Source: Aquidulcibacter sp.
GTDB lineage: Bacteria; Pseudomonadota; Alphaproteobacteria; Caulobacterales; Aquidulcibacteraceae
Direction of reading: 5' to 3'
Length of the DNA: 62,939 nucleotides
NCBI RefSeq assembly: GCF_020253525.1
Contig: NZ_JADCBK010000051.1
Coordinates: forward strand, 1-62,939
This document shows, piece by piece, positions 1-62,939 of this stretch. Under the pieces are notes generated by a model. That model searched no databases, had not been told where the DNA came from, and worked only from the letters and a program-made list of their open reading frames with translations. The position numbers and the translations under genes are program-made. Position 1 is the first letter of the stretch. Each line of letters begins with the position of its first letter.

Positions 1-1116
1 AACAAGTTGGTTGGGCTCCCCGCTGCCCCCAAACAGGCTATGGGGAGGTGGGCGGAAGGTCACGACAATTTCTGACCGGCGTGAGGGTAAACGCTTGCCC
101 GTGCGCAGGTAAAATGGCACGCCAGACCAGCGCCAATTGGCAATCTCGGCCTTCAAAGCAACATAGGTCTCGGTCGAACTGGTCCGGTCAGGACCCAAAT
201 CTTCCAAATAGCCCTTCACAGCCTCATTCTCGACAAGGCCGGCGCGATACTGGCCGCGCACGCTGTGGCTGGCGATATCGGCCGGACCAATGGGCACCAG
301 CGCCTGCAGCACTTTGATCTTCTCAGTACGAATGGCATCGGCATCCACTGAATTGGGCGGCTCCATCGCAACCAAGCATAAGAGCTGGAGCAAGTGGTTC
401 TGCACCATGTCGCGCATGGCACCAGACTTGTCATAATAATCGCCACGGCTGCCAACACCGATCGTCTCAGCCACCGTGATTTGCACATGATCAATCGCCG
501 CCCGCGACCAAACTGGCTCAAACAACGCATTGGCAAAGCGCAAGACCAAAAGGTTCTGGACCGTCTCTTTCCCGAGATAATGATCAATGCGGTAGACGCG
601 ATCTTCAGAGAAGACCTCTGCCACGGCATCATTGATCGCTTTGGCCGACATTAAGTCCCGGCCTAAGGGTTTTTCCAACACCACACGCGAAGCAGGCGAT
701 ACAAGGCCCGCATCGCGCAATTGGGCGCAAATGCCGCCGAAGACCGATGGCGGCGTGGACAGATAGAAGACGCGAACCTTGTCCTCACCGCCTGCTAACG
801 ATTGCACAAGATGGTCCCACGGACCATCGGCCTTCGTGGCGTCAAGCGCTACATAATCAATCAAGGCCAAGAAGGCCTGAAACTCAGCAGACGACGGGTC
901 GCCCTTGGCCAAATTGGCAAAACCTTCGCTTACGGATTTGCGAAAGGCTTCTTTGGTCATAGCTTGGCGGGCGACGCCAACAATACGGCTATCGGTTGGA
1001 ATCTGGCCGTCCTTGAAGCGGTGGAACAGAGACGGGAACAGCTTCCGCAGCGCCAAATCCCCAGATGCACCGAAAACAACCAAATCAAAACTGGGGACGG
1101 GGACGAATTCAGCCAT
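1..1116 (-). CDS. zwf: Glucose-6-phosphate 1-dehydrogenase (C-terminus cut by window edge)
   Basis: Oxidises glucose-6-phosphate to 6-phosphogluconolactone, the entry step of the Entner-Doudoroff and pentose-phosphate routes, in the cytoplasm. The reading frame is open from the ATG at 1116 to position 1 with no stop, giving 372 residues of a family usually near 490. Near the N-terminus is the nucleotide-binding stretch VVFGASGDLALRKL, and further on the family signature RIDHYLGKE with its catalytic histidine. The ATG is preceded by GGAGCG at a suitable distance. It lies 73 nt downstream of the amylase in the same direction, so it is probably the distal part of the mal operon. Linking zwf to maltodextrin uptake fits the HexR-like regulator at 8293. 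Confidence 0.95.
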   Translation of the reverse strand, partial: MAEFVPVPSFDLVVFGASGDLALRKLFPSLFHRFKDGQIPTDSRIVGVARQAMTKEAFRKSVSEGFANLAKGDPSSAEFQAFLALIDYVALDATKADGPWDHLVQSLAGGEDKVRVFYLSTPPSVFGGICAQLRDAGLVSPASRVVLEKPLGRDLMSAKAINDAVAEVFSEDRVYRIDHYLGKETVQNLLVLRFANALFEPVWSRAAIDHVQITVAETIGVGSRGDYYDKSGAMRDMVQNHLLQLLCLVAMEPPNSVDADAIRTEKIKVLQALVPIGPADIASHSVRGQYRAGLVENEAVKGYLEDLGPDRTSSTETYVALKAEIANWRWSGVPFYLRTGKRLPSRRSEIVVTFRPPPHSLFGGSGEPNQLV

Positions 1117-1189
1117 CAGTGCGCTCCATTGGAACATCAGGGTTAAAGGGATTTGTCACAAGATACAGCGCCAAATCAGTGTTTTTATC

Positions 1190-2890
1190 TCAAGGACGTG
1201 CAGCAGCCCCAGATGTTTGGATTCGCACAATGCCCGTACTCAAAGGTGGCAGGTCGATTTTGAGCCCCGATGAGCTTGTCTGCACCTGAATGTCACCAAT
1301 CATGCGTTCAGCGCCAGCCAATTCCACTTCCGACAACGCGCTTGGGGTCAAGCTGATCGTCCGAGGCAGATCAGAAACATTCATCACAAACACAAATTTC
1401 TCCGCGCCCAGCGTCTTAAGATCCACATAGAGCTGTCGATCCGAATAGAGATGGGTCCGCGCACCGGCATAAAGAGCGGGGCTGACCTTACGTAAGGCCA
1501 TTAACTCGGTCAGGTAGGCGCGCAGTGCAAGCGCTTTAGGCAGAACTTCCCTGTCTTTGGCATTGATACCGGGCAGTTTGACCATATTTCGAGCAATGTG
1601 GTCATCGCATTTCTGAAGCTCGCCGCAATTCTGGCGGATTTTCATCGAGAAGCCCGCAACTTCGGCACCCACTTCTTCGCCATAATAAGTTGTGATTGGG
1701 CCAGACCATGCCGCCATAAAGGTGAAGGCCAAGCGGTGGCGGGCCCAATAGACTTCTGACCTAGGCTCCCCCTTCCCGGCCCGCTGGATCAGATCGCCAA
1801 AGCGCACCAAATCATGATTGCCCAGCATCAGATTCATAATGGCGTGATCTGGATAGGTCGCATGGGCCCCCATGGCCCAAGCTTCTTGTAAGGTCGCTGC
1901 GGGCTTGCCCTTGGTACCATCCTCCCCCGTCGCGAGGATTTGGACCAAAGCATAGCGTGTGGGAAAATCAAACGCGCTGGGCAAGGCAGGCTCTTCCGTC
2001 GTGCCGAGGGAGGCGCGAATTCGTTCGGCCGTGCCCCAAATCTCCCCCACCACATAGCCCAGCCTGCCTTGATCCTTCGACGCTGCAGAGATGGATTTTA
2101 CCAGCCGCGCCATGGGGCGATTGGGCACTTGATAGGCTTGATCAAGACGCCAGCCATCTATCCCATACACATCAATCCAATAGCGCGCGACTTCATCATA
2201 AAAAGCCAGAGACTTGGGATTATCAAAGTCCACCACTTCGCCGGGATAGGTCGAAGGATTGTTGAAATAGTCAGCGGGGCGGTTTGAGGCAGCAGGCACA
2301 AGACCCGATGGCGAGGGCGTCACATTGCCCTTATGGTGGCCAAAAACACCATCGAAAATGATCTTCAAGTCTCGCTGACGGGCGGCAGTGATCAGATCGC
2401 GCACATCTTGGGCCGTTCCAAACTGCGGATCGACTTTGAAATAGTCACGTGGATAATAGCCCGTGCCATCAAGGCGGGGATTGACCACTTTCTCGCCAGA
2501 ATGGCGGTGTTGTGGGCTGCCCGCTGCACTGTCAAAAATCGGTGTCAGCCAAACGGCATTGAAGCCCATGGCCTTGATGCCATCGAGCGCTTGGATCACG
2601 CCTTTAATGTCCCCGGTATGGGGACCCGGGCCATAGCCGCCAATTGGATTATGCTCTGGCGAGCCATCGACAAAGGTGCCGACCATGACTTGATAGAGGC
2701 GCAACTCGCAAAAGGGGCTACCCCCCCGATTGCATGGCAAGCGGGCTTCGGTCTGGCCCATGGGGGCAGAAATGACAGTCGGGGCTTCAGCGGGCTTTGC
2801 CGCAACAGCGCCAGCCGAGACAAATCCCACGCCTGCCATCGCAATAATAGAAAAGCGCAGCGCCCCGCCTATCCAAGCCCGAAACGCCAT
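1190..2890 (-). CDS. Exported GH13 alpha-amylase family enzyme
   Basis: Glycoside hydrolase of family 13 acting on maltodextrins, probably in the periplasm. The first ~31 residues form a signal peptide (hydrophobic stretch ending in AGAVAAKP). Four GH13 regions are visible: DGVFGHH around residue 180, GWRLD with the nucleophile Asp near 250, VVGEIWG with the acid Glu near 283, and NHD near 358-360. The length of 566 aa suits a maltogenic or neopullulanase-like single-domain enzyme with a beta C-terminal domain. It starts 4 nt after malG ends, so it is co-transcribed with the maltose transporter. It likely shortens dextrins for MalE. The exact bond specificity cannot be told from the motifs. 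Confidence 0.88.
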   Translation of the reverse strand: MAFRAWIGGALRFSIIAMAGVGFVSAGAVAAKPAEAPTVISAPMGQTEARLPCNRGGSPFCELRLYQVMVGTFVDGSPEHNPIGGYGPGPHTGDIKGVIQALDGIKAMGFNAVWLTPIFDSAAGSPQHRHSGEKVVNPRLDGTGYYPRDYFKVDPQFGTAQDVRDLITAARQRDLKIIFDGVFGHHKGNVTPSPSGLVPAASNRPADYFNNPSTYPGEVVDFDNPKSLAFYDEVARYWIDVYGIDGWRLDQAYQVPNRPMARLVKSISAASKDQGRLGYVVGEIWGTAERIRASLGTTEEPALPSAFDFPTRYALVQILATGEDGTKGKPAATLQEAWAMGAHATYPDHAIMNLMLGNHDLVRFGDLIQRAGKGEPRSEVYWARHRLAFTFMAAWSGPITTYYGEEVGAEVAGFSMKIRQNCGELQKCDDHIARNMVKLPGINAKDREVLPKALALRAYLTELMALRKVSPALYAGARTHLYSDRQLYVDLKTLGAEKFVFVMNVSDLPRTISLTPSALSEVELAGAERMIGDIQVQTSSSGLKIDLPPLSTGIVRIQTSGAAARP

Positions 2891-2894
2891 CCGA

Positions 2895-3773
2895 TCAGCC
2901 CTTCACGCCACCGGCTGTTAGGCCCGATACGAGGAAACGCTGCAACATCAAGAACAGCAGAACCACTGGCAGGGACACCAGAATAGAGCCCGCAGCGAAA
3001 TAGCCCCATTGCGAAGAATATTCACTCACAAAGAAGCGCAATCCGACGGGGGCAGTATAAAGCGCCTCTTCATCCATGAATGTGGCGGCCAGAATAAACT
3101 CATTCCACGCCGTCATAAAGCTGAAGAGGGCCGTTACGGCGACAGCCGGGCGGGCCAAGGGCAAAACGATTTGGAAGAAAATGCGCGAAGGCGAACAGCC
3201 GTCCATAATTGCGCTTTCTTCAATCTCAATCGGGATGGAGTCGAAATAGCCCTTCAGCATCCAGACGCAGAAGGGAATGGCGGTGACCGAATAAACAATC
3301 ACGAGCGCCCAAACCGAGTTATCGAGATCAAGCCAATCCACAATGATCACATAAAGCGGGATCAGCATCAAAGTGCCCGGAAACATTTGCGTGACCAGAA
3401 ATAAGGTCATGCCAAATTCGCGGCCCTTAAAGCGGAAGCGCGAGAAGGCGTATCCAGCAGAGCACGCCAAGGCGACCCCAAAGACGGTGGTCAGGGCGGC
3501 CACCAATAAGCTGTTCAGCATCCATTTGAGGAAGGGCTGATCCCGCAGCACGCCGACAAAGTTTTCCATCGACCATTGCGCGGGAACAGGGGTTGCCGCC
3601 CGCATCCGATCCCAAAAGCCTGGATTGGCCGGCAAGTCTGCAAGGCCGATATTCTGGGTGCCCGAGAACGCCAAAGCAAACACCCAGAAGATCGGGTAAA
3701 GCGCAAACAAAGTGATGAGGATGAGAATGGGGTGCAGCCACAGCGGCGCGCGCTTTTGATCGGATGACGTCAT
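2895..3773 (-). CDS. malG: Maltose/maltodextrin ABC transporter permease MalG
   Basis: Inner-membrane permease half of a type I sugar importer. It has 292 residues with about six membrane segments. The cytoplasmic EAA loop that docks on MalK is at about residues 184-205 (EESAIMDGCSPSRIF, then a Leu-Pro). The protein ends in a Gly-rich tail (GLTAGGVKG) as in MalG proteins, where the tail contacts the binding site. The start overlaps the malF stop by 4 nt (ATGA), indicating translational coupling. The partner genes malF, malE and malK lie immediately upstream. Confidence 0.93.
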   Translation of the reverse strand: MTSSDQKRAPLWLHPILILITLFALYPIFWVFALAFSGTQNIGLADLPANPGFWDRMRAATPVPAQWSMENFVGVLRDQPFLKWMLNSLLVAALTTVFGVALACSAGYAFSRFRFKGREFGMTLFLVTQMFPGTLMLIPLYVIIVDWLDLDNSVWALVIVYSVTAIPFCVWMLKGYFDSIPIEIEESAIMDGCSPSRIFFQIVLPLARPAVAVTALFSFMTAWNEFILAATFMDEEALYTAPVGLRFFVSEYSSQWGYFAAGSILVSLPVVLLFLMLQRFLVSGLTAGGVKG

Positions 3774-5575
3774 TTGTTATTGGCCTCCGTGGCAGAAGTC
3801 GCGCGGATCTGGAACACGCCATAGATCAACAGGATCAAGAAAATCACCACCGAATAGGCGGCCGCATAGCCGTATCGATATTCCTCAAACGCGATGCGGT
3901 AAGCCCGTGTCACAAGGATTTCGTTGGCCCCAGAAGGCTGCCCGGCGCTGACCAGATAGATCACATTGAACATGTTAAACGTCCACACGACCGAAACGAT
4001 GATGGCAGGCAGAAGGGCGGGTCGCAGGCTGGGCAAGGTAATCAGCCAGAATTGTTGCCAGGGTGAGGCCCCATCAATGCGGGCGGCTTCATACATATCT
4101 TCATCCACCGCCTGAAGCGCGCCAAGTGCGACCACCATCATGAAGGGAAAGGACAGCCACGCATTGGTGGCAAGGCCGGTGATAAAGCTGGGCCCCACGC
4201 TATCAAACCATTGAACGGGTTGGCCCCCAAAGGCTTGGATGGCTTGGTTGATCGCGCCAAATTGTGGGTGGAACATGCCCTTCCACGTCAAAGCCGTGAT
4301 GTAATTGGGAATAGCCCACGGCAGGATCAGAAGTGTGCGATAGATCGCAACCCCGCGCAGGCCTTTGATATTGAGCAGGAGCGCCATCCCGAGGCCAATC
4401 GCCACCCCCAAAACGACATTGGAGGCCGTCCAAACAATGGTGACACCCAAGGTCCAATAGAAGTTCTGATAGTTAAAGGCTGCTCCATTGCCGCCGAAAT
4501 TAAAGTCACCCAAAATGCTGGCATAATTGGCAAACCCAACCCAGCGATCACTCCAGCTTGCGCCTTGGTTCAGCAAAGTCGTGTCGGTAAACGACAGGAT
4601 AAAGCCATAGAAGAAGGGGAAGAAGGCCAGTGCCAACATGCCAATCAAGGCGGGCGCAACATAGGCATAGGCGGTGGGGTTTTCTTTGAGCGCCCGCCAC
4701 GTTGAAGATGCGGCCCCGAAACTGATGAAGCCGCCAATCAAGGCACCAAGCCCACCCAAAAACAGAAGCGACGTATTAAGCGCCGCCCCGTCCACCGCGC
4801 CTGCAACGACAGCCGAGTCCAACCGCGCAACATCACCGGCAAGTGTTAGGCCGTTGCTGGTGGCCACTGCCCACATCGCCTCATCTACAGCGCGGGCTGT
4901 GGTGTTAAGATTGTCGAGAAGTACTTGCGAGGTCGTGGCCAGATTGGTTCCTGTGAACTGCCCCAGCACAAAGGCAACGCCCAGCGGCAAAGCCAAACCC
5001 GCCCACGCACCGAGCTTTGGCTGAACGAGGGCGAGACCAGCAATCACCAGAATGCCAAGGCCAATTGCCCCCCATTGTAGCGGGGAAATGAGCGCTGGAC
5101 CTGATGTTTTCGACGTTTGGACAATCTCGACCATACCGACGCGCTGGCCAGCCACGACCAAAGGTGCGGCTGCATGGGCCCCCAAGGCCTCTGGCTTAAG
5201 CTTTGCGCCTTCTATCGGTAGGCCAAGGATCAAATCATAGAGGGGCTTTTCGTTCAGGTTTAGCGGACGGGGTGCAGCTTCACCGGGCCAATTACTGACG
5301 GCCAATTGCTTGCCGTCTCGCATAACCAGACGATAGCGATCGCCTTCCCGGCCTGAGCGCTTGAGCACATCGGCCATCAAGGTGCCAATTGTTTGGTCGC
5401 TAAGCCCCGCCTCTAGGCCCGCCGAACCCAGTTTTGCCAAATCAGACGCCGTCACCAAGGCAACCGCGCCTGAGGCCGCTTCATCGCGATGTTGAGCGGC
5501 TTGCTGCAGGAAGAACAAAGCCCCGGAAATGACAATCAAGAGGGCGAAGAAGATCGCGCTTAAATTACGTTTCAT
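3770..5575 (-). CDS. malF: MalF-type permease with an unusual N-terminal extracytoplasmic extension
   Basis: Second membrane subunit of the maltodextrin importer. The permease core begins near residue 300 (TAYAYVAPALIG) and carries the EAA loop (EAARIDGASPWQQF) about 100 residues before the end. In front of it are ~300 extra residues: a membrane segment at 7-25, a soluble stretch at ~26-165 that reads like a small sensor or Cache-like fold, two membrane segments at ~167-205, a second polar segment at ~208-268, and another membrane segment at 270-288. At 601 aa it is clearly longer than E. coli MalF (514 aa), whose own large periplasmic loop sits elsewhere. It overlaps malE and malG by 4 nt each. 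Confidence 0.88.
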   Translation of the reverse strand: MKRNLSAIFFALLIVISGALFFLQQAAQHRDEAASGAVALVTASDLAKLGSAGLEAGLSDQTIGTLMADVLKRSGREGDRYRLVMRDGKQLAVSNWPGEAAPRPLNLNEKPLYDLILGLPIEGAKLKPEALGAHAAAPLVVAGQRVGMVEIVQTSKTSGPALISPLQWGAIGLGILVIAGLALVQPKLGAWAGLALPLGVAFVLGQFTGTNLATTSQVLLDNLNTTARAVDEAMWAVATSNGLTLAGDVARLDSAVVAGAVDGAALNTSLLFLGGLGALIGGFISFGAASSTWRALKENPTAYAYVAPALIGMLALAFFPFFYGFILSFTDTTLLNQGASWSDRWVGFANYASILGDFNFGGNGAAFNYQNFYWTLGVTIVWTASNVVLGVAIGLGMALLLNIKGLRGVAIYRTLLILPWAIPNYITALTWKGMFHPQFGAINQAIQAFGGQPVQWFDSVGPSFITGLATNAWLSFPFMMVVALGALQAVDEDMYEAARIDGASPWQQFWLITLPSLRPALLPAIIVSVVWTFNMFNVIYLVSAGQPSGANEILVTRAYRIAFEEYRYGYAAAYSVVIFLILLIYGVFQIRATSATEANNK

Positions 5576-6858
5576 GCCCGTCCCCCAGCTTGGGAAGCCC
5601 GCAAGGCGTCAATGGCTGCTTGCACTTCGGCTTGGCAATCATTCCAAGCCGATTGCGATGTCGTTTCCATTTTGGTGAAGCGCTTCATAGCTTTATCCGC
5701 CGGCGACCAAACCAATGTCATCTCTGGCAAATTGGGCATAGGCACGGCCAAAGCGCCTTGGGCTTTGAATGCGGAAATGATGGGATCATTCGCGATGGCG
5801 GGTACGCGATAGGCCGCCTCTGATGCGGACAATTGCCCGCCCTTTTGTGCCATAATGGTCGAGCCCTGCGGCCCGGCCAAAAATTTCGCAAATTGCCAAG
5901 CTTCGTGCTCGTCGGCTGTACCTGCGGCCAGATAGATGGCCTCAATCGTCATCCAGGGCCGCATGGGTTGATTATTGGCTTCTGAAATCATCGGCAAAAC
6001 CGCAATGCCCAGATCAATAGTCTTGGCCGCTTCGCCCAAAAACCACGGTCCACTCATAACCATGGCGGCGCGCTCTTCGTTAAATAGCGCCGTCACCAGT
6101 GAGTTGGCGGGATCATCTGGCAAAAGGTTAAGCTCTGACCGCCATTTGCGCACCAGATCAGAGGCTGCGACATTGGCAGGATCATTCAGGATCAAATCCC
6201 CCGCCGCATTAAAGGCACCCCCACCAAAGCCATTGGCAATGCCCGCATGGAAGAAATAATCGTCATAGGCATAAGCAAAGCCAAACCGACCACGCGCTTT
6301 ATCTGTGAGCTTTGTCGCGATCTCAACGAGTTCTTTGGTGGTGCGCGGCGGATTAGGGACTAATCTTTTGTTGTAGATTAAGGCGGCAGATTTGAAGTTC
6401 AACGGCAAGGCATAGGTCACGCCCTTATAGGTCGTGGCGTCCAGCATGCCCGGCAAAAAGCCTTGGCGATCTTCCTCGCTTAAGAAGAAATCGATGGCCG
6501 CGACCGTATTGCCGCTTTCAACCCAGCCGCCCATACGATCATGGGAGAAGATGAAAAGGTCAGGGCCCTTATTGCGGGGCACCGCCGCTGAAATCTTGTC
6601 GGCAAAGGCGTCATTAGGCACCCCGACGCAGCGGACAGGGCGGGCTTTACCAGCGACTTGGGCAGAATAAAGGGCCGCAACTTCTTCCAGGGCGGCCTTC
6701 TCGCGACCGCGATAAGAATGCCAAACCACCAGAGCATCGCGTTTAGGACCCGCAGATTTGCCACAAGCGGCCAATAGCGCGGTGCCGGACAACCCGAGCC
6801 CTGCTGCTAGGAATGATCGTTTGGTGGGTGATCCCCCGTGACTTGTGCGCCAAGCCAT
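5572..6858 (-). CDS. malE: Maltodextrin-binding lipoprotein (extracellular solute-binding protein family 1)
   Basis: Captures maltodextrin in the periplasm and delivers it to MalFG. The N-terminus has a basic n-region (TKRSF), a hydrophobic core and a lipobox LLAAC, with Cys at about residue 32, so it is probably a lipid-anchored protein and not free as in E. coli. The body (428 aa) is a family 1 sugar-binding protein, with motifs such as YALPLNFKSAALIYNK and MVMSGPWFLGE typical of MalE-like proteins. It starts 3 nt after the malK stop. The operon context makes maltose or maltodextrin the likely ligand. Confidence 0.9.
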   Translation of the reverse strand: MAWRTSHGGSPTKRSFLAAGLGLSGTALLAACGKSAGPKRDALVVWHSYRGREKAALEEVAALYSAQVAGKARPVRCVGVPNDAFADKISAAVPRNKGPDLFIFSHDRMGGWVESGNTVAAIDFFLSEEDRQGFLPGMLDATTYKGVTYALPLNFKSAALIYNKRLVPNPPRTTKELVEIATKLTDKARGRFGFAYAYDDYFFHAGIANGFGGGAFNAAGDLILNDPANVAASDLVRKWRSELNLLPDDPANSLVTALFNEERAAMVMSGPWFLGEAAKTIDLGIAVLPMISEANNQPMRPWMTIEAIYLAAGTADEHEAWQFAKFLAGPQGSTIMAQKGGQLSASEAAYRVPAIANDPIISAFKAQGALAVPMPNLPEMTLVWSPADKAMKRFTKMETTSQSAWNDCQAEVQAAIDALRASQAGGRA

Positions 6859-6861
6859 GGG

Positions 6862-7974
6862 TTAAACCTTCTCGGCTAAGCGCAGATTGGTCTTGCTATC
6901 GAAGAAATGCGCCTTGCTGAGATCGGCTTCCACTTCGACCCATTCCCCCAATTTGGGCGTGGGGGCCTCACCATGGCTCTTGGCGATCAAAGTGGTGCCA
7001 TCGACATCGAGATGGGTCAGAACCTCGTGGCCTAAGGTCTCCACCATTTCGACCCGTCCTTTGAATTGGGCGGCCGCGTCAAAACTGCCCTGCCCCTTCA
7101 CGCGAACATCCTCTGGGCGGAAACCGATCAGGACGCTGTCAGCTGTTTGGGCCGAAGGCTCCCACCGATCCGGCATCGCAAAACCAGGCGAGGCCGCATG
7201 CGAAATCGCCCGTCCGGCCAGCTGTGTGGTCAAAATTGACATGCTGGGCGCGCCGATAAAGCGGGCGACAAAGACGCTGCTCGGACGGTGATAGAGCTCC
7301 AAGGGCGTGCCAACCTGCATCAGATTGCTGTCGCCGGCTTCGGCCAAAGGCGCTAGCACGGCGATCCGGTCGCCCATGGTCATGGCTTCGGTTTGATCGT
7401 GCGTGACATAAACGGCGGTGGTGCCTAAGCGCTTCTGCAAGCGCGAAATCTCAGCCCGCATGCCAGTCCGCAGCTTGGCGTCGAGGTTTGACAAAGGCTC
7501 ATCAAACAAAAAGACCGCAGGATCGCGGACAATGGCGCGCCCCAGCGCCACACGTTGTCGTTGCCCCCCAGAAAGCGCTTTAGGCTTGCGATCCAAATAG
7601 GGGTCAAGACCCAAAATGGCCGACGCCTCTTGCACGCGCTTTTCAATCTCGGCTTTCGGCATTTTTCGCACCTCAAGACCGAAGGCGACATTTTGGCGAA
7701 CCGTCATATGGGGGTAAAGCGCATAGGACTGAAACACCATGGCAACGTCGCGGTCTTTGGGCTTCAGATCATTCACAACCCGATCTGCAATCTTCAAATT
7801 GCCAGAGGAGACCGATTCAAGGCCGGCAATCATCCGCAGGGCGGTCGACTTGCCACATCCAGACGGCCCAACCAGAACCATGAACTCGCCATCCTTGATG
7901 TCGAGCGATAAGTTCTTGATGACATCAGTTTCGCCATATCGCTTTGCGACGGTTTCAAAAGTGATGCCTGCCAT
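6862..7974 (-). CDS. malK: Sugar ABC transporter ATPase (MalK/UgpC type)
   Basis: Cytoplasmic ATPase powering the MalEFG importer. Walker A GPSGCGKST at residues 36-44, Q-loop FQSYALYP near 81, signature LSGGQRQRVALGRA at 134-147, Walker B FLFDEP at 155-160, and the H-loop VTHDQ. The C-terminal ~130 residues form the TOBE/regulatory domain (VLIGFRPEDVRV). The length of 370 aa is normal. It is the first gene of the minus-strand operon and is divergent from the hexR-like gene across a 318-nt regulatory region. Confidence 0.95.
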   Translation of the reverse strand: MAGITFETVAKRYGETDVIKNLSLDIKDGEFMVLVGPSGCGKSTALRMIAGLESVSSGNLKIADRVVNDLKPKDRDVAMVFQSYALYPHMTVRQNVAFGLEVRKMPKAEIEKRVQEASAILGLDPYLDRKPKALSGGQRQRVALGRAIVRDPAVFLFDEPLSNLDAKLRTGMRAEISRLQKRLGTTAVYVTHDQTEAMTMGDRIAVLAPLAEAGDSNLMQVGTPLELYHRPSSVFVARFIGAPSMSILTTQLAGRAISHAASPGFAMPDRWEPSAQTADSVLIGFRPEDVRVKGQGSFDAAAQFKGRVEMVETLGHEVLTHLDVDGTTLIAKSHGEAPTPKLGEWVEVEADLSKAHFFDSKTNLRLAEKV

Positions 7975-8173
7975 GCCGTTTTCCTGCCCCGGTTATTTCG
8001 GCAGAAGCTGGAAATTTCAGTCGCGAAGGAGCCACTTATGAAACCGAAGGGCCGCTGCCCATCAGACAAATGTTGGTCCAAAGCCAAGATAAATACCCGA
8101 CTAGGCCCACTTCTCTCCCCGACTGCAGTTTCCGCCCTGTGGAGGGTTCGCCTGCCGTTCATTGGTTTTGGTA

Positions 8174-8202
8174 TTGCACATTTGATGTAGCAAAACTACA
8201 AA
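8174..8202 (+). promoter_or_regulatory. Candidate promoter of the glycogen operon with an overlapping HexR-like operator
   Basis: TTGCAC at 8174-8179 and TACAAA at 8197-8202 are spaced by 17 bp, a plausible -35/-10 pair facing the regulator gene. Inside it lies TGTAGCAAAACTACA (8186-8200), a perfect 5+5 inverted repeat with a 5-nt spacer. This resembles the TGTA...TACA palindromes reported for proteobacterial HexR (from memory). The position suggests autoregulation and possibly control of the divergent malK operon. The rest of 7975-8292 shows no gene; a clear SD (GGGAGGG, 8277-8283) precedes the regulator. Confidence 0.6.
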
Positions 8203-8292
8203 ACCTGCGCAACACGCGTTCAAGGGTGGCATTGGGCGCAGATTATTCGTATAAATCAAGCCAAGAAACAAAGGGCGGGAGGGAAAAAGACG

Positions 8293-9162
8293 ATGATCAT
8301 CAGTCAGATCGATTCTCATCTCGCGGACTTGCGCCCGTCTGAACAGCGTGTAGCGCGCTTTGTTTTGGGCCGCCCGACTGTCGTCGTTGAAATGTCCATT
8401 GCCGATCTGGCCGAGCGTGCCGATGTGTCAGAACCCACGATCATGCGCTTTTGTAAGGCCATAGGCTGTATGGGCTTTATGGACTTTAAGCTGAGCCTTG
8501 CGCGAGATCTTGAGCGCCGCACCTTGTCCATGAGCCGCCAGAACCCGCATGTGAAGGGCCATAGCGGGCTTGGCCAAGCCTTGTTTGAGCAAGTCTCAAA
8601 GACCTTGGGCCAAAAGGGAACCACCCTCGCACTTGATGAGTTAGAAACCCTTTTGGAGATTTGCGCCGGGAGCGGGCGAATCATTGTGCTGCATTCGGGC
8701 GCAGAAACTCTGTTTGCAGACACGCTGGTGAATGCCTTGCGGGGCTGTGGCTTAGAAGTATGCGACCAAACCACCGCCGATATCAGCGGACGGCGCGACA
8801 GCATCTTAGTCATTGCACTGAAATCGAGCGTTCGCATTCCAAAGGTTGAGCAAACCCTGCAAGATGTGTGCGCCGCGGGCGGGCGGGTTGCCCTGATCGG
8901 CCATACAGGCTTGCCAGCCACGCTTGCGCTGGGCGAGTTTGACGTCGGCCTTGCCGACCATATTGCTTATGCAGCCACGATCGAAGCTTTAAGGCTTGGG
9001 ATCGAGGCGCGCCTATCCAAGAGCGGACATTTCTCACAAGCAGATTCGGAAATGCTGCAGTCGCAGCGCGAAAATGCCTATGCCGATGCGCGCCGCAGAG
9101 ACCGGCAGAGCGCGCTGAAGGCAAATCCGGACGACACGACTTTTTATGAGGATGCGCGCTAA
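8293..9162 (+). CDS. RpiR/HexR-family transcriptional regulator
   Basis: DNA-binding regulator with an N-terminal RpiR helix-turn-helix (residues ~1-80; ADLAERADVSEPTIMRFCKAIG) and a C-terminal sugar-isomerase (SIS) fold. The N-terminal layout (LRPSEQRVARFVL, then GFMDFKLSLARDL) is close to HexR, the KDPG-responsive regulator of zwf and Entner-Doudoroff genes. The SIS part is degenerate: where family members usually carry an S-x-SG-x-T phosphate loop, this one has IALKSSVRIPK. So its ligand may differ or be absent. Its stop overlaps the glgB start by 1 nt (TAATG), so it is the first gene of the glycogen operon. Confidence 0.85.
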   Translation: MIISQIDSHLADLRPSEQRVARFVLGRPTVVVEMSIADLAERADVSEPTIMRFCKAIGCMGFMDFKLSLARDLERRTLSMSRQNPHVKGHSGLGQALFEQVSKTLGQKGTTLALDELETLLEICAGSGRIIVLHSGAETLFADTLVNALRGCGLEVCDQTTADISGRRDSILVIALKSSVRIPKVEQTLQDVCAAGGRVALIGHTGLPATLALGEFDVGLADHIAYAATIEALRLGIEARLSKSGHFSQADSEMLQSQRENAYADARRRDRQSALKANPDDTTFYEDAR

Positions 9163-11423
9163 TGGCCACCAAAACGACCCGGGCAAAACCGGCGAAGGCC
9201 GCTTTGAATGGCTCGGCCCAGCTAGGGCCTGCTTTGGCAGACCAAAGCGAAATTCTCGCTTTAGTCGCAGGCACACATACAAACCCATTTGCCTTCTTAG
9301 GCCCTCATGGCGATGCGGAAGCCCATGACGTTACAATCCGCTGTTTTCTGCCTGCTGCAGAAAGTGTGACGCTGGTCGCGCCAGATCAAAAGCTCTCACT
9401 CGCAATGACAAAAGTGCATCCAGACGGCCTTTTTGTCGCCAACATCGCCAAACCCAAGCAGCCCTTAACCTATCATTATCTGGCAAGCTGGGACGGGGAA
9501 GAGGTACGCCTTGAAGACCCCTATCGGTTTGCAGGGATTTTGAACCCGAAGGAAATCCTTCGCTTCCGCCAAGGCCAACTCTGGCGGGCTTGGGAATGTT
9601 TGGGCTCCAGGCCCATCACACTGGACAAGGTTGAGGGCTATGCTTTTGCGGTTTGGGCCCCAGCTGCGCAGCGGGTTTCGGTCGTCGGCCCCTTCAACAA
9701 TTGGGATGGGCGTCGCCATATCATGCGCAAGCTGCATGATGCCGGAATTTGGGAGATTTTCATCCCCGGCCTGTCGGCGAACGATATCTATAAATATGAG
9801 ATTATTGGCGCAAACGGAGACCTCCAGCCCTTAAAGTCTGACCCGTTTGGCCAAGCCGCAGAGTTGCGCCCTGCCAATGCCAGCCGCTTGGTGAATCCGC
9901 CCAAGCACATCCAAAGCGACCAAGCCTGGCTAAAGTCGCGCCATAGCCGACACGGCCTCGATGCGCCCATTTCAGTCTATGAAGTCCATGCGGGCTCCTT
10001 CCGCCGCAAGCCCGAAGAGGGTAACCGCCCGCTGACCTATGGCGAGCTGGGCGATTGGCTGATCCCCTATGTGCGCGACATGGGCTTTACCCATGTGCAA
10101 TTCATGCCGTTGACGGAATATCCCTTTGATGGCTCTTGGGGCTATCAGCCTGTTGGTCTGTTTGCCACCACCAGCCGCTATGGCACACCTGATGAGTTCC
10201 GCGCTTTGGTGGCCCGTCTGCATGAAGCAGAAATCGGCGTGTTATGTGATTTCGTGCCCGCCCACTTCCCGATTGATGGCCATGGCTTGAACCGGTTTGA
10301 CGGCACCGCACTCTATGAACATGCCGACCCGCGCCTTGGCTTCCACCCCGATTGGAAGACCAATATTTATGACTTCACCAAGCCCGAAGTCGTCAATTTT
10401 CTGGTTTCCTCGGCCTTGTTCTGGCTCGACCGCTTCAAAATTGATGGCCTGCGCGTCGATGCTGTCAGCTCCATGCTCTATCTCGATTATTCTCGCGCAG
10501 ATGGAGAATGGATCCCCAATATCTATGGCGGCAATATCAATCTTGAAGCTGTCCAATTCATGCGCCGCTTGAATGAGATGTGCTATGGCGAGGCCGATGG
10601 CATCATGATGGTGGCCGAAGAATCCACCGCTTGGGCAGGCGTTTGTAAACCTACTTATGACGGCGGGTTGGGCTTTGGGTTCAAATGGAACCTCGGCTGG
10701 ATGCATGACACGCTCCAATATATGAGCCGCGACCCCATCCACCGCGCCTGGCACCATGGCGAGATCACCTTTGGCTTAGCCTATGCTTGGTCCGAGAACT
10801 TCATGCTCGCGCTCAGTCATGATGAAGTCGTCCATGGCAAGGGCTCGATCTTTTCGCGCATGCCCGGCGATGATTGGCAGCGCTATGCAAACTTGCGCGC
10901 CTATTACGCTTTGATGTGGGCCCATCCCGGCAAGAAATTGTTGTTCATGGGGGCTGAATTTGGCCAAGTCGCCGAATGGAACCATGAAGGCAGCCTTGAT
11001 TGGCATTTGTTAGATCAACCCAGCCATAAAGGGGTTCAGTCTCTGGTCCGGGATCTGAACAAACTCTATCGTACAACCCCTGCCCTACATCAACGCGATT
11101 GCGATCCCTCAGGCTTTGAATGGGTTCAGGCCGATGCGGCGGATGTGTCAGTGTTTGCCTTCTTGCGCTGGAACCACGACCGTTCGGAAAAAGTCCTCGC
11201 TTTGATCAATATGACCCCCGTGCCCCGCGTCGAATACCGGGTGGGCGTGCCCCATGGTGGGGCTTGGAAGGTGATCCTGAACACAGATTCTTCGGCCTAT
11301 GATGGGTCTAATTTCGAAGGCCCCATTTGGGTGGAGGCAGAGGCCATGCCTTTCAATGGCCAGCCCGCTTCGATTGTTCTGACCCTGCCACCGCTTGCAG
11401 GCCTTTATCTCGTTCCGGCATAG
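9162..11423 (+). CDS. glgB: 1,4-alpha-glucan branching enzyme GlgB
   Basis: Introduces alpha-1,6 branches into glycogen. The 753 residues start with a variable ~25-aa lead, then two carbohydrate-binding (CBM48-like) segments (NPFAFLGPHG; FAVWAPAAQRVSVVG), then the GH13 barrel. Catalytic regions: DFVPAHFP (region I), DGLRVDAVSSML near residue 430 (nucleophile Asp), MMVAEEST near 483 (Glu acid), LSHDEVVHGKGS near 550. The length is normal for proteobacterial GlgB. It is translationally coupled to the preceding regulator (1-nt overlap) and followed 14 nt later by glgX. Confidence 0.97.
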   Translation: MATKTTRAKPAKAALNGSAQLGPALADQSEILALVAGTHTNPFAFLGPHGDAEAHDVTIRCFLPAAESVTLVAPDQKLSLAMTKVHPDGLFVANIAKPKQPLTYHYLASWDGEEVRLEDPYRFAGILNPKEILRFRQGQLWRAWECLGSRPITLDKVEGYAFAVWAPAAQRVSVVGPFNNWDGRRHIMRKLHDAGIWEIFIPGLSANDIYKYEIIGANGDLQPLKSDPFGQAAELRPANASRLVNPPKHIQSDQAWLKSRHSRHGLDAPISVYEVHAGSFRRKPEEGNRPLTYGELGDWLIPYVRDMGFTHVQFMPLTEYPFDGSWGYQPVGLFATTSRYGTPDEFRALVARLHEAEIGVLCDFVPAHFPIDGHGLNRFDGTALYEHADPRLGFHPDWKTNIYDFTKPEVVNFLVSSALFWLDRFKIDGLRVDAVSSMLYLDYSRADGEWIPNIYGGNINLEAVQFMRRLNEMCYGEADGIMMVAEESTAWAGVCKPTYDGGLGFGFKWNLGWMHDTLQYMSRDPIHRAWHHGEITFGLAYAWSENFMLALSHDEVVHGKGSIFSRMPGDDWQRYANLRAYYALMWAHPGKKLLFMGAEFGQVAEWNHEGSLDWHLLDQPSHKGVQSLVRDLNKLYRTTPALHQRDCDPSGFEWVQADAADVSVFAFLRWNHDRSEKVLALINMTPVPRVEYRVGVPHGGAWKVILNTDSSAYDGSNFEGPIWVEAEAMPFNGQPASIVLTLPPLAGLYLVPA

Positions 11424-11437
11424 GAAACAGGATCTGA

Positions 11438-13537
11438 ATGCTGCTGCGACTGGAACCAGGCAACCCAAATCAATTGGGGGCGACGCTCGGTGAGGGTGGC
11501 GTCAATTTTGCGCTGTTCAGTGCCCATGGCGTCCGGGTTGAGCTCGTTTTGTTTTCCAGCGATGGACGTCAAGAAATTGCGCGCGCCGATCTGCCAGCCC
11601 GCAAGGGCGACATCTGGCATGGCTTTGCCCCCAAGCTGGGGGCTGGAACCGTCTATGGTTACCGCGTCCATGGGCCCTATCGGCCAGATCAAGGGCACCT
11701 CTTCAACCCGCATAAAGTCTTGCTGGACCCCTATGCAAAGGCTGTGGCTGGCACCTTTCATTGGGGGCCAGAGCATTTTGGCTATTTCTACGAAAGCCAT
11801 GACCCCGATGGGATGGCCGATCCTCGCGACAATAGCGCGACATGCCTTAAAGGGGTGGTCGTCGATCCCGCCGCACTTGCCCCCCTGCCCCGCCATCAAG
11901 GCAAACCGTGGCGCGAAACCCTAATTTATGAGCTGCATGCCAAGGGCTTTACCATGCAGCTGCCGGGTTTGTCTGAGAAAGAGCGTGGCACATTTGCAGG
12001 TCTCGGCAGCCAAGCAGCCCTCGATTATCTATGCGCGCTGGGCATTACAACGATCGAGCTTTTGCCCATTCACCAATTCATTCACGACAAATTTCTCGTC
12101 GATCAGGGCCTGAAGAATTATTGGGGCTATAACACGCTCAATTATTTCGTCCCGCATGGCGACTATGCCATGGGTGAGCCCATCGCAGAGATGCGGGCTT
12201 TTGTCCAAAACGCCCATGCCCGCAATCTCGATGTCTGGATGGATGTGGTCTATAACCACAGTTGTGAGGGCAATCGGCATGGACCAACCCTGTCCTATCG
12301 CGGGATCGACAACGCCTCTTACTACCGGCTGAACCCGCAAGACCCAAGTCGCTATGCCGACATTAGCGGCTGTGGCGCAACGCTGAACGCCGCCCATCCC
12401 CACGTGCAAAACCTGATCGTGGACTCCTTGGCCCATTGGACACAATGCTATGGCCTCGATGGCTTCCGCTTTGACATTGCCCCCTCGCTCGGCATGGATG
12501 AGGCCGGCCACTTTAGCCGTGAGGCCCCCTTCTTTGCTGCAGTCCGGCGCGACCCGCGGCTAAAGGACGTTAAACTTATCGCCGAAGCATGGGATGCGGC
12601 CGGGGGCTATTATGTTGGCGATTTCCCATCGGACTGGGCCGATTGGAACGGCAAAGCACGTGATTCAATCCGGCAATTCTGGCGCGGCGACACAGATAAA
12701 GCGCGCGACTTTGCCAAGGCCTTAGCGGGCACACCGGACTTGTTTCGCCATAAGGGCAAGCCGGTTGAGGCCAGCATTAACTTCATCGCTTGCCATGATG
12801 GCTTCCCGCTGTTGGACCTCACGCGTTATTCCCAAAAGCACAACCATGCCAATGGCGAGAATAATCGCGATGGGGGCGATCATGATTTCTCGGCCAATTA
12901 TGGGGTTGAGGGCGAAACCGCCAATCGCGAAATTGAAGAGCTGCGCGAGCGGCAAGCCCGCAATATGTTGGCCAGCGTCTTTCTAAGCTTTGGCACGCCC
13001 ATGCTGTTGGCCGGCGATGAAATGGGTCGCACGCAAGGGGGCAACAATAATGCCTACTCGCAAGACAATGAAATCAGTTGGCTTGATTGGCGATTGCCCA
13101 GCTCTCGCCTTGGCGGGCAACGCTTAAGCTTTACCAAACAACTCATCGCTTTGCGCAAAGAGATGTTTTCAGGCTTTCCAGACGGCCATCCCAATGGCCC
13201 GGGCGAGCGCGAGCCGACCATTGCGTGGTGGAGTGTGTGGGGCAATCTGATGACCCACAGCGATTGGATGGATGAGAAGACCCAGTGTTTTGCGGCTATC
13301 TATGAGCCGCGCGGCTGGTTGATCCTGTTCAATGCCAGTCTGGCCGATGCAGCCTTCATCTTGCCCCCCACCGGGACCGGCATCTGGCGCATGGCGCTGA
13401 CCACCGCCGACCCCATTCGCCCCACCCAAGATCAAGTGGCCGCGGGCGGGCAGACCATTCACCTTCCTGCACGAACCCTGATCGTGTTTTCGCGTGACAC
13501 CTCAAGAACAATTGGAAAGACCGGACATGGCTTTTGA
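11438..13537 (+). CDS. glgX: Glycogen debranching enzyme GlgX
   Basis: Hydrolyses alpha-1,6 branches of phosphorylase-trimmed glycogen. An N-terminal CBM48-like domain (LGATLGEGGVNFALFSAHG) is followed by a GH13 barrel with DVVYNHSCEG (region I), DGFRFDIAPSLG near residue 342 (nucleophile), LIAEAWDAAGGYYVG near 382 (acid) and FIACHDGF near 452. The length of 699 aa matches isoamylase/GlgX enzymes. The stop codon lies inside the start region of malQ, an 11-nt overlap that suggests coupled translation. Confidence 0.96.
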   Translation: MLLRLEPGNPNQLGATLGEGGVNFALFSAHGVRVELVLFSSDGRQEIARADLPARKGDIWHGFAPKLGAGTVYGYRVHGPYRPDQGHLFNPHKVLLDPYAKAVAGTFHWGPEHFGYFYESHDPDGMADPRDNSATCLKGVVVDPAALAPLPRHQGKPWRETLIYELHAKGFTMQLPGLSEKERGTFAGLGSQAALDYLCALGITTIELLPIHQFIHDKFLVDQGLKNYWGYNTLNYFVPHGDYAMGEPIAEMRAFVQNAHARNLDVWMDVVYNHSCEGNRHGPTLSYRGIDNASYYRLNPQDPSRYADISGCGATLNAAHPHVQNLIVDSLAHWTQCYGLDGFRFDIAPSLGMDEAGHFSREAPFFAAVRRDPRLKDVKLIAEAWDAAGGYYVGDFPSDWADWNGKARDSIRQFWRGDTDKARDFAKALAGTPDLFRHKGKPVEASINFIACHDGFPLLDLTRYSQKHNHANGENNRDGGDHDFSANYGVEGETANREIEELRERQARNMLASVFLSFGTPMLLAGDEMGRTQGGNNNAYSQDNEISWLDWRLPSSRLGGQRLSFTKQLIALRKEMFSGFPDGHPNGPGEREPTIAWWSVWGNLMTHSDWMDEKTQCFAAIYEPRGWLILFNASLADAAFILPPTGTGIWRMALTTADPIRPTQDQVAAGGQTIHLPARTLIVFSRDTSRTIGKTGHGF

Positions 13538-15050
13538 TCGCATCAGTGGCATTTTGCTCCACCCCACCAGCTTGCCTGGCCCCTATGGTATTGGGGAAAT
13601 TGGCGATGAGGCCATGGCCTTCATCGATGCTTTGGCCGAGTCTGGTCAAAAACTATGGCAAATCCTGCCCATTAATGCGACCGGCAATAATGCCAGCCCC
13701 TATTCGGCGACCACAACCTTTGCCGCCAATCCGCTTTTGATCGACATCGATGGCTTGATTGAAGCAAAGCTATTGACCGCAGACGAAGTGGCCCATCTGA
13801 AGGCTCTGCCACAGGTGAAGGTCGATTATGAGGTAACCGTGCCCGCCCGTCTTGGCGTGCTGCGCTTGGCTGGCAGTCGCCTGGCAGCGCAAAAGGACCA
13901 TCCCCTGGCGAGCGGCCTTGCTGCGTTTAAAGCGAAGCATGGTGCGGCATGGCTAGATGATTATGCCTTGTTTGAAGCCATTTCGGTTTCCCGCCAGCGC
14001 CAAGGCTGGATGCATTGGCCCGACGATCTACGCCGCAGGGACCCTGCAGCCTTAGCTGAGGCCCGCAAGGACTTGGCAGACGATATTGCCGCGATCGAGG
14101 CCCTTCAATTTCTGTTTGATCTGCGCTGGCAGCGCTTGCGTCAGCATGCAGCGTCGAAGGGCATTATGATCATTGGCGATATGGCGATCTTTGTTGCCCA
14201 TGATTCAGCCGATGTGTGGGCACGGCCTGACCTGTTCAAATTGGACAAGGACTTTAATACCCGGGTTGGGGCGGGTGTTCCGCCGGACTATTTCAGCGCT
14301 ACGGGTCAGCTGTGGGGCAATCCCATTTATGAATGGGACAAAATGGCTGAAGACGGCTTTTCGTGGTGGGTGGCCCGCATGCGCCGCTTGCTGGACTTTG
14401 CCGATGCGGTCCGGATCGACCACTTCCGTGGCTTTGCCTCGTGCTGGGAAACCCCGGCTGGTGAAACGACCGCGATCAATGGCCAATGGGTTGATGTTCC
14501 AGGTGACGCTTTGTTCACCGCAATCACCACTGCCTTGCCCGATCTGAAAGTGATCGCCGAAGATTTGGGCCATATCACCGAAGACGTCATCGCCTTGCGC
14601 GACAAATTTGCCTTCCCCGGCCTTAAAATCCTAGAGTTTGAGTTTGGCGATGGCCCGCCACGCGACGAGCGCCACCCCTATCATTATCCCGCCGCAACCG
14701 TCTGCTATCCCAGCACGCACGACAATAATACGGTGATTGGCTGGTTCAAAAATGACGGTCGCGAAGCCGCAGAGCGCGCCAATGATGCCCCGCGTGAAGC
14801 CGCTGCCGCATTAGAATTGCTTGGGGGTGACGGCAGTGATTTGCACTGGCGCTTCATTGAATTGGCCATGCAATCTGGCTCCAATCTCGCCATTATTGCG
14901 CTACAGGATGTCTTTGGACTCGATGGCAATGGCCGGATGAATACACCAGGCACCATTGAAGACAATTGGAACTGGCGGTTCCAGACTGGCGACTTCACCC
15001 CTGCAGCCCGGCAAAAGCTGCGTGACCTTGCGAAAGAATACGGACGCTAA
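13527..15050 (+). CDS. malQ: 4-alpha-glucanotransferase (amylomaltase)
   Basis: Transfers glucan segments between maltodextrins, releasing glucose (GH77). Motifs in order: GILLHPTSLPGPYGIGE at the N-terminus, VRIDHFRGF near residue 295, VIAEDLGHITEDV near 343 and THDNNT near 397. I place the start at the ATG 13527 because it is preceded by GGAAAGA and the family begins just before the GILLHPTSLP motif. An upstream in-frame start at 13494 would add 11 unlikely residues. The 507-aa product has normal bacterial length. It is followed after 5 nt by the phosphorylase-kinase-like gene. Confidence 0.96.
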   Translation: MAFDRISGILLHPTSLPGPYGIGEIGDEAMAFIDALAESGQKLWQILPINATGNNASPYSATTTFAANPLLIDIDGLIEAKLLTADEVAHLKALPQVKVDYEVTVPARLGVLRLAGSRLAAQKDHPLASGLAAFKAKHGAAWLDDYALFEAISVSRQRQGWMHWPDDLRRRDPAALAEARKDLADDIAAIEALQFLFDLRWQRLRQHAASKGIMIIGDMAIFVAHDSADVWARPDLFKLDKDFNTRVGAGVPPDYFSATGQLWGNPIYEWDKMAEDGFSWWVARMRRLLDFADAVRIDHFRGFASCWETPAGETTAINGQWVDVPGDALFTAITTALPDLKVIAEDLGHITEDVIALRDKFAFPGLKILEFEFGDGPPRDERHPYHYPAATVCYPSTHDNNTVIGWFKNDGREAAERANDAPREAAAALELLGGDGSDLHWRFIELAMQSGSNLAIIALQDVFGLDGNGRMNTPGTIEDNWNWRFQTGDFTPAARQKLRDLAKEYGR

Positions 15051-15055
15051 CCGAC

Positions 15056-18004
15056 ATGAACGACCAAGCCCCGGACATGGAAGCGCGCCTCAGTCATTGG
15101 TATGACCATATAGACGCGATCTTTCTGAAGCGCTTGAGCGCCGAAGCAGGCCTTTTGCCTGCCAGCACCGCCAAAACCGTCCATGGGGATTATGCGCATG
15201 CTTGGGTGCGCGACAATGTCTATTCCATCCTTGGCGTTTGGGGCTTGGCGTGTGCTTATAAGCGGCTGGAGCCGGGTTCTGAGCGGACGCATTTTTTAGA
15301 AGCCAATGTCATTCGGCTGATGCGGGGCCTGCTTTCGGCCATGATGGGTCAGGCCGATAAGGTTGAGCGGTTTAAGCATACGCAAGACCCACTTGATGGT
15401 CTGCACGCAAAATATGATGCGGCCACAGGAAAGCCTGTTGTTGGCGATGCCCATTGGGGGCATTTGCAGATTGATGCGACCTCCCTCTTCCTGTTGTTCT
15501 TGGCACAAATGACGGCTGGCGGGCTCAAGATTCTCAAGACCGCCGATGAAGTCGATTTTGTCCAAAACCTCGTACATTATATTGGCCCCGCTTACCGGAT
15601 TGCCGATTATGGGATTTGGGAGCGTGGCCGCAAATCCAATGACGGCGTTGTCGAAATCAACGCGAGCTCCGTCGGCGTTGCCAAAGCAGCGCTGGAGGCC
15701 ATGGATGGATTGGACTTTGGCTGTCAGGCCCGCGGCCCCATTCGGGTACCAGCTGATGATATTGCCCGGGCGCGCGAGACCTTGCAGGTCCTGTTGCCGG
15801 GCGAATCCGCCTCTAAAGAAACTGATGCCGCTTTGCTGGCGGTGGTTGGCTGGCCCGCTTTTGCGGTCGACGACAAGGTGATGATTGCTCATACGCGCGG
15901 TCGTATCCTGGATCGGCTGGCTGGGCGCTATGGCTGCAAGCGGTTTTTGCGCGACGGCCATCAAACGACGGTGGAAGACGAGCACCGCTTACACTATCAC
16001 GCTGGTGAGCTCTCAAAATTCGCCAATATCGAATCCGAATGGCCGCTTTTCTTTACCTATCTCCTGGTTGATGCGGAGATGACAGGGGATAAGCGCGGTG
16101 CAGGTGCTTGGGCAGACAGGCTGGATCCCTTGTTCCAAATCCGCGATGGCCTGCCCCTGTTGCCAGAGCTTTATTATGTCGAGGCCGATGCGGTGGAGGC
16201 AGAAGCTGCCGCACCGGGCAGTCAAGACCGCGTCGCCAATGCCAATTTGCCGCTCTTGTGGGCACAGTCTCTCTGGGCATTGGGCGCCATGCTGCAAGAA
16301 GGCCTTTTGGCCCCTGAAGACATTGACCCACTTGGTCGACGCCATCACCTCAATCGTACCCATCAGCCGGAAATCGCCTTTGCGATTGTCGCCGAGGATG
16401 AGGAAACCGCTGCGAAGCTTTCCGACTTGGGACTAATTTGTGACCGGATGGCCGAGCTTGGATCGGAGGTCACCATCCGTCCAGCCGGGGATTTGGTCAG
16501 CGTTTGGACCCAGATTGGCAGCAATGCGGACTTGGGTCTAACGGGGCGACCAGAAAAGCGGCTAGGGCCTTTGGCCAATGCCTATATCTATGAGGCCGAA
16601 GGGCAGCCAGTTGTGTTCTCGGCAACGCTTCTAGAGGCCCATGACCACCATATTCGCTATGATGCGGCCGCCCGAGCACGCCGCCTGCGCGGCGATCTTC
16701 GCTATGTGGCGCGGCATTGGCGGGGGCAGGATAATCCTGTCTTTATCCTCTGCGTCGATGCAACCGCCATGCAAGGGACCGGCGTGGACCGCCTGATCGA
16801 GCTTTTGCACGAGGTTCAGCGCGGCCAAGTGGACTTTGCCAGAACCAAACTGATGCGCATGGACGACGTGTTGCGCGCTCAGGCCAAGTCTCGGTCAATT
16901 GGCTCTCTCTTGCGGCATGAAACCAAGACAGAATTGAAACCAAGCCTGCCCCAGTCCATCGACCAAGGCTTTGGGCCCAGCTTGGATCAGGCCATCGCAT
17001 CGGGCGATCAAGCAGAAGTCGAGCGGATTTACGAAGCGGCCGGACGGGCGGGCGATTGGGCAACAGCCCGGCGGGGTGCTGCATCTTTGAACCGCACCGA
17101 CCCCCGACTACAGGATTCAGCCAAAGACATTGTGGTTCGATTGCGCCGCCTTGGTCTTGGCGAAGGGCGTGTCATTACCCGCCCTGTCTCGGAGGGCGAG
17201 CTTGTGACCATGATCGAGGATGGTCTGCACTCCAAATTGCATGCGGTGATTGCTCAAGAAGTTTTGCAAGCACTGGGACTGTTCAGCAAATCTGACTCCA
17301 ATGCCGTGCGTGGCATGAGAACAATCCGCCTGACGGAAATCGTGGGACGATTGGGACAAGAAGAAGCCGGCGGGATGGATAATCTGGTGGCAGAACCCCC
17401 GAGCATTTTGTTTGACCGCGTGAAGTCCATCCTGTTGGAAACACCTTCCGTTCGGGCGGTGGTCTCCCCTGCCCCCGCGTTTGCTTTAACACCCTCGGCG
17501 CAAGCAATTGGCAATGACTGGGAACAATGGCGCGAACGTCTGGGCATTTTGACCCGCGTGGGCAATGACTTCTTTGCCCGCCTATGGTCCTTGCTGCATG
17601 TTTGCCCCGGTATTGTGTTTGGCGCGAATAACCGACTGGACGCAGCGGTCGCGCGGTCTGACTTGACGGCTTGGGAAAAAGATTTCGCGTTGGAGATTGA
17701 AGTCCGGCTTGAGACCATCCCCGACCCGGCCTATCGCACCTTCTGCCTCGAGGCGCTGAATGTCCTCGCCAATCGCCATGAGCGCGATCCCGACTATCGG
17801 GTTGAGCAAGACATTATTCTCGATGATCTCATCCATGATGCGGTGGCTTGGATTTGGCGCCAAGCGGGTCATGGCGAGCCAGATTGGACAGAGGCGGGTC
17901 CCGTTTGGGCGATGGCGCGCCATGCTGATGCACAGACGATGGCGCTCGCGCTTTATGCGTGTTGTGAGAAGTATAAAGCCACTTCTGAACCCGCTTTCTG
18001 CTGA
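15056..18004 (+). CDS. Bacterial relative of glycogen phosphorylase kinase alpha/beta subunits (GH15-like)
   Basis: Last gene of the glycogen operon (982 aa). The N-terminal ~430 residues are a GH15/glucoamylase-like (alpha/alpha)6 domain. In my reading they follow the human phosphorylase kinase alpha subunit almost motif by motif: HAWVRDNVYSILGVWGL (48-64), LMRGLL then VERFKHTQ, LHAKYDA, WGHLQIDATSLFLLFLAQMT (20 residues, 134-153), ADYGIWERG (183-191), INASSVGVAKAALEA, RYGCKRFLRDG and LPLLPELYYV. Similarity continues into the C-terminal region: IAQEVLQALGLF (~730), a Phe-Trp segment near 831-838 and PDPAYRTFCLEALNVLA (~890). That is the KPBB C-terminal layout. There is no kinase domain in or beside it. 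The function in bacteria is not known to me; glucan binding, residual glucoamylase activity or control of glycogen phosphorylase are all possible. The GH15 part alone could lead to a generic glycoside hydrolase annotation. Confidence 0.85.
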   Translation: MNDQAPDMEARLSHWYDHIDAIFLKRLSAEAGLLPASTAKTVHGDYAHAWVRDNVYSILGVWGLACAYKRLEPGSERTHFLEANVIRLMRGLLSAMMGQADKVERFKHTQDPLDGLHAKYDAATGKPVVGDAHWGHLQIDATSLFLLFLAQMTAGGLKILKTADEVDFVQNLVHYIGPAYRIADYGIWERGRKSNDGVVEINASSVGVAKAALEAMDGLDFGCQARGPIRVPADDIARARETLQVLLPGESASKETDAALLAVVGWPAFAVDDKVMIAHTRGRILDRLAGRYGCKRFLRDGHQTTVEDEHRLHYHAGELSKFANIESEWPLFFTYLLVDAEMTGDKRGAGAWADRLDPLFQIRDGLPLLPELYYVEADAVEAEAAAPGSQDRVANANLPLLWAQSLWALGAMLQEGLLAPEDIDPLGRRHHLNRTHQPEIAFAIVAEDEETAAKLSDLGLICDRMAELGSEVTIRPAGDLVSVWTQIGSNADLGLTGRPEKRLGPLANAYIYEAEGQPVVFSATLLEAHDHHIRYDAAARARRLRGDLRYVARHWRGQDNPVFILCVDATAMQGTGVDRLIELLHEVQRGQVDFARTKLMRMDDVLRAQAKSRSIGSLLRHETKTELKPSLPQSIDQGFGPSLDQAIASGDQAEVERIYEAAGRAGDWATARRGAASLNRTDPRLQDSAKDIVVRLRRLGLGEGRVITRPVSEGELVTMIEDGLHSKLHAVIAQEVLQALGLFSKSDSNAVRGMRTIRLTEIVGRLGQEEAGGMDNLVAEPPSILFDRVKSILLETPSVRAVVSPAPAFALTPSAQAIGNDWEQWRERLGILTRVGNDFFARLWSLLHVCPGIVFGANNRLDAAVARSDLTAWEKDFALEIEVRLETIPDPAYRTFCLEALNVLANRHERDPDYRVEQDIILDDLIHDAVAWIWRQAGHGEPDWTEAGPVWAMARHADAQTMALALYACCEKYKATSEPAFC

Positions 18005-18323
18005 TCCGCCAGCTGCGCAGGTTGCCTGCACCGCGTGTGTGATACCCCGACGAATTGAGCGCGTGAATTTGCGTTGCGAGGCGGCCCCTCATGTGGGCTG
18101 ATGGGCAGAAACGCGACTTTAGACCCACCTGCCAACCCTGAACGGCACGCTTCCCCTCCCCTTTTTGCGGATTTTTGCGTCAACACGTCCTCATAATCGG
18201 CGTGCAGGCGCGTGGACAGATCTAGAATGTGGCCATGTCGATGTGTCAGCTCGTGGACGCCTCCGCAATCTTACATTTGGGCGCGCCCACAAGGCTGCAA
18301 GCCCGCACGGGGATAGGTGGGTG

Positions 18324-18333
18324 TGTGGACACG
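18324..18333 (+). repeat. Partition-type repeat TGTGGACACG, copy 1
   Basis: First copy of a 10-bp element found three times upstream of parA and once inverted downstream of the partition genes. Here it is followed directly by CCCACAAG. Confidence 0.5.
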
Positions 18334-18590
18334 CCCACAAGCCGACATTTCATCGCCTCAGGGCCTTCGAAGGCCTCCCAAAGCTGAAAATCGTGCGCCC
18401 AGCTGCGCTGATGGGCTGGCACAGCCTTGCCAGCCCCCTCACCTGCCCCGCTGCGGCTCAAAAATCGACCAGGAGCGCCCTGTTCGCCAAAAGACCGTGT
18501 GAGATGCGTCTTGGCCCTCGCCTCGCCCCAGAGGCGAATTTTCAGATGACCGATAAGGAATCGTTAAGGTTTAAAGTCTAGTCTTTCAAC

Positions 18591-18607
18591 ATGTGGACAC
18601 GGGGAGG
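18591..18607 (+). repeat. Partition-type repeat, copy 2 (ATGTGGACACGGGGAGG)
   Basis: 17-bp element differing from copy 3 at one position only. No gene starts nearby, so its conservation with copy 3 is not explained by a shared ribosome-binding site. Confidence 0.55.
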
Positions 18608-18735
18608 CGGCGACTTTTCAACAAGTCCAGCTTCGGACAGGGCGACACCTCGCCATGTCTCTGATGCCCACTTGTGGGGGCCTCCAGACGTGGGGTTTCC
18701 AGAATGACGACGCGCCGAACTTACCACATGGCCGC

Positions 18736-18752
18736 ATGTGGACACGAGGAGG
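18736..18752 (+). promoter_or_regulatory. Partition-type repeat, copy 3, overlapping the parA ribosome-binding site
   Basis: ATGTGGACACGAGGAGG ends 7 nt before the parA ATG at 18760 and contains the SD. A protein bound here would block parA translation-initiation DNA and transcription, which suggests autorepression by the ribbon-helix-helix partner. Confidence 0.6.
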
Positions 18753-18759
18753 TAGGAAG

Positions 18760-19407
18760 ATGCATGTAGTAGCCATAGTCAGCCAAAAAGGTGGGGCAGG
18801 TAAGACCACTTTATCGGTTCACCTCGCTGTTGCGGCCGCGCGCAAGGGCCTCTCGGTGGCTCTGATCGACCTCGACCCTCAAGCAACTGCCGCGCAATGG
18901 GGCGACTGGCGGGGCGGGGATAATCCAGCCGTTGTGGCCACGCCTTACACACGATTAGAGGCCACCTTGCAGGAAGCGGCCCAAGCGGGGGTGGATCTGT
19001 GCATCCTCGATAGCCCACCGGCGGCAGATGCCGCGGCAGTCTCTGCTGCGCGTGCCGCTGACCTAGTTTTGGTGCCAACCCGGGTCAGCGCTTTTGACCT
19101 TCATGCTATCAAGACCACAGGGGAACTGATGCGGATCGCGCAAAAGCCCGCCTATACGATTTTCAACGCTGTCCCACCTCGGGCAGCCAGTCTGGTTGAA
19201 GATGCTGCCGCTGTTGTGCGCGGGATTGGCATGCCACTGGCCCCTGTTTGCCTGACAGAGCGGGCGGCCTTCCGCCATGCCGTCGTTGATGGCCATACCG
19301 CCAGCGAATATGAACCCGGCTGCAAAGCCGCAACCGAAGTCGATGCGGTCTTTGAATGGATGATGGGCCGCCTCACCAAAACCCAAACCGTCGCCCAAGC
19401 GGCCTAA
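18760..19407 (+). CDS. parA: ParA-type partition ATPase (short, type Ib-like)
   Basis: Drives segregation of the replicon. Deviant Walker A SQKGGAGKTT at residues ~8-17, Walker A' LIDLDPQATA, Walker B-like LCILDSPPAAD. There is no N-terminal helix-turn-helix, so with 215 residues it belongs to the short ParA/ParF class. Start chosen at ATG 18760, preceded by GAGGAGG; a longer in-frame reading from 18655 would add 35 residues of non-family sequence. It is followed 34 nt later by a small ribbon-helix-helix protein, the usual partner of this class. Confidence 0.9.
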   Translation: MHVVAIVSQKGGAGKTTLSVHLAVAAARKGLSVALIDLDPQATAAQWGDWRGGDNPAVVATPYTRLEATLQEAAQAGVDLCILDSPPAADAAAVSAARAADLVLVPTRVSAFDLHAIKTTGELMRIAQKPAYTIFNAVPPRAASLVEDAAAVVRGIGMPLAPVCLTERAAFRHAVVDGHTASEYEPGCKAATEVDAVFEWMMGRLTKTQTVAQAA

Positions 19408-19441
19408 CCAGCACATTTACTCAAGAGGGAAGGGGAGATAG

Positions 19442-19831
19442 ATGGCCAAAGCACCAAGCCTCGCAGCGCGCCTCGCTGCCGTAGCCGCACAACCCAACAC
19501 AAGCCCATACCAGATGACCGCCCCGGCTAATCAGGACAGCCAGCCCGTGGTAGAACCTCACTTCGCAGCCGCTGCCCCGGCACCTGTTGCAACCGCCGAG
19601 CCAATGGCCCCAGCACCTGTCTTTGCGCCGCCCAATTTTGCCATGCCGGTGCCGCAGAAGGCCAAAGCGCGTGACGGCCGGGTGATGGTGGCAGGCTATT
19701 TCAGTCCAGAACTTTCCCGTTCGCTGCGCATTCTGGCCGCCGAGCGCGATGTGACGGTACAGCACCTGGTGGGTGAGGGGCTAGATTTCGTCCTGCGCCA
19801 TTATGGCAAACACCCAATGGGTGAGCGCTAA
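19442..19831 (+). CDS. Small ribbon-helix-helix DNA-binding protein, probable centromere-binding partner of ParA
   Basis: 129 aa. The first ~75 residues are Ala/Pro/Gln-rich and probably disordered. Residues ~80-125 form a ribbon-helix-helix pattern: a beta strand (GRVMVAGYFSP) followed by two helices (LSRSLRILAAERDVTVQHLV; GEGLDFVLRHYG). Position and architecture match ParG/omega-like proteins that bind parS, repress their own operon and use a flexible N-terminus to stimulate the ParA ATPase. It is well placed to bind the TGTGGACACG repeats around it. Family assignment is from pattern and context, not a full alignment. Confidence 0.75.
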   Translation: MAKAPSLAARLAAVAAQPNTSPYQMTAPANQDSQPVVEPHFAAAAPAPVATAEPMAPAPVFAPPNFAMPVPQKAKARDGRVMVAGYFSPELSRSLRILAAERDVTVQHLVGEGLDFVLRHYGKHPMGER

Positions 19832-19886
19832 GCTGATAAGCGCCAGAGGGCAGGGGTCCCGTCACGACCATGTGGCGACGTGAAGA

Positions 19887-19939
19887 CGTGTCCACACGCA
19901 GACAGGTCGACAACTCCACCTGCCTGCCGACGTCGACCT
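19887..19939 (+). promoter_or_regulatory. Inverted copy of the partition repeat plus a long inverted repeat before repA
   Basis: CGTGTCCACA (19887-19896) is the reverse complement of the parA-upstream element. Just after it, AGGTCGAC (19904-19911) and GTCGACCT (19932-19939) form a perfect 8-bp inverted repeat, with a second imperfect one (GCAGACAGGT / ACCTGCCTGC) inside. It could be an operator or transcript end between the partition genes and repA. Nearer repA, GCACC-TTGT-GGTGC (20042-20055) is a small hairpin. Confidence 0.5.
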
Positions 19940-20124
19940 AAAATACCCTGCGCGATCACAGAATCAGATAGGGTTAGTTGAAGACCTTCAAAAAGGCCCG
20001 CTTGGCTTGGTTAAAGCCCAGAATCGGGACAGGTCTAAGTTGCACCTTGTGGTGCGTCACCGGGGATAAGCTTCTGCCCGCTCGCGCATGAGATCAGGGC
20101 GTAGTTCGAAAGAGAGAGACAGCT

Positions 20125-21042
20125 ATGTCCGCGCGACGCAAAGATGACCCTCAATTCGACTTCTTCATCCCGATGGTGCACGACATTCCGTTGAAAGATC
20201 AGCGGGAGACGATGGAGCGGCCCTTCTTCTCGCTGCAAAAGCGCAAGCGCCTGAAGCCGATTGATTACCGCAGCCCCGATGGCGAAGTTTGGGTCAAGGT
20301 TGAAGCAGTACCTGCCTATGGCATGGCAACCATTTGGGACGCCGATATCCTCATCTGGGCGGCCAGCGCCCTCAATCGTCTCAAGCAACAAGGCGTCAAT
20401 GATCTGCCGCGTACGCTGCGCACCACCGCCTATGACCTCTTGCGCGCCATCAAGCGCGATACGGGCGGCAAGGGCTATCAGGAAATGCGCGCCGCCCTCG
20501 ACCGCTTGGCCTCAACCACCATCTTCACCTCGCTCCGCGCCAAGCGGGGCAGGGACCGTCGCTTCTCGTGGATTGATGAGTGGGACATTGAGGTTGACCC
20601 CATTACCGAACAGCCGCGCGCGCTTCGCATCACTTTGTCCAACTGGATTTACGAAGGGGTGACGCAGGAAAAGCAATTGCTGACCATGCACCCAGACTAT
20701 TTCAGCCTCACCGGTGGGCTGGAACGCGCGCTCTACCGGATTGCGCGCAAGCATGCCGGCGATCAGAAAAAGGGCTGGCTCTGCCGCTTTTCGGTTCTAA
20801 AAGACAAGACCGGCTCTGACTCTGAACCTAAAGAGTTTGCCCGCATGATGCGCAAGATCGCGCTGCGCGATGAATTGCCTGAATATAGTATGACGATTGT
20901 CAAAGCCGCCGACGGCTCGCCTGCTGCCCACTTTATCCGTCGCGACGCGGGTGAACGCACCGCCATCTCCGACGCCATCATTGAATTTGACCAATTATAC
21001 GCCGACACCATCGCGAAAAAGCAGGGCGATTTGCTCCTCTGA
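20125..21042 (+). CDS. repA: Plasmid replication initiator RepA (RPA family)
   Basis: Initiates replication by binding iterons at the origin. The 305 aa read as the RPA-type initiator found on alphaproteobacterial plasmids: an N-terminal DFFIPMVHDIPLKDQ stretch, then SLQKRKRLKPIDY, then a winged-helix region with LPRTLRTTAYDLLRAIKRDTGG and YQEMRAALDRLASTTI, then a second DNA-binding part (GLERALYRIARKHAG; GWLCRFSVLKDKTG). ATG 20125 has a purine-rich leader. It lies directly downstream of the partition genes and upstream of the iteron array. This gene is the strongest evidence that the window comes from a plasmid or chromid. Confidence 0.9.
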   Translation: MSARRKDDPQFDFFIPMVHDIPLKDQRETMERPFFSLQKRKRLKPIDYRSPDGEVWVKVEAVPAYGMATIWDADILIWAASALNRLKQQGVNDLPRTLRTTAYDLLRAIKRDTGGKGYQEMRAALDRLASTTIFTSLRAKRGRDRRFSWIDEWDIEVDPITEQPRALRITLSNWIYEGVTQEKQLLTMHPDYFSLTGGLERALYRIARKHAGDQKKGWLCRFSVLKDKTGSDSEPKEFARMMRKIALRDELPEYSMTIVKAADGSPAAHFIRRDAGERTAISDAIIEFDQLYADTIAKKQGDLLL

Positions 21043-21046
21043 CCTA

Positions 21047-21062
21047 ACGGGGGATCACCCAC
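21047..21062 (+). repeat. Isolated iteron-like element after repA
   Basis: ACGGGGGATCACCCAC, beginning 4 nt after the repA stop. It matches the iterons at 21675-21780 at 14 of 16 positions with the best copy. It could be a RepA site used for autoregulation or handcuffing. Confidence 0.55.
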
Positions 21063-21123
21063 TTTTGGGGGAGGCGGCGGGAGAAAAAATTCTTAGCTAA
21101 GAATAGGAGGCCTTGGTACCGCC

Positions 21124-21618
21124 ATGTCACAATCGCTTACAAAGACGTTCATTTGCTCATCGCTCGCCCTCATCCCCAGTGGTTCAAACGCTTGGTCGCA
21201 GACGCCAGCTACCCCAAGCGCCAATCCATCCTGCCAAAGCACGTTGGAAGTCGTTCCGGTCGAGCATGTGTCGTTGAGAGAGCTTTCAAGGCTTGGACCA
21301 GAGCTCAGTATCGCCAAAGGCAATTACGCCATGACCTTCTGGCCGCTTGAGCCCAAAGACAAGGCAGAGAAGGCCGATAAAGCGACAATTGGCATGTCCC
21401 TCATTCAAACACGCGACATGGAAAGCCCGCCCGTGGGCCTGATGATCCTCTCAACCCAGGCCGCCGACTTAGACTTTGTGAAAGATGGCAACCAGATATT
21501 GGTTGGTAGCAGTCCTCAAAGCAGCTGCCCCACGCGAGCGATCTTATCGGTGACAGAGACTGGCGGGGTCGTGCTGCGTGAATTGGCCGTTGAGAAGGGT
21601 CGTGAGGCTGCCTTGTAA
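21124..21618 (+). CDS. Small secreted protein of unknown function, between repA and the iterons
   Basis: 164 aa, not recognised. The N-terminus has a signal-peptide pattern (LTKTFICSSLALIPSGSNAW then SQTPA). The mature part has two Cys-containing segments (NPSCQST; SSCPTRA) that could form a disulfide. GAATAGGAGG at 21102-21111 serves as ribosome-binding site 12 nt before the ATG. It sits inside the replication region, so it may be a passenger of this replicon type. I see no motif that gives a function. Confidence 0.55.
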   Translation: MSQSLTKTFICSSLALIPSGSNAWSQTPATPSANPSCQSTLEVVPVEHVSLRELSRLGPELSIAKGNYAMTFWPLEPKDKAEKADKATIGMSLIQTRDMESPPVGLMILSTQAADLDFVKDGNQILVGSSPQSSCPTRAILSVTETGGVVLRELAVEKGREAAL

Positions 21619-21674
21619 CTTCGCATGCTCGTAACATACTGATGGCGACACCCTTTCCAATCTGCCCTAATCCC

Positions 21675-21780
21675 ACGGGGGAACGCCCACTTTCTGTCGG
21701 GGGAACGGGCGCCGTTTTGGCGGTGGAACACCCACAGGGGCTTCGGGGTATCGGACGCTAATCCACGGGGGAACGCCCGC
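21675..21780 (+). repeat. Five-copy iteron array, candidate oriV
   Basis: Five 16-bp elements start at 21675 (ACGGGGGAACGCCCAC), 21697 (TCGGGGGAACGGGCGC), 21720 (GCGGTGGAACACCCAC), 21743 (TCGGGGTATCGGACGC) and 21765 (ACGGGGGAACGCCCGC). The start-to-start distances are 22, 23, 23 and 22 bp, about two helical turns. All are in the same orientation. This is the classic arrangement of initiator-binding iterons and lies ~630 bp after repA. Further single copies occur at 21047 and 23107. Confidence 0.8.
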
Positions 21781-21830
21781 ACTCTCTTTCTTCAAGCCCC
21801 TGAAGTGATAGGACAAAAAGGCACTTTCGC

Positions 21831-21905
21831 GCCGCTTAACTCTTTAACTCTTCTATTAAGAGTCTTTCTAAGTGGGCTATTGGGCACATCATGATATGTG
21901 CCCAA
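21831..21905 (+). other. AT-rich stretch with repeats and a perfect hairpin next to the iterons
   Basis: Directly after the iterons. TTAACTCTTTAACTCTT (21836-21852) is a short direct repeat in AT-rich DNA, ACTCTT/AAGAGT (21847-21852, 21858-21863) is inverted, and TTGGGCACAT-CATGAT-ATGTGCCCAA (21880-21905) is a perfect 10-bp inverted repeat. It suits a DNA-unwinding element plus a boundary hairpin. The hairpin may also serve as terminator for the convergent WD40 gene. No gene is seen in 21619-21930. Confidence 0.55.
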
Positions 21906-21930
21906 GCCCGGTTTAAGGCGCTTGTCCTAG

Positions 21931-22986
21931 TCACTGCAGCCATTGATGGCCAAAGCTGCCGTCTTCGCCGACATAAGCAAAGCGTTTCCCGGATGCATGG
22001 AAAGCCAGACTGAGGATTGAGCGGCGCATTTTGCGGGGATCGTCTAATAATTCATTGCGCGGGCGAGGGCCGGCCAAAAACCCTGCTTTGCCCGAAGCCA
22101 AATCCACTTGATCCACCCCGCCATCAGACCAGCCAACCAAGGCGCGCGTATCATGCACGGCAACACAAGTCACAAGACCTAGCCGTGGACGATAAACACC
22201 GGCCGATTGCCCCATCGGACCTTTGCCCGCCACAATGGGCCAAGCAAGGAGAGCAGGCCCACCTGACGTGAGAAGCACCGAGCCCGTCTTGTTTTGAACG
22301 AGGCACCGCGGCTTGGCCGGATAGCCGCCCATTTTAAAGGCTTGACCATCTTGCAGCCGCCAACCGGCCAAGGCGGGTTCAGAAAGGCCGACAAACAAGA
22401 ACGCATCGTCCGCACCATAGGCCACAGAGATCGGCCCACCGGCACAGGGAATTTCTTGGACCAGTTCTCCAGACGAGAGCTCAAACAGGCTCACGCCCCC
22501 GCTATGGGTGACGGCAAGCTCTTGTCCGTCTTGGGCAAAGGCCATCGCTGTCGGACCTTTGGGTGGACGCAGTTCCTGAGAGGTCCCATCTGGCCCCAGC
22601 ACATGCACCGTTTGGCCAGCAGCAACCGCGACAAAGCGGCTATCAGCGGAGATTGCCAGCGAGTCGAGCCATTTGCGCGGCACATGCAGCCGCTGATGAA
22701 CTTGACCGAGTGAATCGACTTGAACCAGCCTGCCATCATCGCCCGCCGTCCAGATGGATTGACCATCGGGACTGGCCTGCATCGCCAGCATCCCACCCTC
22801 ATGGCAGTGAACCAGCGCCTCACCCAGCTTCATCATCCCATCGCCAAAGCCAAAGGCAGGGCGATCACCCAGCCAAGCGGCACCAATTCCGGGGGCTGGA
22901 TAGGGTAGGGGCCCTTTCTGGCGCTTCGACACAGGCTTCTCCACAATTGCGAGCCCCTTCAACCACGACAGGGCGGCGGTGTGCAA
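21931..22986 (-). CDS. WD40-type beta-propeller protein, cytoplasmic
   Basis: 351 aa made of repeated ~40-residue blades. Examples are MQASPDGQSIWTAGDDGRLVQVD, here cut to its key features: a hydrophobic strand, PDG, then a GDDG turn. Further blades read LAISADSRFVAVAAGQ, MAFAQDGQELAVTHSGG, VAVHDTRALVGWSDGG and LAFHASGKRFAYVGEDG. There is no signal peptide. WD40 propellers act as protein scaffolds; no partner is evident here. The start is uncertain: the longest reading begins with TTG at 22986, while a GTG at 22944 with GGGG upstream is a better candidate. It ends next to oriV. Confidence 0.75.
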   Translation of the reverse strand: MHTAALSWLKGLAIVEKPVSKRQKGPLPYPAPGIGAAWLGDRPAFGFGDGMMKLGEALVHCHEGGMLAMQASPDGQSIWTAGDDGRLVQVDSLGQVHQRLHVPRKWLDSLAISADSRFVAVAAGQTVHVLGPDGTSQELRPPKGPTAMAFAQDGQELAVTHSGGVSLFELSSGELVQEIPCAGGPISVAYGADDAFLFVGLSEPALAGWRLQDGQAFKMGGYPAKPRCLVQNKTGSVLLTSGGPALLAWPIVAGKGPMGQSAGVYRPRLGLVTCVAVHDTRALVGWSDGGVDQVDLASGKAGFLAGPRPRNELLDDPRKMRRSILSLAFHASGKRFAYVGEDGSFGHQWLQ

Positions 22987-23106
22987 TACCCCGAATCAAA
23001 TGAGCTCACCCATCTGCGACTATGAAGTCGTAAGAGCAATAAAGCCTATAAATTCAACAATTTTTATAGAACAAGCCGAAAGCATCCAAGCCCAGCCCGC
23101 GCCATG

Positions 23107-23122
23107 ACGGGGGATCAACCAC
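23107..23122 (+). repeat. Outlying iteron-like element
   Basis: ACGGGGGATCAACCAC differs from the post-repA copy at 21047 at one position. It lies in the gap between the WD40-like gene and the GT-C protein, ~1.3 kb beyond the array, just after the 3' end of the minus-strand gene at 23133. Confidence 0.4.
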
Positions 23123-23132
23123 CGATTCCCAA

Positions 23133-24935
23133 TTAGTCAAGATTGACCTTATAGGCCTGAACGTTTGAGCCCTTGGGCTTTTCAATCGGCGTCAGCCAAG
23201 CCGGGATGCGATTATCCCGCAACTCCACCATCAGGCCTTTGGGGCTTTGCCGCGACAGGATCGCAACCTCGGCCGAACGGGTACAAATGGCGACATAGGT
23301 CGCGCCCAAATCCTTGGCCATACGCTTGGCCTCATCGGGCTTGGCCATAAACAAACGGTAGGCCGCAAGATTGCCCGTATTGTTACGATGATAGGGAACA
23401 GCAAGCACCCGGTGGGGTGTCGTCAACAAGATCCGCGCGCCCATATCAATAGGTGCGACCACAAGACCCGGAGACTGCGCCTTAAGGCCACTAAAGGCGC
23501 GCTCGGTAAAGCAGCCCGCCCCACCGCCAGTCGAAAACTTCGTGATTTTCGGTTCAAAATATTCTGCCACCCGAGAGCCGACAAGGCCTGGGATGATCGG
23601 ATTGGCGATGAGGGCGACAATCAAGGCCGTGCGCAGATTGACCTGTTCAATCAGTTTCCCAACCAAAGCGGCGGTCATGATCCCAGAAACGGTCGTTGCA
23701 AGCCCAGCAGAGCGACCCTGCCAGAAAACGGCAAGAGCGGCAGAGACAAAAATCGTGACAGCGGCCAAAATCCATAAGTCGCGCTCTTTGTCCTTAGCCC
23801 ATAGGACGGCCACAATGCTCGCAATGCCGGCAAGGACCGGAAACAGAGCAAAGGCGAGGATCACGCTCAATTTTGTCTTCATCAAGGGCGCGGCCTCGGT
23901 GACATTATTGAGCCAGAGCCGTTTCAACAGCGGATCGATTTGGGCGTAGGGAGAGGTAATCAATTCCGGAAAGACGCGTACGCCGGACAGAACAATGACG
24001 CCAATCACCGCCAAGAGAGCGAGGCGAACAGCAATCCCACCCTTGGGACCTAATCGAGCTGTTGGCATAAAGGTCGCCAAACTGAGTAAGGCGGCACCCA
24101 ACACCCCCAAAACCACATGGCCGCGGCCGATGGCATCATTGACTGGTGCTGCCCATTTTGCCTCGGGCACGGTCGCAACAAAACAAAGAGCCAGACTTAA
24201 ACCAAGGCTGACGGCAAACCAGCGCGTTTCATCTTGTACATCCCCACCGCGTGCCGCCCAGCGCACCGCCACCCAAGCGATAAGGACAAGCTGCAGCGGC
24301 AGGGCTTCCAAGCCAACCCCAATGCCAAGGGCGATGGCAAGCGCGCTCAAAGCCGCCATTTTGGGACTACCCGCCACTAAACCCCATAAAGCGGTCGCGA
24401 GGAAGATGAGTTGCAGCCCGTGGTGATCAACCCGACCGGGGAGGAAATAATTCAGGGCGGCTGGCGCACAGGTGATGAGGAAGATGGCTGGCAGAAATGC
24501 CTTCTTGCCGCCCAAAGCCATCGAGGCCTTCATACCAATGAGCACATAGATCACGCCCAACCAAATTGGGGTGATGAATGTCGCGACCTTTTCCCCCATA
24601 GACTGACCAAAGATCAGATTGGTGATCAGCATGGTCAAAGCCAAAGGCAAGTCCGCGATGCGCGACCAATGAATATTGCTAATTGGATGTTCGGTGAAGC
24701 GATGTTGCGACACGTCAAACCAAGCTTGTCCAGCGAGCCAATCGCGCACCTGCAACACCCGCATGGCATCATCATTATCGGCCAGATTCCAAACCGAGAC
24801 TCGCTTCCAAAATGGGTCCAGCAATTGATAGGTCGCGATCAGGATCGCGGCGACCAATACCAAGCGAAATAAAAGCCTGACCGGGGAAGTCTTGGGGGCC
24901 TGTTCAGTCGGATTTGAAGGTTCAGCAAGAGACAT
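23133..24935 (-). CDS. Polytopic membrane protein of the GT-C glycosyltransferase type
   Basis: 600 aa with about 11-13 membrane segments and a soluble C-terminal part of ~120 residues. After the first membrane helix comes an acidic first loop (LADNDDAMRVLQVRDWLAGQ), followed by HWSRIADLP and later PGRVDHHGLQ. This layout is seen in GT-C/STT3-like lipid-linked sugar transferases and related alphaproteobacterial proteins. The acidic DND motif is the expected metal/substrate site. It probably transfers a sugar from a polyprenyl carrier on the periplasmic face; substrate unknown. The divergent neighbour encodes GtrA, a polyprenyl-sugar flippase-like protein, which supports this. Confidence 0.65.
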   Translation of the reverse strand: MSLAEPSNPTEQAPKTSPVRLLFRLVLVAAILIATYQLLDPFWKRVSVWNLADNDDAMRVLQVRDWLAGQAWFDVSQHRFTEHPISNIHWSRIADLPLALTMLITNLIFGQSMGEKVATFITPIWLGVIYVLIGMKASMALGGKKAFLPAIFLITCAPAALNYFLPGRVDHHGLQLIFLATALWGLVAGSPKMAALSALAIALGIGVGLEALPLQLVLIAWVAVRWAARGGDVQDETRWFAVSLGLSLALCFVATVPEAKWAAPVNDAIGRGHVVLGVLGAALLSLATFMPTARLGPKGGIAVRLALLAVIGVIVLSGVRVFPELITSPYAQIDPLLKRLWLNNVTEAAPLMKTKLSVILAFALFPVLAGIASIVAVLWAKDKERDLWILAAVTIFVSAALAVFWQGRSAGLATTVSGIMTAALVGKLIEQVNLRTALIVALIANPIIPGLVGSRVAEYFEPKITKFSTGGGAGCFTERAFSGLKAQSPGLVVAPIDMGARILLTTPHRVLAVPYHRNNTGNLAAYRLFMAKPDEAKRMAKDLGATYVAICTRSAEVAILSRQSPKGLMVELRDNRIPAWLTPIEKPKGSNVQAYKVNLD

Positions 24936-25148
24936 CGACTTGAGACACCGTAAGTTACGTCGTTCCTAGTGTGCATAAGGTGTACTGCGAGTGATGAACA
25001 GGACCCCGCATGTGGGAATTCCATCTGACACACAAGCCTGAATCTGCGATGAAGACGAACCAAATTGGCGCAGTCCGTAACATCAGGGCTTTGGTATGAT
25101 CTTAATCTTCAAAGCGCATCCTGCCTCTAATCGTGAGAAAGTCGCTGC

Positions 25149-25556
25149 GTGAAAATTTCTGAACTCCTCAAGGCCAATTCCACGGGCGCGCGCATCCTGC
25201 GCTTTGTGGTCGTCGGTGGGTTAGCCTTTGGCCTTGATGCGGGACTGGTTTTTGCCATGGTCCATGCGGGTCTTGATAAATATGTTAGTCGGGCCCTGTC
25301 CTTGATTGTGGTTGTACTCTTCACCTTTGTTCTCAACCGACAGGCAACCTTTGCTGCAACCGGCCTGCCGACATGGCACGAAGTGATCGCCTATGTGGCG
25401 GCAAGCCTTATCGGCCTTCTGATCAATTATCTGGTTTTTGTCGGCGCAAGCTTGGTCAATCTCCCGCTGCTTGTGGCAATGGCGGCAGGAACGCTGGTCG
25501 CATCCACGTTCAATTTTTTGGCCTATGGCAAGATTTTCAAATCGAAACCAAATTAG
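25149..25556 (+). CDS. GtrA-family membrane protein
   Basis: 135 aa, four membrane helices. The N-terminal helix RFVVVGGLAFGLDAGLVFAM and the mid motif FVLNRQATF (F-x-x-N-R-x-x-T-F) are diagnostic of GtrA. The family is linked to flipping of polyprenyl-phosphate-linked sugars for cell-surface glycans. The start is a GTG at 25149, with GAGAAAG upstream. It is divergent from the GT-C protein at 23133, a likely functional partner. The stop overlaps the end of the convergent EVE-domain gene by 4 nt. Confidence 0.87.
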   Translation: MKISELLKANSTGARILRFVVVGGLAFGLDAGLVFAMVHAGLDKYVSRALSLIVVVLFTFVLNRQATFAATGLPTWHEVIAYVAASLIGLLINYLVFVGASLVNLPLLVAMAAGTLVASTFNFLAYGKIFKSKPN

Positions 25557-25954
25557 GCTTGACCCATCAGATAATGCCAATGTGCGTCTGAAACCGGCTG
25601 CACCGACAGGCGCGGCGACTTTACCAAGGCAAGATCGCAAAGCACAGGATCTGCCTTTATCCGGGCAAGGGTAATGGGCTGACTTAAAGCTTGGTGGGCG
25701 GCCACATCAACGGCAAACCACGCAAGATCAGTTGGGTCTGGATAGGCCTCGCGAATGACTTCAACCACGCCGACAATCTGCTTTTCATCGCCGGTATGAT
25801 AAAAGAAAGCACGGTCGCCAAGGGTCATTTGCTTGAGGAAATTCTTGGCCTGATGGTTGCGAACCCCGGTCCAAGGCTCACCCTGTGTTCCGCGCGCAAC
25901 TTGGTCAGCCCACGAAAAACTATCGGGTTCGCTCTTTAAAAGCCAATAGGCCAT
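25553..25954 (-). CDS. EVE-domain protein
   Basis: 133 aa. Single EVE domain (PUA-like): AYWLLKSEPDSFSW at the N-terminus, GVRNHQAKNFLKQM and GDRAFFYHTGDEKQIVGVVEV. EVE domains bind modified nucleotides or RNA; the cellular role in bacteria is not settled. Start placed at ATG 25954 because of an AGGAG 9 nt upstream and because family members begin MxYWL; an upstream in-frame start would add seven residues. Confidence 0.9.
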   Translation of the reverse strand: MAYWLLKSEPDSFSWADQVARGTQGEPWTGVRNHQAKNFLKQMTLGDRAFFYHTGDEKQIVGVVEVIREAYPDPTDLAWFAVDVAAHQALSQPITLARIKADPVLCDLALVKSPRLSVQPVSDAHWHYLMGQA

Positions 25955-26058
25955 CCCTATAACTCCTGAGTTCAAAAAACTTTTATCAAGTCCGTCTAAT
26001 AGATAACTGGGCTCCCGCGGCGAGTCACGTCACACGACAGCCCTTTAGGAGATCCCCT

Positions 26059-27093
26059 GTGAGTCAATCCAAAACCTTGATGTGGACCGAGGCGCGCGAG
26101 GCTGGCCAAATTGTCCGTCGTCAAGTTGAAGCAAACGCCAGCCTGATGCGCGACCTGGGGGCTCGGCTGCGCGCCCAAAAGCCGCGTCTGGTCTTGACCT
26201 GCGCGCGTGGCTCGTCTGACCACGCAGCCGGCTTTGGCAAATATGCGATTGAAACACGCCTTGGCGTGCTGGTGGCCTCTCACGCACCGTCGACATCCTC
26301 GATCTTTGGGACACCCCTGCGCGATCTGGATGGGGCCTTGTTTTTGGTGATCTCGCAGTCTGGTAAGAGCCCCGACATTTTGACCTCAATCGCATTTGCC
26401 AAAGAGGCGGGCGCCTTTGTCGTTGCCATGGTGAACGACGCGAATTCACCCGCTGCTAAAGCCGCCGATGTGTTTATCCCCCTCCATGCCGGGCCTGAGC
26501 TGGCTGTTGCGGCAACGAAATCCTATATCGCATCCCTATCGGCCATCATTCATTTGGTTGCCGAGTGGAGTGAAGATGCGGATTTGTTGGCAGCGATCAA
26601 CCAAGCTGGCGATCACATCAGTGCGGCGTTTCACCAGGATTGGTCGATTGTGGGCGAGGCGCTTTTGGATGCCAAAAGCCTGTTTGTTATCGGCAGGGGC
26701 CTGACTTTTGGCATTGCCCATGAAATGGCGTTGAAATTGAAAGAGACCAGCGCGCTTCATGCAGAGGCGTTTTCGGCTGCCGAAGTGCGCCACGGGCCAA
26801 TGGCGATAGTTGAGGCGGGCTTTCCGGTTATCCTTATTGCACCAATGGACGAGGCGGCTGCCAGTTTCCCGGCCTTGAGTGACGAATTTGCCGCCCGCCA
26901 TGCCAAGGTCTTTGCCTCGGGCGGGCCATTCCCGGGGGCCATTGACCTGCCAACACAAACCGGACTTCACCCCCTTATTGCACCGCTCTGTCAGGTCTCG
27001 TCTTTTTATGCCTGCGCAGAGGCTTTGGCCCGTGCGCGTGGGCGAAACCCCGATTCGCCACCCTGGCTTAATAAAGTCACCGAAACACAATGA
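26059..27093 (+). CDS. nagB2: SIS-domain glucosamine-6-phosphate deaminase (NagB-II type)
   Basis: Converts glucosamine-6-phosphate to fructose-6-phosphate and ammonia. 344 aa with two SIS domains and no glutaminase domain, as in NagB-II and unlike GlmS. Visible: LTCARGSSDHAAGFGKY (first phosphate loop), VISQSGKSPD (second SIS loop), AVAATKSY, FVIGRGLTFGIAHEMALKLKET and SAAEVRHGPMAIV. Start is GTG 26059 with AGGAG 8 nt upstream. It overlaps nagA by 4 nt, so the pair forms an amino-sugar catabolic operon. Confidence 0.88.
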   Translation: MSQSKTLMWTEAREAGQIVRRQVEANASLMRDLGARLRAQKPRLVLTCARGSSDHAAGFGKYAIETRLGVLVASHAPSTSSIFGTPLRDLDGALFLVISQSGKSPDILTSIAFAKEAGAFVVAMVNDANSPAAKAADVFIPLHAGPELAVAATKSYIASLSAIIHLVAEWSEDADLLAAINQAGDHISAAFHQDWSIVGEALLDAKSLFVIGRGLTFGIAHEMALKLKETSALHAEAFSAAEVRHGPMAIVEAGFPVILIAPMDEAAASFPALSDEFAARHAKVFASGGPFPGAIDLPTQTGLHPLIAPLCQVSSFYACAEALARARGRNPDSPPWLNKVTETQ

Positions 27094-28229
27094 ACGCGAC
27101 CGCTTTCCACAATGGGTGCCTGGGCCTTGGCGGCCAAATCCTGACTGGCCAGACACTGCTTGTGTCGGGGGGCAAGATCGAAGCCATTGGGGCCGACTTG
27201 GCCATACCGGCGGACTATGAGCTTGTTGATTTGAAGGGGGATGTGCTCGCACCCGGATTTTTTGACATTCAAGTCAATGGCGGTGGTGGGGCCTTGTTCA
27301 ATGACGCGCCGACGGTTGAAACCATCGCGACCATTGCAAAAGCCCATGTCAAGTTTGGCACGACGTCTCTCTTGCCAACTCTGATCTCCGATGACCTAGA
27401 CAAGGTGGCCCAAGCCATTGAGGCTGTCGATACCGCCATTGAGGCCGGCGTTCCGGGCATTGTCGGCATTCATTTGGAAGGGCCATTTTTGAACGCCAGC
27501 CGCAAAGGTGTTCATGATGCCTCGAAATTCAAAGTGCTGGATCCTGCGGCCATTGAATTATTGACCCGCTTGAAGCATGGCAAAACCCTAATCACCTTAG
27601 CGCCTGAAACCGCCCCGCCAGGTGCCATCGCGGAACTGGTCGGCCGTGGGGCTGTGGTCTTTGCTGGCCATACCGAGGCAAGCTACGAACAAATCGTGGC
27701 GGCCGAGGCGGAAGGCCTTCGGGGTTTCACCCACATTTTTAACGCCATGAGCCAGCTCTCCAGCCGCGCACCGGGTGTGGTTGGCGCGGCTTTGTCTAGC
27801 CCCCATGCTTATTCAGGCCTGATTGCAGATCAGGTGCATGTCCATCCGGCCAATATGGCCTTGGTCGCCCGTTTGCTTGGACCCCAGCGAACCATTCTGG
27901 TCAGTGACGCCATGCCGACCCTAGGCTCGGATCAAGACTGGTTTGAGTTGAAGGGTGAAAAGATCCTAGCCCGTGGCTTGACCTGTTACACGCCTGATGG
28001 GGTCCTAGCAGGGTCTAACTTATCCATGCTGGATGCCGTGGGGGTGATGATGGGCTCGGTCGGGGTAAGTTTGGCCGATGCCTTGATGATGGCAACCCAT
28101 GCCCCCGCCGATGCCATGGGTCTGCAAGACCTTCTGGGCCACTTGGTGGTTGGGGCGCGGGCGGACTTTGTGCGCCTCGACGCTCAGGCCAATCTGGTTC
28201 AGGTCTGGCAAAACGGCCGTCAGCTCTGA
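27090..28229 (+). CDS. nagA: N-acetylglucosamine-6-phosphate deacetylase
   Basis: Removes acetate from GlcNAc-6-phosphate, supplying the substrate of the preceding deaminase. Amidohydrolase fold, 379 aa. PGFFDIQVNGGGG replaces the classic HxH as in E. coli-type NagA. Other landmarks are GIHLEGPFLN (metal Glu), VFAGHTEAS and FTHIFNAMSQL (metal His residues), and LVSDAMPTLGS (catalytic Asp). ATGA overlap with nagB2. The last 10 nt overlap the end of the convergent flavoprotein gene. No GlcNAc kinase or importer is seen nearby. Confidence 0.93.
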   Translation: MNATAFHNGCLGLGGQILTGQTLLVSGGKIEAIGADLAIPADYELVDLKGDVLAPGFFDIQVNGGGGALFNDAPTVETIATIAKAHVKFGTTSLLPTLISDDLDKVAQAIEAVDTAIEAGVPGIVGIHLEGPFLNASRKGVHDASKFKVLDPAAIELLTRLKHGKTLITLAPETAPPGAIAELVGRGAVVFAGHTEASYEQIVAAEAEGLRGFTHIFNAMSQLSSRAPGVVGAALSSPHAYSGLIADQVHVHPANMALVARLLGPQRTILVSDAMPTLGSDQDWFELKGEKILARGLTCYTPDGVLAGSNLSMLDAVGVMMGSVGVSLADALMMATHAPADAMGLQDLLGHLVVGARADFVRLDAQANLVQVWQNGRQL

Positions 28230-29467
28230 TCTGCGCGTTCCATGAGCCAAGACTCTATCCCTTTGGCAGCATGCTGGGCGCTGGAGAAGCAGGCTTGTAG
28301 GAGATAGCCACCGGTTGGGGCATCCCAGTCGAGCATTTCTCCCGCAACAAACACGCCGGGCAACACCTTCAGCATGAGCCGGGCATCAACACTGTCGCGA
28401 CCTATGCCGCCCGCGGTGGAGATGGCCCGGTCAAGGCCTGCAAGGCCTGACACGTCTATGGGCAGGGTCTTGATTAAGCGTGCCAGTCCCATGGCGGTGG
28501 TTGGCAGCTTGTTGCCGGTTGCTTCCCGCATCAAGGCAATGGCAGGCGGGGCGAGTTTCACATGGCTTTTGAGCGCGGTTGAAATAGATTGTCCCGGCTT
28601 GGCCTTAACAAGGCGATGGGCGAGGGTTTCGGTTTCAACATCGGGCCGCAGATCAAGGTGAATCTGGCAAGACCCATGGCCGAGCCTTGCCCGCAGCGCC
28701 GGCGACAAAGCATAAATTGGTCCGCCTTCGAGGCCAGCCTCTGTGATGACCACATCACCGCGTGCGCGTGCATCACCCAGACTGACTTCAACATTTTTCA
28801 GAACGGCACCGCCAAACCCTGCCTTTAGGGTTTCTGTCCAGGCAGACTGGACCCCGACATTGGAGGCAGCTAACGGGGTAATGCCCACACCAAGCGCGCT
28901 CAAGATTGATGTCCAAGCCCCATCTGCGCCAAGCTTGGGCCAAGACGCCCCGCCAAGAGTCAAAAGAATGGCAGAACCTTGGTGTTCATGGATCGACCCA
29001 TCGCGATGGGTGAATTGTGCGGCCCCGTTGGAACAAAAGCCCGTCCAGCGCGCCCCGGTGGTGATGGTCACGCCCAATTCAGCCAATCGCTGCAGCCAGG
29101 CGCGCAAGAGAGGGGATGCTTTCAGGCTTCGGGGGAATACCCGCCCACTGGAACCCACAAAGAGGGGCTGGCCCAGACCTTCGGCCCAAGCCCGCAACGC
29201 ATCGGGGCCAAAGCCATCCAACCAGTCTTCTACCCACTTCTGTGAGGCCCCATAGCGTGGCTTAAACTGGGCCAGTGCTTCGCTATGGGTCAGGTTCAGG
29301 CCACCGCGTCCGGCCAAAAGAAACTTTCGACCGACCGAGGCCATCCCGTCATATACCTGCACCTTATGGCCTGCCTTGGCCAAAAGCTCTGCGGCAAATA
29401 GGCCTGCAGGTCCCGCCCCAATGATCAGGATCGGCAGGGCAGGGGCTTTAGCGACGGGTTCTGTCAT
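28220..29467 (-). CDS. HI0933/BaiN-type FAD-dependent oxidoreductase
   Basis: Flavoprotein of the HI0933 family. N-terminal Rossmann motif IIGAGPAGLFAAELLA, then the family-typical FLLAGRGGLNLTHSE, and a C-terminal FAD motif GVFVAGEMLDWDAPTGGYLLQ read as AGEMLD...GGY. Members are annotated as NAD(P)/FAD-dependent oxidoreductases; BaiN acts on bile-acid intermediates in clostridia, but most have no known substrate. I prefer the ATG at 29467 (GGAA upstream; the protein then begins MTEPVAKAPALP) over the longer start at 29494, which has no ribosome-binding site. Confidence 0.85.
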   Translation of the reverse strand: MTEPVAKAPALPILIIGAGPAGLFAAELLAKAGHKVQVYDGMASVGRKFLLAGRGGLNLTHSEALAQFKPRYGASQKWVEDWLDGFGPDALRAWAEGLGQPLFVGSSGRVFPRSLKASPLLRAWLQRLAELGVTITTGARWTGFCSNGAAQFTHRDGSIHEHQGSAILLTLGGASWPKLGADGAWTSILSALGVGITPLAASNVGVQSAWTETLKAGFGGAVLKNVEVSLGDARARGDVVITEAGLEGGPIYALSPALRARLGHGSCQIHLDLRPDVETETLAHRLVKAKPGQSISTALKSHVKLAPPAIALMREATGNKLPTTAMGLARLIKTLPIDVSGLAGLDRAISTAGGIGRDSVDARLMLKVLPGVFVAGEMLDWDAPTGGYLLQACFSSAQHAAKGIESWLMERADQS

Positions 29468-29532
29468 GACGGAATTCCAAGCATGGCGCTTCATGGCAGG
29501 CGTTGGCCCGCCCTGTCCATCCAGCCGCTTCC

Positions 29533-30993
29533 TCAGGCGACTTTTGGCTTAGAAAAGCGCATCACATCATCTTCCAGCTTGCCAAAGCGGAAGGCCATCA
29601 GATCCAGCGCGTAATTCTGATGGACTTTCCAAGGTGCGACATGGCCTTGCTTGGGGAAGCTTTCCATCGCGCGGGTGACATAGCCAGAGCTGAAGTCCAG
29701 CCAAGGGGCTGGCTCTAGCGTCTCACTGCCCTTTTCGGGCAGGCAGGTGGTCTGGCCGGTGGCATCGAGATGATTCAGCAAGCGGCAGACATATTCAGCC
29801 GTCAGGTCAGCCTTCAAAGTCCAAGACGCATTGGTATAGCCAAAGGCTGAAGCCAAATTCGGCACGCCACTATACATCATGCCCTTATAGGAAAAGGTCT
29901 TGGAGAAATCGACGGCCTTGCCGTCCACCTCAAATGGCACACCGCTCAAGACTTGTAATTGTAGGCCCGTGGCGGTGACGATGATGTCGGCATCAACCCG
30001 CTCGCCCGACTTAAGAACAATGCCCGCCTCGTCAAATTGCTCGATATGATCGGTCACCACACTGGCCTTGCCAGCCTTTATGGCGGTGAACAGGTCGGCA
30101 TCTGGCACCAGACACAAGCGTTGATCCCATGGATTATAGGTGGGGGTGAAATGCTTGGCCATGTCGAAATCGGCCGGCAATTCCTCTTTCAGCATGCCCA
30201 ATAAACGCTCTTTAACTTGGGCAGGGTGCTTGCGTGCCATCGTGTAAAAATACATCTGAAACAACACATTGCGCCACCGGATCAGGCCATAGGCCAATTT
30301 GCCGGGCAGAACTTTGCGCAACCAATTGGCAAAAGCATCTTCGCCGGGTCGCGACACCACATATGTGGGCGATCTTTGCAGCATGGTCACATGCGCGGCT
30401 TTATTGGCCATCGCAGGGACCAAAGTTACCGCTGTTGCGCCACTGCCGATGATCACAATTTTCTTGCCGCGATAATCAAGATTTTCGGGCCAGAATTGCG
30501 GATGAATGATCTGGCCTTTGAAGTTTTCTTCGCCCGGAAAATCGGGGCGATGGCCTTGGCTATAATTATAATAGCCCGTGCACATATATAGGAAGTTACA
30601 GGTCAGCTGCCCTTTGGCTTGGGCCTCACCAGACGTGTAATCAATCGTCCACCGCGCCGTCGCAGAATCCCATGAAGCCCCGACCACGCGATGGTTCAGG
30701 CGGATTTTGGACTTGATGTCATATTCATCAGCCGTTTCATGCAGATAGTTCAGGATGGATGGACCATCTGCAATGGCTTTAGCTTCCGTCCAAGGTTTGA
30801 ACGAGAAGCCCAAGGTGTACATGTCGGAATCAGACCGGATGCCGGGATAGCGAAACAAATCCCACGTGCCGCCTATGGCCGAACGGCCTTCAAAAATCGC
30901 ATAGCTTTTACCCGGGCATTGGCTTTTGAGGTGGTAAGCCCCGCTGATGCCGGAAATGCCAGCACCAACAATCAGCACGTCTAGATGTTCCAC
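29533..30993 (-). CDS. Flavin-containing (Baeyer-Villiger type) monooxygenase
   Basis: 486 aa. Two dinucleotide motifs: VGAGISGISGAYHL (FAD) near residue 10 and IIGSGATAVTL (NADPH) near 190. Between them is FKGQIIHPQFWP, which fits the Baeyer-Villiger fingerprint F-x-G-x-x-x-H-x-x-x-W-P. The sequence resembles EthA-like enzymes (GTWDLFRYPGIRSDSDMYT). It probably inserts oxygen into a ketone using NADPH and O2; substrate unknown. It is monocistronic and reads toward the HI0933-type gene 65 nt downstream. Confidence 0.9.
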   Translation of the reverse strand: MEHLDVLIVGAGISGISGAYHLKSQCPGKSYAIFEGRSAIGGTWDLFRYPGIRSDSDMYTLGFSFKPWTEAKAIADGPSILNYLHETADEYDIKSKIRLNHRVVGASWDSATARWTIDYTSGEAQAKGQLTCNFLYMCTGYYNYSQGHRPDFPGEENFKGQIIHPQFWPENLDYRGKKIVIIGSGATAVTLVPAMANKAAHVTMLQRSPTYVVSRPGEDAFANWLRKVLPGKLAYGLIRWRNVLFQMYFYTMARKHPAQVKERLLGMLKEELPADFDMAKHFTPTYNPWDQRLCLVPDADLFTAIKAGKASVVTDHIEQFDEAGIVLKSGERVDADIIVTATGLQLQVLSGVPFEVDGKAVDFSKTFSYKGMMYSGVPNLASAFGYTNASWTLKADLTAEYVCRLLNHLDATGQTTCLPEKGSETLEPAPWLDFSSGYVTRAMESFPKQGHVAPWKVHQNYALDLMAFRFGKLEDDVMRFSKPKVA

Positions 30994-31091
30994 GGCGACA
31001 TTCCTATGAGCATGATCTGGATTCTACGTTGAGCACGTGATCCTTTAGCCCATCGTTATGGAGCACGATGCCAACGTCAAGGCATAAAGCT

Positions 31092-31646
31092 TTAGCGTGG
31101 GGCGCGTTTGGCCAAAATCCGCTGCAAGGTGCGGCGATGCATGTTCAAGCGGCGCGCGGTTTCCGAGACATTATGGCCGCAGAGCTCAAAGACGCGCTGG
31201 ATATGTTCCCAGCGAATGCGGTCCGCACTCATGGGGTTAGAAGGTGGGTCTGGCAAATGGTCGCTTTGGGCCAAAAGCGCTTTGACCACATCATCGGCAT
31301 CGGCAGGCTTTGACAGATAATCCACAGCCCCGGCTTTTACGGCCGCAACAGCCGTGGCGATATTGCCATAACCAGTCAGCATCACGACGCGCGCATCTGG
31401 GCGGCGGACATGGAGTTCTTCTACAACCGAAAGCCCGGACCCATCTTCGAGGCGTAAGTCTAAAACCGCAAAGGCAGGCGGTGCGCCGCGCGCAATGGTC
31501 ATTGCCTCTTCCACACCAGCCGCAGTCTTGACCGAGAAGCCGCGGCTTTCCAGCGCACGGGCCAAACGGTTGCGCAAGGGCGCATCATCATCCATCACAA
31601 GGAGGGAACGGTCGGGGAGGGCGTCAATAAGTGTTTCTGCTGCCAT
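31092..31646 (-). CDS. regA: Redox response regulator RegA/ActR/PrrA
   Basis: Two-domain regulator, ~184 aa. Receiver with acidic pocket VMDDD, phosphorylation site VLDLRLEDGSG and the switch Thr/Lys regions (MLTGYGN, LSKPAD). A proline linker precedes a Fis-type helix-turn-helix (NVSETARRLNMHRRTLQRIL), which is near-invariant in RegA. It controls respiratory and carbon genes in response to redox state in alphaproteobacteria. Start placed at ATG 31646, as upstream residues MRRLGSLKT are not family-like. It lies 69 nt downstream of regB. Confidence 0.92.
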   Translation of the reverse strand: MAAETLIDALPDRSLLVMDDDAPLRNRLARALESRGFSVKTAAGVEEAMTIARGAPPAFAVLDLRLEDGSGLSVVEELHVRRPDARVVMLTGYGNIATAVAAVKAGAVDYLSKPADADDVVKALLAQSDHLPDPPSNPMSADRIRWEHIQRVFELCGHNVSETARRLNMHRRTLQRILAKRAPR

Positions 31647-31715
31647 AGTTTTCAGTGAACCCAAACGCCTCAAACTGCAAGTGACAAGAAGTCGCAGGTC
31701 TTTCGGTGGTAAATC

Positions 31716-33083
31716 TTATGTTTTGGCGGCAATTGCCGAGATTGGCCACACGGTTTGCACGACAGCGCCCCGTCCAGGGCCCGCACCATTCCAGAAGGAT
31801 ACTTGCCCGCCTGAGCGTTCCAATAGGGTTTTGGCAATGAAGAAGCCAAGGCCCATGCCCTCACGCGTCGTGGCAGAAGCTGTACCCTGCAGGGTCGTCG
31901 ACACATAGGGCTCACCCAAACGGTCGAGGATAGCTTCGTCAAAGCCTGGTCCATCATCGGTAATGGTGACGCGGACGCTGCGCTCATCCCATTTGGCCGA
32001 GACTGTGACAGCTTGTTTTGCGTAATGAATGGCATTTTCCAACAAATTGCCAAGCCCATAGAGAATGGCGGGCTTGCGAATGACCATCAGCTCGCCTTTG
32101 CCCTCCGGCCCTTGAATATCAAACAAGACGGCCTTGTGGCCCATCTCGGGATGGCGTTCTGCCACTTCTTCGAGCAATTGGCCAAAGGGCAGGGTGTCGG
32201 TGACTGATTCAGGAATTTCCTTCTGATTGGTCAGATTGCGCAAAATCTCGCGACAGCGCTGGGCTTGGGACAGGATGAGTTCGGCATCCTCCATGTCGAG
32301 GCTATTGGGCGGCAGGGAGCGCAGCATTTCTTTGGCGGTAACTTGGATGGTCGCCAGAGGTGTTCCCAATTCATGCGCTGCCGCGGCAGCAAGCCCGCCC
32401 AAGGCGGCGAGCCTTTGTTCGCGCGCCAGCACTTCTTGGGTGGCAATAAGGGCATCGGCCAATTGGCTTTCTTCCAAGGACACCCGCCAAGCATAGCTTG
32501 CCGTAAACAACAGGCCGATGATGATGGCAAATGCCATGGCGAATTGATAAAGCGCCGGCAGCATAAAGCTGCCAGCTGGCAGCCAAGGCAAGGGATAAGA
32601 ATAAAAGGCTAATACCCCGACGCTTAAGATCGTTACCCCAATGATGCTCAACGTCCAACGCGGTTGCAGCGTCGAAGCGGCGATGGTGGCTGGTGCAATC
32701 AGCAACAGGCAGAATGGGTTGGCGATGCCGCCAGTTAGGTAAAGCAAAAGCGCCAGCTGCAGCACATCAAACGTCAATTGCGCAGCTGCCTCCCATTGCC
32801 GCACGAGGCGCTGGGGCGGCAGGCCCACGGTGATGATGATGTTGAGCGTGATATTGGCTGCAATGGTGAGAAGGCAGGCCAAAAGCGGCAGTTCAAACTT
32901 AAAGCCAAAGTGCACCACCAGAACGGTGATGAATTGCCCAATCAGCGCAAACCAGCGGGAGCCGACCAAGGTCCGTGATCGAAGACGGCCGACGAAGGGG
33001 GCATTAATCGCGATAGCCGCCGCGATAATCTCTTGATCTTTCGAAAGTTTGTCCATCCGCCCAGCATAAGCACCTGTCGCCAT
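31716..33083 (-). CDS. regB: Redox sensor histidine kinase RegB/ActS/PrrB
   Basis: Membrane kinase partner of RegA, 455 aa. Six N-terminal membrane segments include the quinone-site motif GGIANPFCLLLIAPATIAA. H-box GLAAAAAHELGTPLATIQ; the redox-active Cys position is kept in SQAQRCREIL; N-box LENAIHYA; G boxes DDGPGFDE and GMGLGFF. All landmarks needed for redox sensing are present. The start is uncertain between 33083 and 33056 (MDKLSKDQE). Confidence 0.92.
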   Translation of the reverse strand: MATGAYAGRMDKLSKDQEIIAAAIAINAPFVGRLRSRTLVGSRWFALIGQFITVLVVHFGFKFELPLLACLLTIAANITLNIIITVGLPPQRLVRQWEAAAQLTFDVLQLALLLYLTGGIANPFCLLLIAPATIAASTLQPRWTLSIIGVTILSVGVLAFYSYPLPWLPAGSFMLPALYQFAMAFAIIIGLLFTASYAWRVSLEESQLADALIATQEVLAREQRLAALGGLAAAAAHELGTPLATIQVTAKEMLRSLPPNSLDMEDAELILSQAQRCREILRNLTNQKEIPESVTDTLPFGQLLEEVAERHPEMGHKAVLFDIQGPEGKGELMVIRKPAILYGLGNLLENAIHYAKQAVTVSAKWDERSVRVTITDDGPGFDEAILDRLGEPYVSTTLQGTASATTREGMGLGFFIAKTLLERSGGQVSFWNGAGPGRGAVVQTVWPISAIAAKT

Positions 33084-33237
33084 TCGCCCAACGCCTTTTG
33101 CTTCATCCCCATGCGATAGATTGCCGCACCAGTTTAGCCACCGATCCGCGCGATGTGCAAATCAGGGGTGAAGGGGGTGGGCGTGGTGCTTGATCTTTGT
33201 CGAGTTCGGCAAAAGGCCGTCTTTGGAAACATTAGCT

Positions 33238-33717
33238 TTACCGCTTGGGAAGCGTCTCGATGCGCAGCCATCGCGCAAACTGCTTGGCAAAAGCTTTATC
33301 ATCCTGCACGCTCAAGATAGAGATATCTGACACAACAAAAACCTGACCATTTTTATGGCGTACATGTAGCATCGCGTTATGCTGTCCTTTGTTTCGGATT
33401 AGTTTCCAGTCTTCAATATCCTCGCGCAAAATCGACCACCTGCTCCCCAGCGATTGATAGGTCAATTCACGGTCGGTGAAGGCCAATTTTTGGACGAAAT
33501 TGCCAATAAGATTGAGCGCGGCAGTCATCACAGGGATGGCGATGAAGGCGATCTGGTACATGCCCGAACCAATTTCTTGAGCGATCAAAATACCGAAAGT
33601 GACAAACAGGGCGGAAAGTCCCGCAATAAAGAGGCGTCGCTTGGTTGAGGGCGCATAGATTATTGAAGCAGGTTCCATCAAACCAAAACCTCCAACTGGC
33701 GAATTGGATTCTATCAT
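33238..33717 (-). CDS. Small membrane protein, PH-like domain suspected
   Basis: 159 aa, function not recognised. Two membrane helices (LFIAGLSALFVTFGILIA and YQIAFIAIPVMTAALNLIGN) are followed by a cytoplasmic region (FTDRELTYQSLGSRWSILREDIEDWKLI) whose strand pattern resembles bacterial PH-like domains seen in small membrane proteins. Start set at the ATG 33717; a TTG at 33732 is possible. It reads away from the Tad-type gene on the other strand. Not obviously linked to regB, which lies 155 nt downstream on the same strand. Confidence 0.6.
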   Translation of the reverse strand: MIESNSPVGGFGLMEPASIIYAPSTKRRLFIAGLSALFVTFGILIAQEIGSGMYQIAFIAIPVMTAALNLIGNFVQKLAFTDRELTYQSLGSRWSILREDIEDWKLIRNKGQHNAMLHVRHKNGQVFVVSDISILSVQDDKAFAKQFARWLRIETLPKR

Positions 33718-34016
33718 GCTTGAGTTACCCAACGGCTAAAGAGCTAGGCGGTTCAAACACCATGCAAAGCGCCAGAGGAGGTATCAAATCCAATCATCGG
33801 CTTAAGCGTCGCAATTCTGATTGAGGGGTCCAGATCAATCCGCCTTCGGTCCCAAACTATCGGAAAATCTACAGCGATCTCTAGAGCGATCAATTTTTTG
33901 TATAATCTATTGCTAGAGCCAATCTTCAGACATATCTTGCAGGTAATCACTGGCTGACTTTTAGATGTCACGTGCCAAATCAAGTTTGGCGCTAGTCGGA
34001 AAAGGCGGCTTGGCCT
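33718..34016 (+). other. Intergenic region before the Tad-domain protein
   Basis: About 300 nt without a gene. A TATAAT at 33901-33906 is the only clear -10-like box; the DNA 17 bp before it (TCTCTA) is a poor -35, so a promoter toward 34017 is only possible. A CTCTAGAG palindrome lies at 33880-33887. Confidence 0.3.
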
Positions 34017-35300
34017 TTGGATTTGAAAGCGTTGCCCCTTACGCGCAACAGATCTGTGTTTAAGCTTGACCCCCGGGTGCGGAATCCGGGCCGCGGCAAT
34101 GTTACCGTCATCACGGCACTGGTTGCCGTCCCTTTGTCCTTGGTTTTGGTCGCTGCTATCGAACTTACCGCATTGAGCAATGAGCATGCCGCTATGCAAG
34201 CCGCCGTTGACGCCGCAGCCCTTGCCGGCGCGCAGTCAATGACGATCGCAGGAACTTCGAAAAAAAGTGCAAGTGACTATGCAGAGAGGTTTGCCCTGAG
34301 CCAGGTCGAAAACTTCGCCAAACGGGCCAAGGTTGAATTTGATGCCAGCGATGGGCCAGACGGGTCCTTTACCGTGCGGGGCGAAGCGATCCGCTCGTCC
34401 TTTTTTGGCAATCTTGTCCCGCCCGGTGGTTTCAAGATCAATGTCGAAGCCACGGCAGAAGCGCTGGTGAAACAGCCCCTGTGCATTCTTGGCATGGATG
34501 ATGGGAGCAATGACACGGGTGTCTCGGGGGCGGGCACGTCCAAAATCACAGCCAGAGGCTGTGTCGTGCATTCCAACAGCAATCATGAAGTTAAGCAAAA
34601 GGCGTCGATAGAAGCCGGGACCGTGCGGATGACCGGCAAAGCTATCGGAACCGCTTTTTCGCCGCAGCCGCAAATGGGCGCTCTAGCGATCGCCGATCCA
34701 TTCAAAGACAGAATCATAGCGCCACCCAAGTCATGTTCATCGGTCCCCGATGGCGGGGAAGTAGAAATGAAGTCGGGCACCAAGGTCTTGAATCCTGGAA
34801 CCCATCGGATTGAGTTTGAGATGAGTGGAACAGCAACCCTCAAGCTTTTGCCAGGAGAGCATTATTTTTGTGAAGACTTAGAGTTTGAGGATGAGTCGCG
34901 CCTCGAAGGTGAAGACACGGTGATGATCTTGATGAATGCCGAGCTTATGGTGCAGGACAAGACCTTTGTGTCTTTGGAAGGTCGTCGCTCCGGAGCTTGG
35001 TCTGGCTTTGTTATTGTCAGTAGTCGCAAGAGCAGTGAGCATGTCAGCTTCAAATCCCCAAATGTGGATCGCCTGCTTGGGACCATTTATCTTCCCGAGA
35101 CCACAATTTATGTGACCTCGCCCGGCAGCGTGGCAGACGGTTCGCAATGGAGCGTTGTTGTGGCGCGCAATGTAATCACCTCTAACTCAGCAAACTTGGT
35201 GATTAATTCTGATTATGCGGGCTCGCCGGTCCCGGTACCAGACGGGGTGGGCAATCGCGCCGGCGGGTCAAAATCGACCCCGCTCCGGCTGCGGAATTAG
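34017..35300 (+). CDS. TadG-like protein with N-terminal Tad domain, polymer-binding surface protein suspected
   Basis: 427 aa. The N-terminus carries the Tad signature: RGNVTVITALVAVPLSLVLV (membrane segment), then HAAMQAAVDAAALAGAQSM, as in TadG/TadE-like pilus-assembly proteins. The remaining ~370 residues are extracellular, with a beta-rich pattern (GTHRIEFEMSGTATLKLLPG and similar) and no VWA motif. The start is a TTG at 34017 with weak SD AAAGG; a second TTG at 34023 is possible, and no ATG is available before the Tad segment. No tad/cpa secretion genes are nearby. Confidence 0.7.
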   Translation: MDLKALPLTRNRSVFKLDPRVRNPGRGNVTVITALVAVPLSLVLVAAIELTALSNEHAAMQAAVDAAALAGAQSMTIAGTSKKSASDYAERFALSQVENFAKRAKVEFDASDGPDGSFTVRGEAIRSSFFGNLVPPGGFKINVEATAEALVKQPLCILGMDDGSNDTGVSGAGTSKITARGCVVHSNSNHEVKQKASIEAGTVRMTGKAIGTAFSPQPQMGALAIADPFKDRIIAPPKSCSSVPDGGEVEMKSGTKVLNPGTHRIEFEMSGTATLKLLPGEHYFCEDLEFEDESRLEGEDTVMILMNAELMVQDKTFVSLEGRRSGAWSGFVIVSSRKSSEHVSFKSPNVDRLLGTIYLPETTIYVTSPGSVADGSQWSVVVARNVITSNSANLVINSDYAGSPVPVPDGVGNRAGGSKSTPLRLRN

Positions 35301-35344
35301 GCGATGGCGACATAAGTCCATGTGCGTAGCTGTCCAGGGGAAAA

Positions 35345-36685
35345 TCAGGGAACCACACCCATGGCTGCCAATAGGCTGGCTGATGCCAGAAACCGATCTG
35401 CTGGCAGAGCGCGCACTTCGGCCTCTTCAGTTATTAGCGCGGCCTCTGCGCGCAAGAGCTCAAGCGTGCTCAAGGTTCCCGCGCTATGTTGGGCGCGCGC
35501 TAGGGTGAGGGTACGTTGTCTGGCTTTAAGGGCGGCGAGGCGCTGGGGAATCTGGGTTTGGATTGTCTGAAGACTAATCCAAGCACGCATGACTTCATCG
35601 GCCGCAGTTAGCAACAAGCCTCGCTGGGCGGTGGCCAGACTTTCCAGCTCCAGCGCCGCGATATGGCGTTGTGCCCGACGCCGCCCGCCATCCAGAACGG
35701 TCATTGCCAAGGTCCCGGCAAGCTGTGTTGCCAGATTGCGCGGGGCAAGTAGGGATTCGAATTGGCCAGAGGAGCCAGTAATACCGTGAGAGATCGACAA
35801 GTCTGGATAAAGCGCGCGCTGCGCTAAGCTGACCCGCACCCCTGCGGCAGAAAGGCGGATTTCAAGCGCCCGTAAGTCTGGCCGACCAGACAGGCTTTCA
35901 AAGGTGACTTCCTCTATAAGGGGAGCTGCATCCTCATTCAGCCCAAAATAGATCGGTTCTGGGCGGAGTGTCAGCGGGTCGATGGTAAGTGTGGCTGCCA
36001 GAACCGATGTTGCCTGCCGGTCGTTCCGTTCGGCTTCGGTGAGGGCGACTTCGCTTGATCGGACGGCCGCTTCAGCTTCGGCGGCATCGGCCAGCGTTGC
36101 CAGTCCGGCACGCTGGCGGGCTTCTATTTTCTCGGCAATCTCGCTTTGGCGGCTTAAGGCGGTTCGTGCACTCTCAAGCCCAATTGCGGCGCGGGTGCGA
36201 TTGGCCAAAGCTTGCGCAAGTTGTAGGGCGAGGGCAACCCGCGCCCCGTCAATTTCAATGGCTTGGGCGTCAGCTTCCAGCCGCGCTGCGCGCAATTCAT
36301 CCCGTGCCTTGCCCCAGAGGTCTAAGGCCCAGCTCACACTGGCGGTGGCGCTATTGCTGCTGCGACTGCTGCGGTCTGGGTCGTCGCGGTTCCACGGCCG
36401 ATCCTCACTCGCATTTAGCTCTGCGCGGACTTGTGGGAAGAGCGATGCCCGCTGCCCATTGGCGGCAAACACAGCCGCTCTCTGTCGCAGCTTGGCTTGT
36501 TCTATACTGGGTGCCCCAGCAAGGGTCACGGCTAAAAGGGCTGCGAATTCAGGCCCGCCAATCTGGCTCCAAAGCGAGGCCGGCCCCTCGGCCTTTGGGA
36601 GGGGTTGTGCTTGGGCATGGCGGGGGAGACATGAGCCTATAGCCAAGAGGGCCAGCGCGTTTCGGCGCGTCAGTTTCGCTGTCAT
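35345..36685 (-). CDS. TolC-like outer-membrane efflux protein
   Basis: 446 aa outer-membrane channel of an export system. N-terminal export signal with Lys-Leu-Thr-Arg-Arg (Tat-like RR, followed by NALALLAIGSC). The body has the duplicated alpha-helical pattern of outer-membrane factors (IEQAKLRQRAAVFAANGQ; LRALEIRLSAAGVRVSLAQ), with YPDLSISHG and FPQVRAELNAS strands. The start overlaps the stop of the membrane-fusion gene by 4 nt. It is the last gene of a permease-ATPase-fusion-channel operon. Confidence 0.88.
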   Translation of the reverse strand: MTAKLTRRNALALLAIGSCLPRHAQAQPLPKAEGPASLWSQIGGPEFAALLAVTLAGAPSIEQAKLRQRAAVFAANGQRASLFPQVRAELNASEDRPWNRDDPDRSSRSSNSATASVSWALDLWGKARDELRAARLEADAQAIEIDGARVALALQLAQALANRTRAAIGLESARTALSRQSEIAEKIEARQRAGLATLADAAEAEAAVRSSEVALTEAERNDRQATSVLAATLTIDPLTLRPEPIYFGLNEDAAPLIEEVTFESLSGRPDLRALEIRLSAAGVRVSLAQRALYPDLSISHGITGSSGQFESLLAPRNLATQLAGTLAMTVLDGGRRRAQRHIAALELESLATAQRGLLLTAADEVMRAWISLQTIQTQIPQRLAALKARQRTLTLARAQHSAGTLSTLELLRAEAALITEEAEVRALPADRFLASASLLAAMGVVP

Positions 36686-37917
36686 GGCTTTGCTTCCCGG
36701 AGAAAGTGGACCCGAACCCGTTGCCCAATCAGCAAGTTTTGGTTCTCAACCGAGGTAACCACTTCAATGACCCGGTCATCTGCGCGGGCATTTGGATCAT
36801 CGTCGCGGCGGCTCACGCCAAACACCTGCCCCACGCGCAACACTTTACCCTTGATTTCGGGACGGGTGCTGCCTTCAACCTTGACGCTCACCCGCTGTCC
36901 AGGTTTGACGGCCTCAACCATGGATTCCTCAAGTTCGCTACGAATGATTTTGGCGTTGAATGGGGCAAGGGTGAAGAGCGACGTGACATTCAAGGTCGAT
37001 GCCCCAACGCCGGGTCTGGCGGCGGCCCGAACGATTATGCCAGCCACCGGTGCCCGGATTTGACGTTGCTCTACTTCAAGGCGCGCGGACAGCACGCGCG
37101 CTTCTGCAGCCTGCAGTTCGGCCCGCGCCGATGCCAAATCCGATTGCAGCACGCGCACACGTGTCGTCGCTTCGACTTTTGAACGGCCAAGCTCTGCGCG
37201 GATCACATCGACTTCGCGACGCAAGGAACGGACGCGGTCTCCCGCTTCGCTGCGTGTTTTGTCGGTCTCCGCCTTGAGGGCGCGTAATTCTGACTCAAGT
37301 CGCTTTCGCTCATCGCGAGCCCGGTCCAGCGCTTGAAGTGTGTCTGCGCCTTGATTGACCAGACCGACAAGCCGGTCTTCTTCGCGCCGGGCCGCGGACG
37401 CTTGTACCTCCAAGCTTGCCAGACGGGCGCTGAGGGGGTCTGGCCGTCCTGTGCCTTCAGATCTGGCGCGCTCGCGCTCTGCCGCCGCCAATTGTTCTTG
37501 AAGTAAAGCAAGCCGAGCCCGTGATGAGCTCAATTCCGACCTGCCACTTAATCGCTCGACTTCATCCTTGGCGGAGGCAAGTTGGGCAACCAAACCGTCC
37601 AGCCGCGCGGCTTGGGTATCGCGGGCAGCCACAGCTTCGGCCAGCGCCGCACTTGGCACACGCTCATCCTGGCGGGCCAGCAATTGGCCTTGTTCTACGG
37701 AGTCGCCTTCTTCCACATAGACTTGGGTGATGACCCCGTCGCGCGGTGCCGCAATCGCGATCACACCGCCCTCGACATCGACTCGGCCCTTAGCCACCGC
37801 CGCGGCTTCGCCCAAGGCAGTCGCTTCGGCTTCAGGGGGACTTGGCTCTTCTTGCGGGCCACAGGCGGCAAAGAGCAGAGCTGCAAGCGCGACAATGAGT
37901 GGCTTGGATGACTTCAT
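36682..37917 (-). CDS. HlyD-type membrane fusion lipoprotein of an ABC exporter
   Basis: Bridges the inner-membrane transporter and the TolC-like channel. 411 aa; signal with lipobox LLFAACG. A lipoyl/barrel half (VIAIAAPRDGVITQVYVEEGD) is followed by a long helical hairpin (residues ~105-270, rich in heptads such as LSSSRARLALLQEQLAAAER) and a beta-barrel (APVAGIIVRAA). Start placed at ATG 37917, with AAGGAG 8 nt upstream; a longer reading to 37986 would put 23 unrelated residues before the signal peptide. DevB-like architecture. Confidence 0.88.
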   Translation of the reverse strand: MKSSKPLIVALAALLFAACGPQEEPSPPEAEATALGEAAAVAKGRVDVEGGVIAIAAPRDGVITQVYVEEGDSVEQGQLLARQDERVPSAALAEAVAARDTQAARLDGLVAQLASAKDEVERLSGRSELSSSRARLALLQEQLAAAERERARSEGTGRPDPLSARLASLEVQASAARREEDRLVGLVNQGADTLQALDRARDERKRLESELRALKAETDKTRSEAGDRVRSLRREVDVIRAELGRSKVEATTRVRVLQSDLASARAELQAAEARVLSARLEVEQRQIRAPVAGIIVRAAARPGVGASTLNVTSLFTLAPFNAKIIRSELEESMVEAVKPGQRVSVKVEGSTRPEIKGKVLRVGQVFGVSRRDDDPNARADDRVIEVVTSVENQNLLIGQRVRVHFLREAKP

Positions 37918-37922
37918 GAAGC

Positions 37923-38636
37923 TTAACTCCTTCGATCCTGGCGCGTCGCATCCGTTTCGGATGAGATGCGGCCATCTTCGATCCACAATTGGCGGTCTGC
38001 ATGGTCCTTCAAGCGTGGGTCATGCGTGACGCATAAGACGGCGGCACCGGTTGCGTGGGCTGCGGTCCTGAGTAGGGCGGCGATGCGCTCTCCATTAGCC
38101 CGATCGAGTGCTGAGGTTGGTTCGTCCGCAAATAAGAGGCGCGGCTGCTTGGCGAGTGCGCGCGCAATGGCGACGCGTTGTTTCTCGCCGCCCGACAGCT
38201 GTCGGGGCAGAAGGTCGACCCGGTCACCCAAACCTACCTGCTCTAAAGCCGCGATGGAGCGCTCTATTGCTTCGCGGGGCGCAAGCCCCATCGTTTCCAA
38301 AACGGTTTGGACATTTTCTCGCGCGCTTAAGGCAGGGAACAGATTGAAGCCTTGAAAAATGAAACCAACCGAAGCAAGGCGCAGCTTTTCGCGATTGGCT
38401 TCCGATAGGCTCCACAGGTCTTCGCCGAGGGCGATCACCTTCCCATCATCGGGCTTTAATAGGCCTGACACCATGGCCAGCAAGGTCGATTTGCCAGATC
38501 CGGATGGGCCCATCAACAGGGTGAGTTGCCCTGCGTGCAAGGCAAAGTCCTGTCCATCAATCACGGTTTTGGCGGTGGCCCCATCGCCAAATCTTTTGGT
38601 GAGCCCCGTTGCCTCGATGCATGTCTGCGCGGTCAT
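37923..38636 (-). CDS. ABC transporter ATPase (LolD/DevA/MacB type)
   Basis: 237 aa ATPase of the exporter. Walker A GPSGSGKST, Q-loop FQGFNLFPALS, signature LSGGEKQRVAIARALA, Walker B LLFADEPTSALD, then THDPRL. The start at 38636 lies in an ATGA overlap with the permease stop, which settles the choice over a longer reading from 38744. It is followed 5 nt later by the fusion protein. Confidence 0.93.
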   Translation of the reverse strand: MTAQTCIEATGLTKRFGDGATAKTVIDGQDFALHAGQLTLLMGPSGSGKSTLLAMVSGLLKPDDGKVIALGEDLWSLSEANREKLRLASVGFIFQGFNLFPALSARENVQTVLETMGLAPREAIERSIAALEQVGLGDRVDLLPRQLSGGEKQRVAIARALAKQPRLLFADEPTSALDRANGERIAALLRTAAHATGAAVLCVTHDPRLKDHADRQLWIEDGRISSETDATRQDRRS

Positions 38637-39775
38637 AGCAACAACTCGGTTGGGTTGGAGCGGTAAAGCGCCCGCACGGCATGTACGCCAGACAGAAGGG
38701 CGACAATCAGCAGAAACAGACAACATGTCACACTTGCTGGCCACGGATAGGCGATGGCAACCTTGAAAACCCCAGCCAGGATCTGCACCAAACCTGCGCC
38801 CACCAACATGACGGCAATGCCGACCAGTCCGACCCAGATGGCTTGTTCGACTACAATCGCGCGCAGTTTGGAGGCAGGAACGCCGAGCGCCCTTAAGGAT
38901 GCGAGTTCTTTCAACTGGGCCAAAACCGCGCCGCGCAGCGTTTGACTTGTTACACCGATCCCCACCAAGAAGGCGACAAATGCCGAAAAGCCAAAGGATG
39001 CGCCCGCGCCAGAATCAATGAGCCAAACCATTTCGGAACTTTTGATCAGATCATGCTTTTCCCAGACCCTGTACGGGGCTCCCAAGGCGTTGGCATTGAG
39101 GCGGTCACGTGTGGCCTCGGCCTCCCGCGGGTCTTTCACTTGAATGAGGTAGAGCGGGTTGGAGCGATCATCATCGCCAAGCAATCGCGCTGTGGCCTGG
39201 GAGGCGAATACAAAGGCCCCCCAAGAACTTCGAAAGCCAGAGATAAAGCCAACAACGCGGACGCGTTGCCGATTGATCTCGGCCGTATCGCCAATGCGGT
39301 TGATCCCCAGCTTTCGCGCGTCAGCTTCGTCAATCAGCACCGCACCAGGTTCTGAAAGGGCAGCCATAAGGTTCTGGGGAATTGATTGCATCCGCACCGG
39401 CGAGGCGGGATCTAAGGAGAGCGGGATACCCAAGACAGGCACCCGGCGACTGCCCTTGCGCCAATCGCCACCAAATTGTCCTTGACGATCGACGCCTTGA
39501 ACCGCTGGATCAACCCAGAAGCGGCCAACATAACGTTCAGGAATATCTACCGAGGCATCAAAGCTTAACGAATCTCCCGAGGTAACAATGAGGTCGGCGT
39601 TGGACTGCCGTAAGGTGACTGTGAAGGTAGCAAATTGGCCGAACAACAAACCAATTTGGGCCAACATCAAAAGCCCAGATAAGCCAAGGGCGGCAACCGC
39701 TGCCGCATAGCGACGCCAGTCATAAATAAGGGTTCGGCGGGCAATCGAGACCTTGGGGAAGCTTTGCTTGCTCAT
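38633..39775 (-). CDS. FtsX/DevC-type ABC exporter permease
   Basis: 380 aa. One N-terminal membrane segment (AAAVAALGLSGLLMLAQIGL) and a periplasmic domain of ~210 residues (VTSGDSLSFDASVDIPERY...) are followed by three C-terminal membrane segments with FtsX features (ELASLRALGVPASKLRAIVVEQ). DevC-like layout. First gene of the operon. Start at ATG 39775 (MSKQSFPK) is preferred because the longer reading (39811) adds an Arg-rich lead without an SD; neither has a strong ribosome-binding site. Confidence 0.87.
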   Translation of the reverse strand: MSKQSFPKVSIARRTLIYDWRRYAAAVAALGLSGLLMLAQIGLLFGQFATFTVTLRQSNADLIVTSGDSLSFDASVDIPERYVGRFWVDPAVQGVDRQGQFGGDWRKGSRRVPVLGIPLSLDPASPVRMQSIPQNLMAALSEPGAVLIDEADARKLGINRIGDTAEINRQRVRVVGFISGFRSSWGAFVFASQATARLLGDDDRSNPLYLIQVKDPREAEATRDRLNANALGAPYRVWEKHDLIKSSEMVWLIDSGAGASFGFSAFVAFLVGIGVTSQTLRGAVLAQLKELASLRALGVPASKLRAIVVEQAIWVGLVGIAVMLVGAGLVQILAGVFKVAIAYPWPASVTCCLFLLIVALLSGVHAVRALYRSNPTELLL

Positions 39776-39888
39776 GGGTGCACTTCTGCGCCGCCTCCGT
39801 TGAGAGGTCATGGAAGAAGTGTGGAGCGTGTGTGGAGGTGCAGCCCTGAAGATGCTGGAAGCCTAACGACTTCCGGCACCCACGTGCT

Positions 39889-41829
39889 TTATTCTTTCAA
39901 TCGCAGGCTGAAGGTTTCGCGTGCAATCTGTTCAAACGTTGCGTTCAACTGGCTGGCATCCACCGCAAAGGCGCGCGTCGGATCCCCGGCGCAGGTACGA
40001 AGACGGCTGACCGCATCGCCATCTGATACGTTGATTGCAACCGTATAGAGTTCGATCTTGTAGGTTTCCCGGATCGCGGTACACCAAGATTGCATGCGGC
40101 TGTCGAGGGTGGTGCGGTCGGGCGATCCTGAACAACCCGGAGCCCCCGATTCACTACAGCCCCAATAGCCCGGGAAGTTAATGGCTTGCTCATTGGCCCC
40201 GTCGGTCATCAATACCATAACTTTTGTAGCATTGCTGGACCCGAAGGGCTCTGGCCGTGCATGCTGGAAGAAGTTGGCCCACTCGGTGCGCGGCGAAAGG
40301 GCACGTAAGCCCCAGCGCAAGCCGACATCAGCATGTGTGCCACCTGGAGAGGGCGACAGGCGATCAATCGTATTGATAAGCTGGGTTCGATTGGCTGAGA
40401 GGCCAAGCATGGGCATCGGGCAATTTAAGTTTGGCCCCGTGATGCGGCGGAAGCTATCCCATGTCTGTTTGGGGACCCAGGAACACCAAGCGCCATTGGC
40501 ATTATTCCATGCGATTTCATTATAGTCTGCGACACAGCCATTGGCGGTGCCGGTATTGAGATCCAAGCGGCAGCCTGAGCCGCTGATACAAGCCTGCGAC
40601 CCGCTGAAATTGAAGAAGGCGTTGCGCGTCCCATTATTGTCATTCTGCGAGCAATTAATGGTGGTGATGCTTGGGCTGCCTGATGGGCAGGAATTATAGT
40701 TGCACGCGTAAGGATTATTGACGCAAGCCGCATTGATTGCCGTCTTGCCAAAGCTCAAAAAGGCAAATGATTCTGGTTTTTTGCCGGGAAGCTCCATCTT
40801 TCCTTGTGTCTTTGGGGGAGGTGGGCTGCCGCCACCGCCGCCACCACCGCCCCCGCCACCACCGCCACCGCCGCAGCCGGTCCAATTGTCGCACATTTTG
40901 GTGGCGACAAATCCGCGGGTACGCGTGGCATTATTGACGCGTGGTGGCACGCGCAGGGCATTCCACGTCATGCCGGATTTAAGGTCATCATTGGCGGTAA
41001 GGCTTTCGCCATTGCCAGAGATACATCCACGCCAACCAACAGGCGCGAACATGGAGGTGAGGGTGGCGCTGCTCTCGCTAATGTTGGACGAGCGGCTGAT
41101 CGTATTGCTGGGCAAGGAACGTGTGCCGGCGTCTGCGGTGCTGCGAACCGGGGCGGGCGAATTGTCCCAAGTTTGGTCGGGTACTTCGCCGCGAATATTC
41201 ACAGTCGTCGTCCACGGGATAACGGCCACCCGCAAACGGTCTGGAATGGTGATGGTATTGAACAGCGTGTTGACAAAGGTCTTGGCGGCACTGCGCATTT
41301 GGGTAAAGCGCGTCGTGGGGCGACCGTCATACTGGAACATCGAGGCCGTCGTATCCATGACGACAGCCACTTCCAGACGCTTGTCCGCCCCAGCGGTTGC
41401 TACGCCCACAGCCCGTAGGGCAACGGTTGAACGGCCAATGATGCCGCCCAAAATTAGGCTTTGGTTGCCTGTTCCGGTCAGGCGGGCTGCACCGTCGGCA
41501 TCCCAAGTTACAACAGCTTGAAGATTACTAACCCCTCGATCGGCTCCCGGCGCAGAGGCTAGGAAGGTTTTGGTACCGGCTGCAACCCCTGCGGCCCGGG
41601 CCACGGTCTCGCCTTCAGACGCCTTATCGCTTTGTTCGCGCTTGGCGGCCAAAGCCCCCGCATCGGCAGCCGCCGCCAACGAGGCTCTGGTGTTGGAAAT
41701 ACGGGTGAGTTCAATCGCGGCGCCAAGGACACCTAGAGAAACTGCTGAGACCAAGGCAAAGACAATGGCGACATTGCCCCTTTCGCTGCGAGCCAGTTTT
41801 GTCGCAACAAAGGTTTTTGAGTATCTCAT
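39889..41829 (-). CDS. Tad-domain protein with von Willebrand factor A domain and a poly-glycine tract
   Basis: 646 aa surface or secreted protein. N-terminal Tad segment: RGNVAIVFALVSAVSLGVLGA and ASLAAAADAGALAAKRE. VWA domain: the metal-site motif DTTASM near residue 160 with MTDGANEQ near 550, so the domain is split by a ~350-residue, Cys-rich insert. The insert contains 15 consecutive glycines followed by SPPPP (coded by 40813-40872), with many Cys (e.g. CDNWTGC, CNYNSCPSG). GAGGGGAA is the SD before ATG 41829. Likely an adhesin-like Tad protein; not a typical pilus TadG. Confidence 0.82.
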   Translation of the reverse strand: MRYSKTFVATKLARSERGNVAIVFALVSAVSLGVLGAAIELTRISNTRASLAAAADAGALAAKREQSDKASEGETVARAAGVAAGTKTFLASAPGADRGVSNLQAVVTWDADGAARLTGTGNQSLILGGIIGRSTVALRAVGVATAGADKRLEVAVVMDTTASMFQYDGRPTTRFTQMRSAAKTFVNTLFNTITIPDRLRVAVIPWTTTVNIRGEVPDQTWDNSPAPVRSTADAGTRSLPSNTISRSSNISESSATLTSMFAPVGWRGCISGNGESLTANDDLKSGMTWNALRVPPRVNNATRTRGFVATKMCDNWTGCGGGGGGGGGGGGGGGSPPPPKTQGKMELPGKKPESFAFLSFGKTAINAACVNNPYACNYNSCPSGSPSITTINCSQNDNNGTRNAFFNFSGSQACISGSGCRLDLNTGTANGCVADYNEIAWNNANGAWCSWVPKQTWDSFRRITGPNLNCPMPMLGLSANRTQLINTIDRLSPSPGGTHADVGLRWGLRALSPRTEWANFFQHARPEPFGSSNATKVMVLMTDGANEQAINFPGYWGCSESGAPGCSGSPDRTTLDSRMQSWCTAIRETYKIELYTVAINVSDGDAVSRLRTCAGDPTRAFAVDASQLNATFEQIARETFSLRLKE

Positions 41830-41840
41830 CAGTAATTCCC

Positions 41841-41870
41841 CTCAAAGTGCCAAAGATAGAGAGGCACTGA
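41841..41870 (-). promoter_or_regulatory. Leader hairpin that pairs with the ribosome-binding site of the VWA-Tad gene
   Basis: In the mRNA, CTC + AGTGCC pair with GGCACT + GAG, with an 11-nt loop. The 3' arm runs into GAGGGG, which is the SD of the gene starting at 41829. It could lower translation until unfolded. Seen by eye; not folded by program. Confidence 0.35.
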
Positions 41871-42060
41871 GATGATACTTAGCAAGTAAGTTACTAATAA
41901 GCGCTAAAAGCTACTGGAATTAAGAAGTAAAATAGTAGAGCCAAATCAAATTAGAATATAGATTTTACCGCATTCTCCGGCGGAAATCGTGCTGAAGACA
42001 CTCACAAATGGATAGATTTGCTGCATGTTAACTGGCAGGTTACCCTGATATCAAAGACCA

Positions 42061-42090
42061 GCCCCATCCCGTGAAGGTCATGGACGGGGC
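42061..42090 (-). terminator. Candidate terminator downstream of the MFS gene
   Basis: GCCCCATCC (42061-42069) pairs with GGACGGGGC (42082-42090), 9 bp with one mismatch. It lies 75 nt beyond the MFS stop in the direction of transcription. No long T-tract, so only moderately supported. Confidence 0.4.
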
Positions 42091-42164
42091 AGTGACCCCT
42101 TCTAGTCAAGGCGACACAGGCCAAGGTGCCGCAACGCGTCGGCACACACGGTCCGAGCCGCGGG

Positions 42165-43424
42165 TTAAACTTGTGGTGCCACCTTTGGCCTATTCTTCAA
42201 GCCAAGCCAGATACAGCCGAGTGCCAGCGGATGCAGAATGGCGCTAATCAGGAATAAGGACGTATAGTTTCCGGTGGAAGCAATCTTGCCAACAAAGCCC
42301 GTCGAAATGATGCCGCCCAAACCACTGCCGAATGCCACCAGGCTAAAGGTTGTCCCAATGCTCTTTTGGGGGAAAACATCAACAACCATGGTGGTTAGAT
42401 TAACTTGAAAGACAAGGTGCGCGCAGGCGACAATGGCGGCCAGTGCGAATACGATTTGGATCGGGGGTTCAAAGCCAATCAAAGCCCCCAGTGGCACAAT
42501 CAGGGCTGCGCCCATAATCATTTTGAAACGGGCATCTACTGGGTTCATTCCGTTTCTGACTAATTTTCCAGATGCGGCTCCACCTGCAAGGCTGCCGATA
42601 TCGGCTGCCAAGTAAATGATCCAAGCTGTAGCCGCCAATGCCACGAGGGAGAGGCCGCGTTGTTCGCCCAGATATTTTGGCATCCAGAACAAGTAGAAAT
42701 ACCAAACAGGGTCGGCCAGCATGCGCGCCAACACAAAACTCCAAAGCGTTTTGTTCTTGAGCAGTGACCCCCATAATTGCTTTTCGCTTGGCTTGTCTGC
42801 CGTCGGTTCAGGGTCGGCAGCTTTGATGAGGGGGGTTTTCGGCATGAAGATCAGCCAAGCAATTGCCCACACAATCCCCAGTGCCCCGGTTACTACAAAG
42901 GCGGCGCGCCAACCGAATGCGAGCGCAACCCCGCCAATCAAGGGAGGCGCTAATGTAGCACCAACCATCGAGCCAGCCGTATAAATGCCGACTGCAAGGG
43001 CGCGCTGGTCTGGCTTAAAATTTTCCGAAACAATTTTGGGGGCCGCGGTATAATTGCCAGCTTCTCCAAGCCCCAAAGCAAACCTTGTCGCCGCCAGACT
43101 GGCAACGCCTGTGGTAAAGCCCGACATCATATTGGCGACAGACCACCAGATAACAAAGAGTGTGAGACTTAGTTTGGAGCCGAGCCAGTCGGTTATGCGG
43201 CCAACAACGAGATAGGCTAGCGTGTAGGCTACCAAAAACATCTGAACGATGAAGGCATAGCCGCTATCATCAATCTTCAAATCCTTCTGGATTGTGGTTG
43301 CAAGAATAGAGAGAACCTGCCGATCAATATAATTCAGCATGGTTGAGAAGAATAAGAGAGCCAAAATGGTCCATTGCACGGAACGCTTGAGGTCGCCTTC
43401 TAAGCTTGATTGGGTCGTCATCAC
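42165..43424 (-). CDS. MFS transporter, ACS (hexuronate/galactonate-type sugar acid) family
   Basis: Proton- or cation-driven importer of organic anions such as hexuronates or galactonate. 419 aa, 12 membrane segments. Family landmarks: TMLNYIDRQVLSIL in helix 1, VGRITDWLGSK between helices 2 and 3, RFALGLGEAGNYTAAPKI in helix 4. The R-x-LGLGEAGNxPA motif is typical of ExuT/DgoT-like ACS proteins. It is the last gene of the minus-strand sugar-acid operon, 18 nt after the IclR gene. The substrate is inferred from the galactonate-pathway neighbours. Confidence 0.88.
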   Translation of the reverse strand: MMTTQSSLEGDLKRSVQWTILALLFFSTMLNYIDRQVLSILATTIQKDLKIDDSGYAFIVQMFLVAYTLAYLVVGRITDWLGSKLSLTLFVIWWSVANMMSGFTTGVASLAATRFALGLGEAGNYTAAPKIVSENFKPDQRALAVGIYTAGSMVGATLAPPLIGGVALAFGWRAAFVVTGALGIVWAIAWLIFMPKTPLIKAADPEPTADKPSEKQLWGSLLKNKTLWSFVLARMLADPVWYFYLFWMPKYLGEQRGLSLVALAATAWIIYLAADIGSLAGGAASGKLVRNGMNPVDARFKMIMGAALIVPLGALIGFEPPIQIVFALAAIVACAHLVFQVNLTTMVVDVFPQKSIGTTFSLVAFGSGLGGIISTGFVGKIASTGNYTSLFLISAILHPLALGCIWLGLKNRPKVAPQV

Positions 43425-43442
43425 CTGTTCCGTGCTTTCATG

Positions 43443-44282
43443 TTAGGTGCCTGCATCAATCTGTTCGACCGCGCGCACCAACGCGGCCACAACATCTTCT
43501 GTGATGCTGTCTGGTATCCATCCGGACATGCCGATGGCAGCATAGGCTGGCTTGCCCAAGGTCACCGCGATCGTGTGCTGATTGTCGCGCACGGGGATGC
43601 GCGCAAAGCCTTGTTTGCGGATTGTCTCGAGTTGGCTCGTGAGGCCTTCTAAGCCATCGGGGAAGTTTGCGATGGTCTCAGAGTTTTCATAAAGGTCGCC
43701 GATATCCTCGCCATCGAGCTGCGCCAAAAGCGCCATGCCAAGACCACTTGTTGTCGCGGGGAGGACCCCAATTCTCCCCAGCGCTCGCGAGGCTTCGATT
43801 CCGGGTGGGGCGTGAAACAGATAACTTACACTGTCATTCCACAGAACGCCCATTGCGACCGTATGGCCAAGGCGGCGCAGGTCTTCCAAGATGGGCAGGG
43901 CACGCCTGATCAAGCCTGACGCAAACAGACTTTGAGCTGCCAGCACATGCATGCCTGGTCCTGCCGAGTATTTTCGGTTTGGCGACTGGCGCGCAATCCC
44001 AAGATAGGCCAATGTTTTGAGTAGCCTATTGACTTTGCTTGCCTCAAATCCAAGCTGACGGCCTAGTTCACGACAGCCAATGGGCTCTTCAGCCACGGCC
44101 AAGGCTTGTAGGGTTCGGATACCATCAATCAGGCTTTGATTGGGCTGGGCATTCAGTTTCGATCTCATGTTCTTACTCGTCTGTGATCTGGCCGGCAAAG
44201 CCGCTGCGGCATGCGCCGAGGGTTCACCGTTCTGCTCACGCATAGAGTTAGCATGTTTTGTGTCATCCCACATGGACAGCAT
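43443..44282 (-). CDS. IclR-family transcriptional regulator
   Basis: ~240-279 aa. N-terminal winged helix: GIRTLQALAVAEEPIGCRELGRQLGFEASKVNRLLKT shows the classic IclR pattern (helix, CRELGRQLG, SKVNRLL). The C-terminal effector domain has LGRIGVLPATTSGLGMALLA and FARIPVRDNQHTIAVTLG. Likely senses a sugar-acid intermediate and controls the divergent galactonate locus. The start is unclear: ATG 44282 overlaps the preceding gene by 20 nt, while the family-like sequence begins at about MRSKLN. It sits inside the operon and not at its head. Confidence 0.88.
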   Translation of the reverse strand: MLSMWDDTKHANSMREQNGEPSAHAAAALPARSQTSKNMRSKLNAQPNQSLIDGIRTLQALAVAEEPIGCRELGRQLGFEASKVNRLLKTLAYLGIARQSPNRKYSAGPGMHVLAAQSLFASGLIRRALPILEDLRRLGHTVAMGVLWNDSVSYLFHAPPGIEASRALGRIGVLPATTSGLGMALLAQLDGEDIGDLYENSETIANFPDGLEGLTSQLETIRKQGFARIPVRDNQHTIAVTLGKPAYAAIGMSGWIPDSITEDVVAALVRAVEQIDAGT

Positions 44283-45438
44283 GCTTCAAGAAGTCTGGGC
44301 CCGGCTCCACACCAAGCCCTGGGCCTGTTGGAAGGTGATAGGCTCCGTCTGTACATGTCATGTCGGTGGTAATCAGTCCGCTTGAGGGATTGAACACGCT
44401 GTGCTGGAATTCATGTGTTGCCACATTGGCCAGTGCGGATGACACCTGAATGCTTGCTGACAGGAAGAAGCCTGAGCCAATTGTGGCGTGGGGTGCTAAT
44501 TTGGCTCCATGACGTTGCGCAAGTTGAGCGATCCGCAAGAATTGGGTTATTCCGGTATGCGCCATTTCGGGCTGCACAAAGGCTAAATTGCCGTCCTTCA
44601 GGCGAGGGCCCGCCACATAGTCGGTGGGCCATTCTTCTCCTGCGGCGATCGGGATTGGTGACTGGGCTGCTACGCTTCTCAGCCCCTCAATATCCTCTGG
44701 TGCAATCGGAGCTTCGGCGAAATAGGGCTTGTGCGGTGCGAGCCGATGTAGGAGCTCTAGGGCTTCCGCCTGTGAAAACTTCCAATGCAAATCAACCATC
44801 AAATCAATTTTGGGGCCGAGGGCGGATCTGAGTGCGCCCATCTCTGCTTCAATGCCTTCATGGCTGACGACAGCTGCAAATTTGACGGCTGAAAAGCCTT
44901 CGCTGATCAATTTTCGCGCAAGCGCAACACGGCCTTCCAAAGTAGCTTCCGGCAAACCGGACAGATAGGCAGGGATCGAGTTTCTCGGGTTAGGGCAAAG
45001 CAGGTTGCGAATTGGCACTCCCGCCAATTTGCCTTTTAGATCCCACAACGCGATGTCGATGGCGGCCAGGGCATCCAAATAGAACCCGCTGGCATGACCT
45101 CGGACGCGCATGAGGCCGTAAAGCGTGTCCCAAATCGTTTCTGCTTCCTCGGGATCTGCACCCTCGAGCACGGGGGCCAGCATGTCATTGATAATTTCGC
45201 AGACGGCCTTGGGTGCGCAAATGCCGTAGGTTTCGCCCCAACCCACTAGGCCCGTGTCGAGCGTGATTTTGACAACAACCGATTGATCAGCAGTTGGATA
45301 AATGGTGCCATTGCCAAGGCGCACAATATAGCCGCGCCGATTGACCTGCTCACCATCGCCAAGCGGTCCCAGATAAGGAATGTCGCGTGGCCTTGAGACA
45401 ATGAAGGTATCGGTTCCAACAATCCGCGGCTTGGGCAT
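44263..45438 (-). CDS. Enolase-superfamily sugar-acid dehydratase (mandelate racemase-like)
   Basis: Probably dehydrates an aldonate such as galactonate to a 2-keto-3-deoxy acid. 391 aa with an N-terminal capping domain (VGWGETYGICAPKAV) and a barrel. Metal ligands: MVDLHWKF (Asp), FAEAPIAPED (Glu), IAAGEEW (Glu); catalytic His in LAPHATIGSG. At the end of the second strand the motif reads AVKFAA, so the usual second base of a KxK/KxR/KxH motif is Ala here. The start overlaps the DapA-like stop by 1 nt. The pathway role rests on the adjacent KDGal kinase and aldolase. Confidence 0.8.
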   Translation of the reverse strand: MPKPRIVGTDTFIVSRPRDIPYLGPLGDGEQVNRRGYIVRLGNGTIYPTADQSVVVKITLDTGLVGWGETYGICAPKAVCEIINDMLAPVLEGADPEEAETIWDTLYGLMRVRGHASGFYLDALAAIDIALWDLKGKLAGVPIRNLLCPNPRNSIPAYLSGLPEATLEGRVALARKLISEGFSAVKFAAVVSHEGIEAEMGALRSALGPKIDLMVDLHWKFSQAEALELLHRLAPHKPYFAEAPIAPEDIEGLRSVAAQSPIPIAAGEEWPTDYVAGPRLKDGNLAFVQPEMAHTGITQFLRIAQLAQRHGAKLAPHATIGSGFFLSASIQVSSALANVATHEFQHSVFNPSSGLITTDMTCTDGAYHLPTGPGLGVEPGPDFLKHAVHVG

Positions 45439-46340
45439 TAGCTTATTCCAGTTAGGTCTTTGATCCGGGCAAGTAGAGCATCGACTTCCTTCAGATCATA
45501 GGCATCTAAGCTGGGTCCTTTGGCGCGTGTGTATGTGCTTTCAATCAGACCGCGGCGACGAAGAACCTCTTTGGTTAAGCGCCAACGGAAATTGGCTTGC
45601 ACGTTTAGAAGCGGCAGGGACCGTTCAAACAGGTCGCGTGCGATCTTTTCTTCTCCGGCGAGGAAGTGCTTTATGATGGCCGCATGGATTTCGGTGATTT
45701 CACACGCTGGCATCGACCCCACGGCACCGCGACTGAGTTCATCAATCAGATAGCGGCCGCCCGCGCCGCCTAAAATCCCGCTTAATTCTCCATGGGTCAA
45801 TTCTGCGAGCCGTGAGATGCGCTGTCCTGATGGGGCGGCTTCTTCCTTCACATAGGTGATGGCTGGGACCTCGCTCATGATACTCGCCACATGCTCGAGA
45901 GACAGGCCAATCCCCATCGGGGCAGGGGCATTTTGTAGCATGAGGGGAAGGCTTGTTTGGGCACCGACCTGCTCATAAAATGCCGCCATTTCCTTTAGAT
46001 CATGGGCATAAGCATGGGGTGTCATGATCATTGCCGCAGATGCGCCCGCCCGTGCCCCCGCCAAAGCAAAGCGCGCAGAATCTTCTGGGGTAAGAGAACT
46101 TGCCCCGACGATGAAATGTACGCGTCCCTGATTCCACTCACCAATTTTGGCGGTTAAGTGCAGGCGCTCTTCCTGTGTTAAGCAATCATATTCGCTTGCA
46201 AGTCCTGGGAAGACAATGCCGGCTGCGCCCGCATGGATGACATAGTCTAGGACTCGTTTGAGGCCCGCCTCATCAATCTGTCCGGTAGAATCAAAAATGG
46301 TCGGCAAAACTGGAAATGCGCCGATCAATGGCTTTGACAT
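45438..46340 (-). CDS. DapA/NanA-family Schiff-base aldolase or dehydratase
   Basis: 300 aa (beta/alpha)8 enzyme of the dihydrodipicolinate synthase/N-acetylneuraminate lyase family. GLASEYDCLTQEER takes the place of the usual substrate loop G(T/S)TGE, and the Schiff-base Lys is in AITYVKEE. The conserved Tyr of the Y-N-x-P motif is replaced: LMLQNAP. So it is unlikely to be a standard DapA. In this locus it could process a keto-deoxy sugar acid. First gene of the minus-strand operon. Confidence 0.8.
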   Translation of the reverse strand: MSKPLIGAFPVLPTIFDSTGQIDEAGLKRVLDYVIHAGAAGIVFPGLASEYDCLTQEERLHLTAKIGEWNQGRVHFIVGASSLTPEDSARFALAGARAGASAAMIMTPHAYAHDLKEMAAFYEQVGAQTSLPLMLQNAPAPMGIGLSLEHVASIMSEVPAITYVKEEAAPSGQRISRLAELTHGELSGILGGAGGRYLIDELSRGAVGSMPACEITEIHAAIIKHFLAGEEKIARDLFERSLPLLNVQANFRWRLTKEVLRRRGLIESTYTRAKGPSLDAYDLKEVDALLARIKDLTGIS

Positions 46341-46559
46341 GGATGAGACCCTCGCAAAATGTTGCTATATACGCATTATTTTGCATTTGCTGTTTGGTCA
46401 ATAGGGTGTGCGTAGACAAATTTTATGGTCTAACTGCCGATAAATAAGGCGGAAATGCCGATGTCTATGGATTCTCAGGTGTTTTTAGTTCTGCTTGACA
46501 TTGCTATAATAGCGACGTTAATACTGGATAAGAAGAAGCGTCCTTTGGGAGGATAGAAG
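46341..46559 (+). promoter_or_regulatory. Divergent control region of the galactonate locus
   Basis: 219 nt between the DapA-like gene and the TonB receptor. TTGCTATA occurs at 46362-46369 and 46501-46508; the second lies in GCTATAATAGC (46503-46513), a palindrome with a central A. Paired elements at both sides of a divergent promoter region are plausible IclR operators. TATAAT (46505-46510) could be a -10, but no good -35 precedes it. GGGAGG just before 46560 is the SD of the receptor gene. Confidence 0.4.
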
Positions 46560-49217
46560 ATGACATCACGCTATAAGTCTCTGATTTTAGGTTCATCAGC
46601 GATCGTGTTTGGATTGACTTTGGCGGGTGGACATGCCTCTGCCCAATCGTCTGGGCCCTCAGTTTCGGCGTCGACGGAGACCGATGTCGTTGTTGTGCGG
46701 GGTGTGCGTCGAAGCTTAGAGGCGGCGCGCGAAATCAAGCGCAGCTCCACTCAGATTGTCGACGCGATTGTCGCCGATGATATCGGCAAGTTGCCAGATG
46801 TGAATGTGGCAGAATCCCTCGCCCGCGTGTCAGGGGTGCAAGTTGATCGCGGCATCGGGGAGGGGTCTGATATCTCGGTGCGCGGTCTTCGCCAAAATGT
46901 AATTCTCTATAACGGACGCCAGATCGTCGATTCTACCGGGCGCGGTGGCAATGGTCTGGACCAACTCGAAACCTCAACTTACGGCTTATTGGGTCTGGTC
47001 CCGTCGCCGCTGATCTCCCGACTTGAAGTTACAAAGCTGGCCGGGGCTGATCAAATTGCTGGGGCTCTAGGCGGGCTTGTCGACATTAGAACCAGAAAGC
47101 CCTTGGACCGATCCAGCTCAGCCAATGCCCTTAATGTTTCGGGGACTTTCGATAGCCAGTCTGAAGCTGGTGGCTACGAGATTTTTGGCCTCGCCACCGG
47201 AAAATTCGCCAATGACACTTTAGGGGTTTTGGTCACCGCCAGCGCAAGTAGTCGCGAGCTATCAGAAGAAGGGCTAGGAACCTTCTCGGGCTATTCACGC
47301 TTTACAGAAGGCGGCATTACCCGTTTTGGCCATGCAGATATTCGGGCCCAGGAAATCAACGAGACCCGCGATCGCGTGGGTGCAAGTGCGATGGTCCAGT
47401 GGCAGCCGAATGAAAGCTCTGAGTTCTCCTTTGATGCTTTTTACTCAAAACTGACTTCGGATCGTAAACGGCATTGGTTGGCCTTTAACCCGACCAGCGG
47501 TTTAACCAATCCCGTTTACTCGGCGAACAACATCTTGTTGAGTGGCAGAGCCAGCACCGCTGTTCTGACCAATACCGAATTTGCCAATACCGAAGCCGAT
47601 GTGCTCTCCACGGCGCTGCACGCAAGCTTTGATCTGCGTGACGGTGTTTCGACCACAGCAGAGGTCTCTTGGGGTAAATCAACCTCTACATATCAACAAA
47701 TGTACTTCCGGCTTCAACCGATTGTCGGGATCACGCCGGTTGTTGATTTTGATCTGACAAAGACAAATTATGGCAGCTTTACCATCAATGGCATTGATCT
47801 TCTCAATCCGGCTCAATTGCGATTTACGATCCTGTTTGATCAGGTCTTCACCTCTGAATCCACCACATGGGCCGCCCGCAATGATTGGACGATTGATGTC
47901 AATAAAGGTGCCTTTACGACACTTCAGGCCGGCGCGCGGTTCAGCAATCTAAACACGGTTCAAGCACCCTTGCGCGCAGATATTCGCCCAGCTGGCGGTC
48001 TTGTTGCCAACACTTTGGGCGACCTCGTCGCCGTGAGATCACGACCAAACTTCCTCTCTGGCGGCTTTTCTGGCTTGCCCCGCAGCTATCTTGTTGGCTC
48101 GTCTAAATTGACAGGTTGCGAGGCCTTCACAACAATCCCGGTTGTGTCTCAGAACGTCCAATGTACGTCACCTGGCACCACGCTCAATTCATTGGCGGGT
48201 ACGTTTGAGATCGAAGAAGACTTCTCGGACCTATACTTGAAGGCCAATTTTGAACATGAAATTGGCGTTGTTGCGCTTTCCGGCAATGTGGGTGTCCGCT
48301 ACATAAGTCGCGACATGACCTCTGTTGGCAATCAGATTTCGTCAACGGGAACCGCCGTTCCAGTGTCGTTTAAGGCGAAGGACGAAAAGGCGTTGCCATC
48401 GGCTGCTCTCCGGCTTGAGCTATCGGATAGTTTCCAGATTCGCGCTGGTTTGGCCCAGGTGGTCGCATTCCCCAATACAGAAGACCTCAACAATGGCTTG
48501 ACCCTTTCCAACAATGCGGTCTTTGTGAATGGGGTGCAAACATCGCCTGGTACGGGGTCTGGCGGTGCGCCCGGTCTTAAGCCGTTTGAGGCAGACCAGC
48601 TTGATGCTTCCTTGGAATGGTATTTCGCGAAAGACTCGATGGTTTCGGTCGGGCTGTTTTACAAGGATATCTCCACTTTCATCATTCAGCGGCAAAGTGC
48701 TGAATCCTATAGTGGGGTGAATTATCTCATCAATCGGAAGATCAATGGTGAGGGGGCCAATGTTCAAGGGATTGAGTTGCTCTATCAGCAGCCGCTCAGT
48801 TTCCTCCCCGCGCCATTTGATGGATTCGGTGTCAATGCGACCTATAGCTATATCAAATCGGAGACCCCGATTGTTGACGGAAGTGGTCGCGTTTTGCCGC
48901 TGCCAGGTCTGTCTGAGAACAATGTGAATTTGGTCGGCTATTATGAAAAGGGGCCTGTCAGCTTCCGCCTCGCCTATAATTGGCGGGATGCTTATTTGCT
49001 GTCACTATCGGCTGCCAACACGGGTATCTATAATGATAGCTACTCAGACCTATCGGCGAGTGCCCGCTATGATTTCAACGATCGCTATACTTTAAGCTTT
49101 GAGGCCGCCAACCTCCTTGATAGCGAGCAACGCACCTTTGATGGCGTAGAAGAAGCCTTGCGCACAAATGTCATTTATGGTCGCCAGTACAAGCTGACAC
49201 TGAGCGCAAAGTTTTAG
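46560..49217 (+). CDS. TonB-dependent outer-membrane receptor (sugar-locus)
   Basis: 885 aa. Signal peptide ending in GGHASAQS. Possible TonB box ETDVVVVRG, a plug domain (IGKLPDVNVAESLARVSGVQ; GSDISVRGL; LGGLVDIRTRKP), a 22-strand barrel and a C-terminal Phe (LTLSAKF). It belongs to the class of large TonB receptors used for oligosaccharide uptake in Caulobacterales and Xanthomonads. First gene of the plus-strand galactose-type operon; the SDR follows after 35 nt. Substrate by context: a galactose-containing sugar or galactonate. Confidence 0.92.
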   Translation: MTSRYKSLILGSSAIVFGLTLAGGHASAQSSGPSVSASTETDVVVVRGVRRSLEAAREIKRSSTQIVDAIVADDIGKLPDVNVAESLARVSGVQVDRGIGEGSDISVRGLRQNVILYNGRQIVDSTGRGGNGLDQLETSTYGLLGLVPSPLISRLEVTKLAGADQIAGALGGLVDIRTRKPLDRSSSANALNVSGTFDSQSEAGGYEIFGLATGKFANDTLGVLVTASASSRELSEEGLGTFSGYSRFTEGGITRFGHADIRAQEINETRDRVGASAMVQWQPNESSEFSFDAFYSKLTSDRKRHWLAFNPTSGLTNPVYSANNILLSGRASTAVLTNTEFANTEADVLSTALHASFDLRDGVSTTAEVSWGKSTSTYQQMYFRLQPIVGITPVVDFDLTKTNYGSFTINGIDLLNPAQLRFTILFDQVFTSESTTWAARNDWTIDVNKGAFTTLQAGARFSNLNTVQAPLRADIRPAGGLVANTLGDLVAVRSRPNFLSGGFSGLPRSYLVGSSKLTGCEAFTTIPVVSQNVQCTSPGTTLNSLAGTFEIEEDFSDLYLKANFEHEIGVVALSGNVGVRYISRDMTSVGNQISSTGTAVPVSFKAKDEKALPSAALRLELSDSFQIRAGLAQVVAFPNTEDLNNGLTLSNNAVFVNGVQTSPGTGSGGAPGLKPFEADQLDASLEWYFAKDSMVSVGLFYKDISTFIIQRQSAESYSGVNYLINRKINGEGANVQGIELLYQQPLSFLPAPFDGFGVNATYSYIKSETPIVDGSGRVLPLPGLSENNVNLVGYYEKGPVSFRLAYNWRDAYLLSLSAANTGIYNDSYSDLSASARYDFNDRYTLSFEAANLLDSEQRTFDGVEEALRTNVIYGRQYKLTLSAKF

Positions 49218-49252
49218 GCTGAGTGACGCGTCAATAGAGGAGTGGCCGCAGC

Positions 49253-49993
49253 ATGATGAGTGAAACCCTCAAAGATCGTGTTGCGGTCATTTCTGGTGCC
49301 GGAAGTGGTATTGGTTCTGCCATAGCGAAGTGTTTTCAGCATAATGGCGCAACAACAATTGGCTTTGGTCGTCAAAGGCCAGATACATGTAACCACAATT
49401 TCCAATGTGATGTGGGCGATAGCGAACAGATCAGCGAGCTCGCCGCCCAGATCCGCCGCGAGGTCGCCGCGGTGGATATCCTAGTCCATGCTGCTGCTAT
49501 CAGCGACAATGCCACGATCTTTGAGAGTTCTCCCGAGCGCTTCAACGAAATCTATAATGTAAATGTGGCTGGTGCTGTGCGCCTCATCCAAGCATTTGCA
49601 CCCGATATGATTGCCAAGGGGACAGGCAGCATCATCCTCGTCTCGTCCATCAACGCGGACTTTGCGACGCCCAGTTTGGCTGCCTATGCAGCTTCCAAAG
49701 GGGCGCTCAATAATCTTACCAAGACAGCGGCTCTTGAACTTGCACCCAAGGGGGTTCGGGTTAATGCCATTGCGCCCGCCTCTATCGACACGCCCTTATT
49801 ACACGCCTCATTTGCCGCGCAAGGCGATCCTGAACTTGCCCGGACACGCAATATAGGCCGGCATCCTTTGGGGCGGTTAGGCAAACCTGAGGATGTCGCA
49901 AACCTTGCTCTGTTTTTGGCGTGCGACCAGTCGTCTTGGATTACGGGCTCAATCTACTTAATCGATGGAGGTGCCCATGTCACAAGAAGATAG
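49253..49993 (+). CDS. Short-chain dehydrogenase, probable galactose/sugar 1-dehydrogenase
   Basis: 246 aa SDR. Cofactor motif SGAGSGIGSA, NNAG-like VHAAAIS, catalytic Ser in LVSSINAD, YAASKGA with the Tyr/Lys pair, and the C-terminal IDGGAHV. Within a pathway that also holds a lactonase domain, a dehydratase, a KDGal kinase and a KDPGal aldolase, oxidation of D-galactose (or similar) to its lactone is the missing first step, so this is my best call. Start at 49253 or 49256 (two ATGs in a row). Its 3' end overlaps dgoK by 17 nt. Confidence 0.82.
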   Translation: MMSETLKDRVAVISGAGSGIGSAIAKCFQHNGATTIGFGRQRPDTCNHNFQCDVGDSEQISELAAQIRREVAAVDILVHAAAISDNATIFESSPERFNEIYNVNVAGAVRLIQAFAPDMIAKGTGSIILVSSINADFATPSLAAYAASKGALNNLTKTAALELAPKGVRVNAIAPASIDTPLLHASFAAQGDPELARTRNIGRHPLGRLGKPEDVANLALFLACDQSSWITGSIYLIDGGAHVTRR

Positions 49994-50915
49994 ACCCTTT
50001 ATTGGGATCAATTGGGGCAGCAGCAATTTCCGCGCTTATCTCATCGCCCATAATGGATCAAAGATTGACGAAGTGTCCCGCCCATGCGGGATATTGGGTC
50101 TTACCCGAGAAGGTATGGAAGAGCAGATTGAGCTGTTGAATGTGCAATGGCCGCAGGCTCGCCAAATTTATGCGTCTGGCATGATCGGTTCGAATGTCGG
50201 TTGGGTTGAGGCCCCCTATATTCAGTGCCCAACTTCCATTGACGCCTTGTCTCACCAATTGACCAGAACCAAAATGGCGGGCCGCGACGTCGCCATCGTG
50301 CCGGGGCTTACGTGCGACGATGCATCTGGCCAACCCGATGTGTTGCGTGGCGAAGAACTTGAGCTTTTCGGTTTGTTGATGCGCCCTTCAAGTAAGGCCG
50401 GTTCAGGGCATCGCACCATCCTTTTGCCGGGCACACATTCGAAATGGGTGTCCATGACAGGCAATTCAATCGAAATCTTCTTCACCTCCATGGCGGGGGA
50501 ATTGTTTGATCGGGTTACCGAGAAGGGCATTCTTGCCTCAATCATTGATGGGCCTGCGAAGCCAGGTCTTTGGTTTTCGCGAGGGCTTGGCGAGTCTTGG
50601 TCGAGTGGGCGCAGCCTTGCGAGCCTTTTGTTCCAAGCGCGCGCCTTGGTCATGCGAAAGAAGATGGAAAAAGCGGACGCGGCTTCATATCTGCGGGGGC
50701 TATTGATTGGTTCGGAATTGGCGGATGCAAAGGCCCGTCTGGCACAATTCGGAACTGCGGCCATCGAAATGGTTGGAAACCCGCTCGTCGCCAGTCTTTA
50801 TCAGGCTGCGCTTGACGAAATGGGCCTAAAGTCAATCATCGTCTCATCGGATTCGGCATGCTTGGCGGGGTTTGCAGCCCTGCATCAAGCGAGTTTTGAA
50901 GCAGAGGCCCAATGA
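49977..50915 (+). CDS. dgoK: 2-dehydro-3-deoxygalactonokinase
   Basis: Phosphorylates 2-keto-3-deoxygalactonate to the 6-phosphate. 312 aa. N-terminal FIGINWGSSNFRAYLI (ATP-binding phosphate loop of the DgoK family), SGMIGSNVGWVEAPY, VPGLTCD, RGEELELFG and LLPGTHSKWV are all family hallmarks. Start at ATG 49977, with GGAGG 7 nt before it; a start at 49965 would bury that site. Overlaps the SDR end by 17 nt and the next gene by 4 nt. Confidence 0.93.
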   Translation: MSQEDRPFIGINWGSSNFRAYLIAHNGSKIDEVSRPCGILGLTREGMEEQIELLNVQWPQARQIYASGMIGSNVGWVEAPYIQCPTSIDALSHQLTRTKMAGRDVAIVPGLTCDDASGQPDVLRGEELELFGLLMRPSSKAGSGHRTILLPGTHSKWVSMTGNSIEIFFTSMAGELFDRVTEKGILASIIDGPAKPGLWFSRGLGESWSSGRSLASLLFQARALVMRKKMEKADAASYLRGLLIGSELADAKARLAQFGTAAIEMVGNPLVASLYQAALDEMGLKSIIVSSDSACLAGFAALHQASFEAEAQ

Positions 50916-52375
50916 TGCATGCCACAGCATTTGCGGCGGCTCTGGCCAGTTGCCCACTTGTCGCGATTCTACGTGGCCTAAAGCCGGAGGAAGCCATTGA
51001 GGTCGTTGAAGCACTTTATTGTGCCGGATTTCGGATTGCAGAAGTACCGCTCAACTCTCCTGAGCCTTTGAAATCCATTTCCGCGTTGCGAACCCATTTT
51101 GGTGATCGCATTATTATTGGTGCAGGCACGGTCACCGAGGTCCAGCAGGTTCACGATGTCGCCGATCAGGGGGGCCAGATCTGCGTCTCGCCAAACATGG
51201 ACCCCGACGTGATTGGGGCGGCGCTTGATCGCGGTATGGTGGCTTTACCGGGGAGCAGTACGCCCACCGAAGCCTTTGCGGCGATTAAAGCCGGAGCGCT
51301 TTATTTGAAGCTCTTTCCAGCGGGAAGCCTTGGGCCAGAATTCTTGAAAGCCATGTCCGCAGTTTTACCGGCGCAGATACAGGTTCTCGCGGTGGGGGGG
51401 ATTGGGGCAAAGGATTTTTCTGCCTGGCGCTCCACCGGCGTGGCGGGCTTTGGTCTTGGCTCAGAAATCTATAAGCCAGGTGATACACCTGCTCTGGTTC
51501 GCGAGAAAGCAGAGCGCGTGATGACGGCGTTCAAGCACCACGAGCCGGGCGCAAAGCTTCTATGTCAGCCTGAAGCTATAATAGGTGAGTCACCCATTTA
51601 TGTGGCTCGTCTCGATAGCATTTTTTGGGTTGATCCTGTGCAGGCCTATCTGTTCAGCTATCGCTGTTCTGACAAAGTATTGACCCAGCTTCCATTGGCC
51701 CATCCAGTTTCGAGCTTAGCTGAAACCGAGACTGGCCTGATGGCAGTCGCAAACCAAAGCCTATTCAAGCTTGACCCGATCTCTGGGTCGCTTTCGGTTT
51801 TTGCTGTCTGCACGGATTTAGGCGAAGGCGTAAGCCTTACCGATATGTGCGCAGACGGGGTCGGGGGCATTTGGGCGACCGCTTTTCACTCTGGCGCACT
51901 GGCCGGGAAGGGAAAGATCATTCATTGCAGCTCCGAAGGTGACGTGAAGATTGTTGCCAGCGGGCTGGGCATTCCAAATGGGATCGACCTTACCCCGGAC
52001 GGCAAGAAGGTGATCGTTGCCGACACTTTATTGCGCACACTCTTGGCATTTGACATCTGCGAGCCTCGACCAGAGCTGGGTGCGCCGCGAATTCTCTCTG
52101 ACTTTATGGGGATTGCTGGCAAACCGGATGGCCTTGTTGTCCTTCCCGATCATCGCATCCTTGTTGCGATGTGGGGAGGATCATCGATTGCCGAATTGTC
52201 GGCTACGGGGGCTCTTTTGGCCCTGCATCCAATTCCCGTGCCCCATGTCAGCAGTGTCTCCACCATGCCCGGCCAAGTTGGGCATTGCCTAGTTAGCACC
52301 TCGCGCATGCGCCTTAGTCCGGCGCAACTTCAAAGCTATCCGCTCTCAGGGGGGCTGTTTAGCTTGACCATCTAA
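50912..52375 (+). CDS. Fused KDPGal aldolase (DgoA) and SMP-30/gluconolactonase-type lactonase
   Basis: 487 aa in two parts. Residues 1-~205 are a KDPG/KDPGal aldolase: LVAILRGLKPEEA, EVPLNSPEPL (the Asn-Ser-Pro typical of DgoA), IGAGTV, and Schiff-base Lys in LYLKLFPAG (Lys ~133). Residues ~213-487 are an SMP-30/gluconolactonase six-bladed propeller: IIGESPIYV (metal Glu), IPNGIDLTPDGK (metal Asn) and KPDGLVVLPD (metal Asp). So one chain carries two nonadjacent steps of galactose oxidation: lactone opening and final aldol cleavage to pyruvate and glyceraldehyde-3-phosphate. The frame is continuous; no frameshift is visible. Confidence 0.88.
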   Translation: MMHATAFAAALASCPLVAILRGLKPEEAIEVVEALYCAGFRIAEVPLNSPEPLKSISALRTHFGDRIIIGAGTVTEVQQVHDVADQGGQICVSPNMDPDVIGAALDRGMVALPGSSTPTEAFAAIKAGALYLKLFPAGSLGPEFLKAMSAVLPAQIQVLAVGGIGAKDFSAWRSTGVAGFGLGSEIYKPGDTPALVREKAERVMTAFKHHEPGAKLLCQPEAIIGESPIYVARLDSIFWVDPVQAYLFSYRCSDKVLTQLPLAHPVSSLAETETGLMAVANQSLFKLDPISGSLSVFAVCTDLGEGVSLTDMCADGVGGIWATAFHSGALAGKGKIIHCSSEGDVKIVASGLGIPNGIDLTPDGKKVIVADTLLRTLLAFDICEPRPELGAPRILSDFMGIAGKPDGLVVLPDHRILVAMWGGSSIAELSATGALLALHPIPVPHVSSVSTMPGQVGHCLVSTSRMRLSPAQLQSYPLSGGLFSLTI

Positions 52376-52393
52376 CGTGCTGCCAGTTTCCCG

Positions 52394-52416
52394 CAGACTT
52401 TCGCCGCAAAAGTCTG
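52394..52416 (+). terminator. Terminator-like hairpin after the galactonate operon
   Basis: CAGACTTT - CGCCGCA - AAAGTCTG, a perfect 8-bp stem 19 nt after the fusion-gene stop. It is followed by TTGGGG and not a T-run. Confidence 0.5.
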
Positions 52417-52546
52417 TTGGGGTGAAGCCTTGTGCATTTCGGCAGAAAACATCCCGGCTTTACTTCTATCGCTGAAGAAATCTATCTATGGCGGATGTAT
52501 TGTTTGCACTTCAAATGCAACGCCGAAACTTAGACTTTGGTGGACT

Positions 52547-53926
52547 ATGATAAAACTGGACCTGCGACATTTCGTTTTCATTGCACTTATTTTTGCGGTT
52601 ATTTCGCCACCACGCCCTGTAGCCGCTCAATCCAAGCAAGCGCCCTCTGAGGGATTGGTCCCTGTTGCAATCTTCGACGGGGTCAATCAGGCTGGATTTA
52701 TGCCAAAGTCCAATTCTGTGGTCTTGGTTAGTGGGACTTCTGGCCGCGTCAGTGAGGTCACCGCCAGTGGTCAAGAAAAAGTAAGTGCTTCATTCCAAGT
52801 TCCTGTTGGGACGGAGGCCTCCTTCATTGATCGCATCGGGCAATTTGGCTTCATAGGCGGCCTTAAAAGTGAAGGCGCATTGGCGGGCTCCCTCGCGCTG
52901 CCATCGGGGCAAATCTTATCGAGCATTCCCAATACGCTCCTGTGGAGTCAGTATCCAAGTGAGACGCCCTCGCCGTACAATCATCAAGTAGTAGCATTCT
53001 CTTCAGAGGCTAATCTCGCACTTACCTGGCTTTATTCGAAAGATGGCGTTTCTCGAATCTTGGGGCTTGTGGATGGTCGCACGTCTCAAGTTCTGCAGAC
53101 ACTTGGTACCAGCATAGGTGACGGCAGTATCAAACATGCCGCGCTAAGTCAGTCTGGGCAAAGATTGGCACTGGTTCAAAATTTTCAGGGCCGGCGCGAA
53201 TGGGCTTTAGTTACAGTTTTCGATCTTACCAATGGCCGCACTTTGGCCAGACAAGAGTTCCTGCGAGCTGCCCGGCCCAGATTTAGTCCTGACGATCAAG
53301 CCCTTATTCTTGAAGGTGCGCGGTCTGAACAAGATCTGAGGCGGCAAGTCCTGTTTTGGAAGCTTGGTGCAAAAGGCGGAGCCCAGATTTGGCTTCCAGT
53401 GGCACCAAGCCTTGAGGGGGTGGCTTTTGCCCAAGAAGGCAATCAAGTCGTGATTGCAGACGGCACATCGCTTTCGGCTTGGAGCACGCTGGATGGGACT
53501 GAGTTCTGGCGCGTGCCGCTGCAGGATTTCGCGTCTCTCGTTGCCAGTGCGTCTGGCGACCGTGTGATGACCTTGGGGCGTAACACAACAGTCTTGTGGG
53601 GCAGGGGCAGTCTGAATGAAATCTTGTCGCATGCAGCGGCTGATCGTTCAGGGGAGCGAAGCTATTTTGCCTCGCGAGTCTTTGCCAATGGCTTAGGCTT
53701 GCCAAAAGACGCAGAACGCGCCGAGGCGCTTTTGAATAATTCTGTAGCGCTTGGTCATAAGCCTGCCATTCAAATGGCGATTCGCCGGATTGAAAGCGAT
53801 TACCGAAATGGCGATCCTATCAGTTGTTCGACGGTCCTTGACTTGTACAACAAAGCCAAGCGAGCGGCCCTGAATGTCTCTGTTCGAGGGGTATTCAGCC
53901 AATGCGGATTAAAGCCGCAGAAATAG
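52547..53926 (+). CDS. Exported beta-propeller-like protein with C-terminal Sel1-like helices
   Basis: 459 aa, not recognised by name. Signal peptide (HFVFIALIFAVISPPRPVAAQ; 21 residues with the cleavage-site Ala-Gln). The central ~330 residues repeat short propeller-like units (FSSEANLALTWLYSKDG, LSQSGQRLALVQNF, FAQEGNQVVIADGTSLSAW). Near the C-terminus, YFASRVFANGLGLPKDAERAEALLNNSVALGHKPA has a Sel1-repeat pattern. Start at ATG 52547, where the signal peptide begins; the frame is open to 52430 without family-like sequence. A standalone gene between two terminators. Confidence 0.62.
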   Translation: MIKLDLRHFVFIALIFAVISPPRPVAAQSKQAPSEGLVPVAIFDGVNQAGFMPKSNSVVLVSGTSGRVSEVTASGQEKVSASFQVPVGTEASFIDRIGQFGFIGGLKSEGALAGSLALPSGQILSSIPNTLLWSQYPSETPSPYNHQVVAFSSEANLALTWLYSKDGVSRILGLVDGRTSQVLQTLGTSIGDGSIKHAALSQSGQRLALVQNFQGRREWALVTVFDLTNGRTLARQEFLRAARPRFSPDDQALILEGARSEQDLRRQVLFWKLGAKGGAQIWLPVAPSLEGVAFAQEGNQVVIADGTSLSAWSTLDGTEFWRVPLQDFASLVASASGDRVMTLGRNTTVLWGRGSLNEILSHAAADRSGERSYFASRVFANGLGLPKDAERAEALLNNSVALGHKPAIQMAIRRIESDYRNGDPISCSTVLDLYNKAKRAALNVSVRGVFSQCGLKPQK

Positions 53927-53945
53927 CCAGACACATGATGCTGGA

Positions 53946-53971
53946 GGGTGCATTCGATTAGGAATGCACCC
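53946..53971. terminator. Bidirectional terminator between convergent genes
   Basis: GGGTGCATTC - GATTAG - GAATGCACCC, a perfect 10-bp inverted repeat between the propeller gene (ends 53926) and the MerR gene (ends 53991 on the other strand). The position strongly suggests termination from both sides. Confidence 0.7.
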
Positions 53972-53990
53972 CATAAAGCGCCCGATGGGT

Positions 53991-54767
53991 CTAAGTGATG
54001 GCCTCGCCCCGCGCGACCAATTGTTCGGCGACTTTATGAATGAAATCCCACACGCCTTTGTCAAACGGCATCTGGCTGGCAGTGGTCGGGTCGGCAAAGC
54101 CTTGGGCATAGAAATCGCGGCTTGATGCAATCATGCCGGGATCGCTTCTTGTAAACTCGCGCACCAGCGAAAACCAGCGCCGACCAAGTGCCAAGGCGGC
54201 TTCTGAGGCAGGGTCGCCGATCACGCGTAACCGGTCCGCCTCGGTAATGACGGAAGCCCAAGCAGCGCCCACGCGCTCTTGCGCTTCTGGGGTGAAGGGC
54301 CGCTCTTTCAGCGTGTGGATTTGTTCGGGTGAAAAGGTGGACTCCCACAATTTTTCCGTGGTTGGATTGATGAAATTAGTCGACATGTTGGTCTCCTGAT
54401 GAAGGATGATGAGGGCATCAGCATCAAGATGAGCACCGCCAGCGAGTTTTTCTCGCGCTGCTTGGATCGCCTTTTGGGCGCGTTGAATCTGCAAAGCTTG
54501 CTCATTCAACGCGCGTTCCTGCACTGATAGGATCACATCAAGACTGGGTGTTCCACGGCTTAGCAAAGCTTTGATCGCGCGTAACGAGAAGCCCAATTGC
54601 TTGAGTGCGGCAATGCGCCAAGCAGCAGTGATATCTTCGTCCCGAAACACCCGCCAACCATTTGCCAAACGATGTGGTTTGATGAGCCCTTCTGCTTCCC
54701 ACAGGCGTAATGCCTTTAAGCCGATACCAAGACGCTTGGCGATTTTTGCGGGTCGATCAGAGTTCAT
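53991..54767 (-). CDS. MerR-family regulator with TipAS-like ligand domain
   Basis: 258 aa. N-terminal MerR domain: AKIAKRLGIGLKALRLWEAEGLI (winged helix), then RDEDITAAWRIAALKQLGFSLRAIKALL, and a helical linker with many Gln/Ala (QALQIQRAQKAIQAAREKLA). The C-terminal ~130 residues (TEKLWESTFSPEQIHTL...) match the TipA/albicidin-binding-like alpha-helical domain that captures drugs or small molecules. Start at ATG 54767, supported by GAGGTG 8 nt upstream; a longer reading to 55118 adds 117 residues unlike the family. Confidence 0.87.
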   Translation of the reverse strand: MNSDRPAKIAKRLGIGLKALRLWEAEGLIKPHRLANGWRVFRDEDITAAWRIAALKQLGFSLRAIKALLSRGTPSLDVILSVQERALNEQALQIQRAQKAIQAAREKLAGGAHLDADALIILHQETNMSTNFINPTTEKLWESTFSPEQIHTLKERPFTPEAQERVGAAWASVITEADRLRVIGDPASEAALALGRRWFSLVREFTRSDPGMIASSRDFYAQGFADPTTASQMPFDKGVWDFIHKVAEQLVARGEAIT

Positions 54768-55068
54768 GTCAGCACCTCGTCTTAAGTGACGATCTCCTTC
54801 TGCACTCTGCCCCAAGGGCGGGGTCAATGGGCATTTTAAGGGTTCGTGCAGTGGGCGACCTAGGCTCTGTGAATGGGTGTGAACGTTGGCATGGGGAATG
54901 AACGCGCAGCACAAGCTGCGCCCGCAAACGGGTATAGCCATGTGCACCTTTTGGTCCATTCTTGCATTCCCTAAAGCTAGCGGATTGCCCGACCTAGCCA
55001 AAGAGTTGGCATGAATGGCCATTGGTTGAATGCTTGAAGTGAGTATATCCTTTGAGTAAAGACGACGG
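54768..55068. other. Divergent intergenic region between the MerR and LytTR genes
   Basis: 301 nt without a gene. It contains TTCGTGCAG at 54843-54851, the core of the 12-bp direct repeats found downstream of the LytTR gene. No clear promoter boxes. Confidence 0.35.
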
Positions 55069-55950
55069 ATGACGTCCAAGCTCGATTCATCAAGCACGCA
55101 GAACCTAAGTTGGCCCAAGTTTTTGGCTTATTCAGTAGTATGTATTGCAACCGTGATCACACTTCTAAATCCAAGTTCGACCCAAGAACTTTCAATCGTA
55201 CCACGAGCTGCATTCTGGCTTATCCAAGTAAGCCTACTCTTGACGATGATGCAGCTGATGCAACTAGGGCTACAGCAGTTAAACTCAATCGTAGGGTGGC
55301 CAGTTTTTGCTCAATTGGTTCTTTCGGGTCTCTTGGGAGCCGCACTTTTTGTTCCGATTGGGATATCGCTTGATAGACATTTGGGGTTAGATCAAGTCAC
55401 GGTGGCTTTGCCTCAAGATTGGCATCTAGAGTTTTTTGAAGAACTTGCCTTTGTTTCGCCCCCAGCGCTTGCAGCGTGGCTTGGCCTGAATGCCATCCGT
55501 TTAAAGACCGATTTTGACGCAGTCCGAGATAAAGGCGTAGTCGTAACAAAGACTGATGAAGACCTTAAGCCGCATACTGGCCCGCTTGAAAATCAAGCTG
55601 ACGGTAAGACCGGTGATACGGATTCTTTGAAGGTGCCCTTCTTTGCTTTGCTTCCAACAGCTCTAGGGACTGATCTGGTCGCCCTATCTGCCGAGCTTCA
55701 CTATACACGTGTGTACACGGCTGCCGGTGAAGCATTAATATTCTACCCCTTTGGCCGAGCAATCGAGGAGTTAAAAGAAGCTGGCTATCCGGGCCTGCAA
55801 GTCCATCGCTCCCATTGGATTGCTCAGGTTCACATATTGCAGAAGAAGCGCCTTAGTTCCCGTGGCTTTTTGCAAATGGATACAGGTCTTAAGATACCTG
55901 TCAGCAGGCGTAGGAAGAACGACGTGTCCCAGATTCTGACAGGGCCATGA
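55069..55950 (+). CDS. Membrane-bound LytTR-type DNA-binding regulator
   Basis: 293 aa. Four N-terminal membrane helices within residues ~15-155 (e.g. FLAYSVVCIATVITLL; AQLVLSGLLGAALFVPIGI) form a sensor half without a recognised domain. The C-terminal ~100 residues are a LytTR domain: FFALLPTALGTDLVALSAEL, HYTRVYTA, ALIFYPFGRAIEEL and LQVHRSHWIAQVHI, with the RSHW motif at the usual place. Proteins of this layout are common in alphaproteobacteria and control exported or surface functions. The downstream gene encodes an outer-membrane protein. The DNA here seems less GC-rich than the glycogen region. Confidence 0.85.
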   Translation: MTSKLDSSSTQNLSWPKFLAYSVVCIATVITLLNPSSTQELSIVPRAAFWLIQVSLLLTMMQLMQLGLQQLNSIVGWPVFAQLVLSGLLGAALFVPIGISLDRHLGLDQVTVALPQDWHLEFFEELAFVSPPALAAWLGLNAIRLKTDFDAVRDKGVVVTKTDEDLKPHTGPLENQADGKTGDTDSLKVPFFALLPTALGTDLVALSAELHYTRVYTAAGEALIFYPFGRAIEELKEAGYPGLQVHRSHWIAQVHILQKKRLSSRGFLQMDTGLKIPVSRRRKNDVSQILTGP

Positions 55951-56174
55951 AGCAAAACTTTCCATTGTATGAGCAGCATAGGCTAACTGCCCTTTGCGCT
56001 TTTAAACGGATCAACTGTCTCCAACGGGCTTTGATGGCACAAAGCCGACTTCTACGAGGGTGAGCTGCTCTCACACAAGCACTTCGCTTAGGTGAAAGCA
56101 TTGTCGTCATCGCTTCTTTTCCCGATGACTGCGCCAGCTGACGGCAATGTTTTCGAACTGACTGCAGATAACCT

Positions 56175-56207
56175 GTCCATTCGTGCAGGATTTGCGACCA
56201 TTCGTGC
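56175..56207 (+). promoter_or_regulatory. Candidate LytTR binding site: two 12-bp direct repeats, 21 bp apart
   Basis: CCATTCGTGCAG occurs at 56175-56186 and 56196-56207, same orientation, start-to-start 21 bp (two helical turns). LytTR regulators are known to bind paired direct repeats at about this spacing. The pair lies ~100 bp upstream of the outer-membrane protein gene and downstream of the LytTR gene. The remainder of 55951-56307 holds no gene; an AAGGAA SD precedes 56308. Confidence 0.55.
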
Positions 56208-56307
56208 AGCAGCGCTTTTCCTTTGAATTCGATCACTTAGGTACCCAACAGGTCGAGCAACCAGCCCGACCGTAATCTCCCTGTGAATCACTTAGAAGGA
56301 AAAGAAA

Positions 56308-56943
56308 ATGTTCTACCGTACGTTGGCTGTTGTCTCGGCGCTTCTTGCATCTGGAGGTACAGCACTCGCTCAAACAGCCAATAATGAGGGCGGTCTCTAT
56401 GCGAAGGTTTATGCCGGGAGCTCCACATTGAGCAACACGGACCTGCAAGTCGGGGGAACCCGCACTAAAGGAAAGTTCGGGGCGGGCACATTGGTTGGAG
56501 GAGCAATTGGCTACGACTATGCTGGCCCATGGCGAAGCGAGCTTGAGTACACCTATCGATCCAGTTCGCTAAACTCCCTCAGCGGGGTTGCAGCAAGCAA
56601 TAGTGACTATGCTTCAACTTCAATCATGGTGAATGGTCTTTATACCTTCAATGAGGCTGGTAATTTCAAGCCTTACGTCGGTTTGGGTATTGGCCTTACT
56701 CGTGAAGTTGATTTCGACTTAAACGCTGGCGCAACAGCAAACCGCGGGCAATACTCCAGAGCTAGTCTGTTTGCAGTTCAGGGCATAGCTGGCGTCGAGT
56801 ATGAATTCGCTCAAGATTGGAGGGGGTTTGGTGAACTGCGGACGTTCTCTGTCAATAGTCCAAGTTTGAAGAGCGGTGCTCGCACCTTAAAGGCCGACTA
56901 TCGAACAACTGACATAATCATTGGAATTGCCAAGAAATTCTGA
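56308..56943 (+). CDS. Outer-membrane beta-barrel protein (Omp25/OmpA-like, 8-stranded)
   Basis: 211 aa. Signal peptide ending GTALAQ. Alternating strand pattern with the family turns: GLYAKVYAGSSTLS, GAIGYDYAGPWRSELEYTYR, SIMVNGLYTF, KPYVGLGIGLTREV, VQGIAGVEYEFAQDWRGFGEL, and a terminal Phe (IIIGIAKKF). No peptidoglycan-binding OmpA domain. Probably a porin-like or structural surface protein. Its control by the neighbouring LytTR regulator is inferred from the phased repeats upstream. Confidence 0.85.
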   Translation: MFYRTLAVVSALLASGGTALAQTANNEGGLYAKVYAGSSTLSNTDLQVGGTRTKGKFGAGTLVGGAIGYDYAGPWRSELEYTYRSSSLNSLSGVAASNSDYASTSIMVNGLYTFNEAGNFKPYVGLGIGLTREVDFDLNAGATANRGQYSRASLFAVQGIAGVEYEFAQDWRGFGELRTFSVNSPSLKSGARTLKADYRTTDIIIGIAKKF

Positions 56944-56963
56944 CGATTGCCACGTGCAAGATT

Positions 56964-56985
56964 GAGCATGCTGTGATGCATGCTC
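56964..56985 (+). terminator. Hairpin after the outer-membrane protein gene
   Basis: GAGCATGC - TGTGAT - GCATGCTC, a perfect 8-bp stem 20 nt after the stop. Confidence 0.5.
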
Positions 56986-57010
56986 CACTTTGTATAGGCT
57001 GTACGCGGAG

Positions 57011-57045
57011 ACAGTCTTTGCCTCGGTCTGGCAAAGGCTGTTTCT
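57011..57045 (+). terminator. Second terminator hairpin with T-run
   Basis: ACAGTCTTTGCC pairs with GGCAAAGGCTGT (12 bp, one G-U), followed by TTTCTATATA. The best intrinsic-terminator candidate in the window; together with the hairpin at 56964 it forms a tandem stop. Confidence 0.65.
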
Positions 57046-57215
57046 ATATACCTGATAAGGATGCCGGTAGGCACCTAGGCGGGCAGAGCAAGTTTTGGGG
57101 CCGTGCCTTCATTTTGATTCACCCAGCCCGCAGATCGTATGTGGAAGACTGAGCAATCCCGGCACAGGAATGCCAACACGCGCAAAACTAAATCAGGTTG
57201 GGAGACTTTCTGGGA

Positions 57216-57578
57216 ATGGACTCAGGGCATTATACGCGACCTACTAAGCTCAATACTCCCTTCAATGGCAAATGGCTCTACTGGTTAGTCGGTTGCCCCT
57301 TCTTTTTTGTGGGCTGTTCTGATGTTAAAAACGATTTCGTCGTGCGCGCGCCGTCTGGAGACGTTGCATCAGCCGAACTTCAGCTTTGTGGGAAAAGTCA
57401 GCCATTTGTACAACGTGGGTCGAACTTTTCCGCACGAACTCCTATCAGCTGCGAAGGTTCTGGGAAGATCATTGTTCGACGAACGGATGGCTCAGAAACC
57501 AGCTGCCTTATTGGCTATGTCACGCAAGGAATAGAAGCCTCCTTTGAGTATGAAGTTAAAGATGGTGCCTGCAAATAA
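57216..57578 (+). CDS. Small putative lipoprotein of unknown function
   Basis: 120 aa, not recognised. A hydrophobic segment WLYWLVGCPFFFVGCSD ends in a lipobox-like VGC, so it is probably lipid-anchored. The rest (~80 aa) has four Cys and a strand-rich pattern (GKIIVRRTDGSET). Start ambiguous between ATG 57216 and a TTG at 57198; the n-region before the hydrophobic segment is unusually long (~20 residues). Confidence 0.45.
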   Translation: MDSGHYTRPTKLNTPFNGKWLYWLVGCPFFFVGCSDVKNDFVVRAPSGDVASAELQLCGKSQPFVQRGSNFSARTPISCEGSGKIIVRRTDGSETSCLIGYVTQGIEASFEYEVKDGACK

Positions 57579-57735
57579 GACCTCTAAATCTGGCGATTAG
57601 ATTCGGCCACGAGTGTTCTTCCTATTGTCAGAGGCAAAGCGCGTTATCTGCAGAGTTTGACCACCACTGGCGACGGAAATGGGGTGATCGGCCCGTTTGA
57701 AAGTCATCTGAGAAATGGTTGGGAAGTTCTGTGTG

Positions 57736-58686
57736 ATGATCAGCCGGCGAAATCACTTTCTGGGGCTAGGTGCTTCCCTCATGGGCCTAGGCGTTGGCAG
57801 TGTCGCCCGAGCACAGTTGGCCCAGTCTCAAGGAATATCTTCTGCGCTTCGTTCGGTACAGTGGGTGACGTCAAAGGTTGAAGGACCTGGCCTGTCATTC
57901 CAAAAGTTTAGAAGCAGGGCAGCGGCAACTGATGTTAGTTTCCACATTTATGAGCCCCAGGCGTCCAAAGTTGAACCTAATCGGCGACTCCCCGTGGTCT
58001 ACTGGTTGCATGGGTCTGGCGGCGGCGTAGCGGGCATCGCCCCCTTGGCTGCGCTGTTGGATGCCGCCATCACAATGGAGAAGTGTCCACCCATCTTTAT
58101 GGTATTCGTCAACGGACTGCGGATGGGGATGTACGTTGACTGGGCGAATGGCCAAGTGCCGCTTGAGACAGTTATCATCAAGGAACTTCTCCCCCATATA
58201 GATATGAAATGGCCAACCATAAGCCGCCGCGATGGGCGCCTGTTGGACGGCTTTAGTATGGGCGGTTACGGCGCTGGGCGCTTGGGATTTCTGTATCCTG
58301 AACTCTTCGGCAGCGTTTCCATGATGGCTGCCGGACCTTTGCAGGAAAGGCTGGAAAGGACTCCGCGCGCGAGCAGAGTCTTGGCAGCAGATCTTCTTAT
58401 GGAAGTTTATGGCGGTAGTCAGGAGCGTTTCGCAGCTGTGAGCCCGCGCCGCTATGCGGAACAAAATGCTAAAGAGCTCGCCCGTCATTCCCGTCTGCGG
58501 CTGGTCATTGGCGATCAGGATGAGACTTTCTTGAACAATCAAGCTTTCCACGATCACTTGGTTAGACTCAAGATACCTCACGACTGGATCGTTCTTCCCC
58601 GCGTTGGCCATGATCCCATCGGACTTTTAACCGCCCTCGGCAACCGTCATTGGGACTTCTATCGCGACGCCTTTGCACAAAACTAA
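57736..58686 (+). CDS. Exported esterase of the esterase D / CE1-like alpha/beta hydrolase fold
   Basis: 316 aa. Twin-arginine-like signal (SRRNHFLGLGASLMGLGVGS then ARAQ). Oxyanion region YWLHGSGGG, nucleophile elbow DGFSMGGYGAG (Ser), a late acid in VIGDQDE and a catalytic His in RVGHDP. It resembles feruloyl/acetyl esterases that deacylate plant polysaccharides, which suits the neighbouring GH130 gene, though the two genes are convergent. Start at ATG 57736 chosen because it begins the signal peptide, with GGGAAG upstream; an ATG at 57715 is also possible. Confidence 0.82.
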   Translation: MISRRNHFLGLGASLMGLGVGSVARAQLAQSQGISSALRSVQWVTSKVEGPGLSFQKFRSRAAATDVSFHIYEPQASKVEPNRRLPVVYWLHGSGGGVAGIAPLAALLDAAITMEKCPPIFMVFVNGLRMGMYVDWANGQVPLETVIIKELLPHIDMKWPTISRRDGRLLDGFSMGGYGAGRLGFLYPELFGSVSMMAAGPLQERLERTPRASRVLAADLLMEVYGGSQERFAAVSPRRYAEQNAKELARHSRLRLVIGDQDETFLNNQAFHDHLVRLKIPHDWIVLPRVGHDPIGLLTALGNRHWDFYRDAFAQN

Positions 58687-58836
58687 CCGTGATCTAGAAG
58701 TAGAGTGCCTCGTAACGTGGCGCGCTTCGCATCGTCATATCGCGATGAGTTGTCGCACTTTTTTGAGACAGTCGTTGCTTAGGGTAGAAGCTTACGCAGA
58801 ACCAAGTGCCCGGCCTGCGGCTCATGAGAGCCCCGT

Positions 58837-60006
58837 TTACGCGTTGCCAGCAATCAGCGCCTGTCTTTGCTCAAACGCCCCGCGTGACGATAGGCTGTCG
58901 GGGGGCGTGTTGAGGGCATAGTCGCATAATTCGTCGAGGCGCGTTTCGGCGACATGGACGCGGGTGTCGGATGAGGCGTAATAAATGAGCACCCGGCCGG
59001 TTTCAGGGTCATGGGCCCAGCCATTGCAGAAGGCGACATTGGAAACATCGCCTACGCGCTCTCCGCCTTGTGGGGCGATCAAATAGCCGCCGGGTGCAGC
59101 GATCACGCGCCACGGCTCGTTCAAATCGGTCAGCAACACATAAAGCACATAGCGCAGGCCAGCGGCGGTATCGCGCACGCCATGGGCCAGATGCAGCCAG
59201 CCATAAGGGGTTTTGAGGGGAGGGGGGCCTTGGCCGTTCTTGACCTCTTTGATGGTGTGATAGGCGCGGGGGTCGACAATTTCTTGCTTTGCAATGCGCG
59301 CGCGGCTCATATCTTCCACCAAGGCCCAACCGATGCCGCCCCCGCCGCCGACATCGACAAAGCCGTCTTGTGGGCGGGTGTAAAGCAGGTATTGGCCGTC
59401 AACATATTCTGGGTGAAGGGTAACATTGCGCTGTTGGCCTGGCCCCGCATCCAAGTCTGGTAGGCGTTCCCATGCGTGGAGATCCTTTGTGCGGACGATG
59501 CCACATCCGGCCACCGCGGCGGTGAGATCATGGGGCAGCGCCAAGTCCTTTCGCTCGGTACAAAATAGGCCATAGATCCAGCCATCCTCATGCCGGGTCA
59601 GGCGCATGTCGTAAATATTGGTGTCCGGCGGGGTGCCGTCTGGGATGTCGAGCGGATGGTCCCAGAAGCGAAATCCATCGACGCCCGTTTCACTTTCAGC
59701 CATGCCGAAAAAGGATTTGCGATCGGCCCCCTCCACGCGGGCGACCAGCAGATATTTGCCCTGATGATAGAGCGCGCCGGGGTTAAAGGCAGCATTGACG
59801 CCAAGCCGCTCTAAAAAGCGCGGGTTTCTTTTTGCCGAGAAGTCAAACCGCCAAGCAAGGGGAACATGGTCGCGCGTTAACACCGGATGGCGAAAGCGGC
59901 AAAACACACCGTTGGTGCTGGGCACTTGTTCGTTTGAACGCACCAAAAGGGCATCAAATTCTGCCTGAATGCGCAGTTTTCGAGCGTCTACGGCTTCCCA
60001 CGACAT
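58837..60006 (-). CDS. GH130 mannosyl-glucose phosphorylase
   Basis: Phosphorolyses beta-1,4-mannosyl-glucose to mannose-1-phosphate and glucose, inside the cell. 389 aa five-bladed propeller. Very close in my reading to the MGP subfamily (GH130_1): FDFSAKRNPRFLERLGVNAA, ARVEGADRKSFFGMAESE, TNIYDMRLTRHEDGWIYG, GPGQQRNVTLHPE, TRPQDGFVDVG, YHTIKEVKNGQGPPPLKT, GWLHLAHGVRDTAAGLRYVL and YYASSDTRVHVAET. The catalytic Asp is in the TNIYDMRL stretch. Start placed at ATG 60006; a GTG at 60048 would add 14 residues. Divergent from the TonB receptor with operators between. Confidence 0.9.
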   Translation of the reverse strand: MSWEAVDARKLRIQAEFDALLVRSNEQVPSTNGVFCRFRHPVLTRDHVPLAWRFDFSAKRNPRFLERLGVNAAFNPGALYHQGKYLLVARVEGADRKSFFGMAESETGVDGFRFWDHPLDIPDGTPPDTNIYDMRLTRHEDGWIYGLFCTERKDLALPHDLTAAVAGCGIVRTKDLHAWERLPDLDAGPGQQRNVTLHPEYVDGQYLLYTRPQDGFVDVGGGGGIGWALVEDMSRARIAKQEIVDPRAYHTIKEVKNGQGPPPLKTPYGWLHLAHGVRDTAAGLRYVLYVLLTDLNEPWRVIAAPGGYLIAPQGGERVGDVSNVAFCNGWAHDPETGRVLIYYASSDTRVHVAETRLDELCDYALNTPPDSLSSRGAFEQRQALIAGNA

Positions 60007-60053
60007 GATTTTCAAACCTTCTTGCACCTCAACTTCTGTCTTAGTCACTCACG

Positions 60054-60170
60054 ATTGATAGCGTTGTCAATCCTTGGGAGCTGGCGTGTGAAAATAATTT
60101 TCAGCAACGCAAACTAGCAATTGACAGCGCAATCAATTTCGAGCAGGCTATGAATAACAGCGCTGTCAAT
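60054..60170. promoter_or_regulatory. Three LacI-type operators between the phosphorylase and the TonB receptor
   Basis: 18-bp near-palindromes with consensus ATTGACAGCGCTGTCAAT: 60054-60071 (ATTGATAGCGTTGTCAAT), 60120-60137 (ATTGACAGCGCAATCAAT) and 60153-60170 (AATAACAGCGCTGTCAAT). The central CG step and symmetric arms are typical of LacI/GalR-family operators. Centre-to-centre distances are 66 and 33 bp. No LacI gene lies in the window, so the regulator must be outside it. The remainder of 60007-60295 holds no gene. Confidence 0.7.
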
Positions 60171-60295
60171 TTGGCGCGGGAGTGGTAAGGTCAGGTGTTG
60201 TCCTGATCTTGGGTCCCGATCGAAGTGACGGAAGCTGCCGATAAAAATCGACATCAGAGACCAACTGATGACTTATTCCTTGGGAGGACAGAGAG

Positions 60296-62939
60296 ATGCG
60301 TAAATATACCTATGGGCTAGGCCTGCGTACCAGCGTTTCGGTCATTGCCATGGTTCTGGGTTGCGCCGGAAGCGCAGCTGCTCAGACCGCACAGACCAGT
60401 TCGCAGGCACAGCCAGCGCAAGAAGTTGAGACCGTTGTGGTGCGCGGTTATCGCGCCTCGGTCGCTGATGCGCTGGCAACAAAGCGCAATTCGAATCTCA
60501 TCATTGAATCAATCACCGCCGAAGATATTGGCGAGTTCCCAGACAAAAACATCGCTGAATCCCTTCAGCGTCTGCCCGGTATTCAGATCGACCGCGAAAA
60601 TGGTCAAGGCACAAAAGTGCGGATTCGCGGTCTGGATCAGAACGTGGTGGTCCTTAACAATGAAATCTTTCTGACCGGTCTTGAAGCTTTCCGGATCGGG
60701 GAGGGCAATGCCACCCAGACCGATTCGCTTGAAGGTGTGCCCTCTGATCTCATCGGCGGCGTGGACGTCTTTAAGTCACCGCAATCCTCACTGCTCGAAG
60801 GCGGCCTTGGCGGGATCATCAATCTACGCACGCGTTCGGCCCGCAGTCTGAAAGATGGTCTTCTGTTTGCCGGTCAGGCCCGCGCCAACCAAAGCGAAGA
60901 TGGGGAGACGACCCCATCCTTGTCGGCAACATTGGGCTATCGCTTCAGCGACCGCCTGGCCGTCTTGGGCAGTCTGTCCTATGAGAAGAGCAATGTGGTA
61001 ACCGACGCCTTGGGCGGCGATAATCGCGGCGGCTGGCAGTTCAACAATCGCCCGCTCAGCAATGCGACGACGCGCAACATCTGGTCGCCTGAATATCGCT
61101 ATGTCACCAATCGCGATCAGGACCGCGAGCGCTTGGCAGGTTCGATCAATGTCGATTTCAAATTGTCAGACAAAGCTGACCTGCGCTTTGATTGGTTCCA
61201 TTCGAACCTGACGATTTTGACGAAAGAAGCCTCGCTCAAATTCCCATTCGCCAATGAGAATGCAACCTATGGCGCAGCCAATCTGCAGATTGGCGCAAAC
61301 AATGTGTTTGAGTCCGGCACGGTTACGGCCAATTCGGCCGAAGGCATCAGCTTTGTGCAAAATGGCGAAGCCAAGACCGACAACATCCAATTGGGTCTGG
61401 CGTGGGAGCTGACAGAGCGCTTGAAAGTCGACCTCGGTGCCTATCATTCGAAGGCAGATTATGAGAGCACGGCGGGCAATAATGACGTGCGTTATACCCA
61501 ATATGGCGTGCGCAATGGGACGGCAGCGGGCCTTATTCCAAACCCAACGGCACCGACGACTTTGGTCTTCAATTATAGCAATGGGGCCTTCCCGACTTTT
61601 ACACCTGCCCAACCATCGGCCTTCACCACGCCGTCGAGCGTTTTTGCGAAGTCGCATTGGGTCTTTGGTGAGAATACCACCATCGACAATACGGCCGTCC
61701 GGGCAGACTTTACCCTGCAAGCCCCCGATGCCTTGGATGGCCTTTGGGTCGTGCGCTTTGGTGCCCGCTATGCTGAGCGCAATGTGGACAGCGAATATGG
61801 TCGCTATTTGGCGGATTATTCCGGCAAGGGTGAGTTAAACGGCATCAATTTCGGCCAGAACTGGACCCCGCTGGGCTATTTCCAAGATGGCGCGATTGGC
61901 TATAAGTCGTGCGAGCTGCCCGTGGGCACACCCGGGCGTCCAGCGTGCGATGCCGGGGCCCGCTTTGGCAATTCGCCTGCTTTGATTACGCCTTATCAAA
62001 CCGCTGCAACCACACCAGGCCGGTTTGAGACTGTGACGGTTGGCGGCATTCAGGCCCTTTTCCAAAATCGCGATCAGATGGAAAATGCGGTCGACTGGAT
62101 TAAGTCGCTTTATCCCTCTACACCCTTTGCCTTCTACCGCGACCCCCTCAATAGTTTTGTGGTCGAGGAAAAGACCAAGAGCGGCTATTTGATGTTGGAT
62201 GTCGGCCGGCCGGATGACCGCTATCACATCAATGGCGGTGTGCGCGTCATCAATACCGAATTGACCGTCAATTCGAGCGGGACGCCAGTTGCTCCACGCT
62301 ATTGGGGTACAGATTCCTGGAACGGTGTGTTGGCTAACCCAACGCCAGAGCGTACCGTCCGCGACTATACCGACGTGCTGCCCAGTGCCAGCATCGTCTA
62401 TGACGCCACCGACAACAATAAGATCCGGGCCTCACTGGCCCGCGTGGTTGCCCGTCAGAATTTGTTCCAATTGGGTGAGGGGTCGCAATATGACTTCACC
62501 CGCGTCTCAACCCCCGGCCCGAACCTTGATCGGTTTGCCTTTACAAGTGGTCGCGGCGGCAATCCAAACTTGAACCCCTTCCGGGCCGATCAAGCAGACC
62601 TTGCTTGGGAACATTATTTCGGCCGCAAGGGTCTGGTCTCGGTTGGCTTGTTCTACAAGAAGATCGACTCCTTCATTCAAACCAATACGGTTCCCCGTGC
62701 GGTTGCCGATGGCACGGTGCAGGGCTCAACCGTTGGTTCCTTCTCGCAGCCAACCAATGGGGAAGCAGGCTCCATCAAGGGTCTGGAACTTTCGGCGCAA
62801 TATGACTTTGATGCCGGTTATGGCTTTACCGCCAACTATACCTATTCAGACTCAGAGTCGCCCTATTCAAACGACTATGACAAGAACTTGCCCATTCCAG
62901 GTGTTGCCAAAAATGCCTTCAACGTGACGGGCTATTATG
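60296..62939 (+). CDS. TonB-dependent outer-membrane receptor (truncated by window end)
   Basis: 881 residues are visible and the frame is open to the last base. Signal peptide ending GSAAAQT. TonB-box-like ETVVVRGYR, plug domain (DIGEFPDKNIAESLQRLPG; IDRENGQGTKVRIRGLDQN; LLEGGLGGIINLRTR), then barrel strands. Belongs to the class of receptors for oligosaccharide uptake. GGGAGG upstream of ATG 60296 is the ribosome-binding site. Promoter-proximal LacI-type operators and the divergent GH130 gene suggest mannosyl-glucose or mannan-derived oligosaccharides as substrate. Confidence 0.92.
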   Translation, partial: MRKYTYGLGLRTSVSVIAMVLGCAGSAAAQTAQTSSQAQPAQEVETVVVRGYRASVADALATKRNSNLIIESITAEDIGEFPDKNIAESLQRLPGIQIDRENGQGTKVRIRGLDQNVVVLNNEIFLTGLEAFRIGEGNATQTDSLEGVPSDLIGGVDVFKSPQSSLLEGGLGGIINLRTRSARSLKDGLLFAGQARANQSEDGETTPSLSATLGYRFSDRLAVLGSLSYEKSNVVTDALGGDNRGGWQFNNRPLSNATTRNIWSPEYRYVTNRDQDRERLAGSINVDFKLSDKADLRFDWFHSNLTILTKEASLKFPFANENATYGAANLQIGANNVFESGTVTANSAEGISFVQNGEAKTDNIQLGLAWELTERLKVDLGAYHSKADYESTAGNNDVRYTQYGVRNGTAAGLIPNPTAPTTLVFNYSNGAFPTFTPAQPSAFTTPSSVFAKSHWVFGENTTIDNTAVRADFTLQAPDALDGLWVVRFGARYAERNVDSEYGRYLADYSGKGELNGINFGQNWTPLGYFQDGAIGYKSCELPVGTPGRPACDAGARFGNSPALITPYQTAATTPGRFETVTVGGIQALFQNRDQMENAVDWIKSLYPSTPFAFYRDPLNSFVVEEKTKSGYLMLDVGRPDDRYHINGGVRVINTELTVNSSGTPVAPRYWGTDSWNGVLANPTPERTVRDYTDVLPSASIVYDATDNNKIRASLARVVARQNLFQLGEGSQYDFTRVSTPGPNLDRFAFTSGRGGNPNLNPFRADQADLAWEHYFGRKGLVSVGLFYKKIDSFIQTNTVPRAVADGTVQGSTVGSFSQPTNGEAGSIKGLELSAQYDFDAGYGFTANYTYSDSESPYSNDYDKNLPIPGVAKNAFNVTGYY

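Follow-up and report, generated by a model that had tools for sequence, protein, structure and literature searches.

What would a bacterial relative of the alpha and beta subunits of phosphorylase kinase (PhK) do in a genome that holds no recognisable phosphorylase? The question is raised by the last gene of a presumed operon in Aquidulcibacter sp., which lies within the 62,939-nucleotide stretch of DNA analysed here (the window; Table 1). The initial annotation took this gene for a full-length PhK alpha/beta homologue with a glycogen-linked role and, as its lead, for a regulatory or glucan-binding protein, with the cognate glycogen phosphorylase (GlgP) as presumed partner.

The full-length homology is borne out. 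The reading frame begins with ATG and contains no internal stop codons, and its product matches both the GH15 and the KPBB C-terminal profiles of Pfam (PF00723, residues 25-430, E = 8.1e-58; PF19292, residues 818-937, E = 1.4e-30). When all PDB chain sequences were searched with the single sequence, the only matches up to E = 1 were two subunits of entry 8jfk, which is human muscle PhK (PMC10978961): alpha at E = 1.4e-154 and beta at E = 8.9e-136. The alignments are collinear over most of the length. Residues 29-606 and 722-907 correspond to 28-608 and 952-1137 of alpha, and residues 10-606 and 654-930 to 47-660 and 765-1032 of beta. Since both alignments extend into the C-terminus, the likeness goes beyond the GH15 domain, and the protein belongs to the KPBB family by its GH15-like N-terminus and its KPBB_C end. 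Common ancestry with PhK alpha and beta over the full length is thus supported by sequence comparison. Human alpha D1 has a solved glucoamylase-like fold, as described in the available part of PMC10978961, and homology to it implies an (alpha/alpha)6 barrel for the bacterial D1; an AlphaFold2 model built from seven close sequences was too poor (mean pLDDT 42.1, pTM 0.30). No NCBIfam family matched at E 0.001. PADLOC likewise gave no match, and an anti-phage role was dropped.

Table 1. Features of the window around the PhK-like gene
Feature	Positions	Strand	Remarks
GH13 (alpha-amylase family) protein	1190..2890	-	two PF00128 pieces; no model over cut-off
malG-like permease	2895..3773	-	best match MalG model, below cut-off
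malF-like permease	3770..5575	-	best match MalF model, below cut-off
malE-like binding protein	5572..6858	-	best match MalE model, below cut-off
ABC transporter ATPase, UgpC/MalK type	6862..7974	-	UgpC subfamily model over cut-off; MalK second, below
TGTAGCAAAACTACA palindrome, predicted operator	8186..8200	.	gap between transporter ATPase and regulator genes
RpiR-family regulator, HexR-like	8293..9162	+	HexR-type regulators in the two best models; no model over its cut-off
glgB, branching enzyme	9162..11423	+	TIGR01515 over cut-off
glgX, debranching enzyme	11438..13537	+	TIGR02100 over cut-off
malQ, 4-alpha-glucanotransferase	13494..15050	+	TIGR00217 over cut-off; start codon uncertain
PhK alpha/beta-like protein, 982 aa	15056..18004	+	last gene of presumed operon
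GH15-like domain D1, residues 1-430	15056..16345	+	own cut; Pfam match 25-430
Tyr46	15191..15193	+	placed, by alignment, like GH15 tyrosine H-bonding catalytic base
Glu189 (WERG)	15620..15622	+	predicted general acid; equivalent of human alpha Glu185
Glu371 (LPELY)	16166..16168	+	predicted general base; equivalent of human alpha Glu371
D2-like segment, residues 431-606	16346..16873	+	collinear with human alpha and beta
KPBB_C domain, residues 818-937	17507..17866	+	
ParA-type ATPase	18655..19407	+	plasmid-like backbone
Replication initiator protein A	20125..21042	+	PF10134

As the initial annotation had it, the gene starts 5 nt past malQ in a glgB-glgX-malQ operon; these three genes lie on the same strand, and each matches a curated model over cut-off. 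The start positions of the malQ reading frames vary among relatives, and the order regulator-glgB-glgX-malQ-PhK recurs in all six named relatives. A GH13 protein, MalQ and GlgX occur together here and, with the Mal-type transporter, the HexR-like regulator, glgB and the PhK-like gene itself, the cluster reads as one for maltodextrin uptake and breakdown. The GH13 protein has a signal-like N-terminus, judged by eye. The palindrome is kept in the window and in 6/6 relatives, is the sole exact TGTAG-N5-CTACA within the window, and agrees at 14 of 15 bases with the RccR site of aceE given in the part of PMC5489143 available. Rfam and tRNA scans of the whole window gave no match, and homologues of the PhK-like protein were found neither in plasmid records nor in viral contigs.

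A working PhK subunit would need a glycogen phosphorylase to act on. Searches of the genome, which is 99.96% complete, matched neither the phosphorylase family (PF00343) nor GT5 glycogen synthase (PF08323), and nothing exceeded the cut-off of the GlgC model; the genome thus falls short of the classical bacterial glycogen pathway of glgC, glgA and glgP. The same PF00343 search found the family in 12 of 14 control genomes. Both PF00343 and PF08323 are absent from all 11 genomes of the bacterium's own family that carry KPBB_C, its own included, two of which are incomplete (63% and 87%). One Hanks-type kinase was matched in the genome, on another contig, and no kinase gene stands beside the PhK-like gene. 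Because glgP and glgA have no match, glgC none over cut-off, and Mal-type transporter genes adjoin, 'glycogen operon' is a misnomer: of the proposed glycogen-linked role, the operon of alpha-glucan genes stands and the classical glycogen pathway falls away. The protein is classed as a relative of PhK alpha/beta by descent, not as a working PhK subunit.

With no recognisable phosphorylase to control, release or sensing of sugars is the more probable job of this protein. Human alpha Glu185 and Glu371 are named as equivalents of the catalytic glutamates (PMC10978961, available part), and solved GH15 structures show a tyrosine holding the catalytic base (PMC12446779, available part). Both glutamates and Tyr46 are invariant in 32/32 aligned bacterial PhK-like proteins (a set of 17 that includes the window's own, and 15 more), as are W50, R52, D53, Q138, D140, D184, W188, R296, E326 and Q404. 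Each of these 13 positions has the identical residue in all 28 GH15 proteins picked for comparison from outside the PhK-like set, except D184 (27/28) and E326 (24/28). In its two catalytic glutamates and the residues around them, the protein fits GH15. D1 is also the constrained part: among 15 full-length proteins, 146 of its 430 positions are invariant (34%), against 8/180, 4/100 and 18/272 in the later segments (4-7%). Across the whole gene dN/dS is 0.036-0.054. Profile comparison of D1 with other GH15 proteins was modest (E 2e-7 with one group) and gave no useful match with one more distant protein.

We consider it somewhat better than an even bet (roughly 0.57) that the protein is a cytoplasmic, exo-acting GH15 alpha-glucosidase of maltodextrin breakdown. 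The Mal-type transporter would import maltodextrins, MalQ and GlgB would rearrange and branch them, and GlgX would debranch them. D1 would then cut glucose from non-reducing ends by an inverting two-glutamate mechanism (Glu189 as acid, Glu371 as base), shortening the chains in the slot that GlgP or MalP holds in other glg/mal operons. The freed glucose could pass through glucokinase, for which the genome has a gene, into the Entner-Doudoroff pathway, whose intermediate KDPG may lift repression by the HexR-like regulator. Assembly of the protein, or sensing of chains or ligands, is the probable task of its C-terminal PhK domains; the cytoplasmic location is predicted by the lack of a signal peptide, by eye. 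Speaking for this reading are the invariant active site, the constrained D1, the low dN/dS, the proline before the base (below), the absence of PF00343 and PF08323, the glucokinase gene and the precedent of CauloGA (below), as does the conserved linkage to glgB and glgX, with or without malQ. In a distant genus (g156), where 46 of 48 genomes carry a PhK-like gene, all 17 loci examined show the order PhK-glgB-glgX. One genome has MalQ, GH15 and KPBB_C fused in a single 1203-aa frame. Counting against it are families f40 and f62, in whose four loci the 20 kb covered show no glgB, glgX or malQ near the PhK-like gene, the carriers that do have PF00343, the sub-cut-off malEFG matches and the modest profile match of D1. 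So do other candidates for glucose release in the genome: two full-length GH13 proteins, alpha-glucosidase-like by judgement, and a cyclomaltodextrinase-like protein, all below model cut-offs. The active-site data nonetheless favour plain GH15 catalysis, the very outcome that the initial annotation had set against its own proposal.

The main rival is a non-catalytic glucan sensor, in which D1 would bind chain ends uncleaved and the C-terminal domains would relay this to MalQ, GlgX or GlgB, in a way resembling the effect of alpha and beta on the animal gamma kinase. For human alpha the available part of PMC10978961 reports no detected glucoamylase activity despite both glutamates, and binding of the glucoamylase inhibitor acarbose by PhK, so the intact site of the bacterial protein is not proof of catalysis. 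The architecture is that of known regulatory subunits, and residues 711-982 are tightly conserved among close relatives (five of the six comparisons yielded a dN/dS, in the range 0.026-0.042). A sensor would not, however, explain easily why the full catalytic set, tyrosine included, is invariant in all 32 proteins, or why both the MalQ-fused form and a compact 667-aa form keep the D1 active site with no detectable D2-D3 match; we regard it as possible, though rather doubtful. The residues flanking the base bear on a third reading, a retaining transglucosidase that would remodel maltodextrins like dextran dextrinase. Inverting and retaining GH15 enzymes are inseparable by sequence alone, according to the available part of PMC12446779, and the residue after the predicted base is leucine in 17/17 and 15/15 PhK-like proteins. 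It is Gln in the solved inverting enzymes named there and Asp (18), Glu (9) or Gln (1) in the 28 other GH15 proteins, which also counts against an exo-acting hydrolase. The residue before the base is proline in the same 17/17 and 15/15, as in the inverting AgGD and KfIG, not the glycine of retaining dextran dextrinase (same source), and MalQ of the same operon already supplies transglucosylation; this reading is improbable.

Partnership with a cognate GlgP fares worst. PhK alpha/beta homology speaks for it, as does PF00343 in 4/6 distant carriers, in Synechococcus elongatus and in 17 of the 46 g156 carriers, but the other 29 lack it, as do all 11 carriers of the bacterium's own family. We reject GlgP regulation for Aquidulcibacter and hold it very unlikely as an account of the protein. 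Mutual exclusion of KPBB_C and GlgP was also discarded as positive evidence (Fisher p = 1.0 for the bacterium's family and 0.53 for g156); the non-overlap in the own family is within chance expectation, which takes some weight from the exo-acting enzyme too.

The locus bears on the origin of PhK. As told in the part of the 2024 structure paper available (PMC10978961), the purpose of the PhK glucoamylase-like domains is open, the alpha site being apparently intact with no detected activity. Among the matches listed from the open-licence literature, titles and abstract openings gave no function for bacterial PhK-like proteins. These proteins offer a direct test, as some occur without a phosphorylase and 32/32 keep the tyrosine loop missing in human alpha. 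Should they prove active, one could trace how an enzyme turned into a regulator at the origin of PhK, and maltodextrin pathways that lack GlgP would have a candidate exo-enzyme. We tentatively propose, at clearly less than even odds, that where GlgP is absent the PhK-like protein is the working exo-glucanase of maltodextrin and branched-glucan breakdown, and that the eukaryotic regulator descends from such an enzyme after losing the base-holding tyrosine loop. An old hydrolase would then have turned into the regulator of the phosphorylase that took its place.

Set beside human PhK (8jfk), the bacterial protein has collinear D1, D2 and C-terminal KPBB_C regions and shares both catalytic glutamates with alpha. 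It differs in its setting, as the genome gives no match to GlgP and none of the adjoining genes encodes a kinase, and in its end, ...ATSEPAFC, which lacks the CaaX farnesylation motif found at the C-terminus of human PhK subunits (PMC10978961, available part). The loop before W-x-R-D is shorter in human alpha, whereas the bacterial loop is longer and holds the invariant Tyr46; by eye on the alignment, neither alpha nor beta has a tyrosine in register, and beta also misses the equivalents of W50, R52, D140 and E371. Dextran dextrinase, GH15-like and retaining, shares both catalytic glutamates (PMC12446779, available part) but has a Gly-Glu dyad in place of Pro-Glu. With inverting GH15 glucoamylases and glucodextranases the protein has the D-Y-x3-W-x-R-D motif in common, as well as both the general acid and the general base; it differs from them in its PhK-type C-terminal domains, its lack of a signal peptide by eye and the leucine after the base, and its H302-Q303 segment stands opposite a gap in 28/28 other GH15 proteins. 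CauloGA of Caulobacter crescentus is likewise encoded by a GH15 gene within a maltodextrin cluster and is described in the available part of PMC3917699 as a proven inverting glucoamylase.

Sequence comparison shows this bacterial protein of 982 residues to be a genuine relative of the phosphorylase kinase (PhK) alpha and beta subunits over its full length. The initial annotation had claimed full-length homology to PhK, and this is borne out: alpha and beta are collinear with the protein across most of its length, and Pfam places a GH15 domain at residues 25-430 and the C-terminal PhK domain (KPBB_C) at 818-937. A single-sequence search of every PDB chain with a limit of E = 1 matched nothing but the two PhK subunits of 8jfk, the human muscle PhK (PMC10978961), alpha at 1.4e-154 and beta at 8.9e-136. 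This kind of protein is already known, since the Pfam KPBB_C model recognises bacterial members (a distant copy in genome G398 matches at E 1.2e-88); no established function for them was found in the literature searched. Across 15 full-length proteins, 146 positions are invariant in residues 1-430, 8 of 180 in 431-610, 4 of 100 in 611-710 and 18 of 272 in 711-982, these limits being rough and our own. Gene-wide pairwise dN/dS was 0.036-0.054 (six comparisons), values that are rough because several dS were saturated.

Features of the window and of loci in other genomes
Feature	Position	Strand or direction	Remark
UgpC/MalK-type ATPase, malE-, malF-, malG-like genes, GH13 protein gene		leftwards	
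MalF-like permease	3770-5575		601 aa; MalF-model match starts at residue 346, long N-terminal part outside it
15-bp palindrome TGTAGCAAAACTACA	8186-8200		gap before HexR-like regulator gene
RpiR-family HexR-like regulator, glgB, glgX, malQ, PhK-like gene		rightwards	
PhK-like ORF	15056-18004	+	982 aa
ParA and replication initiator protein A genes	18655-21042		directly after operon
KDPG/KHG aldolase domain fused to SMP-30/gluconolactonase domain	50912-52375		487-aa ORF
MCP genes (chemotaxis receptor, sCache_2 + HAMP)	L041:13423-15033, L042:5364-6974		adjoin PhK-glgB-glgX in both loci scanned of the distant genus g156
MalQ-GH15-KPBB_C single frame, G015	L037:2-3613 (C34)		1203 aa, open at contig edge

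A scan of genome contigs gave 28 stretches matching a search pattern, eight of them encoding a relative, which reduce to six distinct loci from Aquidulcibacter, Ca. Phycosocius and MAGs labelled Hyphomonadaceae, Alphaproteobacteria or Maricaulis (protein identity 77-97%). The order regulator-glgB-glgX-malQ-PhK is kept in all six, as is a downstream ParA gene; a RepA gene follows in five, the sixth contig ending earlier. The window's RepA is a PF10134 replication initiator, so the operon adjoins a plasmid-like replication region. KPBB_C is absent from two genomes of the same genus, G005 (one contig) and G008. The malEFG genes match Mal models best, all three below the model cut-offs, and maltodextrin is thus only the presumed sugar of the transporter.

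Upstream of the regulator gene, the intergenic gap contains a single TGTAGCAAAACTACA palindrome, in 6/6 relatives as well as in the window. A Pseudomonas RccR site described in PMC5489143, TGTAGTAAAACTACA, is a one-base variant of the window palindrome, and RccR binding to this 15-bp site type is weakened by KDPG. The palindrome is the only exact TGTAG-N5-CTACA in the window; with at most one mismatch there are two sites against 0.43 expected, a number reached by 6 of 100 shuffles. The evidence for this operator-like element is its sequence conservation among close relatives, not the window count.

Does the PhK-like gene travel with a glycogen phosphorylase? The window's own genome (99.96% complete) has no match at E 0.001 to PF00343 (phosphorylase, GlgP) or PF08323 (glycogen synthase, GlgA), and for GlgC only four weak partial matches, the top one scoring 27 bits where the cut-off is 425. 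Within the family, KPBB_C occurs in 11 of 60 genomes (two of these carriers only 63% and 87% complete), and PF00343 and PF08323 together in four, all of another genus; there is no overlap, and the KPBB_C/PF00343 non-overlap is not significant. This distribution says only that the PhK-like gene manages without a phosphorylase. In the GlgP-bearing genus, two loci have an uninterrupted run of genes made up of a glgX/malQ fusion, glgP, glgB, an unnamed gene and glgA. Among 398 genomes sampled across the phylum, eight have KPBB_C, including two from the window's genus; PF00343 is present in four of the other six and absent from two. In g156, 46 of 48 genomes carry KPBB_C (the G480 copy being a short 498-aa frame), and all 17 with PF00343 (two of the matches weaker and divergent) are carriers, leaving 29 of 46 without it. 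Synechococcus elongatus runs counter to this, carrying KPBB_C as well as PF00343.

In g156, glgB and glgX come next after the PhK-like gene in 17/17 loci examined of the 46 carriers (15 fetched on purpose, 12 of them from genomes without PF00343, and two found earlier). The order in G016 is glgB-glgX-malQ-PhK, and the G015 frame is a natural fusion, a single case in one genome, with no detectable match to the middle segments (D2-D3). A compact 667-aa form in G013 lies beside cyclomaltodextrinase-like and GH97 genes. The four loci of families f40 and f62 showed no glgB, glgX or malQ match within the 20 kb fetched; in one, G426, the KPBB_C match crosses a stop codon.

The active site was compared with 28 other GH15 proteins, aligned from 142 genomes sampled within the class and taken from 30 fetched loci after excluding L084 (the window's gene) and L104 (no frame of at least 300 aa with the motif). 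Glu189 and Glu371, which align to human alpha Glu185 and Glu371, are invariant together with eleven more positions in 17/17 PhK-like proteins, the window's own included, and in 15/15 further ones from g156. Choosing the frames by the motif [WYF]-x-R-D builds in agreement at R52 and D53 and, in part, at W50; independently of this, all 28 agree at Y46, Q138, D140, W188, E189, R296, E371 and Q404, 27 at D184 and 24 at E326. In an hhalign comparison the alignment covered only residues 124-380 (E 2e-7), where the two glutamates fell in register; the more distant L105 gave no useful match. The spacing that starts at Tyr46, Y-x3-W-x-R-D, is the one seen in the other GH15 proteins. In solved enzymes an alpha1-alpha2 loop tyrosine hydrogen-bonds the catalytic base (Tyr337 TtGA, Tyr326 AgGD, Tyr48 KfIG; PMC12446779), and Tyr46 is predicted to be its counterpart from the motif spacing and our equating of the motif with that loop.

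The PhK-like protein probably works as a GH15 catalyst on maltodextrins, to which we give a probability of roughly 0.57. The genome has a glucokinase gene (PF02685, 5.2e-87) that shares its contig with genes for a pullulanase-like protein and a TonB receptor. It also encodes other GH13 enzymes, including two alpha-glucosidase-like (our label, the best NCBIfam models being named otherwise and below cut-off) and one cyclomaltodextrinase-like, so the protein need not be the sole glucose releaser. The chief rival, a non-catalytic glucan sensor, appears less likely beside the thirteen invariant active-site positions, yet it gains slightly at the expense of catalysis because the residue after the base, Leu in 17/17 and 15/15 PhK-like proteins, differs from that of all 28 other GH15 proteins (Asp in 18, Glu in nine, Gln in one).

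The residues flanking the base bear on mechanism. Before the base, Pro stands in 17/17 and 15/15 PhK-like proteins, as in AgGD and KfIG, where Ser occurs in 20 of the other 28, Ala in seven and Pro in one, and the retaining dextran dextrinase has Gly; after it, the inverting enzymes of solved structure that PMC12446779 names have Gln instead of Leu. We lean towards a putative inverting hydrolase, a transglucosidase being less favoured.

Among known systems, a GH15 protein of the Caulobacter crescentus maltodextrin cluster is a proven inverting glucoamylase (PMC3917699). As described in PMC10978961, human beta is without some catalytic residues, whereas human alpha, with Glu185 and Glu371 as its catalytic pair, looks intact, and no activity was detected with maltose, isomaltose or glycogen as substrate. 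In an alignment read by eye, beta lacks five of the 13 active-site positions (Y46, W50, R52, D140 and E371), whereas alpha keeps 12 of 13 and misses only the tyrosine: at the Tyr46 site it has a six-residue gap, with Gln in the column and a Tyr two residues out of register. The missing tyrosine is, we suggest, a possible reason why human alpha is inactive.
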